Positions 1-38,641 of a stretch of DNA of 38,641 bases are shown here, in pieces. Each line of letters starts with the position of its first letter. Position 1 is the first letter of the stretch. A program made the translations under genes and the position numbers. Origin of the DNA: Asaia bogorensis (GTDB lineage Bacteria > Pseudomonadota > Alphaproteobacteria > Acetobacterales > Acetobacteraceae); assembly GCA_945897825.1 (NCBI GenBank), contig CAMDGX010000043.1:1-38641 (forward strand), read 5' to 3'. A model generated the notes under the pieces. The model did not search any database, had not been told where the DNA came from, and saw only the letters and a list, made by a program, of their open reading frames with translations.

Positions 1-390
1 GTGCGCGAGCTGGAGAACCTCATGCACCGCCTCGCCGCCCTCTGCCCGGACGAGGTGGTTGGCTCGACGGCGGTGCGCGGCGAACTGCGGGAGATCGACT
101 ATGGCGCGGCGCCGGAACATCCCGGCGAGACCGACCTGGTGCAGGAGCCGCTGGCCCGCGCGGTCGAGCGGCACATCCGCCAGTTCCTCGCCGCCCACGG
201 CGACGCGATCGGGCTGTCGGACATCTATGACCGTGTGCTGGCCGAGGTGGAGCGGCCGCTGATCCGCATGACGCTGGCGGCGACGCGCGGCAACCAGATC
301 AAGGCCGCCGCCATGCTGGGGCTGAACCGCAACACGCTGCGCAAGAAGATCCGCGACCTCGACATCCCGGTCATCCGCGGCGTCGCCTGA
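1..390 (+). CDS. ntrC: Nitrogen regulation response regulator NtrC, C-terminal part (cut by window start)
   Basis: The first 129 residues read openly from the window edge, starting inside the conserved NVRELENL segment that ends the AAA+ domain of sigma-54 activators (VRELENLMHRL is visible). The last ~50 residues form a Fis-type helix-turn-helix: RMTLAATRGNQIKAAAMLG followed by LNRNTLRKKIRDL, the DNA-recognition unit of NtrC. The receiver domain and most of the AAA+ domain lie outside the window, so its GAFTGA loop cannot be judged. NtrC, phosphorylated by NtrB, activates nitrogen-scavenging genes. It ends 8 bases before ntrY, the usual alphaproteobacterial ntrBC-ntrYX order. The initial GTG is an internal valine codon, not a start. 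Confidence 0.93.
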   Translation: MRELENLMHRLAALCPDEVVGSTAVRGELREIDYGAAPEHPGETDLVQEPLARAVERHIRQFLAAHGDAIGLSDIYDRVLAEVERPLIRMTLAATRGNQIKAAAMLGLNRNTLRKKIRDLDIPVIRGVA

Positions 391-398
391 GGCGCGCG

Positions 399-2684
399 AT
401 GGACGCCACCCCGACCCTGCACCCCGTACCGGACCCGGTCGCGGCAGCCCCGCCCCGCCGGGCGGCCAGCCTGCGCGCGCGCCTGGCCCGGCTGGGCGAG
501 GTGCTGGTCGGGCGCGTGGCCACCCTGGTGCTGGCGGCGGTGGCGCTGGCCCTCGGCGTTGCCACCTTCGCCGTGCTGGCCCGGCCGGTGCAGGGGCCGA
601 ACCAGGTTTTCGCGCTGATCCTGGCGAACCTTGTCGTGGTGCTGCTGTTGGTGGCGCTGCTGGCGGCGCGTATCACACGGGTGTGGATGGAGCGCCGGCG
701 GGCGGCGGCCGGGGCGCGGCTGCATGTGCGGCTGGTGCTGCTGTTCAGCGTGGTGGCGGTGACGCCGGCGATCGTGGTGGCGGTGTTTTCCACCCTGTTC
801 TTCAACCTGGGTATCCAGGCCTGGTTCGCCGAGCCGGTCCGCACCGCGCTGCAGCAGAGCCTGTCGGTGGCGCGGGGCTATGCCGAGGAGCACCGCAACA
901 ATATCCGCGCCGATGCGCTCGGCATGTCCGCCGACCTGGTGCGCGGCGGGCTGCGGCTGATGTCGACCGACCCGAACGGGTTCCTGAACTTCCTGGCCAC
1001 CCAGACCGGGCTGCGCGGGCTGACCGAATCGGCGATCTACGAGCCCGTAACCGGCCAGGTGATCGCCTCGGCCGGCAGCATGACCGGGTTCGACAGCGTG
1101 ATCCCGCCGGAATGGGCGACCGAGATGGCCCGCTCCGGCGATGTCGCCGTGCTGGCCAGCGAGGACCAGACCAAGGTGCGCGGCGTGGTGCTGATGGAGA
1201 CCACGCCGCAGCTGATGCTGGTGATCGGCCGGCTGGTCGATCCGGCTATTCTCGACCACATCGTCAAGACCGAGCGCGCCGTGGAGGTGTACGACCGGCT
1301 GGACCAGAACCGGACCGGGCTGCAGGTCACCTTCGCCGTGGTGTTTGCGCTGGTGGCGCTGGCGGTGCTGGCGGCGGCAGTTTTGCTCGGCCTGGTGCTG
1401 GCCAACCAGATCGCCCGCCCGGTCGGCAGCCTGATCACCGCGGCCGAGCGGGTGCGGGCCGGGGACCTGACGGTGCGGGTCACGGAGGTGGATACCGGCG
1501 ACGACATCGCCGGGCTGTCGCGCGCCTTCAACCGCATGACGGGCCAGCTTTCGGCCCAGCGCGGCGAGCTGATGGACGCCTACAGCCAGATCGACGAGCG
1601 CAGGCGCTTCACCGAGACGGTGCTGTCGGGCGTTTCGGCCGGGGTGATCGGGCTGGACCCCGAGGGGCGGATCGAACTGCCCAACCGCGCGGCGGCCGCC
1701 TTGCTCGGCCGCGACCTGCTGCGCGAGATGGGGCGCAAGCTGGCCGAGGTGGTGCCGGAATTCGCCCCGCTGCTGGACGCCGCCTTCGCGGCGCCGACGC
1801 AGGTGCATACGGCGGAGGTTCACCTGGGGGCTTCCGGCCAGCGCCGCACGCTGTTGCTGCGCATCGGCGCCGACCGCACTGCGCTGCCGCCGGACGCCGA
1901 GGGGCATGACCAGCCGGACCGGATCGCCAATTTCGTGGTGACGTTCGACGACATCACCGAGCTGCAATCGGCGCAGCGCAAGGCGGCCTGGGCGGATGTG
2001 GCGCGACGGATCGCGCATGAGATCAAGAACCCGCTGACGCCGATCCAGCTTTCCGCCGAGCGGCTGAAGCGGCGCTTCGCGCGGGAGATCACCTCGGACC
2101 CCGACACCTTCATCCAGTGCGCCGACACCATCGTGCGCCATGTCGGCGATATCGGGCGGATGGTGGACGAGTTCTCCCGCTTCGCGCGCATGCCGCAGCC
2201 GGTGATCAAGCCGGAGGACATCAGCCGGGTCGTGCGCGAGTCGCTGATCCTGCAACGCCAGGCGCGGCCCGACGTGGTGTTCACGACGGACATTCCGGAC
2301 CAGGGCCCGATCGCCCCCTGCGACCGGCGGCTGCTGGGGCAGGCGGTGACCAACCTGTTGCAGAACGCCGCGGATTCGTTGGCCATGCGCCCCGAGGGGG
2401 CGGCGGGGGGGCATATCGCCGTCGGGGTCGCGCTGCATGGCGACGAGGTTGTCATCGTGGTGGCCGATGACGGAATCGGTCTGCCGGGGCAGGATCGGGA
2501 CCGGCTCACCGAGCCTTACGTCACCCACAAGCCGAAGGGCACCGGACTTGGCCTGGCCATCGTCAAGAAGATCATGGAGGACCATGGCGGACGGATCACG
2601 CTGGACGACCGCGTGGCGGAGCCGGACTGGCCGGGAACCGGGGCAGTGGTGTGCCTGTTCCTGCCGCTGCGGCCGCAGGGCTGA
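399..2684 (+). CDS. ntrY: Sensor histidine kinase NtrY
   Basis: This 761-residue membrane kinase pairs with NtrX in control of nitrogen metabolism, redox state and envelope functions in alphaproteobacteria. Hydrophobic segments near residues 40-62, 70-92 and 108-131 and a fourth near 306-334 flank a periplasmic sensor part. A HAMP linker follows (from about 335), then a PAS-like segment (about 405-510), a HisKA domain with HEIKNPLTPIQLSAERL carrying phospho-acceptor His540, and an HATPase domain with N box (LTNLLQNAADSL), G1 (VADDGIGLPG) and G2 (GTGLGLAIVKKI). Length and order fit the NtrY family. The ATG follows the ntrC stop by 8 bases. ntrX begins 20 bases after its stop, so all three are probably co-transcribed. 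Confidence 0.95.
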   Translation: MDATPTLHPVPDPVAAAPPRRAASLRARLARLGEVLVGRVATLVLAAVALALGVATFAVLARPVQGPNQVFALILANLVVVLLLVALLAARITRVWMERRRAAAGARLHVRLVLLFSVVAVTPAIVVAVFSTLFFNLGIQAWFAEPVRTALQQSLSVARGYAEEHRNNIRADALGMSADLVRGGLRLMSTDPNGFLNFLATQTGLRGLTESAIYEPVTGQVIASAGSMTGFDSVIPPEWATEMARSGDVAVLASEDQTKVRGVVLMETTPQLMLVIGRLVDPAILDHIVKTERAVEVYDRLDQNRTGLQVTFAVVFALVALAVLAAAVLLGLVLANQIARPVGSLITAAERVRAGDLTVRVTEVDTGDDIAGLSRAFNRMTGQLSAQRGELMDAYSQIDERRRFTETVLSGVSAGVIGLDPEGRIELPNRAAAALLGRDLLREMGRKLAEVVPEFAPLLDAAFAAPTQVHTAEVHLGASGQRRTLLLRIGADRTALPPDAEGHDQPDRIANFVVTFDDITELQSAQRKAAWADVARRIAHEIKNPLTPIQLSAERLKRRFAREITSDPDTFIQCADTIVRHVGDIGRMVDEFSRFARMPQPVIKPEDISRVVRESLILQRQARPDVVFTTDIPDQGPIAPCDRRLLGQAVTNLLQNAADSLAMRPEGAAGGHIAVGVALHGDEVVIVVADDGIGLPGQDRDRLTEPYVTHKPKGTGLGLAIVKKIMEDHGGRITLDDRVAEPDWPGTGAVVCLFLPLRPQG

Positions 2685-2704
2685 GGCGGCCGTGGGAGTG
2701 CTCG

Positions 2705-4099
2705 ATGGCGCATGACATCCTGATTGTCGACGACGAGCCGGATATCCGGCTGCTGGTCGAGGGGTTGCTGCGCGACGAGGGCTATGACACGCGCCAGGCC
2801 GGCGACTCCGACAGCGCGATCGCCGCGTTCCGGGCGCGGCGGCCGTCGCTGGTGATCCTGGATGTGTGGCTGCAGGGCTCGAAGCTCGACGGGCTGGGGA
2901 TCCTGGAGGTTTTGCAGACCGAGGAGCCGCAGGTGCCGGTGGTGATGATGTCGGGCCACGGGACGATCGAGACGGCGGTGGCGGCAATCCAGCATGGGGC
3001 GTACGACTTCATCGAGAAGCCGTTCCAGACCGACCGGCTGCTGCTGATCTGCCGCCGGGCGATCGAGGCGGCGCGGCTGGCGCGGGAGAATGCCGAGCTG
3101 CGTCTGCGGGCGGGGGCGGAGAGCGAGCTGACCGGGGAGAGTGCGTCGATCGCGGCCATTCGCGGGGCGGTGGAGAAGGTGGCGCCGACGGGGTCGCGGG
3201 TGCTGATCACCGGGCCGGCGGGGTCGGGCAAGGAGGTGGTGGCGCGGATGGTGCATGCCCGGTCGCGGCGGGCGGACGGGCCGTTCATCGCGCTGAACTG
3301 CGCCACGCTGGCGCCGGCGCGCTTCGAGGAGGAGCTGTTCGGGGTGGAGGGCGGCGCCGACCCGATGGCGCAGCCGCGGCGGGCGGGAGTGCTGGAGCGG
3401 GCGCATGGCGGGACGCTGCTGCTCGACGAGGTGAGCGACATGCCGCTGGAGACGCAGGGCAAGATCGTGCGGGCGTTGCAGGACCAGTCCTTCGAACGGC
3501 TGGGCGGGTCGGCGCGGGTGAAGGTGGATGTGCGGGTGCTGGCCATCACCAACAAGGACCTCCAGGCGGAGATCGTCGCGGGGCGGTTCCGCGAGGATCT
3601 GTTCTACCGGCTGGCGGTGGTGCCGCTGCGGATGCCGGCGCTGCGGGAGCGGCGCGAGGATGTGCCGGTGCTGGCGCGCTATTTCCTGGCGCGGTCGGCC
3701 GAGAATTCCGGGATGGCGGCGCGGGAGCTTTCGACCGATGCGCTGACGGCGCTGCAAGCCTATGACTGGCCGGGCAACGTGCGCCAGCTGCGCAACCTGA
3801 TGGACTGGCTCGTGATCATGGCGCCAGGCGGGCCGGGGGAGGCGATCCGCGCCGAGATGCTGCCGCCGGAGATCGGCGGGGCGGCGCCGACGCTGTTCAA
3901 CAGCGACCCCTCGGCGGACATCATGGCGCTGCCGCTGCGCGAGGCGCGGGACCTGTTCGAGACGCAATACCTCCAGGCACAGCTATTGCGGTTCGGGGGG
4001 AACATCAGCCGGACGGCGACGTTCGTCGGCATGGAGCGCAGTGCGCTGCATCGCAAGCTGAAGCAGCTTGGCGTGGGCGGGGACGAGCGGACGGCCTAG
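2705..4099 (+). CDS. ntrX: Response regulator NtrX (AAA+ type, without GAFTGA loop)
   Basis: This 464-residue regulator is the partner of NtrY. The receiver domain (about 1-120) starts DILIVDDEPDIR with phospho-acceptor Asp53 in LVILDVWLQG. The AAA+ domain has Walker A GPAGSGKE (170-177), Walker B GGTLLLDEVSDMP and arginine-finger region FREDLFYRL. A Fis-type helix-turn-helix closes the protein (GGNISRTATFVGMERSALHRKLKQL). The GAFTGA sigma-54 contact loop is replaced by GVEGGADPMAQPRRAG around residues 214-230, so it probably does not open sigma-54 promoters in the usual way. An in-frame upstream start at 2651 lies inside ntrY; the ATG at 2705, 6 bases after GGGAG, is preferred because the receiver domain begins at once. 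Confidence 0.94.
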   Translation: MAHDILIVDDEPDIRLLVEGLLRDEGYDTRQAGDSDSAIAAFRARRPSLVILDVWLQGSKLDGLGILEVLQTEEPQVPVVMMSGHGTIETAVAAIQHGAYDFIEKPFQTDRLLLICRRAIEAARLARENAELRLRAGAESELTGESASIAAIRGAVEKVAPTGSRVLITGPAGSGKEVVARMVHARSRRADGPFIALNCATLAPARFEEELFGVEGGADPMAQPRRAGVLERAHGGTLLLDEVSDMPLETQGKIVRALQDQSFERLGGSARVKVDVRVLAITNKDLQAEIVAGRFREDLFYRLAVVPLRMPALRERREDVPVLARYFLARSAENSGMAARELSTDALTALQAYDWPGNVRQLRNLMDWLVIMAPGGPGEAIRAEMLPPEIGGAAPTLFNSDPSADIMALPLREARDLFETQYLQAQLLRFGGNISRTATFVGMERSALHRKLKQLGVGGDERTA

Positions 4100-4134
4100 C
4101 TCGGCTGCAGGTTTCCTCAGTCGCATGGAAACAA

Positions 4135-4167
4135 CCGGCGGCGCGGATGTCGGCGTCGGACCGCCGG
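4135..4167 (+). terminator. GC-rich inverted repeat after ntrX
   Basis: CCGGCGG at 4135-4141 is answered by CCGCCGG at 4161-4167, about 35 bases after the ntrX stop. No T-run follows, so it is at best a Rho-assisted terminator or an mRNA 3' stabiliser. The rest of gap 4100-4323 holds no gene I can support; the promoter of the next gene is presumably there but no clear -35/-10 pair stands out. Confidence 0.25.
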
Positions 4168-4323
4168 CTGTCGGCCGCCGCCGCGCGGCGATCGTCATGC
4201 AAGAGTCATCCAATTGACGCCGGAAATGGTGTTGAACTGCCACCCGTGACTGGAGAAGTCGAGTCCATATGGAAGTCGACGAACTTCATGACAGTTGTGT
4301 GACAGAACAGGACCGGGTCCATA

Positions 4324-5811
4324 GTGAAGCAATATTCTTATGTCGATGCGGACGGGTCGTTCGATTACCAGCGGTATCGGATGGCGCAGATCGGGGCCAA
4401 CAAGCAGAAGCTGGGAAGCCAGTGGGTGCGCGAGCCGGTGATCGCCTACCTGGCGCGCTACCTCGCGGCCACGGTGGGGCCGATGTCGTTCGGGCTGTGC
4501 CATGGCACGCGGCGCGGGGCGGAGCAGGCGTGGTTCGCGCGGCACCTGGGATGCCGGGTGCTGGGGACGGAGATCTCGGACACCGCGACGCAGTTCGCGG
4601 ACACCATCCAGTGGGATTTCCACGAGGTGAAGCCGGAATGGCACGGGGCGGTCGACTTCATCTACAGCAATTCATGGGACCATTCGTATGACCCGGTGAA
4701 GCTGTTCGGCGCCTGGATGTCGTGCGTGCGGCCGGGCGGGGCGATGATCCTTGAGCATACGCCGTCGCACACCTATGCCGACGAGATGGACCCGCTGGGG
4801 ATGTCGCTCGACGAATTGGTGGGGATGCTGGACGAGATCGGCGCCGGGCGGTGGGGGGTGGCCGAGGTGCTGGCCGACGGGCCGGTGACCGGGCTGCACG
4901 GGCACGAGGCGCGGGCGGTGCATGTGGTGGTGCGGCACCGCGACGCGGCGGCGCGGCGGCGGCCGTTCCTAGGCATCTGCGCGATCGTGAAGAACGAAGG
5001 CCCCTATATCCATGAATGGCTGGCCTACCATCGCGCGATCGGCGTCGAGCGGTTCACGATCTACCACAACGCGTCGACCGACAACACGCTGGAGGAGATC
5101 CGGCGCTTTCCCTACCCGGTGGACATCATCGACTGGCCGGGCGAGGCGCCGCAGGTTCGGGCCTATCGCGACATGCTGGCGGAGCGGCGGCATTACGCTG
5201 AGTGGTGCGCGTTCATCGATGTGGACGAGTTCCTGACGCCGCGGGCCGAGCGCAGCGTGGCCGACATCCTGCGCGCGCAGCCGCCGGAAGTGGGGACGCT
5301 GTATGTGCACTGGCTGTTCTTCGGGTCGTCCGGCCATGCCGAGCGGCGGCCAGGGCTGGTAACGGAGCGGTTCCAGCACCGGGCACCGGTGGGATTCGGG
5401 CCGAACCGCTACGGCAAGTCGATCGTGCGGATGAGCGGGCGGCCAGAGTTGGAGAGCCCGCATGTGATCGCGGGCGCGCTGCGGGCGGTGAACACGCGCG
5501 GCGAGGACATCAGCCGGGGCGACCGGGGGCGGCAGGAGGCGGCGTGCCACGAGGAGGTGGCGCTGCACCACTACTTCACCAAGTCGGTGGAGGAATGGAC
5601 GCGGCGGCGCGCGCTGGGCCGGCCGGCACTGCCGCTGAACCATCCCGATGCGATCCGTGGCATGGACCAGTTCCGCGCCCATGACCGCAACGAGGAGCTG
5701 GACCGGACCGCGGCCGAGGTGATGGCACGGGCGCAGGCCCAGTTCGCTCCCGCAGTCGGCGGCGCCGCGGTGATGCGCGCGCAGGACGGGATGTATGCGG
5801 CGCAGTACTGA
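4324..5811 (+). CDS. Fused methyltransferase-like / GT92-type glycosyltransferase protein
   Basis: The 495-residue protein joins two enzyme-like halves. Residues about 50-205 look like a class I SAM methyltransferase: a glycine-containing loop (FGLCHGTRRGAEQ), an acidic strand end (LGTEIS), DFIYSNSWDHSYDP in the motif IV position and VRPGGAMILEH. From about residue 212, GICAIVKNEGPYIHEWLAYH, NASTDNT and FIDVDEFL (D299-V-D301, metal/nucleotide-sugar site) match the glycosyltransferase 92 (DUF23)/Glyco_tranf_2_4 type. It may modify a surface glycan or glycolipid; the acceptor is unknown. No signal peptide is seen, so it is probably cytoplasmic. The GTG start at 4324 is chosen because the protein begins directly with a conserved-looking MKQYSYVDADG; its ribosome site is weak. 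It is convergent with the next gene, 8 bases away. Confidence 0.8.
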   Translation: MKQYSYVDADGSFDYQRYRMAQIGANKQKLGSQWVREPVIAYLARYLAATVGPMSFGLCHGTRRGAEQAWFARHLGCRVLGTEISDTATQFADTIQWDFHEVKPEWHGAVDFIYSNSWDHSYDPVKLFGAWMSCVRPGGAMILEHTPSHTYADEMDPLGMSLDELVGMLDEIGAGRWGVAEVLADGPVTGLHGHEARAVHVVVRHRDAAARRRPFLGICAIVKNEGPYIHEWLAYHRAIGVERFTIYHNASTDNTLEEIRRFPYPVDIIDWPGEAPQVRAYRDMLAERRHYAEWCAFIDVDEFLTPRAERSVADILRAQPPEVGTLYVHWLFFGSSGHAERRPGLVTERFQHRAPVGFGPNRYGKSIVRMSGRPELESPHVIAGALRAVNTRGEDISRGDRGRQEAACHEEVALHHYFTKSVEEWTRRRALGRPALPLNHPDAIRGMDQFRAHDRNEELDRTAAEVMARAQAQFAPAVGGAAVMRAQDGMYAAQY

Positions 5812-5819
5812 GCGGTGGA

Positions 5820-6350
5820 TCAGTCGATGCGCTTGAGGGTGGATTTGAAGCGCTGCCAGTTGGCGACGTAGCCGGCGGCGCCGCGGACCATGCGGGCCTG
5901 GTTTTCCGGGCCGATCTGGCGGGCGGCCTTGGCGGGGCTGCCGAGGATCATCCAGCCGGGCTCGAAGGCCTTGCCCTCGGTGACCAGGGCGTTGGCGCCG
6001 ACCAGGCAGCCGTCGCCGATGGTGGCGCCGTTCAGGATGGTGCTGCCCATGCCGATCAGCACGCCGTTGCCGATGGTGCAGCCGTGCAGGATGACCTTGT
6101 GGCCGATGGTGCAGTCGGTGCCGATGGTCAGCGGGGAGCCGCTGTCGGAGTGGAGCACCGAGTTGTCCTGGATGTTGCTGCGGGCGCCGATGCGGATCGG
6201 GTCGTTGTCGCCGCGGATGACGGCGCCGAACCAGATGGCGGCATCTTCCTCGATGATGACGTTGCCGATGACGTGGGCGTCCGGCGCGATCCAGAAGCGG
6301 CCCGAGGCGGGGATCTGGGGGCGGATGCCGTCGAGTTCGTAGAGGGGCAT
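5820..6350 (-). CDS. Gamma-class carbonic anhydrase family protein (left-handed beta-helix)
   Basis: A 176-residue hexapeptide-repeat protein of the YrdA/PaaY gamma-carbonic anhydrase family. Imperfect [LIV]-G-x-x repeats fill residues 20-140 (VIGNVIIEEDAAIWFGAVIRGDNDPIRIG, split over several turns). Three histidines sit where the family binds zinc: the His of VLHSD and those of IGHKVILHG. It may hydrate CO2 or have a related activity; many family members are uncharacterised. The ATG at 6350 (MPLYELDG) follows GAGG by 6 bases. A longer in-frame start at 6401 would run into the hairpin element upstream and is rejected. It lies downstream of the M20 peptidase but is separated from it by strong hairpins, so is probably transcribed apart. 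Confidence 0.9.
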   Translation of the reverse strand: MPLYELDGIRPQIPASGRFWIAPDAHVIGNVIIEEDAAIWFGAVIRGDNDPIRIGARSNIQDNSVLHSDSGSPLTIGTDCTIGHKVILHGCTIGNGVLIGMGSTILNGATIGDGCLVGANALVTEGKAFEPGWMILGSPAKAARQIGPENQARMVRGAAGYVANWQRFKSTLKRID

Positions 6351-6372
6351 GGTGGGTTCCTCAAGAAAGAGT

Positions 6373-6490
6373 CTTCTTTTTTCCGAAGAAAAAAGAAGCA
6401 AAAAAGACTTTCATCCATTTGCGCCGCGTTCGACTGTTTGGCCGGCGCAAATGGATGAAAGTTTTTTGGTTCTTTTTTTCAAAAAAGAAC
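6373..6490. repeat. Nested inverted-repeat element (poly-T/A hairpins around a long palindrome)
   Basis: Three inverted repeats lie in one 118-base block. The central arms, 18 bases each and perfect, are 6408-6425 (CTTTCATCCATTTGCGCC) and 6444-6461, with an 18-base loop; pairing extends outward through A-runs and T-runs with one G-T step to about 25 pairs. Each arm is followed outward by its own hairpin: 6373-6382/6389-6398 (CTTCTTTTTT with AAAAAAGAAG) and 6469-6478/6481-6490 (GTTCTTTTTT with AAAAAAGAAC). The two halves resemble each other in reverse, so the block looks like an inverted duplication of one unit. It separates two - strand genes and may end M20 peptidase transcription. Confidence 0.85.
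6469..6490 (-). terminator. Hairpin terminator after the M20 peptidase
   Basis: A perfect 10-pair hairpin with a two-base loop begins 8 bases past the peptidase stop. It reads GTTCTTTTTT on one arm and is followed in the - direction by an A-run then the large palindrome. It belongs to the nested repeat block, and a similar hairpin lies at 12629-12652. Confidence 0.5.
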
Positions 6491-6498
6491 GCGCTTGC

Positions 6499-7881
6499 TT
6501 ACTTGCTCATCTTGCCGAGCAGCCGGACATGGCTGCGCAGGCCCTTGCGGAAGCAGGTGACCTCGAATTTCTCGTTGGGGGAGTGGACCTGGTCGTCGTC
6601 GAGGCCGAAGCCCATCAGGATGCAGTCCATGCCCAGCTCGGTCATGATGGTCTCGACCACGGGGATGGAGCCGCCGACGCCGGCCAGCACGGCGGTCTTG
6701 CCGTATTCCTCGGTGAGCGCGGTCTGGGCGGCCTTCATGAAGGGGGAGTCGAGCGCCATCTCGAGGCCGGAGGAGAGGCCGAAGGTGGAGAATTCGAGGG
6801 TGGCGTCGGGCGGTACGTTTGCCGCCATGAAGGCCTTGAAGCCGGCTTCGACGGCGGCGGGGTCCTGGCCCGGGACGAGGCGGAAGGAGACCTTGGCGGT
6901 GGCTTCGGAGGCGATGACGGTTTTCGTGCCGGGGCCGGTGTAGCCGCCCCAGATGCCGCAGATATCGCAGGTGGGGCGGGCCCAGAGGCGTTCGAGGGCG
7001 CTGCGGCCTTGCTCGCCGTAGGGCGTGGTGAGGCCGATGTCTGACAGGTATTTCTCTTCGGAGAAGCCCAGGGCGGCCCATTGGTTGGCCTTGCTGGAGG
7101 AGATGTCCTTCACGCCGTCGTAGAAGCCGGGGACCTGGATGCGGCCCTGGGGGTCCTTCAGCTGGCCGAGGGCGGTGACGAGGGCGTTGATGGGGTTGAG
7201 CGCGCTGCCGCCGTACATGCCGGAGTGGAGGTCGCGGCTCGGTCCCTTGAGGGTGACTTCCATGTAGGCCATGCCGCGCAGCGAGGTGCCGATGGAGGGG
7301 GTGTCGATGTCCCACATGCCCGTGTCGGACACGATGCAGATATCGGCCTTCAGCTCTGATTTCGCGGCTTTCACGAAGGGCTTGAAGTTGACGCTGCCGG
7401 TTTCCTCCTCGCCCTCGATGAGGACGGTGACGGGGCAGGGGAGGGAGCCGGTTGCGTCGTGCCAGGCGCGGAAGGCGCCGAGCCACATGCTGACCTGGCC
7501 TTTGTCGTCGACGGCGCCGCGGGCGTAGATGCGGTCGCCGTGGGGGCCGGGGACGCGGGTGGGTTCGAAGGGGGGGGAGTTCCAGAGCTCGAGCGGGTCG
7601 GCGGGCTGGACGTCGTAGTGGCCGTAGTAGAGCAGGTGGGGGCCCTTACCTGGGCCAGGGTGATGCATGACGATGGCGGGGTGGCCGCCGGTTTCGCGCA
7701 GGCCGCCGGTGAAGCCCATGGCGACGAGCTGGTCGACGACGTGCTGGGCGGCGCGGCGGCAATCCTCGGTGTGCTTGGGGTCGGCGCCGATGCTGGGGAT
7801 GCGCAGCCAGTCGATCCAGAGCTGCTCGGCCTGCGGCATGAGGGCGTCGGCTTGGGCCAGAACGGTTTCGGTGGCGGTCAT
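6499..7881 (-). CDS. M20 family metallopeptidase (ArgE/DapE/dipeptidase-like)
   Basis: A 460-residue zinc exopeptidase of the M20 family. Metal and catalytic motifs are visible: YYGHYDVQP, RGAVDDKGQ, LIEGEEETGS (catalytic Glu and zinc Glu), a later SDTGMWD and the C-terminal zinc His in QVHSPNEKFEV. A dimerisation lid lies between (HSGMYGGSALNPINALV). Proteins of this length and pattern are usually called dipeptidases or acetylornithine deacetylase/succinyl-diaminopimelate desuccinylase-like; the substrate cannot be fixed here. The ATG at 7881 overlaps the aldolase stop in an ATGA junction, implying translational coupling in an operon with the amidase and aldolase. It is probably cytoplasmic; no signal peptide is seen. 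Confidence 0.92.
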   Translation of the reverse strand: MTATETVLAQADALMPQAEQLWIDWLRIPSIGADPKHTEDCRRAAQHVVDQLVAMGFTGGLRETGGHPAIVMHHPGPGKGPHLLYYGHYDVQPADPLELWNSPPFEPTRVPGPHGDRIYARGAVDDKGQVSMWLGAFRAWHDATGSLPCPVTVLIEGEEETGSVNFKPFVKAAKSELKADICIVSDTGMWDIDTPSIGTSLRGMAYMEVTLKGPSRDLHSGMYGGSALNPINALVTALGQLKDPQGRIQVPGFYDGVKDISSSKANQWAALGFSEEKYLSDIGLTTPYGEQGRSALERLWARPTCDICGIWGGYTGPGTKTVIASEATAKVSFRLVPGQDPAAVEAGFKAFMAANVPPDATLEFSTFGLSSGLEMALDSPFMKAAQTALTEEYGKTAVLAGVGGSIPVVETIMTELGMDCILMGFGLDDDQVHSPNEKFEVTCFRKGLRSHVRLLGKMSK

Positions 7882-8513
7882 GGGGTCTCCTTGGCGGGCT
7901 GGCCGTAGGTGGCGTAGCGGGCGCGGGCGGCTTCGAGTTCGGGGTCGGTGAGGAGGCGGGGTTGGCCCGCGGACAATGCCAGGAGGTACTGGCGGCACAA
8001 GGCCTCGAGCAGGAGGGCGGTGCGCAGGGCGGCCTCGGGGGTGGGGCCGTGGCAGATCATGCCGTGGTTGGCGAGCAGGCAGGCGGTGCGGCCCTGGATG
8101 GCGTGGGCCGCGGCCTGGGCCAGTTCCGGGGTGCCGAAGGTTTCGTAGGGGGCGATCGGCACGTCGGGGCCGCCGAAGGCCAGGACGGCGTAGTGGAAGG
8201 GGGGCAACTTGCGGTTGAGGCAGGCCAGCGCGGTCGCGGCGTCGGAATGGGTGTGGACGATGACCTGGGCCTCGGGGGCGACGCGGTAGATGGCGGCGTG
8301 CATCTCCCATTCGCTGGAGGGGGCCAGGCGGCCCTTGTGGGTCCCTTCGAGCGTCATGTCGACGAGGGATTTCGGGGTGATCTCGTCGCCGGTGAGGCCG
8401 GTGGGGGTGATGAGCATGCCGCGTTTCGTGCGCGCGCTGACGTTGCCGGCGGTGCCGGCGTTGAGGCCGCGCTGGCCGAGGTCGCGGTAGAGGGTGGCGA
8501 TGGCGCGGCGCAT
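7878..8513 (-). CDS. Class II aldolase/adducin-family protein
   Basis: A 211-residue protein of the fuculose-phosphate aldolase/RhaD/AraD fold. It has the metal-binding HTHSD near residue 95, the phosphate/substrate loop GNVSAR (about residue 23), the conserved SSEWEMHAAIY and a third metal ligand in LLANHGMI. The family includes zinc-dependent aldolases, epimerases and decarboxylases such as OtnC-type 3-oxo-tetronate 4-phosphate decarboxylases; which one is not clear. Start and stop both overlap neighbours: its ATG shares one base with the amidase stop, and its stop overlaps the peptidase start, so it is the middle gene of a three-gene operon. Confidence 0.9.
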   Translation of the reverse strand: MRRAIATLYRDLGQRGLNAGTAGNVSARTKRGMLITPTGLTGDEITPKSLVDMTLEGTHKGRLAPSSEWEMHAAIYRVAPEAQVIVHTHSDAATALACLNRKLPPFHYAVLAFGGPDVPIAPYETFGTPELAQAAAHAIQGRTACLLANHGMICHGPTPEAALRTALLLEALCRQYLLALSAGQPRLLTDPELEAARARYATYGQPAKETP

Positions 8514-9958
8514 CACTCGGCGGGGACGGTGCCGGGGCGAGGGTCGATCGGCAGGAGGCGGTCCAGGCCGGATTGCTGTTCGAACAGGGCAGCGGCGGCC
8601 AGCGCTCGGGCTTCGCCGCGGGTCGGGGCGACGATTTGCAGGCCGACGGGGCGGCCGAAGCGGTCGAAGCCGCAGGGCAGCGAGACGGCGGGGCAGGAGG
8701 TCAGGGTGATGGCGGAGGTGAGCAGGCTGCCGCCGACGTAGTTGGTGAGTTTCTCGCCGTCTATGGTGTCGCGGGCGCGGAGCATGACGTCCCAGGCGGG
8801 GGTGGGGGCGCCGGGGGTGACGAGGAGGTCGTAGGTTTCGAAGAAGGTGACGAAGCGGCGGTAGAGGGCGGCGCGCTCGCGGTCGGCCCAGGCGATCTTG
8901 GTGGGGCTGCCCTGGAGGCCGACTTCGGTGTTCCAGATGATGTCGGGCTTGATCTGGTCGCGGTGGGACTGGAGCTGGAGCTCGCGGTCGACGACGAAGT
9001 GCTGGGAGCGCAGGGTGAGGAAGACCTCGTCGGCGGGGCCGAGCTCGGGGAAGGCTTCCTCGACGATGCAGCCGGCGGCTTCGAACTTGCGGACTTCGCG
9101 GGCGCAGATCTCGCGGGTTTCGCGGTCGACGGGGGCGCGGCCGCCGTAGTTGGTGGTGAAGGCGATGCGCAGGGGACCGCGGGCGCGGGCGACGGCTTCG
9201 GTGAAGGAGACGGAAGGGGCGTCGAAGGTCAGCGGGTCGTGCGGGCAGAGGCCGGCCATGGTGTCGAGGAAGAGGGCGAGGTCGGGGATGGTGCGGGCCA
9301 TGGGGCCCTGGACGGAGAGGGGCGACCAGAGGTTGTTGGCCGTGCCGCGGGTGACGCGGCCGGGGGAGGGGCGCATGCCGACGACGGAGGTCAGCGTGGC
9401 GGGGCCGCGCAGCGAGCCGCCGTGGTCGGAGCCGTGGGCGAGCCAGGAGGTGCCGGTGGCGAGCGAAACGGCGCCGCCGCCGGTGGAGCCGCCGCAGGTG
9501 AGCGAGGTGTTCCAGGGGTTGCGGGTGCGGCCGAACACCTCGTTGTAGGTGTTGCCGCCGGCGCCGAATTCCGGGGTGTTGGACTTGGCGATGACGATGC
9601 CGCCCTTGCGCTCGATGCGTTCGACGAGGGGGTGGGATTTGTCGGGGACGTGGTTGGCGAAGATCGGCGAGCCGTAGGTGGTGCGCACGCCGGCGACGTC
9701 GGTGAGGTCCTTGATGGCGACGGGCAGGCCGGCGAGCCAGCCGGGTTCGCCCTCGGCTTCGCGGCGGCGGCCGGCCATGAGGTCGCGGGCGTGGGCGCGG
9801 GCGCGGTCGAAGCAGAGGGTGGGGAGCGCGTTCACCGGGGCGTCGACCTGGGCGATGCGCTTCTCGGCGGCGTCGATCAGGTCGAGCGGGGTGATGTCGC
9901 CGCGCTTGAGGCGGGCGACGGCTTCGGTGGCGGTGAGGCGGATCAGCTCGTCGGACAT
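8513..9958 (-). CDS. Amidase (amidase-signature family)
   Basis: A 481-residue amidase-signature hydrolase. The Ser-cisSer-Lys triad elements are visible: lysine in [14 protein letters not shown], the glycine/serine loop [15 protein letters not shown], and the nucleophile serine in [12 protein letters not shown]. These enzymes hydrolyse amide bonds; the family also includes GatA, but no GatB or GatC is nearby and the C-terminal part is amidase-like, so a catabolic amidase is more likely. GGSTGGG differs slightly from the common GGSSGGS loop. AGGGAGG lies 6 bases before the ATG at 9958. It is the first gene of the amidase-aldolase-M20 operon and diverges from threonine aldolase across a 103-base promoter region. 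Confidence 0.93.
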
Positions 9959-10001
9959 GGGTGGCCCTCCCTGGGCGGCATATCAGCGGGATCGCGCGCA
10001 C

Positions 10002-10035
10002 GGCGCAATGTGCCTTCCCCTGGGATGGCGCAATG
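10002..10035. promoter_or_regulatory. Paired direct repeat GGCGCAATG in a divergent promoter region
   Basis: GGCGCAATG occurs at 10002-10010 and again at 10027-10035, 25 bases apart on the same face, in the 103-base gap between the divergent amidase and threonine aldolase genes. Such spacing would suit binding of a regulator to both copies. No regulator gene adjoins, and no clear -10/-35 elements were recognised. Confidence 0.25.
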
Positions 10036-10061
10036 ATGGGGGGGCGTGGCAGTCTGTGGCC

Positions 10062-11096
10062 ATGGGAATCATTGATCTGCGTTCCGACACCGTGACCCGG
10101 CCGAGCCCGGGGATGCGCCGCGCCATGGCGGAGGCGGAGGTGGGGGACGACCAGTATGGCGAATGCCCTGCGACCAATGCGTTGCAGGACAAGGTGGCGG
10201 CGCTGCTGGGGCAGGAGGCGGCGCTGTTCGTCGCCTCCGGGACGATGGCCAACCAGATCGCGCTGAAGCTGCTGACGCGGCCGGGGGACGATGTGGTGCT
10301 CGGCGTGGAGTCGCACGTGGAGTGGCACGAGACCGGGGCGGCGGCGGCGAATGCGGGGGTGCAGTTCCGGGTGGTGGGGTCCGGCGGGCTGTTCACGGCG
10401 GCGGATTTCGAGGCGGCGTATCGGGCGCCGGGGCATGTGGTGCAGCCGCCAACCGGGCTGGTGGTGATCGAGAACACGCACAACCGGGGCGGCGGGCTGG
10501 TGTGGGACCAGGCGCAGGTGGCTTCGGTGTGCGCGGCGGCGCGGGCGCGGGGGGTGCGCAGCTACCTCGACGGGGCGCGGTTGTTCAACGCGGCGGCGGC
10601 AACGGGGAGGACGCTGGCGGAGCTGGCGGCACCGTTCGACCTGGTGGGGGTGGCGCTGTCGAAGGGGCTTGGATGCCCGGTGGGGTCGCTGCTGGCGGGG
10701 CCGCGCGACCTGATCGCGGCGGCGGTGCGGCAGCGGCGCATGTTCGGCGGCGCGATGCGGCAGTCGGGCATCGTGGCGGCGGCGGGGCTGTATGCGCTGG
10801 AGCACAATCTGGGGCGGCTGGGCGAGGACCATGCCAATGCGCGGCTGATGGCGCAGCGGATCGCGCAGGCGCCGGGGGTGGAGCTGGATCTCGCGACGGT
10901 GCAGAGCAACATCGTGATCTTCCGCTGCGCGCCGGGGGCGCCGGATGCGGCCACCGTGGTGGCGCGGGCCCGGGAGCAGGGGGTGCTGGTGAGCGCGTTC
11001 GCGGCGCGGACGGTGCGGGCGACGACGCACCTCGATGTCGACGCGGCGGATTGCGCGCGGGCAGGCGAGGTTCTTGCGGGCGTGATGCAGGGATGA
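10062..11096 (+). CDS. Low-specificity L-threonine aldolase (PLP enzyme)
   Basis: A 344-residue fold-type I PLP enzyme that splits threonine or allo-threonine into glycine and acetaldehyde. It starts with the family signature [29 protein letters not shown] and ASGTMANQ line the cofactor site, and the PLP lysine is in [13 protein letters not shown]. Length fits LtaE-type enzymes. The ATG at 10062 is chosen because the signature starts there; an open frame runs upstream through the promoter gap but has no homology-like content. The stop at 11096 lies 68 bases before the preferred start of the next gene, though an alternative start of that gene overlaps it. Confidence 0.93.
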
Positions 11097-11164
11097 AGGC
11101 GGGTTCTGCGTTGACCGCTTCTGTGCGGGGGCTAGGCTTGGGCGGTTCAGGCGGGGGAATTCGA

Positions 11165-12619
11165 GTGGGCATCAGGCGCTACGTTCTGCTGGCGACGGCA
11201 CTTCCGGTGTTGGCCGGGTGCACGAAGCTGGGCCCGGATTTTGAGCGGCCGGAGGCATGGTGGAAGCCGGCCAGCTGGTTCGCCGCCACGCCCGTAACGC
11301 CGCCCGCGCCGCGCGCCAGCATCCCGGTGGCCGAGCCGTTCGACGCGGCGTGGTGGAAGGTGCTGAACGACCCCGTGCTGAACGCGATGCAGGAGCAGCT
11401 GGCGACGGCCAATCTCGACCTGCGCACCGCCGATTTCCGCCTGGCGCAGGCGCGCGCGCAGCTTGGCGTGACGGAATCCGCGCAGGGTCCGGTGGTGAAC
11501 GCCAATGCCTCCTACGCCCGGGCGCGCGCCAGCCAGCGCAGCACGGTGGCGCGGATCGCGCGGTCGTTCGAGCCGTACGACCTGTTCCAGTACGGGCTGG
11601 ACCTCTCGTGGGAGATCGACCTGTGGGGCCGCGTTGCGCGGCTGGTGGAGGCGGGCGAGGCGCAGCTGGCGGCGGTGGAGGAGGCGAAGCGCGACCTGCT
11701 GGTGAGCAGTTCCGCGGAACTGGCCCGGAACTACATCGCGCTGCGCGGGGTGCAGCGGAAGGTGGCGATCACCCGGCAGAACCTGCAGATCGCGCGGCAG
11801 AACCAGGCGCTGACGCGCGACAGGGCGGCCGGCGGGCTGACGACCGATCTCGACGTGGCCAATGCGTCGTCGCAGGTGGCGAGCGTGGAGGCGCAGTTGC
11901 CGGGGCTGGAGGAGCAGCAGGCGCGGCTGTCCAATGCGATCGCGTTGCTGCTGGGCGAGCAGCCGGGCGCGCGGCTGGCGGCCCTGGCGGTCCCGCGCGC
12001 AGCCCCCGTGGTGCCGCCGCGCGTGCCGGTGGGGGTGCCGGGGGACCTGACGCGGCGGCGGCCGGATATTCGCCAGGCGGAAGCGAACCTGCATGCGGCG
12101 ACGGCGGGGATTAGGGTGGCGCGGGCGGATTTCTTCCCGCGGGTGACACTGAGCGGGTTCGGGGCGATCCAGGGGCTGAACGTCTCCAACCTGCGCGATT
12201 CCGCGGCGCTGGCCTACAGCATTGGGCCGTCGATCACGCTGCCGATCTTCGAGGGCGGGCGGCTGCGGCGGACGCTGGAACTTCGCGAGGCGCAGCAGCA
12301 GGAGGCGGCGATCGCCTATCAGCGCGCGGTGCTGGGGGCGCTGCACGAGGTGGACAACGCGCTGACGGCGTATGGCACCGAGCAGCGGCGGCGCGACCGG
12401 CTGGAGCAGGCGGTGGCGGAGTCGCGCCGGGCGCTGGGGCTGGCGCGGCTGCGGTATGAGCAGGGGGTGGCGGACTTCCTGCAGGTGCTGACGGCGCAGC
12501 GGGCGCTGCTGGACGCGGAGCAGAACCTGGCGGACAGCACGACCAACGTGGCGCTCAACCTGGTGCAGCTGTACCGGGCGCTTGGTGGTGGGTGGGAGGC
12601 TGCGGGCCCAAGGATATAA
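11165..12619 (+). CDS. NodT-type RND efflux outer-membrane lipoprotein
   Basis: A 484-residue TolC-like outer-membrane factor. With the GTG start at 11165 it opens with a short lipoprotein signal, MGIRRYVLLATALPVLAGC, whose LAGC lipobox predicts lipidation at Cys20; CTKLGPDF is typical of NodT/OprM proteins. Two repeats of an outer-membrane efflux domain follow, with long helices (LRTADFRLAQARAQL; GLARLRYEQGVADFLQVLTAQ) and the beta-barrel-side WEIDLWGRV and PDIRQAEANLHAATA. GGGGGAA lies 5-6 bases before the GTG. An ATG at 11093 is in frame and overlaps the threonine aldolase stop, but gives an awkward N-terminus. No membrane-fusion or inner-membrane pump gene is adjacent, so it is an orphan exit duct here. 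Confidence 0.92.
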   Translation: MGIRRYVLLATALPVLAGCTKLGPDFERPEAWWKPASWFAATPVTPPAPRASIPVAEPFDAAWWKVLNDPVLNAMQEQLATANLDLRTADFRLAQARAQLGVTESAQGPVVNANASYARARASQRSTVARIARSFEPYDLFQYGLDLSWEIDLWGRVARLVEAGEAQLAAVEEAKRDLLVSSSAELARNYIALRGVQRKVAITRQNLQIARQNQALTRDRAAGGLTTDLDVANASSQVASVEAQLPGLEEQQARLSNAIALLLGEQPGARLAALAVPRAAPVVPPRVPVGVPGDLTRRRPDIRQAEANLHAATAGIRVARADFFPRVTLSGFGAIQGLNVSNLRDSAALAYSIGPSITLPIFEGGRLRRTLELREAQQQEAAIAYQRAVLGALHEVDNALTAYGTEQRRRDRLEQAVAESRRALGLARLRYEQGVADFLQVLTAQRALLDAEQNLADSTTNVALNLVQLYRALGGGWEAAGPRI

Positions 12620-12628
12620 GGAAGGATT

Positions 12629-12652
12629 CTTCTTTTTGTGAACAAAAAGAAG
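12629..12652. terminator. Bidirectional poly-T/A hairpin between convergent genes
   Basis: CTTCTTTTTGT (12629-12639) pairs perfectly with ACAAAAAGAAG (12642-12652) around a GA loop: 11 pairs. It starts 9 bases after the efflux-lipoprotein stop and ends 11 bases before the stop of the opposite gene, so it can end both transcripts. The unit resembles the hairpins at 6373-6398 and 6469-6490. Confidence 0.6.
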
Positions 12653-12663
12653 CGCTTTCTTTC

Positions 12664-13332
12664 TTAGCTTTTCCCCGGAATTCCCAGTCTCAGCGCCTCT
12701 TGCGGCTGGCGATAGATGTGGAACGCGGCGAACGAGGTTTCATCGGGGCGGTCGGGGTCGTAGGGGTAGATGTTCGGCACGACGGCGGCCAGCGTCCAGT
12801 CGGGGAAGTGGCGGGCGACGTGGGTGGTGAAGCGGCGGTGGCGGACGTGGCGGCTGGGCCAGGAGTGGTCGAGGTCGCTGGCGTAGATGACGACGAAGCG
12901 CCAGGCGTGGGAGAAGAGTGCTTCCATGTAGTCGGCGAAGACGTGGTCTTCCACGAGGTGATAGACGACGTCGAGCGAGAGGCCGAGTTCGGCGGCGATG
13001 AGGCCGGTGCGGTCGGCCATGGGGCGGAACTCGCGGCCCTGCTGGCCGGCAAAGCGGGCGCGACAGCGGGCGATGGCGGCGGGGGCCACGTCGAGGCCGA
13101 CATAGTCGGCGATGTCGATCAAGGCGAGTTGGTTGCCGTCGCCGCAGCCGAACTCGATGGCCGAGGCGATGCCGTTGTCGCGGATCAGGGCGTTGAGGAA
13201 GTCGGCCTTGAAGGTGGCGAGGCGGCCATGGGAGCCGGCGCCGGAGTGGCCGCCGGTCTGGTAGCGGGCTTCCCAGTAGGCGGCGGAGGAGAAATCCGGC
13301 GCGTCGGGGGTGGGGGCAAGGTTTTCCTGCAT
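12664..13332 (-). CDS. Class I SAM-dependent methyltransferase
   Basis: A 222-residue predicted methyltransferase. The SAM-binding motif I is AIEFGCGDGNQL (near residue 60), followed by YVGLDVAPAAIARC (acidic end of strand 2), and LSLDVVYHLVEDHVFADYMEALF in the motif IV-V region. WSSRHVRHRRFTTHV-like basic segments (here WPSRHVRHRRF) may touch the substrate. The N-terminal DFSSAAYWEARYQTGGHSGAGS resembles methyltransferases found in glycan or capsule clusters, but no such cluster adjoins. Substrate unknown. The gene is alone, convergent with the efflux lipoprotein and divergent from the TerB-like gene. Confidence 0.8.
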   Translation of the reverse strand: MQENLAPTPDAPDFSSAAYWEARYQTGGHSGAGSHGRLATFKADFLNALIRDNGIASAIEFGCGDGNQLALIDIADYVGLDVAPAAIARCRARFAGQQGREFRPMADRTGLIAAELGLSLDVVYHLVEDHVFADYMEALFSHAWRFVVIYASDLDHSWPSRHVRHRRFTTHVARHFPDWTLAAVVPNIYPYDPDRPDETSFAAFHIYRQPQEALRLGIPGKS

Positions 13333-13378
13333 GGCGCACCTGGGGCGGTTTTGTGCGGTTTTCTCACCCGCGGATGAA

Positions 13379-13419
13379 GGATTGGCTAAGCGCGCTTGCG
13401 TGGATTGGATGTGGATTGG
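13379..13419. repeat. Triplicated GGATTGG motif in a divergent promoter gap
   Basis: GGATTGG occurs at 13379-13385, 13402-13408 and 13413-13419 on the + strand; the last two are 11 bases apart (one helical turn). They lie in the 177-base gap 13333-13509 between divergent genes and could be binding sites for a regulator of either. No other structure is seen in this gap. Confidence 0.3.
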
Positions 13420-13509
13420 ATTCTGGCGCGCGGGCGTCTATGTGCGTGCGAGCAAAGCGACCTCGCGGGGCCTCGGCCTCGCCGCGGCGCACCTGAACCG
13501 GAGCAGACC

Positions 13510-14079
13510 ATGAGCAACGAACCCCTCGACGACCGCCGCCGGGCCCTGGAGGAGGCGTTCTTCGCCAAGCAGGACGCGCTGCTGCGCAAGCGGCTGGCGG
13601 AGCCCGCCGAGGTGCGGGCGAAGAAGGAGGCGTTCTCGGCCGTCTCCGGCATCACCGACGATGCGGTGCTGGAGGCCCTGGTGAAGCTCGACATTTCCGC
13701 CGAGACGCTGGCGGCGATCGCGCTGGTGCCGCTGGTGGCGGTGGCGTGGGCGGATGGCAGTATCGACGCCAAGGAGCGCGCGGCGGTGCTGCGCGGGGCG
13801 AGCGAGAGCGGGCTGGCGCCGGGGGCGGCGGGCTACGGCATGCTGGAGACGTGGTTGCAGTCGGCGCCGCCGGCGTCGCTGGTGGAGTCGTGGAAGGCGT
13901 ATATCGCCACCATCACGGCCGGGCTCGACCATGCCGGCAAGCGGGCGCTGCAGGCGCCGATCATGGACCGGGCGCGGGCGGTGGCGCTGGCGGCGGGCGG
14001 GTTCCTGGGGATCGGCATCCGCATCTCCGACGCCGAGGAGAAGGTGCTGGCCGACCTGGCGCGCGCCTTCGGGGTCTGA
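13510..14079 (+). CDS. TerB-like all-helical protein of unknown function
   Basis: A 189-residue cytoplasmic protein, predicted almost entirely helical and alanine-rich. The middle segment LVPLVAVAWADGSIDAKERAAVLRGASESGL resembles TerB-type modules (hydrophobic helix, then ADGxID..E acidic turn), and a second similar turn ISDAEEKVLADLARAF ends the protein. The N-terminus is strongly charged (RRRALEEAFFAKQDALLRKRLAE). TerB-like folds are linked to tellurite resistance and stress systems, but no other ter gene is present, so no function is assigned. The ATG at 13510 follows GGAGCAG. The next gene starts 19 bases downstream and may share its transcript. Confidence 0.7.
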   Translation: MSNEPLDDRRRALEEAFFAKQDALLRKRLAEPAEVRAKKEAFSAVSGITDDAVLEALVKLDISAETLAAIALVPLVAVAWADGSIDAKERAAVLRGASESGLAPGAAGYGMLETWLQSAPPASLVESWKAYIATITAGLDHAGKRALQAPIMDRARAVALAAGGFLGIGIRISDAEEKVLADLARAFGV

Positions 14080-14098
14080 GCGCCGGCTGACGGCCGCG

Positions 14099-14929
14099 AT
14101 GGAGGTCACGCCGCTTTCACCGACCTTGGCCGCGCGTGTCGACGGGCTCGACATCGCGGCCGGGATGGGGGGCGAGGCTGCCGCGGCGGTGCGGGCGGCG
14201 CTCGCGCGACACCAGGTTCTGGTGATCCCGGGCCAGCGGATCGACGACGCGGCGCAGGTGGCGTTCAGCGAGGCGTTCGGGGCGTTGGAAACGACGCGGG
14301 CGGGCGCCGACGGGGCGGGCAGCAAGCTGATCGTGCTGTCGAATGTCGGGCCGGACGGGGGCATCGTGGCGGCCACCGACCGGCAGGTGCTGAACGGTCG
14401 CGCCAACCAGGCGTGGCACCACGACAGCAGCTTCAAGCCGGTGCCGGCGCGCATCTCGATCCTCTCGGCGCGGGAGATTCCGAGCCGGGGCGGCAATACC
14501 GAGTTTGCCAGCATGCGCGCGGCGTTCGCGGCGCTTGATGCCGACGAGCAGGCGCGGCTGCGGCCGCTGGTGGCGGTCCATGATTTCGCGTGGTCACGCC
14601 GGCGGGTCGACCCGGCGCTGGTGACCGAGGCGGAGGCGGCGGCGAACCCGCCGGTGCGCCAGAAGGTGGTGCGCGACGAGAACCCGCACGGGGCCGCGCT
14701 CTACCTGGGGGCTCATGCGCGCCGCATCGAGGGCTGGGACGAGGACGCGGCGCGGGCGCTGATCGAGCGGCTGGTGGCGTTCGCGGGAGAGGCGCGGTTC
14801 GTCTATTCGCATCGCTGGTCGGTCGGCGATGTGCTGGTGTGGGACAACCGGGCGGTGATGCATCGCGCGACGCCATTCGCGGCGACCGGCGAGCGGCGGC
14901 GGATGGTGCGCACGACGGTGGCGGGATAG
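14099..14929 (+). CDS. TauD/TfdA-family Fe(II)/2-oxoglutarate dioxygenase
   Basis: A 276-residue non-haem iron dioxygenase. The facial triad is visible: HxD in QAWHHDSSF, and the distal His in NRAVMHRATPF; the 2-oxoglutarate-binding arginine is probably in RRRMVRTTV at the C-terminus. The N-terminus, MEVTPLSPTLAARVDGLDIA, matches the start of TauD/TfdA proteins (ltp.iGaev.GvDl). Such enzymes use Fe(II) and 2-oxoglutarate to cleave or hydroxylate taurine, phenoxyacetates and similar compounds. No transporter or regulator marks the substrate. The ATG at 14099 lies 19 bases after the TerB-like stop; the DHCW cupin follows 28 bases later. Confidence 0.92.
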   Translation: MEVTPLSPTLAARVDGLDIAAGMGGEAAAAVRAALARHQVLVIPGQRIDDAAQVAFSEAFGALETTRAGADGAGSKLIVLSNVGPDGGIVAATDRQVLNGRANQAWHHDSSFKPVPARISILSAREIPSRGGNTEFASMRAAFAALDADEQARLRPLVAVHDFAWSRRRVDPALVTEAEAAANPPVRQKVVRDENPHGAALYLGAHARRIEGWDEDAARALIERLVAFAGEARFVYSHRWSVGDVLVWDNRAVMHRATPFAATGERRRMVRTTVAG

Positions 14930-14957
14930 GATTTCCCGCGCAACAGGAGTGCCGGCC

Positions 14958-15287
14958 GTGCAGATGAGCGATATCCCCTTCGGGACCACCGACTGGGCCG
15001 CGGTGCCGCGCACCGAGCATCCCGGCGAGACCGGCGTGGCGCATTGGCGGACTCGGCAGTTCGGGACGATCCGGGTGCGGATGGTGGAGTATTCCGCCGG
15101 CTATCTCGCGGACCACTGGTGCGAGAAGGGGCATATCCTGCTGTGCCTGTCGGGCGAACTGGAGACGGAGCTGGCCGACGGGTCGGTGGCGGTGCTGCGG
15201 CCGGGGATGAGCTACCAGGTGGCGGATGGGGCGATGGCGCATCGCAGCCGGACGAAGGTCGCGACGACGCTGTTCATCGTGGACTAG
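14958..15287 (+). CDS. DHCW-motif cupin-fold protein
   Basis: A small single-domain cupin of about 109 residues. The motif ADHWCEKGHILLCLSGELETEL holds the DHWCEKGH signature for which this family is named, with GSVAVLRPGMSYQVADG forming the second cupin strand pair. Function unknown; members are presumed cytoplasmic. Three in-frame starts compete: GTG 14949, GTG 14958 and ATG 14964. AGGAG at 14945-14949 is 8 bases before GTG 14958, which is therefore preferred; the ATG would be 14 bases away. It lies 28 bases after the dioxygenase and is probably co-transcribed. Confidence 0.85.
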   Translation: MQMSDIPFGTTDWAAVPRTEHPGETGVAHWRTRQFGTIRVRMVEYSAGYLADHWCEKGHILLCLSGELETELADGSVAVLRPGMSYQVADGAMAHRSRTKVATTLFIVD

Positions 15288-15296
15288 GCAGCAAGG

Positions 15297-15368
15297 CCAG
15301 GGCGTTGCCCTGGACCCACCAGGGGCCAAGCCCCTGGACCTTAATTCATTGAAAAAAAAGAGGTCCAG
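15297..15368. repeat. GC-rich multi-hairpin intergenic element with alternative pairings
   Basis: Between the convergent cupin and MaoC genes. Hairpin 1: CCAGGGC/GCCCTGG (15297-15303/15307-15313), loop GTT. Hairpin 2: CCAGGGGC/GCCCCTGG (15319-15326/15330-15337), loop CAA. Hairpin 3: CTGGACCT (15334-15341) with AGGTCCAG (15361-15368) across an AT-rich loop; its left arm overlaps the right arm of hairpin 2, so the two exclude each other. The loop of hairpin 3 holds a run of eight A. It probably ends transcription from both sides. Confidence 0.7.
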
Positions 15369-15452
15369 AGGCTCGACCCGTCCCGCGAAGGCGCGCGCCG
15401 GACCAAGCGGGGTTGCGCAGGGCCCGCCCTTGCGGTTGCTTGTTCTCGCGCT

Positions 15453-16289
15453 TCACACGCCCACGGTCGCTTCCATGCACAGCGCGCCGTCGTTGCGGCG
15501 GACCCAGAGCTTGGCGCCGGTGGGGTCGGGGGCTCCGTGCACGGTAAAGGGCGTGGTGTCGAACACCGGCGACAGGGCGCGGAAGCTGAAGGATTTCACC
15601 TTGCGGGTGTCGTTGCGGCAATACAGGTCGAGCAACAGCGTGGCCAGCAGCGGACCGTGGACGATCAGGCCGGGGTAGCCTTCCTCGGTGGTGACGTAGC
15701 GGCGGTCGTAGTGGATGCGATGGCCATTGAAGGTCAGGGCGGAGTAGCGGAACAGCAGGACATCGTCTGGCGTGATGGCGCGGTGCCAGGGCGAGGTGGC
15801 GTCAGCCTGTTTGGGGGTGGGCGCGGCGTCCCCGGGGGCTGGCGCGTCCCGGTAGACGATGTCGTGTTCCTCGGTGATGGCGAGGCCGGCGGGGCCGGAG
15901 ATTTCGTGGCGTACGAGGACGAAGACCAAGGTGCCGGAGCGGCCGGTCTTGGCCGAGACGTCGGCGATGGTGGAGGTGCGGCGGACGGTGTCGCCGAGGT
16001 GCAGCGGGGCATGGAAGTGCAGCCGCCCGCCGGCCCACATGCGGCGGGGCAGGGGAACCGGCGGGAGAAATCCGCCGCGTTTGGGGTGGCCGTCAGGGCC
16101 GATCTCGGACTGGCGGGCGCGGGGCAGGAAATGGAGCCAGTGCCAGAGCGGGGGCAGGGGGTCGCCGGCGGCGGGGGCAGGGTCGTCGCGGTCCAGCGTG
16201 GCCGAGAGGGCAGCGGAGGGGAACAGGCCGAGATGGTCGTCCAGGGTTTCCTGCCGTCCGATCCAGGTTTTCAGATGGTCGATGTCCAT
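15453..16289 (-). CDS. MaoC-like (FAS1-type) acyl-CoA dehydratase, mesaconyl-C4-CoA hydratase-like
   Basis: A 278-residue double-hotdog protein. The N-terminal half carries an HTD2/FAS1-type domain (LWHWLHFLPRARQSEIGPDGHPKRGGFLPPVPLPRRMWAGG, split over two strands), the C-terminal half a MaoC-like one with LFRYSALTFNGHRIHYD, whose His/Asp region matches the hydratase catalytic site, and GYPGLIVHGPLLATLL. This layout matches mesaconyl-C4-CoA or itaconyl-CoA hydratases and related enzymes of C5-dicarboxylate catabolism. No CoA-transferase or lyase adjoins, so the substrate is open. AGGGGAG lies about 8 bases before the ATG at 16289. The gene stands alone. Confidence 0.85.
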   Translation of the reverse strand: MDIDHLKTWIGRQETLDDHLGLFPSAALSATLDRDDPAPAAGDPLPPLWHWLHFLPRARQSEIGPDGHPKRGGFLPPVPLPRRMWAGGRLHFHAPLHLGDTVRRTSTIADVSAKTGRSGTLVFVLVRHEISGPAGLAITEEHDIVYRDAPAPGDAAPTPKQADATSPWHRAITPDDVLLFRYSALTFNGHRIHYDRRYVTTEEGYPGLIVHGPLLATLLLDLYCRNDTRKVKSFSFRALSPVFDTTPFTVHGAPDPTGAKLWVRRNDGALCMEATVGV

Positions 16290-16405
16290 TTCGGTGCTCC
16301 CCTGTCGTGGGTGGGAGGGGCCCTGCGCGGCCGTGGCCTGTCAAGACGGCTTGCGGCGGCGCGGGAATGCTGCTGCGCTGCGGGAAACCCCAGGGGGAGA
16401 CCATC

Positions 16406-17209
16406 ATGAACGAGATCAACCGCAACGAGGCGATGTCGGCCCCGGCAAGCGCCGATACGCGGCCGGTGCGCGAGCAGGTGAGTGCCGCAGAGTGGCAGGC
16501 GCGCGTGGACCTGGCCGCCTGCTACCGGCTGGTGCACCACTACGGCATGGACGAGATGGTGGCGAACCACATCTCCGTTCGCGTGCCGGGCGAGGAAGGG
16601 ACGTTCCTGCTGAACCCATACGGGCTGCTGTACGACCAGATGACGGCGTCGTGCTTCGTGAAGGTGAACGACGCGGGCGACGTGCTGTTCGACCCGACCG
16701 GCCTGGGCTGCAACAAGGCCGGGTTCGTGATCCATTCCGCCGTGCACATGGCGCGGCACGACGTGGATTGCGTGATCCATACGCACAGCCTGGCGGGCAT
16801 GGCGGTGAGTGCCATGAAGGTCGGGCTGCTGCCCCTGGCGCAGTCGGCGATGCGGTTCATCGACATCGCCTACCACGAGTTCGAGGGGCCGGCGCTGCAC
16901 CTCGCGGAGCGGGCGCGGCTGGTGGAGCATCTCGGCGACCGCGAGGTGATGATCCTGCGCAACCATGGGCTTCTGGTGACGGGGGCGTCGATCGCCGAAG
17001 CGTTCAACAACATCTTCCGGCTGGAGCGGGCCTGCCAGCTGCAGGTGATGACGCTGTCGTGCAACACGGAACTGCACATGCCCTCGCAGGAGGCGGTGCT
17101 GGAGACCAACCGGCTGTTCAAGCCGACCGGGATGCGCCGGCGGGGGCTGCTGGAGTGGCCGGCGCTACTGAAGCGCCTGGACGGGATCGATCCCAGCTAC
17201 CGCGACTGA
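16406..17209 (+). CDS. Class II aldolase/adducin-family protein (second copy)
   Basis: A 267-residue class II aldolase-fold protein, longer than the one at 7878-8513 and of a different subfamily. It contains YGMDEMVANHISVRVPG, the metal site HTHSLAGMAVSA, and RNHGLLVTGASIAEAFNNIFRLERACQLQ. This long form resembles adducin-head-like proteins often annotated only by family; catalysis is unproven. GGGGGAG lies about 5 bases before the ATG at 16406. A HAD phosphatase starts 2 bases after its stop, suggesting a two-gene unit handling a phosphorylated sugar or related compound. Confidence 0.88.
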   Translation: MNEINRNEAMSAPASADTRPVREQVSAAEWQARVDLAACYRLVHHYGMDEMVANHISVRVPGEEGTFLLNPYGLLYDQMTASCFVKVNDAGDVLFDPTGLGCNKAGFVIHSAVHMARHDVDCVIHTHSLAGMAVSAMKVGLLPLAQSAMRFIDIAYHEFEGPALHLAERARLVEHLGDREVMILRNHGLLVTGASIAEAFNNIFRLERACQLQVMTLSCNTELHMPSQEAVLETNRLFKPTGMRRRGLLEWPALLKRLDGIDPSYRD

Positions 17210-17211
17210 GC

Positions 17212-17871
17212 ATGGTGCCCACGGCGATCGTCTTCGACTGGGACAACACCCTGGTCGATGCCTGGGCAGGCATCGTCGCGGCGCTGAACGAGGTGTTCGC
17301 GCAGTTCGACCTGCCGCCCTGGACGGTGGAGGAGGGGCGGCAGCGCATCCGCGGTTCGATGCGCGAGTCGTTCCCTCCCCTGTTCGGGGCGCGGTGGGAG
17401 GCGGCGGTGGCGGCGTTCGGGCCGGCCATGCAGCGCGTGCATCTCGATCACCTGACGACCCTCGCCGGCACGGTGGCGATGCTGGATGTTGCGCGCGGGT
17501 GGCCGCTCGCCGTGGTTTCCAACAAGGCCGGGCCGTTCCTGCGGCGGGAAGTGGAACATCTGGGCTGGCAGGGGCGTTTCGGGGCGGTGATCGGGGCGGG
17601 GGATTGCGAGGCGGACAAGCCGCACCCGGCACCGATCTGGCATGCGCTGGCCACGATCGGCGTGCAGCCCGGGCCGTCGGTATGGTATGTGGGAGATACG
17701 GCGTTGGACATGAAAACAGCCCACGCCGCCGGCTGCACCGCAGTGCTGCTGGGCGATGCCGCGCACGATGGCGGCCTCGTCTTGATGCAGGGAAGCGATT
17801 GCCCGCCGGGACTGCACTTCGCCGACGCCTCCGCCCTGGAACTCCACCTGAAGGAGACGGGACGGCGGTGA
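17212..17871 (+). CDS. HAD-superfamily hydrolase (phosphoglycolate-phosphatase-like)
   Basis: A 219-residue HAD phosphatase. Motif I VFDWDNTLVDAW holds the nucleophile Asp, motif II is VVSNKAG, motif III the lysine of EADKPHPAPI, motif IV YVGDTALDMKTAHAAG. The helical cap lies between motifs I and II (about 20-85). It resembles Gph/PhoE-type small-molecule phosphatases; substrate unknown. Its ATG is two bases after the aldolase stop, so translation is probably coupled. hfq follows after 119 bases. A HAD gene beside hfq may be part of the ancestral neighbourhood, but I cannot confirm that here. Confidence 0.9.
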   Translation: MVPTAIVFDWDNTLVDAWAGIVAALNEVFAQFDLPPWTVEEGRQRIRGSMRESFPPLFGARWEAAVAAFGPAMQRVHLDHLTTLAGTVAMLDVARGWPLAVVSNKAGPFLRREVEHLGWQGRFGAVIGAGDCEADKPHPAPIWHALATIGVQPGPSVWYVGDTALDMKTAHAAGCTAVLLGDAAHDGGLVLMQGSDCPPGLHFADASALELHLKETGRR

Positions 17872-17990
17872 AAGGCCCAACCTGAACCGGCGGACGGCCG
17901 AGCCACGTCCGGCGCCGGGGGTTGGGAAGAACAACAACATCACCGCCTGCCGGCAGGGCACCTGCGGGGCGACATTGAAGGATTGATCTC

Positions 17991-18317
17991 GTGGCCAACG
18001 AAAAGTCGCAGAACGTTCAGGACGTCTTCCTGAACCACGTGCGCAAGAACAAGACACCCGTCACCGTCTTCCTGGTGAACGGCGTGAAGCTGCAGGGCAT
18101 CATCACCTGGTTCGACAATTTCTCGGTGCTGCTGCGCCGGGATGGGCATACCCAGCTGGTGTACAAGCACGCCATCTCGACCGTGATGCCGGGCGCGCCC
18201 ATTTCGCTGTTCGACGGCACCAAGGCCGAGGGCGCGGCACCTGCCCCCGGCGCGCCGGCCGGCGGCAACACGCTGACGCTCGGCGCCAGGGAGCCCGCGA
18301 CCGCCCGTGCGGAATAA
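17991..18317 (+). CDS. hfq: RNA chaperone Hfq
   Basis: A 108-residue Hfq. The Sm1 motif ([23 protein letters not shown]) and Sm2 motif (LVYKHAIST) are intact, with [13 protein letters not shown] forming the N-terminal helix and the proximal-face QxxFLN residues. Hfq hexamers pair small RNAs with mRNAs. The GTG start at 17991 follows GAAGGA by 8 bases. Residues 75-108 form a Pro/Ala/Gly-rich tail ([12 protein letters not shown]) longer than in rhizobial Hfq and presumably disordered. The 119-base upstream gap holds the palindrome CTGCCGGCAG but no promoter I can name. hflX starts 3 bases after the stop. Confidence 0.97.
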
Positions 18318-18320
18318 CTC

Positions 18321-19694
18321 ATGACCAACCCGTCCGACCCGGACGATCCGTCGGGCCCGTCCGGGTCGGATGACCAGGCACCCTCCGCCGAGCGGCTGGA
18401 GGGGGCTGGGTGGACCGCCAAGCCGACGGCCACGATCACCCGCGCTGCGGTCATCCTGCCGTGGGAGAACCGGCCGGATGCCGCCGCGCGCGCCGCCGAG
18501 GCCCGGTTGGCCGAGGCGGTGGGCCTGGCCGCGTCGATCGGCCTGGTGATCGTGCATACCGCCATCGTGCCGCTGCGCGGCCGCCGGCCCTCGACGCTGA
18601 TGGGCGAGGGGCAGGTGGCCAACCAGGGCGCGCCGATCGAGGCCGAGAAGGTCGATGTGGCGGTGGTGGACGCGCAGCTTTCGCCGGTGCAGCAGCGCAA
18701 CCTGGAGAAGGAATGGGGCTGCAAGGTCATCGACCGGACCGGCCTGATCCTGGACATCTTCGGCGAGCGCGCGCGCACCCGCGAAGGCTCGCTGCAGGTG
18801 GAACTGGCGCACCTGGAATACCAGCGCTCGCGGCTCGTCCGCTCCTGGACCCATCTCGAGCGGCAGCGCGGCGGCTTCGGCTTCCTGGGCGGGCCGGGCG
18901 AGACGCAGATCGAGGCCGACCGAAGGCTGATCGGCGACCGGATCGTGCGGCTCAAGCGCGAGCTGGAACAGGTGCGGCGCACGCGCGGCCTGCACCGCAG
19001 CGCGCGCAAACGGGTGCCGTATCCGATCGTGGCGCTGGTCGGCTACACGAATGCCGGAAAATCAACGCTGTTCAATGCGTTGACCGGGGCGGAGGTTATG
19101 GCGAAGGACCAACTGTTCGCCACTCTCGACCCGACCATGCGCGGGCTGCGGCTGCCAAGCGGGCGCAACGTGATCCTGTCGGACACCGTGGGATTCATCT
19201 CCGAACTGCCGACCGAGCTGGTCGCCGCCTTCCGCGCGACGCTGGAAGAGGTCGCGGAAGCCGATGTGATCCTGCATGTGCGCGACGTGGCGCACCCGGA
19301 CAGCGCGGCGCAGCGGGCCGATGTGGTGGCCGTGCTGGAAGGCATGGTGCGCGACGGCACGATGGACGAGGAATGGCCGCGGCGCAGCATCGAGGTGCTG
19401 AACAAGGCCGACCTGATGGGCGGCATCGACGCCGTGCCGACGCGGGCGAACTGCGTGCCGGTCTCGGCCGTCACGGGCGAGGGGCTCGCGGACCTCAAGG
19501 CCGAGATCGACCGGCGCATCGCCACCGGGCTGGAGCTGGCCGAATACAGGCTGCCGCAGGGTGACGGGCAGCGGCTGGCGTGGCTCTACCAGCACGGCGA
19601 GGTGGTGGCGCGCGACGACGGCGAGGAAACCATCCACGTGACCGTGCGGCTGCGCCCTGCCGACCGTGCCCGTTTCGAAAGGCTCGACCGCTGA
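18321..19694 (+). CDS. hflX: GTPase HflX
   Basis: A 457-residue ribosome-associated GTPase that rescues stalled or heat-damaged 70S ribosomes. The N-terminal HflX domain contains VQQRNLEKEWGCKVIDRTGLIL and the glycine-rich FGFLGGPGETQIE; the GTPase domain starts GYTNAGKSTLFNALTG (G1 at about 241-249), with DTVGFISELP (G3) and NKADLM (G4). A proline/serine/aspartate-rich N-terminal leader (SDPDDPSGPSGSDDQAPS) is not part of the core and is typical of some relatives. The ATG at 18321 lies 3 bases after hfq, the conserved hfq-hflX operon. The next gene begins within 30 bases. Confidence 0.97.
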   Translation: MTNPSDPDDPSGPSGSDDQAPSAERLEGAGWTAKPTATITRAAVILPWENRPDAAARAAEARLAEAVGLAASIGLVIVHTAIVPLRGRRPSTLMGEGQVANQGAPIEAEKVDVAVVDAQLSPVQQRNLEKEWGCKVIDRTGLILDIFGERARTREGSLQVELAHLEYQRSRLVRSWTHLERQRGGFGFLGGPGETQIEADRRLIGDRIVRLKRELEQVRRTRGLHRSARKRVPYPIVALVGYTNAGKSTLFNALTGAEVMAKDQLFATLDPTMRGLRLPSGRNVILSDTVGFISELPTELVAAFRATLEEVAEADVILHVRDVAHPDSAAQRADVVAVLEGMVRDGTMDEEWPRRSIEVLNKADLMGGIDAVPTRANCVPVSAVTGEGLADLKAEIDRRIATGLELAEYRLPQGDGQRLAWLYQHGEVVARDDGEETIHVTVRLRPADRARFERLDR

Positions 19695-19720
19695 CCCTCA
19701 CACGAACCGACGCCCTGCGC

Positions 19721-20515
19721 GTGGCCGCCATCCTGCGCGAGGCCACCGCCGCCGAGATCATGCCGCGCTGGCGCCGCCTGGCCGCCGGGCAGGTGCGCGC
19801 CAAGACGGGGCCGCTCGACCTTGTCACCGATGCCGACGAGGCCGCCGAGCGGGTGATCGAGGCGGCGCTGGTGCGCGCGTTTCCCGGCTGCGCCATCGTG
19901 GGCGAGGAGGCGGCTTCGGCCGACCCCTCGATCCTGGCGCGGCTGAAGGGGGCGGATCTGGCCTTCGTGATCGATCCGGTGGACGGCACCGCCAATTTCG
20001 CCGCCGGCATGCCGCTGTTCGGCTGCATGGCCGCGGCGATCGTGCGCGGTGAGGTGGCGCTGGCGGTGATCCACGACCCGCTGGGCGACGACAGCGCGAT
20101 CGCCGTGCGCGGGCAGGGCGCGTTCACCCTCGCACCCGATGGGCGCGAGGCGGAGCTGCGCGTGGCCGGCCCGGTGGCGCTGGGGGAGATGAGCGGGTGC
20201 GCCAGCTGGCGCTATCTCGCCGAGCCGCTGCGCACGCGCGTGCATCACGGGCTCGCGGACGTGGCGGCGAGCATGAGCTATCGCTGCGCGGCGCATGAGT
20301 ACCGCTTGGTGGCCGGGGGGCATTGCCACTACCTGCTGTATGGCCGGCTGTATCCCTGGGACCACGCGCCGGGTTGGCTGCTGCATCGCGAGGCCGGCGG
20401 GTATTCGGCGCGGTTCGACGGCACCCCCTACGACCCGACCGACATCGGCGGCGGACTGATCTGCGCGCCCGACCGCGCCGGATGGGATGCGCTGCACGCC
20501 AGCCTGATCGCTTGA
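19721..20515 (+). CDS. Inositol-monophosphatase-family phosphatase
   Basis: About 264 residues of the Mg2+-dependent IMPase fold. DLVTDADEAAERVIEAAL, IVGEEAAS and IDPVDGTANFAAGMPLFG carry the metal ligands; WDHAPGWLLHREAGGYSARFDG is the C-terminal IMPase signature. In alphaproteobacteria such proteins serve as inositol phosphatase, 3'(2'),5'-bisphosphate nucleotidase or HisN-type histidinol phosphatase; which cannot be told here. The start is uncertain: GTG 19721 is a conservative choice without a clear ribosome site; CTG 19691, overlapping the hflX stop, would add ten residues that look like part of the first helix. The frame also opens upstream inside hflX. Confidence 0.85.
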   Translation: MAAILREATAAEIMPRWRRLAAGQVRAKTGPLDLVTDADEAAERVIEAALVRAFPGCAIVGEEAASADPSILARLKGADLAFVIDPVDGTANFAAGMPLFGCMAAAIVRGEVALAVIHDPLGDDSAIAVRGQGAFTLAPDGREAELRVAGPVALGEMSGCASWRYLAEPLRTRVHHGLADVAASMSYRCAAHEYRLVAGGHCHYLLYGRLYPWDHAPGWLLHREAGGYSARFDGTPYDPTDIGGGLICAPDRAGWDALHASLIA

Positions 20516-20551
20516 CCCACCCGTCTGCCTGAACCGACCCGGAGCCGCCCC

Positions 20552-21118
20552 ATGGCCGCCACGATCTTCCTCATCCGCCACGGCCAATCGACCTTCAACG
20601 CGCATCATGAGGCGACGGGCGAGGATATCGGCCATGTCGACGCGGTCCTGACCGAGCTGGGCCATCGCCAGGCCGCCGAGGCGCGGGCACGGATGGCCGC
20701 CCTGACCCGGCCGGACCTGGTGATCTCCTCGCCGCTGACCCGCGCGTTGCAGACCACGCTGGGCATTTTCGGCGACAGCGGGATTCCCGTCGAGATCACC
20801 TGCCGCCACCGTGAGCAGCTCGACCACACCTGCGATATCGGTCGCCCGCCTTCGGTGCTGGCCGCCGAGTTCCCCGGCCTGCGCTTCGACCACCTGGACG
20901 ACCCATGGTGGCACACCGGCCCGCACGACCATCGCGGCCTGCCGGTGGAGCCCGCCGACCTGTTCGCCGGGCGGGTGGCGGCGTTTGCCCGCTGGATTGC
21001 CGAACACCCCTCGGCAACTGTGGCGGTGGTGGGGCACGGCATGTTCTTCCGCCACCTGGCGGGGCGGCCCTTCGCCAATTGCGAGATCGTGCAGTGGGCA
21101 CCAGCCTTGCCGGGATGA
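20552..21118 (+). CDS. Histidine phosphatase family protein (phosphoglycerate-mutase-like)
   Basis: A 188-residue histidine phosphatase. The phosphate-accepting RHG motif is at residues 9-11 (FLIRHGQSTFN), with a second arginine in SSPLTRALQTT and the second catalytic histidine in VVGHGMFFRHL. Many such proteins are small-molecule or protein phosphatases; the substrate is unknown. CGGAGCC precedes the ATG at 20552. The stop overlaps the isochorismatase start in an ATGA junction, so the two are translationally coupled. It belongs to the run of + strand genes following hfq. Confidence 0.9.
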   Translation: MAATIFLIRHGQSTFNAHHEATGEDIGHVDAVLTELGHRQAAEARARMAALTRPDLVISSPLTRALQTTLGIFGDSGIPVEITCRHREQLDHTCDIGRPPSVLAAEFPGLRFDHLDDPWWHTGPHDHRGLPVEPADLFAGRVAAFARWIAEHPSATVAVVGHGMFFRHLAGRPFANCEIVQWAPALPG

Positions 21119-21783
21119 CGGATGCGCCGCATGCCTGGCTGATCGCCGAGCGCGAGTATCGGCGCCACGAAGACAGGCGCGGGCGGCGCCACGCCTACGC
21201 GGCGCTGTGCCCGGCGCGCACCGCGCTGGTGGTGGTGGACATGGTGCCGTTCTTTGCCGCTCAGTCGGGGTTCTGTCGCGGCATCGTACCCAACATCAAT
21301 GCGTTGGCCGCGGCACTGCGCGGGGCAGGAGGAACGGTGGCCTGGGTGCTGCCGGCCGCCAGCCATCGCCACCCGCTGCGCGCGCGCGAGTTCTTCGGCG
21401 CGGAAGTTGCTGAAACTTACCGTCTTTCCGGCGGCGAGGGCCCGCTGCCGGCCCGGCTGTGGCACGAACTGGCCGCCGACCCGGACGATCTCTACGTCGA
21501 GAAATCGTCGCCCAGCGCCTTCCTGCCGGGTTACTGCGACTTGCCGACGCTGCTCGCCGCGCGCGAAGTGGACACGGTGCTGATCGGCGGGACCGTCACC
21601 AACGTTTGTGTCGAGTCCTCGGCCCGCGATGCCGCCGCCACCGGGCATCGCGTAATCCTGCTGGCCGACGCCAGCGCCGCGCGCACGGACGCCGAGCACA
21701 ATGCGACCTTGCACACCATCTATCGCAGCTTCGGCGATGTGCGGCCGACGGCCGAGGTGCTGGCGCTGATCCGGGCCAGGTGA
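21115..21783 (+). CDS. Isochorismatase-family cysteine hydrolase
   Basis: A 222-residue cysteine hydrolase. The catalytic triad is visible: Asp in ALVVVDMVPFF, Lys in YVEKSSPSAFLPG, and Cys in GTVTNVCVESSARDA. Members hydrolyse N-carbamoylsarcosine, nicotinamide, biuret or ureidoacrylate, and some isochorismate; the short N-terminal arm (residues 1-35, rich in Arg and His) is unlike PncA. No pathway partner is obvious. The ATG lies in the ATGA overlap with the histidine phosphatase. A GC hairpin follows the stop. Confidence 0.9.
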   Translation: MTDAPHAWLIAEREYRRHEDRRGRRHAYAALCPARTALVVVDMVPFFAAQSGFCRGIVPNINALAAALRGAGGTVAWVLPAASHRHPLRAREFFGAEVAETYRLSGGEGPLPARLWHELAADPDDLYVEKSSPSAFLPGYCDLPTLLAAREVDTVLIGGTVTNVCVESSARDAAATGHRVILLADASAARTDAEHNATLHTIYRSFGDVRPTAEVLALIRAR

Positions 21784-21784
21784 C

Positions 21785-21802
21785 GCGGCTCAGCCGAGCC
21801 GC
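21785..21802. terminator. Hairpin between convergent genes
   Basis: GCGGCTC (21785-21791) pairs with GAGCCGC (21796-21802) around a 4-base loop, 2 bases past the isochorismatase stop and overlapping the last codons and stop of the opposite oxidoreductase gene. No T-run is present. It is the only structure in the 6-base convergent gap. Confidence 0.4.
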
Positions 21803-22791
21803 ACCGCCGCCCCCGACCGCACCGACGCCTCGGCCGCCAGGCACACGCGCACGCTCAGCGCCGCCTCCGCCGCGGAGAGCGGGGTCGTGCCGGCCAGGAA
21901 ACCCGCGTGGCTGCGGCGCAGGTGTTCGACCAGCTCGAACACCTCGCCGGAGCGGCCGAAGCGGATGGTCTCGGGGGTGTCGCTGCCCGCGCGGCGGATG
22001 GTGAGGCCGGCCTCGCTCTCGGTCACCCGGGCGTCGCCGGCGGACCACCAGCTGCGCAACGCGCCTTCCGTCCCGGCGATGTCGAGCGCGCAGTGGTGCT
22101 CGAACCCATCGAGCAGCTGCGAGACGGTGAAATAGGCGCCGGAGCCATAGCGCACCGTCATCGCCACGTTGCCGCCGAGCGTGCCCGGCGTGGCGGTGGC
22201 CTGCACCGTCTCCGGTTCGCCGTGGGCGGCGAAATACCAGACCAGCAGGTCGAGGAAGTGAACCGGCTCCTCCAAGATCCAGGAGCCGACCCGCGCCGGG
22301 TCGTGGCGCCAGCCGCCGCTGCCGCCGCGGAAAGGGCGGCGGAACAGGGAGTAGAGCCCGGCCATCGGGGTGCCGATGGCACCCTGCTCGATCTCGCGGC
22401 GGATCAGGCTCCATTGCTCGGAGACGCGCAGCTCGTGGACCACGCTGACGAGCTTGCCAGTGGCCGTCTCGGCGGCCAGCACGCGGGCAAGGTCCGCCGC
22501 CGACGTCGCGAGCGGCTTTTCCACCACGACATGGCAGCCGGCTTCCAGTGCCGCGACCACCATGTTGGCGTGGAGGTGGTTCGGCGCCACGATATCAATA
22601 ATCTCGACACCGCTGCTCAACAACGAGGCGAGGTTGCGATGAATGGCGACGCCGGGGAACTCCGCCGCCGCCTCGGTCGCCGAGGCATCGCCGTTTGCCA
22701 GGATGCCGACCAGTTCGGCCCCCGGAACCTGCCGCCAGCCGCGCGCGTGGAACTTGCCCCAGGCGCCGAACCCGACCACACCGACCTTCAT
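21790..22791 (-). CDS. Gfo/Idh/MocA-family NAD(P)-dependent oxidoreductase
   Basis: A 333-residue dehydrogenase. The Rossmann start is VGVVGFGAWGKFHARGW with a GxGxxG-like loop; EKPLATSAADLARVL carries the conserved Lys of the EKP motif near residue 95, and the C-terminal alpha/beta domain holds WILEEPVHFLDLLVWYFA, whose His is in the catalytic position of the family. Substrates are usually sugars, inositols or imines. The ATG at 22791 overlaps the mazG stop (ATGA), so it is translated with mazG. Its role beside mazG is unclear. Confidence 0.92.
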   Translation of the reverse strand: MKVGVVGFGAWGKFHARGWRQVPGAELVGILANGDASATEAAAEFPGVAIHRNLASLLSSGVEIIDIVAPNHLHANMVVAALEAGCHVVVEKPLATSAADLARVLAAETATGKLVSVVHELRVSEQWSLIRREIEQGAIGTPMAGLYSLFRRPFRGGSGGWRHDPARVGSWILEEPVHFLDLLVWYFAAHGEPETVQATATPGTLGGNVAMTVRYGSGAYFTVSQLLDGFEHHCALDIAGTEGALRSWWSAGDARVTESEAGLTIRRAGSDTPETIRFGRSGEVFELVEHLRRSHAGFLAGTTPLSAAEAALSVRVCLAAEASVRSGAAVRLG

Positions 22792-23594
22792 GCCCGTTCC
22801 TCCTGCTTGGCGGCGACCCAAAGGGCCTCCATCTCGTCGAGCGACGCCTCCGCCGGCTGGCGGCCATCGACGGCCAGGGCCTGTTCGATGAAGCCGAAGC
22901 GGCGAACGAATTTCTGGTTCGCCTCGCGCAGGCAGCGTTCGGGATCGAGGTCGAGCTTGCGGGCGAGGTTGGCCAGCACGAACAGCAGGTCGCCGACCTC
23001 GTCGGCCAGGCGGGCCGGGTCGGCGGCGGGCAGCTCGGCGCGCAATTCGGCGACTTCCTCGTCCAGCTTGTCGAGCACGGCGGCGGCATCGGGCCAGTCG
23101 AAGCCGACGCGGGCGGCGCGGGCGGTGAGTTTCTGGGCGCGGGTCAGCGCCGGCAGCGCCACGGGGATGCCGCACAGCGTGCCGGTTTCGGCGCGGGCGA
23201 CGCGCTCGGCCTTCTTCTGCTCCTCCCACGCCGCGCGCTGCATGCCGGCGTCGCGCGCCGCCGCATCGCCGAACACGTGCGGATGGCGGCGCACCATCTT
23301 GTCGGCGATGGCGCGGGCGACGTCGGCGAAGGCGAAGCGGCCTTCCTCCTCGGCCATGCGGGCATGGAACACCACCTGGAACAGCAGGTCGCCGAGTTCG
23401 TCCGGCAGGGATGCGAAGTCCCGGCGGGTGATGGCGTCGGCCACTTCGTACGCTTCCTCGATCGTGTAGGGAGCGATGCTGCCGTAGTCCTGCGCGCGGT
23501 CCCATGCGCAACCGTCGGGCGCGCGAAGGGCCGCCATGATGTCCAGCAACCGGCGCAGCTCCTGCTCCGCCCCCGCTTCCCGATCCTGCCCCAT
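22788..23594 (-). CDS. mazG: Nucleoside triphosphate pyrophosphohydrolase MazG
   Basis: A 268-residue MazG, which hydrolyses (d)NTPs to monophosphates and pyrophosphate and helps control (p)ppGpp-linked stress and damaged nucleotides. Two MazG repeats are present: the first (about 10-120) with CAWDRAQDYGSIAPYTIEEAYEV and EELGD-type metal site DELGDLLFQVVFHARMA; the second (about 160-250) with KLDEEVAELRAEL and DEVGDLLFVLANLAR. GGAGG stands 5-6 bases before the ATG at 23594, which decides against in-frame ATGs at 23606 and 23645. It is the first gene of a pair with the downstream oxidoreductase. Confidence 0.95.
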   Translation of the reverse strand: MGQDREAGAEQELRRLLDIMAALRAPDGCAWDRAQDYGSIAPYTIEEAYEVADAITRRDFASLPDELGDLLFQVVFHARMAEEEGRFAFADVARAIADKMVRRHPHVFGDAAARDAGMQRAAWEEQKKAERVARAETGTLCGIPVALPALTRAQKLTARAARVGFDWPDAAAVLDKLDEEVAELRAELPAADPARLADEVGDLLFVLANLARKLDLDPERCLREANQKFVRRFGFIEQALAVDGRQPAEASLDEMEALWVAAKQEERA

Positions 23595-23653
23595 GCGCGC
23601 CTCCATGCCGTCGACAGGTTTACGGGCGCGGCAAAACCGCTGCAAATGCGCGC

Positions 23654-24253
23654 ATGACCGACGATCCCCGCCAGCACGCCCCCGCCGCCGCCCGCAACCG
23701 CGACCCGATCCTGGCGGTGCTGCGCCGCATGGTGCCGGCCCAGGCCACGATGCTGGAAGTTGCCAGCGGCACCGGCGAACACGCGGCGCATTTCGCGGCG
23801 GCGCTGCCGGAGCTCACGATCCAGCCGTCGGAGCCCGATCCGGCGCGCCGGGCCAGCATCGACGCGTGGTGCGCGGATCTGGCCAATGTCCGCCCGGCGA
23901 TCGCCCTCGACGCGGCGGGCAATGACTGGCCGCCGGGCCCATTCGACCTCGTGCTGTCGTGCAACATGATCCATATCGCGCCTTGGGCGGCGGCCGAGGG
24001 GCTGGTGGCCGGAGCAGGGCGGGTCGTGTCGCCGGGGGGCGTGCTGCTGCTCTACGGCCCGTTCCGCCGTGCAGGGCTGCCGACGGCGGCCAGCAACGAG
24101 TCGTTCGACGCCGATTTGCGCGCCCGCAACCCCGATTGGGGTCTGCGCGACCTGGAAGCGGTGGATGGGCTGGCCCGCGCCGCCGGGTTCGGCGCGCCGG
24201 AGGTGACCGAGATGCCGGCCAACAATCTCTCTGTGGCCTGGCGCCGGCGCTGA
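23654..24253 (+). CDS. DUF938-family SAM-dependent methyltransferase-like protein
   Basis: A 199-residue protein of the DUF938 family. RNRDPILAVLRRMVP near the N-terminus and LEVASGTGEHAAHFAAALP (SAM motif I) are typical; IQPSEPDPARRASI gives the acidic end of strand 2 and LVLSCNMIHIAPW the motif IV. YGPFRRAG and SNESFDADLRARNPDWGLRDLE are family hallmarks. Substrate unknown. The ATG at 23654 lies 59 bases from the divergent mazG start, so the two share a very short promoter region. It is convergent with the YbjN-like gene, with only 15 bases between stops. Confidence 0.9.
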   Translation: MTDDPRQHAPAAARNRDPILAVLRRMVPAQATMLEVASGTGEHAAHFAAALPELTIQPSEPDPARRASIDAWCADLANVRPAIALDAAGNDWPPGPFDLVLSCNMIHIAPWAAAEGLVAGAGRVVSPGGVLLLYGPFRRAGLPTAASNESFDADLRARNPDWGLRDLEAVDGLARAAGFGAPEVTEMPANNLSVAWRRR

Positions 24254-24268
24254 TCGGCTCGGGCGCGG

Positions 24269-24733
24269 CTACTCGAAGAACTTCGGGAACTGGTCCACCA
24301 CCGCCGCCCAGCGCTCGAAATTGTTCGCCAGCGCCTCGGTGGTCGCGCCGCGCTCCACGTCCATGTCCATCTCGACGAACAGCGTGCCGCTGTCGAGATA
24401 GGCGCGGCCGAAGCGCTTGGTACGGTTCCATTCCATCACCTTGGCCACCGGGACGTTGGACGCGCCCTCGAAGCCGGCGGAGAACTGGATCGAGCCGCAG
24501 CGTTGCGCCCGGCACTGGTAGAAATACACGCCGAACCGGCGGCCCGAGACGGTGCTGTTGATCAGCGGGTCGCCTTGCTTGTCGATCCGCTGGTCCACCT
24601 GGAGCTGCAATGCGCGCATCACGCCGGCCACCTCCGCGGCCGAGACGCCGCCTTCGGGCAACGGTCCCGCCGCCGCGGCACCCGCCCACGCAACCGCCAC
24701 GCCACCGAGTATCGCCGCCACCGACTTGCGCAT
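24269..24733 (-). CDS. Exported YbjN-domain-like protein
   Basis: A 154-residue protein with a signal peptide ([23 protein letters not shown], cleavage probably after the Ala run near residue 22). The mature part contains [27 protein letters not shown], with two Cys spaced to form a disulfide, and [32 protein letters not shown], a pattern of the YbjN/DUF1790 alpha-beta sensory domain. Function unknown; periplasmic location inferred. ATG 24733 is 6 bases after GGAG; the in-frame ATG at 24739 would be only one base away from it. ilvD lies divergent after 205 bases in which I recognise no leader peptide, riboswitch or promoter. Confidence 0.82.
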
Positions 24734-24938
24734 CGCCATCTCCGCATCCAGGCCGGGCACCGCTGACCGGTCGCCCTTCGGCAGTTCCCGGGCCTGCCCC
24801 GGGGCTGATGAAGGGAATGTCACCCAGGCGGAAGGCCTTGGCAATGCACGCCATGGCACCGCTGAGCAGGGCCGCGCGCGCCCGATGTGGACAAGCCGCG
24901 CCCGCATGGGCCACAAACCAGCGCCCGAGGAGGAACCC

Positions 24939-26795
24939 ATGCCCGCATACCGTTCCCGTACGACCACCCACGGCCGCAATATGGCCGGCGCGCGCGGCCT
25001 ATGGCGCGCCACCGGCGTGAAGGACAGCGATTTCGGCAAGCCGATCATCGCCATCGCCAACTCCTTCACCCAGTTCGTCCCCGGCCACGTCCACCTCAAG
25101 GACCTCGGCCAGCTGGTGGCCCGCGAGATCGAGGCATCCGGCGGAATCGCCAAGGAATTCAACACCATCGCGGTCGATGACGGCATCGCCATGGGCCATG
25201 ACGGCATGCTCTACAGCCTGCCCTCCCGCGAGGTCATCGCGGACGCCGTGGAATACATGGTCAACGGCCACTGCGCCGACGCGCTGGTCTGCATCAGCAA
25301 CTGCGACAAGATCACCCCGGGCATGCTGATGGCCGCCCTGCGCCTCAACATCCCCGTCGTCTTCGTCTCCGGCGGGCCGATGGAGGCCGGCAAGGTGGTG
25401 ATCGACGGCATCACCCGCTCCGTCGACCTGATCGACGCGATGATCGTCGCCGCCGACGAGAGCAAGACCGACGAGGAAGTGGCCGTCATCGAGCGCTCCG
25501 CCTGCCCGACCTGCGGCTCCTGCTCCGGCATGTTCACGGCGAACTCCATGAACTGCCTGGTCGAGGCGCTCGGCCTCGGCCTGCCCGGCAACGGCACCGT
25601 GCTGGCCACCCATGCCGACCGCAAGAACCTGTTCCTGGAGGCCGGCCGCACCATCGTCGACCTCGCCCGCCAGCACTACGAGCAGGACGACGACAGCGTG
25701 CTGCCGCGCAACATCGCCAACTTCACCGCCTTCGAGAACGCGATCACGCTGGATATCGCCATGGGCGGTTCGACAAACACCGTGCTGCACCTTCTGGCTG
25801 CCGCCCATGAGGCCGGCATCGACTTCACCATGAAGGACATCGATCGCCTGTCCCGCCGCGTCCCCGTGCTGTGCAAGGTCGCGCCCTCGGTCGCCGACGT
25901 GCATGTCGAGGACGTGCATCGCGCCGGCGGAATCATGGGCATCCTCGGCGAACTCGACCGCGCCGGCCTGCTGAACACATCGGTCGGCACCGTCCACGCC
26001 AAGACCATGAAGGACGCGCTCGACCGCTGGGACATCAAGCGCACCGACAGCGCCAGCGTGAGCGAATTCTACCGCGCAGCGCCTGGCGGCGTGCCGACGC
26101 AGGTGGCGTTCAGCCAGGCCTCGCGCTGGGACAAGGTGGATGCCGACCGTGCCACCGGCGTCATCCGCGACATGGAGCACGCCTTCAGCAAGGATGGCGG
26201 CCTGGCCGTGCTCTACGGCAACCTCGCCGAGGAAGGCGCCATCGTGAAGACTGCCGGCGTGGACCCCTCCAACCTCGTCTTCACCGGCCCCGCCCACATC
26301 TTCGAAAGCCAGGACAGCGCCGTCTCCGGCATCCTGTCCGGCCGCGTGAAGCCCGGCGAAGTCGTGCTGGTGCGCTACGAGGGCCCGAAGGGCGGGCCGG
26401 GCATGCAGGAAATGCTTTACCCGACCAGCTACCTGAAGTCGAAGGGCCTCGGGAAAGTCTGCGCCCTAGTCACCGACGGGCGCTTCTCCGGCGGTTCCTC
26501 CGGCCTGTCCATCGGCCATCTCTCGCCGGAAGCGGCCGAGGGCGGGCTGGTCGGGCTGGTGGAGCAGGGCGACATCATCGAGATCGACATCCCCAACCGC
26601 CGCATCCACCTTCGCGTGGACGACGCCGAGATCGCCCGCCGCCGCGCGGCGATGGAAGCCCGCGGAGCGGATGCCTGGCAGCCGACCGAAAAGCGCACCC
26701 GCAAGGTCTCCCAGGCCCTGCAGGCCTACGCGGCCCTCACCACCAGCGCCAGCCGCGGCGCGGTGCGCGACGTAAGCCAGCTGCGCCGGAAGTAG
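24939..26795 (+). CDS. ilvD: Dihydroxy-acid dehydratase IlvD
   Basis: A 618-residue enzyme that dehydrates 2,3-dihydroxy-isovalerate and -methylvalerate to the 2-oxo acids of valine and isoleucine synthesis. Length equals the long (E. coli-like) form. Fe-S ligand cysteines are in [12 protein letters not shown] and [61 protein letters not shown] and [19 protein letters not shown] are conserved segments. GAGGAGG lies 5 bases before the ATG at 24939. Codons end mostly in C, unlike the G-ending choice of + strand genes near the window start. It stands alone; no other ilv gene is in the window. Confidence 0.97.
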
Positions 26796-26842
26796 CCGCC
26801 GCTCCAGCCCGCCGGACTGGACGCTGGCGCATCGATCGCGCA

Positions 26843-26883
26843 CCCTTCCCCTTGTGACGCCATGCGGCGCGCGCGGGGAAGGG
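26843..26883. terminator. GC-rich inverted repeat after ilvD
   Basis: CCCTTCCCC (26843-26851) pairs with GGGGAAGGG (26875-26883): nine pairs around a 23-base loop, 47 bases after the ilvD stop and 11 bases before the next ATG. No T-run. It may terminate ilvD transcription or affect initiation of the channel gene. Confidence 0.35.
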
Positions 26884-26894
26884 GACAGGCGGGA

Positions 26895-27332
26895 ATGGAC
26901 CGGATCAACCGCTATACCGACACGTTCAAGGAACTCGCGGCGCTCTATGCCGCAATCCTGCTCGCCGGGGCGGCGGTGTTCGCATGGGCCGAAGGCAAGC
27001 CGTTCGACGACGCGCTGTGGTGGGCCTTCGTCACCGCCATGACCGTCGGCTACGGCGACATCACGCCCATGACGGTGGTCGGCCGCGTCGATGCGGTGAT
27101 CCTGATGCACGCGGTGCCGCTGTTCATCGCGCCGATCATCGTGACCCGCCTCGTCACGCGCATCCTCGACGACCGTGACAAGTTCACCCATGACGAGCAG
27201 GAACAGATCAAGGCGGATCTGCGGGAAATCAAGCGGATGCTGGCCGAGCAGCGGCCAGACCGCCCGGCGCCACCCCCCGCTCAGCCCTGCGACACGCCGT
27301 CGGTGACCCCCCAGGTATCCGCCACGCGATAG
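26895..27332 (+). CDS. Small two-TM potassium channel-like protein
   Basis: A 145-residue ion-channel domain protein. The first membrane helix is about residues 12-33 (ELAALYAAILLAGAAVFAWA), a pore helix and selectivity filter follow (LWWAFVTAMTVGYGDITPMT; TVGYGD is the K+ filter), and the second helix is about 66-92. The tail (DKFTHDEQEQIKADLREIKRMLAEQ) looks like a coiled coil for tetramer assembly; there is no RCK domain. Closest in layout to KcsA-like or Ion_trans_2 proteins. Its last 52 bases overlap, in antisense, the end of the proline-racemase-family gene. A Pro-rich end (RPAPPPAQP) is encoded in that overlap. Confidence 0.88.
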   Translation: MDRINRYTDTFKELAALYAAILLAGAAVFAWAEGKPFDDALWWAFVTAMTVGYGDITPMTVVGRVDAVILMHAVPLFIAPIIVTRLVTRILDDRDKFTHDEQEQIKADLREIKRMLAEQRPDRPAPPPAQPCDTPSVTPQVSATR

Positions 27333-28324
27333 CCGGCGGGGTAGGGGTCGGAGGGATCGACCGCATAGCTGTGGAACCCGGTGATCCAGGCCCGCCCACG
27401 GATCGCCGGCACGATCGCCGGCAGTGCGCCGACCCGTGCCTCCGCGACGATCCGCCCCTCGAATCGGCTGCCGATCAGGCTGGTGTGGTCATAGCGGTCG
27501 CCCACCGCAAGCTTCCCGCGCGCCGCCAGCGCGGCCAGCCGCGCCGACAGCCCCGTCCCGGTGGGCGAACGGTCCGACCTGCCGGGGGCGATGATGCAGG
27601 TGTTGCGGCTCTCACCCCCCGGCGCGGTGAATGGCGCGTGCAGCTGCACAATCGAAACTCCTGAAATCGCGGCATTCTCCGGATGCACCACCGGATGCTG
27701 CGCCCGTGCGGCCAGCCGCACCCGCTCGCCCAGCACAGCCAGGTCCCGCGCCTCGTCCGGCGTCAGCGCGAAGCCCAGCCGGGTCGCGTCGGTCATGGCG
27801 TAGAACATGCCGCCATAGGCGATGTCGATCGCGATGGTGCCGAACCCCTCGACCTCCAGCGCCGCATCGAGATGCGTGGCGAAGCACGGCACGTTGGTCA
27901 GTTCGACCCACACCACCTTGCCGTCCCGGCACCCGGCCCGCACATCGACCGGCCCCGCCGGCATGTCCAGCCGCAGCCGCGTCTCGGGCTCGGTCATCGG
28001 CACCATGCCGGTTTCCAGCAGCACGGTGGCGATGCACATCGTGTTGGAGCCGGACATCGGCGGATACTCGGTCGGCTCCATGATGATCGCACCGGCCACG
28101 CAATCGTCCCGCTTCGGCGGCACGATCAGGTTCACGTGGCGGGAAACCGAGCCGCGCGGCTCGCAGATCAGCATTTGCCGGATCTGGTCGTGGTCGCGCT
28201 GCATCGCCTCGCGCTGGGCAAACACGCTGTCACCGGCCGGCGGCAGCACGCCGCCCACGATCACGTCACCCACCTCGCCCTCGGCGTGGCAGCCGACCAC
28301 CTGGATCATCCGGTTGGCGCGCAT
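27281..28324 (-). CDS. Proline racemase/hydroxyproline epimerase-family protein with Ser/Thr at the catalytic positions
   Basis: A 347-residue member of the proline racemase superfamily, which includes proline racemase, 4-hydroxyproline 2-epimerase and trans-3-hydroxyproline dehydratase. HAEGEVGDVIVGGV and EPRGSVSRHVNLIVPP are family segments. The first catalytic cysteine of the classic MCGH motif is Ser91 here (PPMSGSNTMC) and the second (DRSPCG) is Thr255 (DRSPTGTG). Cys/Cys enzymes racemise; Cys/Thr members are dehydratases; a protein lacking both cysteines is probably not a racemase. The ATG at 28324 is chosen; ATG 28309 is a close alternative. It follows the acyl-carrier-like gene by 34 bases and overlaps the channel gene in antisense. 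Confidence 0.88.
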   Translation of the reverse strand: MRANRMIQVVGCHAEGEVGDVIVGGVLPPAGDSVFAQREAMQRDHDQIRQMLICEPRGSVSRHVNLIVPPKRDDCVAGAIIMEPTEYPPMSGSNTMCIATVLLETGMVPMTEPETRLRLDMPAGPVDVRAGCRDGKVVWVELTNVPCFATHLDAALEVEGFGTIAIDIAYGGMFYAMTDATRLGFALTPDEARDLAVLGERVRLAARAQHPVVHPENAAISGVSIVQLHAPFTAPGGESRNTCIIAPGRSDRSPTGTGLSARLAALAARGKLAVGDRYDHTSLIGSRFEGRIVAEARVGALPAIVPAIRGRAWITGFHSYAVDPSDPYPAGYRVADTWGVTDGVSQG

Positions 28325-28344
28325 CCTGGTCTCCGGCGCGCCTG

Positions 28345-28352
28345 GGGCAGGG
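28345..28352 (+). other. KOPS-like octamer GGGCAGGG
   Basis: Matches the FtsK-orienting form GGGNAGGG and points toward the dif-like site 900 bases downstream. Part of a wider polarity pattern described under findings. Confidence 0.35.
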
Positions 28353-28358
28353 GAGCGT

Positions 28359-28703
28359 TCAGGCCCCGGCCGCGGGGTTCATCTGGCGGGAGACGGCCTC
28401 GAACGCGTCGGAGATGAAGGGCGGGCGCTTGTAGAGACCCTTCATCCAGCTCGCGAGCATGCACAATTCCTCAAGCCGCAACACCTCGTCCAGCGTGCCG
28501 TCCGGAAAGCGCACCGCGAAGCTGGCGGCGATGATCTCCATCGTCTCCTCGACCTGCTCGATCGAGAGGCCAAGGTCGGATTCCAGCACGGCATTTCGGG
28601 TCAGGCGCGCCTCCTCGATGCCGAAGTCGTCGCGGATCAGCTTCACGATCCAGCGGAACATGGTCATCCAGTTGGTCACGCCGTCGATCGGTCGGGCGAG
28701 CAT
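28359..28703 (-). CDS. Acyl-carrier-like (DUF1493-type) small protein
   Basis: A helical protein of about 114 residues. WIVKLIRDDFGIEEARLTRNAVLESDLGLSIEQVEETMEIIAASF (read in pieces) follows the acyl-carrier pattern: first helix, long loop, DLGL at the start of helix 2, then an acidic helix and hydrophobic stop. The usual DSL phosphopantetheine site is replaced by LSI, so it may not be loaded. The C-terminal part (RLEELCMLASWMKGLYKRPPFISDAFEAVSRQM) is unusual. The start is uncertain: ATG 28703 gives 114 residues, ATG 28667 or 28661 would keep the whole carrier-like part; none has a clear ribosome site. The proline-racemase-family gene follows 34 bases later. Confidence 0.6.
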   Translation of the reverse strand: MLARPIDGVTNWMTMFRWIVKLIRDDFGIEEARLTRNAVLESDLGLSIEQVEETMEIIAASFAVRFPDGTLDEVLRLEELCMLASWMKGLYKRPPFISDAFEAVSRQMNPAAGA

Positions 28704-28706
28704 GCA

Positions 28707-28714
28707 GGGCAGGG
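28707..28714 (+). other. KOPS-like octamer GGGCAGGG
   Basis: Second GGGNAGGG match close to the dif-like site, about 540 bases before it and pointing to it. It lies just upstream of the acyl-carrier-like gene in the 48-base gap to the divergent GNAT gene. Confidence 0.35.
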
Positions 28715-28751
28715 TAGGCAACAAGGTGAAACACGAGGTTAATGCCCGACC

Positions 28752-29219
28752 ATGAGCGACACGATCACGATTCGCCCGCTCTCCGAGGTGCCGCAGGCCG
28801 GGCCGACGGCCGCGCTGTGGCTGTTCGAGGAATGGGGCCACCGCTATGCCGGCCGCACGCCCGCCATGGCGATCGAGCTGTTCGCCCAGCGCGCCAACTC
28901 CGACCGGCTGCCGATGGCCTGGATCGCGCTCGAAGGCGCAACGCCGGTCGCCACCGCCAGCCTGATGGACATCGAGCGGCCCGGCGACGAGTTCGGTCCA
29001 TGGGTCGGCGGCGTGTATGTCCTGGCCTCGCATCGCGGCCGCGGCCTGGCCACGCGGCTGATGGCGGTGCTGGAGGCCGCCGCACCGCGCCTGGGCGCGC
29101 GACGCCTGCTGCTCAGCGCAGCAGCACCGTCGCTGTATCTCGCCCTCGGCTACGAACCGACCGGCGCGACCAAGAACGGCGAGCCGGTGATGGAAAAGCG
29201 TCTGGTGCCGCCGGGCTAG
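28752..29219 (+). CDS. GNAT-family N-acetyltransferase
   Basis: A 155-residue acetyltransferase. The acetyl-CoA-binding motif A is VYVLASHRGRGLATRLMAVLEAAA (RGRGLA matches Q/RxxGxG/A), preceded by a beta-strand pair (WIALEGATPVATASLMD) and followed by RRLLLSAAAPSLYLALGYEPTG, the usual GNAT C-terminal strand with YxxLGY. Substrate unknown. It is divergent from the acyl-carrier-like gene (48-base gap) and convergent with the AllE-type gene; the dif-like site lies 33 bases after its stop. Confidence 0.88.
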   Translation: MSDTITIRPLSEVPQAGPTAALWLFEEWGHRYAGRTPAMAIELFAQRANSDRLPMAWIALEGATPVATASLMDIERPGDEFGPWVGGVYVLASHRGRGLATRLMAVLEAAAPRLGARRLLLSAAAPSLYLALGYEPTGATKNGEPVMEKRLVPPG

Positions 29220-29252
29220 GGCGCCGCATCGGCGCCTGTCATCCGCGCACGA

Positions 29253-29280
29253 AAGTCGCATAAGGTATATTATGGAAAGA
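29253..29280 (+). other. Candidate dif site (XerC/XerD chromosome-dimer resolution site)
   Basis: A 28-base AT-rich sequence in the 75-base gap between convergent genes. XerC-type arm AAGTCGCATAA (29253-29263), centre GGTATA (29264-29269), XerD-type arm TTATGGAAAGA (29270-29280). Against the E. coli dif it matches 7/11, 5/6 and 7/11; over the central 18 bases (CGCATAA-N-GTATATTATG) 17 agree. CATAA and TTATG form the expected inverted arms around a 6-base centre. Its surroundings exceed 65% GC, so the match is very unlikely by chance. KOPS-like octamers and a strand-composition change support a terminus here. The outer XerD-arm bases differ from E. coli, so the lineage consensus should be compared. 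Confidence 0.8.
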
Positions 29281-29291
29281 AACGACCGTGG

Positions 29292-29311
29292 ATGTCAGCC
29301 CAGGCTGACAT
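29292..29311. terminator. Perfect palindrome at the allE stop codon
   Basis: ATGTCAGCC (29292-29300) and GGCTGACAT (29303-29311) pair perfectly around a CA loop: nine pairs. The palindrome spans the last codons and stop of the - strand AllE-type gene and ends 11 bases from the dif-like site. In the - direction a T-rich stretch comes only about 10 bases later, so it is an imperfect terminator. Confidence 0.45.
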
Positions 29312-30077
29312 CGCGGTTCACGTCCTTGTAGAGCAGATACGCCGCATCCCCCCAGCCCGTGGGATAGAACTGCTGCGGGCAGTACGGCCCCATCCAGATG
29401 AAGTCGCCCTTCCACACCTCGTGCCAGGTGCGCCCAAGCAGATACATCCCCTGGCCGGACAGCATCAGCAGCCCGTGCTCCATGATGTGCGTCTCGACCA
29501 TCGCGAAATGCGTGCCGGGCTTGAAGTGCAGGATGTTGACCGCGAAGTCGTAGCGCAGGTCTTCCTCCGGCAGCAGGTGCTGCCACGAGCGGCCGATCGT
29601 GTGGCGCAGCGTATGCGCCACATCGGCCGTGTGGCGCACCACGGCGGGCGGTGCCTCCAGCCCGGCATCGTCGAACTTCTTGCGGATCCAGGCGATCCGC
29701 GCGCCGGACGCCGTCTCGAGCCGGTGCGCGGTGCCCGGCGGCACATAGGCATAGCCGCCGACGCCGAGCGCGTGCCGCACACCGCCGACCATTATATCGC
29801 ATGATCCTTCTACAACATAATAAAAATGCGATATCCCGTCCACCCGCCGCGGCACGCCGGTTCCGCCCGCTGGCATCACCAGCAGCGCCTGGACGAACTT
29901 CGCCCCCATCTGCGGCGAGGTCTGGAAGAACACCTTCGTGCCGGGCCACCCCGGCAGTCGGCTCTCCAGGATGCCCTCCGGCGGCATCACCGCGAAGTTC
30001 GGGTCCACCATCGAGCGGTTGTGCCCGGCCACGCCGGGCGGAATCGTGCCTTGTTCCATGGGCTTTCCGTCCTTCAT
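29295..30077 (-). CDS. (S)-ureidoglycine aminohydrolase-like bicupin (AllE family)
   Basis: A 260-residue bicupin matching AllE/UGHY, which releases ammonia from ureidoglycine late in allantoin degradation. Each half has a cupin: the first with ISHFYYVVEGSCDIMVGGVRHALGVGGYAYVPPGTAHRLE, read in pieces, the second with ILHFKPGTHFAMVETHIMEHGLLMLSGQGMYLL, whose His/Glu residues fit the manganese site. The end WGDAAYLLYKDVNRD is a family hallmark. Length equals E. coli AllE (261). The ATG at 30077 overlaps the amine oxidase stop (ATGA). No allantoinase or allantoate hydrolase is in the window, so the substrate may differ. A run of AT-rich codons lies at 29788-29834. Confidence 0.88.
   Translation of the reverse strand: MKDGKPMEQGTIPPGVAGHNRSMVDPNFAVMPPEGILESRLPGWPGTKVFFQTSPQMGAKFVQALLVMPAGGTGVPRRVDGISHFYYVVEGSCDIMVGGVRHALGVGGYAYVPPGTAHRLETASGARIAWIRKKFDDAGLEAPPAVVRHTADVAHTLRHTIGRSWQHLLPEEDLRYDFAVNILHFKPGTHFAMVETHIMEHGLLMLSGQGMYLLGRTWHEVWKGDFIWMGPYCPQQFYPTGWGDAAYLLYKDVNRDVSLG
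29794..29834. repeat. AT-rich inverted repeat inside the allE-type gene, resembling the dif-like site
   Basis: ATATCGCAT (29794-29802) and ATGCGATAT (29826-29834) are perfect inverted copies around a 23-base AT-rich spacer. On the - strand, TCGCAT and TATTATG flank three bases (29816-29831); the dif-like site has the same two blocks flanking six bases. The - strand also holds TTATGTTGTAG, 8/11 matches to the E. coli XerD arm. The codons are AT-ending (TTT TAT TAT GTT GTA GAA GGA TCA), unlike the rest of the gene, yet encode the conserved family segment HFYYVVEG. Confidence 0.55.
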
Positions 30078-32053
30078 TCAGCGCAGCAGGAAGGTGCCGG
30101 CGCGCAGCACGATGCAGCCGCCTTGCCCTCGGTGTCCCGCGGCAAATCCATCGCCGGGTTGGCCGACAGGAAGCCGTTCGGCTTCAGCATGAAGCCCGCA
30201 TACTCTACCGGCATGATCGGCATGTCCTCGGGTTTGCACACATGGGTGTGGCCGAAATTGTGCCACACCACGACATCGGCGTTCTCGATCGACCGGTTGG
30301 CCTGGATCCAGCTCGGCAACCCCTCCCCGCCCCCGTTCGGCCCGGCCGGAAGCTGGTTGGGGAACTCACCGGCCGGAAACCGCTCCGCCGGATCGTAGGC
30401 CGTCACCCACACATGCTTGGTGGCGAACCCCGCCCTGCCCCGAATCGCGCTGCCTTCCTGCGCCAGCAGCAGCGGCGAGGCCTGCACGGCGAGCTTGTAC
30501 GCCGGCGCATTCCCGACTACGTTGCGCTTGTTCGGATTGGAGATTTTCCAGTAGCGCCCGGTCCGCCCCTCGGCCTCCCGCGCCGCATCGCGCTCGCGCG
30601 CCAGCACCCTGGACGTGGTGTCAAATACGTTGCCGTACGGATTATCCTTGCCCCACGGCCGCGGCACGAACTCATGCTCGCTGACCGTGTTGCCTTCGCC
30701 GTCCACGCTCATGTGCAGCCGCGCGCAGAAGAAATGCTGATGCGTCGGCCCGCCCAGCCCCTCGCCGATCATGCCGCCCCACGGATAGGCCTCGCCCGGC
30801 ATCACCGCCGCCGTCTGGATGATGCCGGTCAGCTTGGCCTCCAGCTGGATCGTGCCGTCCTGATACAGGTACCAGTAGAACCCATAATCATAGTTGCCGA
30901 CGGTGGCGAAGAAGCTGATCACCAGCCGGCGCGACCGCCGCACCTCGCGCACATCGTTGCGGAATTCATAGTGCTTCCAGAGGGTCCCGTAATCCTCCTC
31001 ATGCATGCAGACAGCATTGGTCATCAGGAATGGCGCGCCGAAATCATCCGCCGCCGGGATGTCGAAATAGTGGATGGTGCCCAGGCAATCGCAGCCCAGT
31101 TCCAACGAATTGGCGAGCTTGCCTAATCCATATTCCCCGGCATCGAAGGCATTCTTCCAGAAATGGTTGGTGGTCGGGTCGGCATACGGAACCACCATCT
31201 CGGCAATTGAGGCGCGATGGATGACCGGCCGCGCAACCCCCTGGTCGACCAGCGAAAGCCGATGCAGCACCAGCCCCTCGCGCGGCGTGAACCCAACCCG
31301 GAAGCGCCAGTTCTGCCAGGTCACGTCCCAGCCATCGACCGTGAAGGACGGCCCCTCGGGCTGCACGATCGACAGCGGCTTGAGGTCGGTGCGCGTCGGC
31401 GGCAGCGAGGCCGGATCGTAGTTGCGCTTGGTCCGTGGCACCGGGATCGCCACGGGGTCGTCCACCAGCGTCAGGATCCGCTCGCCGATCAGGTCGACGA
31501 CGGCCACCACGCCCTCGATCGGATGGGCATAGCCATTGTCCTTCGGCCCCTCGCGCCAATACGCCACCGCCCGCACCAGGCGCTTGCCGACCTCCTCCGG
31601 GAAGCCGAAATTGCCGGCCGAGAACGGGTCCACCTGCACCAGCTTCAGGTCCGCATCGGTGATCCCGCGCCGCTTCACGGCGGCCACCCACCGCGGATCG
31701 GACTTCACGATGCGGTCCAGCTTCATGAATTCGTCAAGGATGATCGGCGGCTGCCCCTGGGTTTCCAGCTGTTGGAACGCCGCCACGCGCCCCCCGGTCA
31801 GGTCCAGCAGCACCTCGAAGATGCCGCCGGTTTGCGTATCCAGCAGCACCACCCGCGCCCCACGCACCACTGCCTGGCCGGGCTGGAACGCCAGCACCGC
31901 CGCCTTGTCCGGCTCGCGCAGTTCCACGAGCGTGAAGCGCATCGACGTGCGGAACGCGGCATCACCCGTCACCAGCGCCTGCACCGCGGCGATCTCGCCT
32001 TCGGTCAGCGGGTCCAGCGGATGACGGATGGCGGCGACGGCGAGCGTGTCCAT
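30074..32053 (-). CDS. Copper-containing primary amine oxidase
   Basis: A 659-residue copper/topaquinone amine oxidase, which turns primary amines into aldehydes, ammonia and H2O2. The topaquinone tyrosine is Tyr388 in TVGNYDYGF; copper ligands are the histidines of HQHFFCARLHM and WHNFGHTHV; the catalytic base Asp is near residue 300 (FDAGEYGLGKLANSLELGCDCLG). Length fits the bacterial histamine/phenylethylamine oxidase group. No signal peptide is visible, so it is probably cytoplasmic. The tail SCCAPAPSCCAE (648-659) adds two vicinal Cys pairs not part of the core fold. ATG 32053 follows GGAG by 6 bases; ATG 32065 is less likely. Its stop overlaps the AllE-type start. Confidence 0.95.
   Translation of the reverse strand: MDTLAVAAIRHPLDPLTEGEIAAVQALVTGDAAFRTSMRFTLVELREPDKAAVLAFQPGQAVVRGARVVLLDTQTGGIFEVLLDLTGGRVAAFQQLETQGQPPIILDEFMKLDRIVKSDPRWVAAVKRRGITDADLKLVQVDPFSAGNFGFPEEVGKRLVRAVAYWREGPKDNGYAHPIEGVVAVVDLIGERILTLVDDPVAIPVPRTKRNYDPASLPPTRTDLKPLSIVQPEGPSFTVDGWDVTWQNWRFRVGFTPREGLVLHRLSLVDQGVARPVIHRASIAEMVVPYADPTTNHFWKNAFDAGEYGLGKLANSLELGCDCLGTIHYFDIPAADDFGAPFLMTNAVCMHEEDYGTLWKHYEFRNDVREVRRSRRLVISFFATVGNYDYGFYWYLYQDGTIQLEAKLTGIIQTAAVMPGEAYPWGGMIGEGLGGPTHQHFFCARLHMSVDGEGNTVSEHEFVPRPWGKDNPYGNVFDTTSRVLARERDAAREAEGRTGRYWKISNPNKRNVVGNAPAYKLAVQASPLLLAQEGSAIRGRAGFATKHVWVTAYDPAERFPAGEFPNQLPAGPNGGGEGLPSWIQANRSIENADVVVWHNFGHTHVCKPEDMPIMPVEYAGFMLKPNGFLSANPAMDLPRDTEGKAAASCCAPAPSCCAE
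30321..30328 (-). other. KOPS-like octamer (GGGGAGGG on the - strand)
   Basis: Reads CCCTCCCC on the + strand, so it points left toward the dif-like site about 1 kb away. Lies inside the amine oxidase gene. Confidence 0.3.
30433..30440 (-). other. KOPS-like octamer (GGGCAGGG on the - strand)
   Basis: Reads CCCTGCCC on the + strand, again pointing to the dif-like site. Lies inside the amine oxidase gene. Confidence 0.35.
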
Positions 32054-32125
32054 AGGGGGCTCCATGGCGGAATGGTTGCATCGCAGCATGCCCCGCCGCC
32101 GGCCTCGCACCAAGGCAAAACCGCC

Positions 32126-32914
32126 CTACCCTATCTCCAGCACCATCCCGTCGAACCCCGCCTCCACCCCCGCCGGCAGGTGCGCGCCGAGCCACGCCCA
32201 ATCGAGATCGGTGCCCATGTGCGTCAGGATCGTCCGACGCGGCCGCAGCCGCTCGGCCCATTGCAACACCTGCTCCAGCTTCGCATGGGTATTGTGCGGC
32301 CCCCGCTGGAAGCAGCCGACCACCCAGGTGTCCACGCCCTCCAGCACCGCGAACGCCCGCTCGTCCAGCCGCACCACATCCGTCGAATAGCCGAAGCCGC
32401 CGATGCGCAGCCCCAGCGTGCGCACCATGCCGTGGTCCTGGTCGAACAGCTCGACGGGAATTCCGGCCGGCGCGATCGCGGCGTCAGGCGCCACGATGAC
32501 GGGCGTCATCACCGGGCGATAAAAGCCGGGCGGCTTCCAGGGCCGGAAGGCATAGGGGAAGCGCCCGACAATATCCTCCATCGTTGCCGCCGTGCCGAAC
32601 GCCTCGATCGGCCGGCCGACCACGCGGTTCAGGATGCGAACATCGTCGAGCCCGGTGATGTGGTCGGCATGGGCGTGGGTGTAGAGAATGGCATCAACCC
32701 GCCCGATGCCGGCCGCCAGCAGCTGCGCGCGCATGTCCGGCCCGGTATCGACCAGCAGCGTCGCATCGCCGACCTCGACGGCGATGCTCGTGCGCGTGCG
32801 CCGGTTGCGCGGCTCGGCGGGGTCGCAGACGCCCCAGTCGCCGGTGCCGTCGCGCCCGCCGATCATCGGCACCCCGGCCGAACCGCCGGTGCCGAGCAGC
32901 GTGACCCGGATCAC
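32126..32914 (-). CDS. MBL-fold metallo-hydrolase (PhnP/RNase Z-like)
   Basis: A 262-residue metallo-beta-lactamase-fold protein. The zinc motif is YTHAHADHITGLDD (HxHxDH), with an N-terminal LGTGGSAGVPMIGGRDGTGDWGVCDPAEPRNRRTRTS, read in pieces, of the PhnP/cyclic phosphodiesterase type, and later ligands in LFDQDHGMV and LTHMGTDLDW. This protein is typically encoded after tatD in the alphaproteobacterial metG-tatD block; its exact substrate is unsettled, and a phosphodiesterase role is likely. The GTG start at 32914 overlaps the tatD stop (GTGA). The amine oxidase begins 72 bases after its stop, on the same strand. Confidence 0.9.
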   Translation of the reverse strand: MIRVTLLGTGGSAGVPMIGGRDGTGDWGVCDPAEPRNRRTRTSIAVEVGDATLLVDTGPDMRAQLLAAGIGRVDAILYTHAHADHITGLDDVRILNRVVGRPIEAFGTAATMEDIVGRFPYAFRPWKPPGFYRPVMTPVIVAPDAAIAPAGIPVELFDQDHGMVRTLGLRIGGFGYSTDVVRLDERAFAVLEGVDTWVVGCFQRGPHNTHAKLEQVLQWAERLRPRRTILTHMGTDLDWAWLGAHLPAGVEAGFDGMVLEIG

Positions 32915-33681
32915 GCCGCCTTCGGGAACAGCCGGCGGAAATTCGCCGTGGTCAGGTCGGCCATCTCCCCTGCCCCCATCCCGTGCACCTCGGCCAGCAC
33001 CTTCGCGGTATGCGCCACATGGCCGGGCTCGTTGCGCTTGCCGCGGAACGGCACCGGGGCGAGGTAGGGCGCATCCGTCTCCACCAGCAGCCGCTCCTTC
33101 GGCACGTCGCGCGCGATGTCTCTGATCTCCTGCGATTTCGGGAAGGTCAGGATGCCGGAGAAGCTGATGTAGCCGCCCAGCGCCAGCGCCGCTTCCGCCA
33201 GCCCGCGCCCGGAACTGAAGCAGTGCAGCAGGAACGGAAACGCACCCTGCCCCGCCTCCTCGCGCAGAATGGCGGCGATGTCCTCGTCGGCATCGCGCGC
33301 ATGGATGCACAGCGGCAGGCCGGAGAGCCGTGCGGCGCGGATATGCGCCCTGAACCCCGCCTGCTGCCGGTCGCGCGGCGCCTTGTCGTAGAAGTAATCC
33401 AGCCCGGACTCGCCGATGCCGATCACCTTCGGGTGGTGCGTCTCGGCCACGATCGCCTCCGGCGTCGGCACCTCGCCTTCGCCCGCGTTGTGCGGATGGA
33501 TGCCGACGGTGCACCACACGTTGGGATGCGCCTCGGCCAGCGCGCGCATCTCGGCCGAACGGGTCAGGCGCGTGCCGATCGTCACCATCTCGCCGACGCC
33601 GGCCGCCGCCGCGCGGGCCAGCACGCGCGCGAGGTCCTCGCCCTGGAAGTAGTCGAGGTGGCAGTGGCTATCGATCAGCAC
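32911..33681 (-). CDS. tatD: TatD-family DNase
   Basis: A 256-residue metal-dependent hydrolase of the TatD (YcfH) type, a 3'-5' exonuclease linked to DNA repair. IDSHCHLDYF is the N-terminal metal motif (HxH), GIGESGLDYFYDK holds the bridging Glu, LCIHARDADEDI and LLHCFSSG the further histidines, and LLVETDAPYLAPVPFRGKRNEP the C-terminal Asp motif. The GTG start at 33681 is chosen because the protein then begins MLIDSHCH, as the family does; longer reading enters metG. It starts one base before the metG stop region ends and its stop overlaps the MBL gene start, so translation is coupled. Confidence 0.95.
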   Translation of the reverse strand: MLIDSHCHLDYFQGEDLARVLARAAAAGVGEMVTIGTRLTRSAEMRALAEAHPNVWCTVGIHPHNAGEGEVPTPEAIVAETHHPKVIGIGESGLDYFYDKAPRDRQQAGFRAHIRAARLSGLPLCIHARDADEDIAAILREEAGQGAFPFLLHCFSSGRGLAEAALALGGYISFSGILTFPKSQEIRDIARDVPKERLLVETDAPYLAPVPFRGKRNEPGHVAHTAKVLAEVHGMGAGEMADLTTANFRRLFPKAA

Positions 33682-33682
33682 G

Positions 33683-35218
33683 CTACTCGGCCTCTTCGAC
33701 AAAACGCGGGAACACCCCATGCGGCGGCGGCAGCACCGTGCCCGCCGGCAACGCCGCCGCCAGCGCGTCGAACCCGCGCCCATCCGCCGGCACGCCCAAC
33801 TGGTCGAGCATCGCCGCGGTCTTTTCCGGCATGAACGGCTGCAGCAGCGTCGCCACCGTGCGGATCACGTCGGCCAGCACCCGCAGCACATGCGCCATGC
33901 GCACCGCGTCGGTCTTGCGCAGCGCCCAGGGCGCCTGGCGGTCGATATAGGCGTTGGCGGCGCGGATCACCCGCCAGATCTCCTCCAGAGCCTCGCCGAA
34001 GGCCTGCCGGTCCATCTGCGCCCGCACCGAAGGCAGCAACGCCGCCGCGGAGGCCAGCATTTCCTCGTCTTCCGCCGTGCGCGGCCCGGCCTCCGGCAGC
34101 TTGCCCTCGCAGTTGCGCGCGATCAGCGTAAGCGAGCGCTGGGCGAGGTTGCCCAGGTCGTTCGCCAACTCGACATTCAGCCGCGAAACCAGCGCCTTGC
34201 GCGAGAAGGTTCCGTCGTTGCCGAACGGCACCTCGCGCAGCAGGAAATAGCGCAGCGAGTCCAACCCATAGGAATCGGCCAGTTCCTGCGGGTCCAGCAC
34301 GTTGCCGAGCGACTTGCTCATCTTCTCGCCGGCCACCGTCCACCAGCCATGCGCGAACACCCGCTTCGGCGGCGCCAGCCCGGCGGCCATCAGGAAGGCA
34401 GGCCAATACACGGCATGAAAGCGCAGGATGTCCTTGCCCACCATGTGCACATCGGCCGGCCAGAACCCCCAGCGCTCCGCCGCCTCGTCCGGGAAGCCGG
34501 CCGCCGTGATGTAGTTGGTCAGCGCGTCCATCCACACATACATCACATGCGCCGGGTCGCCCGGCACCGGGATGCCCCACTTGAAGCTGGTGCGGCTGAC
34601 CGACAGGTCGCGCAGCCCGGACTTCACGAAGCTGGTCACCTCGTTGCGCCGCGTCGCCGGCAGGATGAAGTCGGGATTGGCGTCGTAGTAGGCGAGCAGC
34701 CGGTCCTGCCAGGCCGAGAGCCGGAAGAAGTAGCTCGGCTCCACCACCCATTCCACCGGCGCGCCCGATGGCGCCACCTTCGTCCCGTCCGGCCGGGTGG
34801 TCAGCTCGTCCTCGTCGTAGAACGCCTCGTCACGCACCGCGTACCAGCCCTCGTAGCCGCCCAGGTAGATCTCGCCCCGATCAACCAGCCGCTTCCACAG
34901 CTCGGCGCAGGCGCGCTTGTGCCGCTCCTCCGTGGTGCGGATGAAATCGTCGTTGGAAATGCCGATGCGCTGCGTCATCGCCCGGAACATGTCCGAGGTG
35001 CCGTCGGTGAACTGCTGCGGCGTCTGTCCGGCGGCGGCGGCGGCCTGCTCCACCTTCTGGCCGTGCTCGTCCGTGCCGGTCAGGAAGAACACATCGAACC
35101 CGTCCAGCCGCTTGAAGCGCGCCATCACGTCGCAGGCGATCGTGGTGTAGGCGTGGCCGATATGCGGCGCGCCGTTCACGTAGTAGATCGGGGTCGTGAT
35201 ATAGTATTTTGGTTTCAT
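33683..35218 (-). CDS. metG: Methionyl-tRNA synthetase
   Basis: A 511-residue class I synthetase that charges tRNA-Met. TPIYYVNGAPHIGHAYTT carries the HIGH signature and GEKMSKSLGNVLDP the KMSKS loop; FLTGTDEHGQKVEQAA is the conserved editing/active-site segment. There is no CxxC zinc knuckle in the CP region (about 125-160) and no C-terminal tRNA-binding (EMAP-like) domain, so it is the short alphaproteobacterial form. The ATG at 35218 overlaps the holB stop (ATGA). The first codons are AT-rich (AAA CCA AAA TAC TAT), a common feature that eases initiation. Next downstream is tatD. Confidence 0.97.
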   Translation of the reverse strand: MKPKYYITTPIYYVNGAPHIGHAYTTIACDVMARFKRLDGFDVFFLTGTDEHGQKVEQAAAAAGQTPQQFTDGTSDMFRAMTQRIGISNDDFIRTTEERHKRACAELWKRLVDRGEIYLGGYEGWYAVRDEAFYDEDELTTRPDGTKVAPSGAPVEWVVEPSYFFRLSAWQDRLLAYYDANPDFILPATRRNEVTSFVKSGLRDLSVSRTSFKWGIPVPGDPAHVMYVWMDALTNYITAAGFPDEAAERWGFWPADVHMVGKDILRFHAVYWPAFLMAAGLAPPKRVFAHGWWTVAGEKMSKSLGNVLDPQELADSYGLDSLRYFLLREVPFGNDGTFSRKALVSRLNVELANDLGNLAQRSLTLIARNCEGKLPEAGPRTAEDEEMLASAAALLPSVRAQMDRQAFGEALEEIWRVIRAANAYIDRQAPWALRKTDAVRMAHVLRVLADVIRTVATLLQPFMPEKTAAMLDQLGVPADGRGFDALAAALPAGTVLPPPHGVFPRFVEEAE

Positions 35219-36237
35219 GGTGCTTTCGCCGTGCTGGTCGCCAGCATGCTCAGGCCGTTCACCACCGCCTGGCGCTTGTCCAGATAGGCATCCTCGGTCT
35301 CGTGCTGCAGGCGCCGCAGCGCGTGCCACAAATCGACCCAGGCGGAAAGGGGGCGATCGCCGAGCAGCCGTGCCTGGTCCGGATCGCCATGCCCGCGCGC
35401 GGCATCGCGCACCGCGGCCGCGATGCCGCTGGCAAGCAGTTCCATGAAGGTCGCGAACGCATCCTCGTCCCGCCCCAGCGCATCGGCGACCGCATGGGCC
35501 CGCCCGGCGTCGAGCTTGTCCAGGTTGGCCAGCACCTCGTCCACCAGCGCCGCCTGCGCCACCCCCCCGCCCTCGGCCAGCGCGAGCGCGCGCCCGATCG
35601 ACCCCTCGGCCATCCCCGCCAGCCGAGCCGCGTCGTCCGGCGGCAGGTCCGGCGCGTAGCGGGCCAGCAGCGCCCGCACCGTCTCCTCGCCCAGCGGGGC
35701 GAGCGCCAGCCTTCGGCACCGGCTGCGGATGGTCGGCATCAGCCGCCCGGCCGCCGAGCACACCAGCAGCAGGATCGCCCGCGGCGGCGGTTCCTCGAGC
35801 ACCTTCAGCAGCGCGTTGGCGGCATTGCGGTTCATGTCCTCCGCGCCGTCCAGCACGACCACGCGCCAGCCGCCCTCCGCGGGAGTCAGGCGCAGGAAAT
35901 CCCCCACCTTGCGCACGTCGTCGACCACGATCTCGCTGCGCCGCTTGCCCTTGTCGTTCAGCGACCGCTCGACCGTCAGCAGGTCGGCATGGCTCGACGC
36001 CGCGACGCGCTTGAAGGTCGGGTGATCGGCCGCCAGCGCCAGGTCCGCCCCCGGGTCGCCCCCGGCCAGCAGGCGGCGCGCGAAGCGGAACGCCAGCGTC
36101 GCCTTGCCGATCCCCTCCGGCCCGGTAACCAGCCAGGCATGGTGCAGCCGCCCGGAGCGGATCGCCTCGGCCATCATCCCCTCGGTGGCCTCGTGGCCCA
36201 GCAGATGCGGATTGGCCCGCGGCGCCGGCGCGCTCAC
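35215..36237 (-). CDS. holB: DNA polymerase III subunit delta'
   Basis: A 340-residue clamp-loader subunit. LLGHEATEGMMAEAIRSGRLHHAWLVTGPEGIGKATLA (read in pieces) is the delta' start with a P-loop-like GPEGIGKAT; VVVLDGAEDMNRNAANALLKVLEEPP is the Walker B/sensor region and IRSRCRRLAL the conserved SRC motif. The Cys zinc module of E. coli delta' is missing, its place taken by LAADHPTFKRVAASSHAD, as in many alphaproteobacteria. The GTG start at 36237 overlaps the tmk stop (GTGA); longer reading goes into tmk. Coupling with tmk and metG is a conserved arrangement. Confidence 0.95.
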   Translation of the reverse strand: MSAPAPRANPHLLGHEATEGMMAEAIRSGRLHHAWLVTGPEGIGKATLAFRFARRLLAGGDPGADLALAADHPTFKRVAASSHADLLTVERSLNDKGKRRSEIVVDDVRKVGDFLRLTPAEGGWRVVVLDGAEDMNRNAANALLKVLEEPPPRAILLLVCSAAGRLMPTIRSRCRRLALAPLGEETVRALLARYAPDLPPDDAARLAGMAEGSIGRALALAEGGGVAQAALVDEVLANLDKLDAGRAHAVADALGRDEDAFATFMELLASGIAAAVRDAARGHGDPDQARLLGDRPLSAWVDLWHALRRLQHETEDAYLDKRQAVVNGLSMLATSTAKAP

Positions 36238-36860
36238 GCCGCCACTCCGAGCCGCGCGCGCACCGTGTCCAGGATCGCGGCGGCCACCTTGCTCTCGTCC
36301 GGCTCGCCGTCGATCAGCGCGCATCGATCGGGCTCGCCGGCAGCGACCGCGCGGAACCCGTCGCGGATGGTGGCGAAGAACGGCGCGCCCAGCCGCTCGT
36401 ATCGATCCGCCGCCGCCCCGCGCCGCACGAGCCGGGCCAGCGTCGTCTCCACCGAGACATCCAGCACCAGCGTCAGGTCCGGCCGTGCCCGCAGCAACGA
36501 GGTCAGCGTCGCGATGGCGTCGCGATCAGCGCCCTGCCCCCAGCCCTGGTACACCATGGTCGAATCGGCGAACCGGTCGCACACCACCCACATCCCGGCA
36601 TCGAGCGCGGGGCGGATGGTCCGCTCCACATGCTCGGCGCGCGCGGCGAAATGCAGCAGCGTCTCAGCCGGCGCCGACCAGTCAATCTCCCCCCCCAGCA
36701 ACAGGCCGCGCAGATGCTCCGCCCCCGGCGCACCGCCGGGCTCGCGGGTCATCAGCACCGGCAGTCCCATGGCCGACAACGCCTCGGCCAGAAGCCGCGC
36801 CTGGGTGGATTTGCCGCCGCCCTCGCCGCCCTCCAGCGTGATGAACCGCCCCGTACCCAA
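36234..36860 (-). CDS. tmk: Thymidylate kinase (TTG start)
   Basis: A 208-residue dTMP kinase. GRFITLEGGEGGGKSTQARLLAEAL holds the P-loop, MTREPGG the DR(E)PGG motif, VVCDRFADSTMVYQGWG the substrate-binding DRY/F region, and RRGAAADRYERLG the lid. The start must be TTG 36860: two codons upstream, in the same frame, stands the TGA of the preceding dac gene, and no ATG or GTG comes before the P-loop. The TTG lies 3 bases after that stop, so initiation probably depends on ribosomes ending on dac. The stop overlaps holB (GTGA). Confidence 0.95.
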   Translation of the reverse strand: MGTGRFITLEGGEGGGKSTQARLLAEALSAMGLPVLMTREPGGAPGAEHLRGLLLGGEIDWSAPAETLLHFAARAEHVERTIRPALDAGMWVVCDRFADSTMVYQGWGQGADRDAIATLTSLLRARPDLTLVLDVSVETTLARLVRRGAAADRYERLGAPFFATIRDGFRAVAAGEPDRCALIDGEPDESKVAAAILDTVRARLGVAA

Positions 36861-36863
36861 GTG

Positions 36864-38111
36864 TCAGCCGCCGGTCAGGAAGCGCGTGACGACGGCCACC
36901 GCCCGTCCCGGCAGCCCCAGCCGCGCCACGTCCGCCCCGGCCAGCAGCGGCACCTCCAGCTCCGGCACCCCCTGCCCGCTTACGCTAAGCTGCCCAAGCC
37001 GCGTGCCGCGCTGCACCGGCGCCGGCACGGGCGAATCGTAGGCGATCGTCACCTTCGCCCGATTGCGCCAGCCGCGCGGCATGGTCACCACCAAATCCCG
37101 CCCGCCCACCAGCGGCACGGTCGGGCTGGCGCCGAGATGCACCGGCGCCTGCTCCACCACGTCGCCGGCGGTGAACAGCGTCACGTTCTCGAACTCGCGG
37201 AAGCTCCATTCCAGCAGCCGCTCGCTCTCCTCGGAGCGCTCGCGCATCGTGTTCAGCCCGTTGATCATCAGGATCACCCGCCGCCCGCCGCGCTCGGCAC
37301 TGGCAACCAGCCCATACCCGGCCTCTTCGGTATGCCCGGTCTTGAGCCCGTCGGCGAGGTTCTTCTGCACCAGCGGGTTGCGGTTCTGCTGGTCGATACC
37401 GTTGTATTTGAATGACTTCTCCGAGTCGTAATGGTAGTATTCCGGGAAGTCGCGAATGATCCGCCGCGCCAGGATCGCAATGTCGCGCGCGCTGCTGCGG
37501 TGCTCCGGATGCGGCCAGCCGGTGGAGTTGCGGAACACCGTGCGCTCCAGCCCCAGCTCGCGCGCCTTGGCCGTCATCATCTCGGCGAACTGCTCCTCCG
37601 AGCCCGCGATCGCCTCGGCCAGCACGATGCAGGCATCGTTGCCGGATTGGACGATCACCCCGCGGATCAGGTCCTCCACCTTCACGCTGGTGCCGACCTG
37701 CACGAACATCTTGCTGCCGCCCATGCGCCACGCCCGCTCGCTGACCGGCAGCTCCTGCGTCAGCGTCAGCCGGCCGGCGCGCAGCAGCTCATAGACCAGG
37801 TAGGCGGTCATCAGCTTGGTCATCGACGACGGGATCATCGACGCATCAGCGTCCTTCTCCAGCAGCACCGCGCCCGTCACGTGGTCGATGATCACCGCGA
37901 ACTTGGCGGCCGTGTCCAAGGGGCCGAGCGGGGTGGTGGCCGGGCTGCCGGCGGGCAGCGGGCTCGTTGGGCGCGGACGGGCGGGCCGTTGCGCGGCGGC
38001 CGGCGGGCGCTGCGCCGGGCGCGTCTGCTGCGCGGCGGCGGTGAGCGCGGTGCCCGCCAGCAGGACCGGGGCCAGCAGGGCGCGGGCGAGTGCGATGCGG
38101 CGGTGGATCAC
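36864..38111 (-). CDS. D-alanyl-D-alanine carboxypeptidase (PBP5/6 type)
   Basis: A 415-residue penicillin-binding protein that trims the terminal D-Ala of peptidoglycan peptides. Active-site motifs are S96-M-T-K99 (SSMTK), SGN (156-158) and KTG (257-259). A signal peptide (residues 1-27, ALLAPVLLAGTALTAAAQ) is followed by a Pro/Ala/Arg linker of about 35 residues, then the peptidase S11 domain and a beta-rich C-terminal domain. No clear amphipathic membrane anchor is visible at the end (GRAVAVVTRFLTGG may serve). The start is GTG 38111, 8 bases after GAGGAG. The gene follows rlpA by 61 bases. Confidence 0.94.
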   Translation of the reverse strand: MIHRRIALARALLAPVLLAGTALTAAAQQTRPAQRPPAAAQRPARPRPTSPLPAGSPATTPLGPLDTAAKFAVIIDHVTGAVLLEKDADASMIPSSMTKLMTAYLVYELLRAGRLTLTQELPVSERAWRMGGSKMFVQVGTSVKVEDLIRGVIVQSGNDACIVLAEAIAGSEEQFAEMMTAKARELGLERTVFRNSTGWPHPEHRSSARDIAILARRIIRDFPEYYHYDSEKSFKYNGIDQQNRNPLVQKNLADGLKTGHTEEAGYGLVASAERGGRRVILMINGLNTMRERSEESERLLEWSFREFENVTLFTAGDVVEQAPVHLGASPTVPLVGGRDLVVTMPRGWRNRAKVTIAYDSPVPAPVQRGTRLGQLSVSGQGVPELEVPLLAGADVARLGLPGRAVAVVTRFLTGG

Positions 38112-38172
38112 GGCGGCAACTCCTCGTCTGGCCGAAGGTCAGTGTATCGCGCGACGGCGCGGCCGGGCAGCC

Positions 38173-38641
38173 CTACTCGACGATGATCCGCCCGTCGAGG
38201 CAGCCGGCGGGCAGCACGCGGCGCAGCGTGCCTTCCGCCTGGGACAGCGTCGCCATCGGGCCGATGCGCACCACCACGGAGCGGTCGCGCGGCGCGTCGT
38301 AGTCGGCCTGCATGCGCGCGCCGAAGCCGGCCAGGCGGGACTGCATCATGCCGGCGGCCGAAGTGCTGCCGAAGGCGCCGCATTCGATGGCGAGCTGGCC
38401 CGGCCGGGCCGAGGCCTGCGAGACCTGCTCCGGCAGGCGCAGCGGAATGGCCGAGGCCGGCGCCGCATCCGCGGCCTGGGCGACCGTGGCCGGCGCGGCG
38501 GCGACGCGCTGGCGTCCGGCGGCGGCGCCGGTGGGCGGGGCGAGCGATTCGGCCTGCACGCCGCCGCGCGGGGCGGCGGTCACCTGCGGCGGTGGCGCGG
38601 CTTGCGCCGGGGTGGAGCCGGTCGCGCGGCCCTGCAATTCG
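38173..38641 (-). CDS. rlpA: SPOR-domain protein, probably RlpA C-terminal part (cut by window end)
   Basis: The C-terminal 156 or so residues of a protein open to the window edge. A long Pro/Ala/Gln-rich linker precedes a SPOR-type domain: LAIECGAFGSTSAAGMMQSRLAGFGARMQADYDAPRDRSVVVRIGPMATLSQAEGTLRRVL (in pieces), which binds denuded glycan at the septum. RlpA, a septal lytic transglycosylase lipoprotein, commonly ends with SPOR and lies just upstream of dac in alphaproteobacteria, so the name rests on context; the double-psi barrel is outside the window. Another SPOR protein is possible. Confidence 0.7.
   Translation of the reverse strand, partial: ELQGRATGSTPAQAAPPPQVTAAPRGGVQAESLAPPTGAAAGRQRVAAAPATVAQAADAAPASAIPLRLPEQVSQASARPGQLAIECGAFGSTSAAGMMQSRLAGFGARMQADYDAPRDRSVVVRIGPMATLSQAEGTLRRVLPAGCLDGRIIVE

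Follow-up and report, generated by a model that had tools for sequence, protein, structure and literature searches.

The locus and the candidate dif site

The window, i.e. the whole stretch of 38,641 nucleotides that was analysed, contains two convergent genes separated by a 75-bp intergenic gap (29220-29294, measured between their stops). The left neighbour (28752-29219, plus strand) encodes a GNAT acetyltransferase (Pfam PF00583), and the right neighbour (29295-30077, minus strand) an allE-type (S)-ureidoglycine aminohydrolase, matched by TIGR03214 with 291 bits, above the cut-off. The mechanical ORF list contains three more ORFs that run into or across the gap in other frames (28359-29261 and 29239-29949 on the minus strand, 28742-29263 on the plus strand). 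They were judged to be spurious because they overlap two genes with family matches.

The gap holds a candidate dif site at 29253-29280. The full 28-mer, read directly from the window, is AAGTCGCATAAGGTATATTATGGAAAGA and is divided as AAGTCGCATAA-GGTATA-TTATGGAAAGA, so that a centre of 6 bp is flanked by two arms of 11 bp; the site is homologous to known dif sites. The putative XerC-binding arm AAGTCGCATAA (29253-29263, plus strand) is identical at all 11 positions to the arm of Mesorhizobium loti in Table 1 of Carnoy and Roten. The central hexamer GGTATA (29264-29269, plus strand) is the same as in the published dif of Bradyrhizobium japonicum. The predicted XerD-binding arm TTATGGAAAGA (29270-29280, plus strand) includes TTATGGAAA, which is kept in the seven matching genomes of the genus; its constancy across the wider set of 31 loci considered below is imposed by the search pattern. 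Six of the 11 positions of the arms are complementary, including the inner five, where CATAA and TTATG are palindromic. The stop of the aminohydrolase gene begins 14 bp past the 28-mer.

The sequence-only reading had placed 28 bases with arms around GGTATA at these positions, as an AT-rich site outside genes in DNA of roughly 70% GC, in the convergent gap between a GNAT and an allE-type gene, and had counted agreement with the dif site of E. coli at 17 positions of the 18-base core and at 19 of all 28. The letters and the 75-bp gap between the stops were confirmed exactly, and both counts were reproduced. The site has nine G or C in 28 positions (32%), compared with about 70% in the window. 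However, 133 of the 38,614 windows of 28 bases are at least as AT-rich, and thus this property taken alone is a weak marker of dif. Patches as AT-rich as the site are formed by the 28-base windows starting at 6363-6394, 6447-6474, 12609-12645, 15332-15343 and 29791-29812.

Other published dif sites are closer still. The dif site of B. japonicum USDA 110, listed under Rhizobiales in Table 1 of PMC2731167, agrees with the candidate at all 18 core positions and at 23 of 28 positions overall, has the same hexamer GGTATA and is also intergenic, whereas the outer bases of both arms differ. The M. loti site from the same source (PMC2731167) likewise agrees at 23 of 28 positions. The E. coli site is similar in its 11-6-11 layout, the 17 of 18 core positions, low G+C content and intergenic position; on the other hand, the central hexamer of the candidate begins with G instead of T, and the outer arms differ, which leaves 19 of 28 positions in common.

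Several other structures were observed near the site. A perfect inverted repeat, GATGTCAGCC-CA-GGCTGACATC, at 29291-29312 begins 10 bases past the site and spans the stop of the aminohydrolase gene; its arms are not kept in one genome of the genus (G033) and are kept in part in another (G119). On the minus strand, there is a weak promoter-like match from 29298 to 29269, probably due to chance, whose second hexamer lies inside the site, and a weak terminator-like match whose stem, from 29300 to 29284, adjoins it.

Copy number and conservation

Carnoy and Roten (2009, PMC2731167) assigned dif sites by four criteria: homology, a position close to the skew peak, occurrence across the strains of a species, and single copy. 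The sequence-only reading had interpreted the 28 bases as a candidate dif site and had proposed both a search of the genome for further copies and a comparison with relatives. The draft genome consists of 4,926,293 bases in 208 contigs and is 96.68% complete. When it was searched with the 18-base core of E. coli, with the one differing base left open, only one match with at most three mismatches was obtained, namely the candidate itself, and no further copies were found. This match is exact, while about 7e-6 exact matches would be expected in the draft from base composition. The reversed core also produces one match with at most three mismatches, and thus it is the exactness of the core match that counts, rather than the mere existence of a match. 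When the window was searched with a pattern of 24 positions that was derived from the site and left four of them open, one match was obtained at the same threshold, compared with none in 100 shuffles.

The comparison with relatives yielded near-identical sites at the same place. The site was found in seven of the nine genomes of the genus, including the host, with at most one mismatch in 24 positions. Both genomes without a match are incomplete in this region. In G171, the left flank can be followed to within 32 bases of the end of one contig and the right flank reaches the end of another, and therefore the site falls into an assembly gap. G203 is 68% complete and contains a single 39-base match to the neighbourhood of dif, the region being otherwise lacking.

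The aminohydrolase gene adjoins the site in all seven genomes of the genus that have it, the host included, with the end of its coding sequence 34-44 bp past the start of the matched 24-mer. The GNAT gene adjoins it in five of the seven, again counting the host, and was not found beside dif in G119 (contig C46) and G202 (contig C221). Thus the left flank has changed there, while dif and its right neighbour have stayed.

Beyond the genus, the 23-mer TCGCAKAAGGTATATTATGGAAA, with T or G allowed at one base, was found in 31 records of genome contigs, with one match per fetched stretch. The titles of these records name Acetobacteraceae, Rhodospirillales, Methyloceanibacter, Methyloligella, Hyphomicrobiaceae and other alphaproteobacteria; six of the 31 are probably the same contigs as those of genus-mates, as their lengths indicate. 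One record, G229, is a complete chromosome of 3.23 Mb that contains the identical 23-mer once. In two whole genomes holding the 23-mer, there is one match each with at most three mismatches. A search of 11 genomes gave matches in all 11 at this threshold. Two of them, G143 and G062, which are family members with looser dif sequences, were analysed for polarity; G062 has two matches, and the one with two mismatches was taken.

A family-wide tally, in which 184 of 200 genomes matched with at most three mismatches and 16 did not, was discarded as evidence, since a reversed control pattern matches in many of the same genomes.

Octamer direction and GC skew around the site

Polar octamers pointing to dif have been described in several other systems. 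In Azorhizobium caulinodans, also an alphaproteobacterium, the KOPS GGGNAGGG is reported to be directed to dif (PMC2443382), and in Vibrio cholerae experiments reported in PMC2533119 demonstrated recognition of GGGCAGGG by FtsK. The report on Acetobacter pasteurianus 386B (PMC3751514) describes a predicted dif opposite oriC, between two replichores, and polar octamers that include GGG[C|A]AGGG. This bacterium belongs to Acetobacteraceae, which, judging by the record titles of relatives, is most likely the family of the host as well, and the likeness to its dif is one of description rather than of bases.

The same orientation was observed in the window. All seven copies of the KOPS-type octamer GGGCAGGG to the left of dif are on the plus strand (starting at 7433, 16047, 16152, 16175, 20111, 28345 and 28707; span 7433-28714), and all five copies to the right are on the minus strand (30433, 32968, 33245, 36532 and 36970; span 30433-36977), so that every copy points toward dif. 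The ratio of forward to reverse copies is 7:0 on the left and 0:5 on the right (Fisher p 0.0013). For GGGNAGGG, one of six motifs looked at, the ratios are 11:3 and 0:7; the copies pointing away are at 5110, 17373 and 26843, the last one 2.4 kb from dif. This resembles the situation in A. caulinodans (PMC2443382) and V. cholerae (PMC2533119), and the distribution suggests that the octamers may play the same role here.

Around the 31 loci, GGGCAGGG occurs 68 times toward dif and never away from it, and GGGNAGGG 119 times toward and seven times away. With the window added, the counts for GGGCAGGG are 80 and 0, which places it first among 10,340 octamers having at least 15 copies each, and 29 of the 32 sequences contain at least one copy. 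As several loci come from close relatives, they are not independent of one another; when the window is left out together with the loci assigned to G033 and G119, the counts are 58 and 0 in a set that still includes other genus-mates. If the pivot is placed at the site or shifted by +250 or +500 bp, no copy of GGGCAGGG has the wrong direction, whereas shifts by -250, -500 and +1000 bp produce four, six and eight errors, respectively. Two thousand sets of random pivots had a mean of 27.7 errors and a minimum of 15. In the pooled data, the reversal is bounded between 217 bp to the left and 813 bp to the right of dif.

Over longer distances, the bias toward the site remains strong, with some exceptions. 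On the seven contigs of the genus (G033 without its first 10 kb, and G202 in part), GGGCAGGG is found 93 times toward the site and seven times away, all of the latter at least 5.5 kb from the site; the corresponding counts for GGGNAGGG are 133 and 14. In the 200 kb around the site, GGGCAGGG points toward it 35 times and away six times in G143, and 19 and four times, respectively, in G062. On the 6.48-Mb contig of G143, sampled in 28 stretches, both the skew and the direction of octamers switch near the site at 5.73 Mb and switch back between 1.9 and 2.3 Mb, with exceptions at 1.50, 3.50, 5.75 and 6.30 Mb for the octamers and at 5.69 and 5.77 Mb for the skew. In G229, the ratio of forward to reverse copies of GGGNAGGG is 9:0 in the 20 kb just left of the site and 0:7 in the 20 kb just right of it; summed over 20 sampled stretches, the ratios are 41:9 ahead of the site and 9:45 beyond it. 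Taken together, the octamer direction is the strongest evidence that the site is dif.

An apparent surplus of GGGNAGGG copies pointing away on the XerC side (seven versus none in the 31 loci) was dropped from consideration, because G143 has five such copies on each side.

GC skew was not decisive as a marker of the terminus. The cumulative skew of the window, which is one part of a draft in 208 contigs, peaks at 20,421, 8.8 kb to the left of dif; the median distance between dif and the skew peak given by Carnoy and Roten (PMC2731167) is 7.3 kb. The cumulative maximum is 17.7 kb from the site in G033 and 56 kb from it in G143, where 200 kb were examined. To the left of dif, the skew in G119 is strongly negative. 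In G229, both flanks of the site have positive skew (0.070 and 0.057) while the octamers reverse, and thus skew is the poorer marker of the two. It should be noted that, according to PMC13342612, dif marks the convergence of FtsK translocation and not necessarily the exact place where the forks meet.

The region of the window at approximately 7000-17000 has strongly positive skew, up to 0.30 per kb, with values of 0.23-0.30 at 7-11 kb. The absolute skew in the 28 stretches of G143 is at most 0.052, far below these values, and the local skew of the window looks gene-driven.

Recombination genes, alternative explanations and the proposed role of the site

Predicted genes for both recombinases are present in the genome. 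The product of G000:C99 scores higher with the XerD family profile (310.6 bits) than with XerC (266.2 bits), and the best family for G000:C36 is XerC (292.3 bits); both scores are below the NCBIfam equivalog cut-offs for XerD and XerC. In both proteins, the R, K, H-x-x-R, H and Y motifs, which we take to be the catalytic residues, align with those of solved Xer proteins, including E. coli XerD (1a0p).

The situation with FtsK is less simple. No gamma domain was found in the 208 contigs of the host draft (96.68% complete), and the motor domain has only one match there, of 21 bits, below the cut-off; a tblastn search with the FtsK of a genus-mate gave no match in six contigs of the host or parts of them. 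The gamma domain was observed in six of the eight genus-mates; of the 60 genomes searched, which include the host, 53 have it. The likeliest explanation is an assembly gap, since five of the other six genomes lacking the domain are in at least 370 contigs and the sixth, in 40 contigs, is 71% complete. The intact octamer polarity suggests that the system is in use. Synteny cannot separate a gap from loss, because the ftsK contig of G119 aligns with those of G033 and G171 within ftsK only.

Three other explanations of the site were considered. It could be a chance AT-rich stretch, or a part of a terminator or promoter in the convergent gap, and indeed weak minus-strand matches to both kinds of signal touch or adjoin it; shuffles of the region contain on average 0.3 promoter-like and 0.6 terminator-like matches. 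However, neither chance nor a regulatory function fits well with the preservation of the 23-mer in 31 records from several genera, the single copy in the draft and the reversal of motif polarity at the site, and we regard this explanation as exceedingly improbable. Nor is the site likely to belong to an integrated phage or other mobile element, as a Xer site distinct from the dif of the host. About a quarter of proteobacterial dif sites are reported to lie near mobility genes (Carnoy and Roten, PMC2731167), but the four neighbouring genes examined here belong to ordinary enzyme families, and their position is largely conserved in the genus. A second copy, which would result from integration at dif, is absent from the draft, and a search of viral contigs with one 22-mer pattern gave no exact match. 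Hence we give this possibility almost no credence.

A further possibility is that the site is the dif of a secondary replicon, such as a chromid or megaplasmid, rather than that of the main chromosome. According to PMC13342612, KOPS polarity also reverses at dif in large secondary replicons, and with the draft in 208 contigs this contig may in principle belong to one of them. However, since the site is the sole match in the draft with at most three mismatches, the dif of the main chromosome would then have to be absent, unrecognisable or hidden in a gap. Moreover, the right neighbour is kept in the seven genomes of the genus that have the site, and the identical 23-mer is found on the 3.23-Mb record titled as a complete chromosome. 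We consider a secondary replicon very unlikely.

Thus, the segment 29253-29280 is very probably the chromosomal dif site of this alphaproteobacterium. This is supported by the sequence of the site, which occurs once in the draft and is conserved at a fixed place in the genus, by the KOPS polarity that reverses there, and by the presence of candidate XerC and XerD genes. The dif interpretation of the sequence-only reading therefore stands, with a single copy in the draft, the same place in relatives and octamer polarity that reverses there.

By analogy with the E. coli and Vibrio systems, the site would be bound and cleaved by XerC and XerD, activated by FtsK, and would serve to resolve chromosome dimers. 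In the model described in PMC2533119, FtsK loads on the octamers, travels to dif and activates XerD. Applied to this bacterium, the model would operate as follows. Sister chromosomes that have crossed over an odd number of times would be joined into a dimer. The septal motor FtsK would load on KOPS octamers, here chiefly GGGCAGGG, run toward dif from both sides, join the two copies of dif and activate XerD. XerD and then XerC would exchange strands on the two sides of GGTATA, and the dimer would become two monomers. Strand exchange by XerD first and by XerC second is the usual order.

The set of 31 loci and the window offers a lead about the guide motif of FtsK in this group. Near dif, the variants GGGAAGGG, GGGGAGGG and GGGTAGGG point toward and away from the site 25 and 6, 19 and 3, and 13 and 1 times, respectively, compared with 80 and 0 for GGGCAGGG. 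Conceivably, the motif used in practice is GGGCAGGG, more stringent than GGGNAGGG; if so, the FtsK gamma domain here would read the fourth base. However, this prediction is rather doubtful and is offered only as a lead, because the C form is also the most frequent one, several of the loci come from close relatives and are thus not independent, and farther out in the genus seven of 100 copies of GGGCAGGG point away.

Both dif and polarity of this kind are already in print for Alphaproteobacteria, Acetobacter included, and the site adds no new principle. The data suggest that in G+C-rich genomes like these the position of dif is defined more narrowly by motif polarity than by GC skew. For this bacterium, the site provides an anchor for the terminus region in a draft that is otherwise fragmented, as well as the correct pivot when the strand polarity of the window is read.
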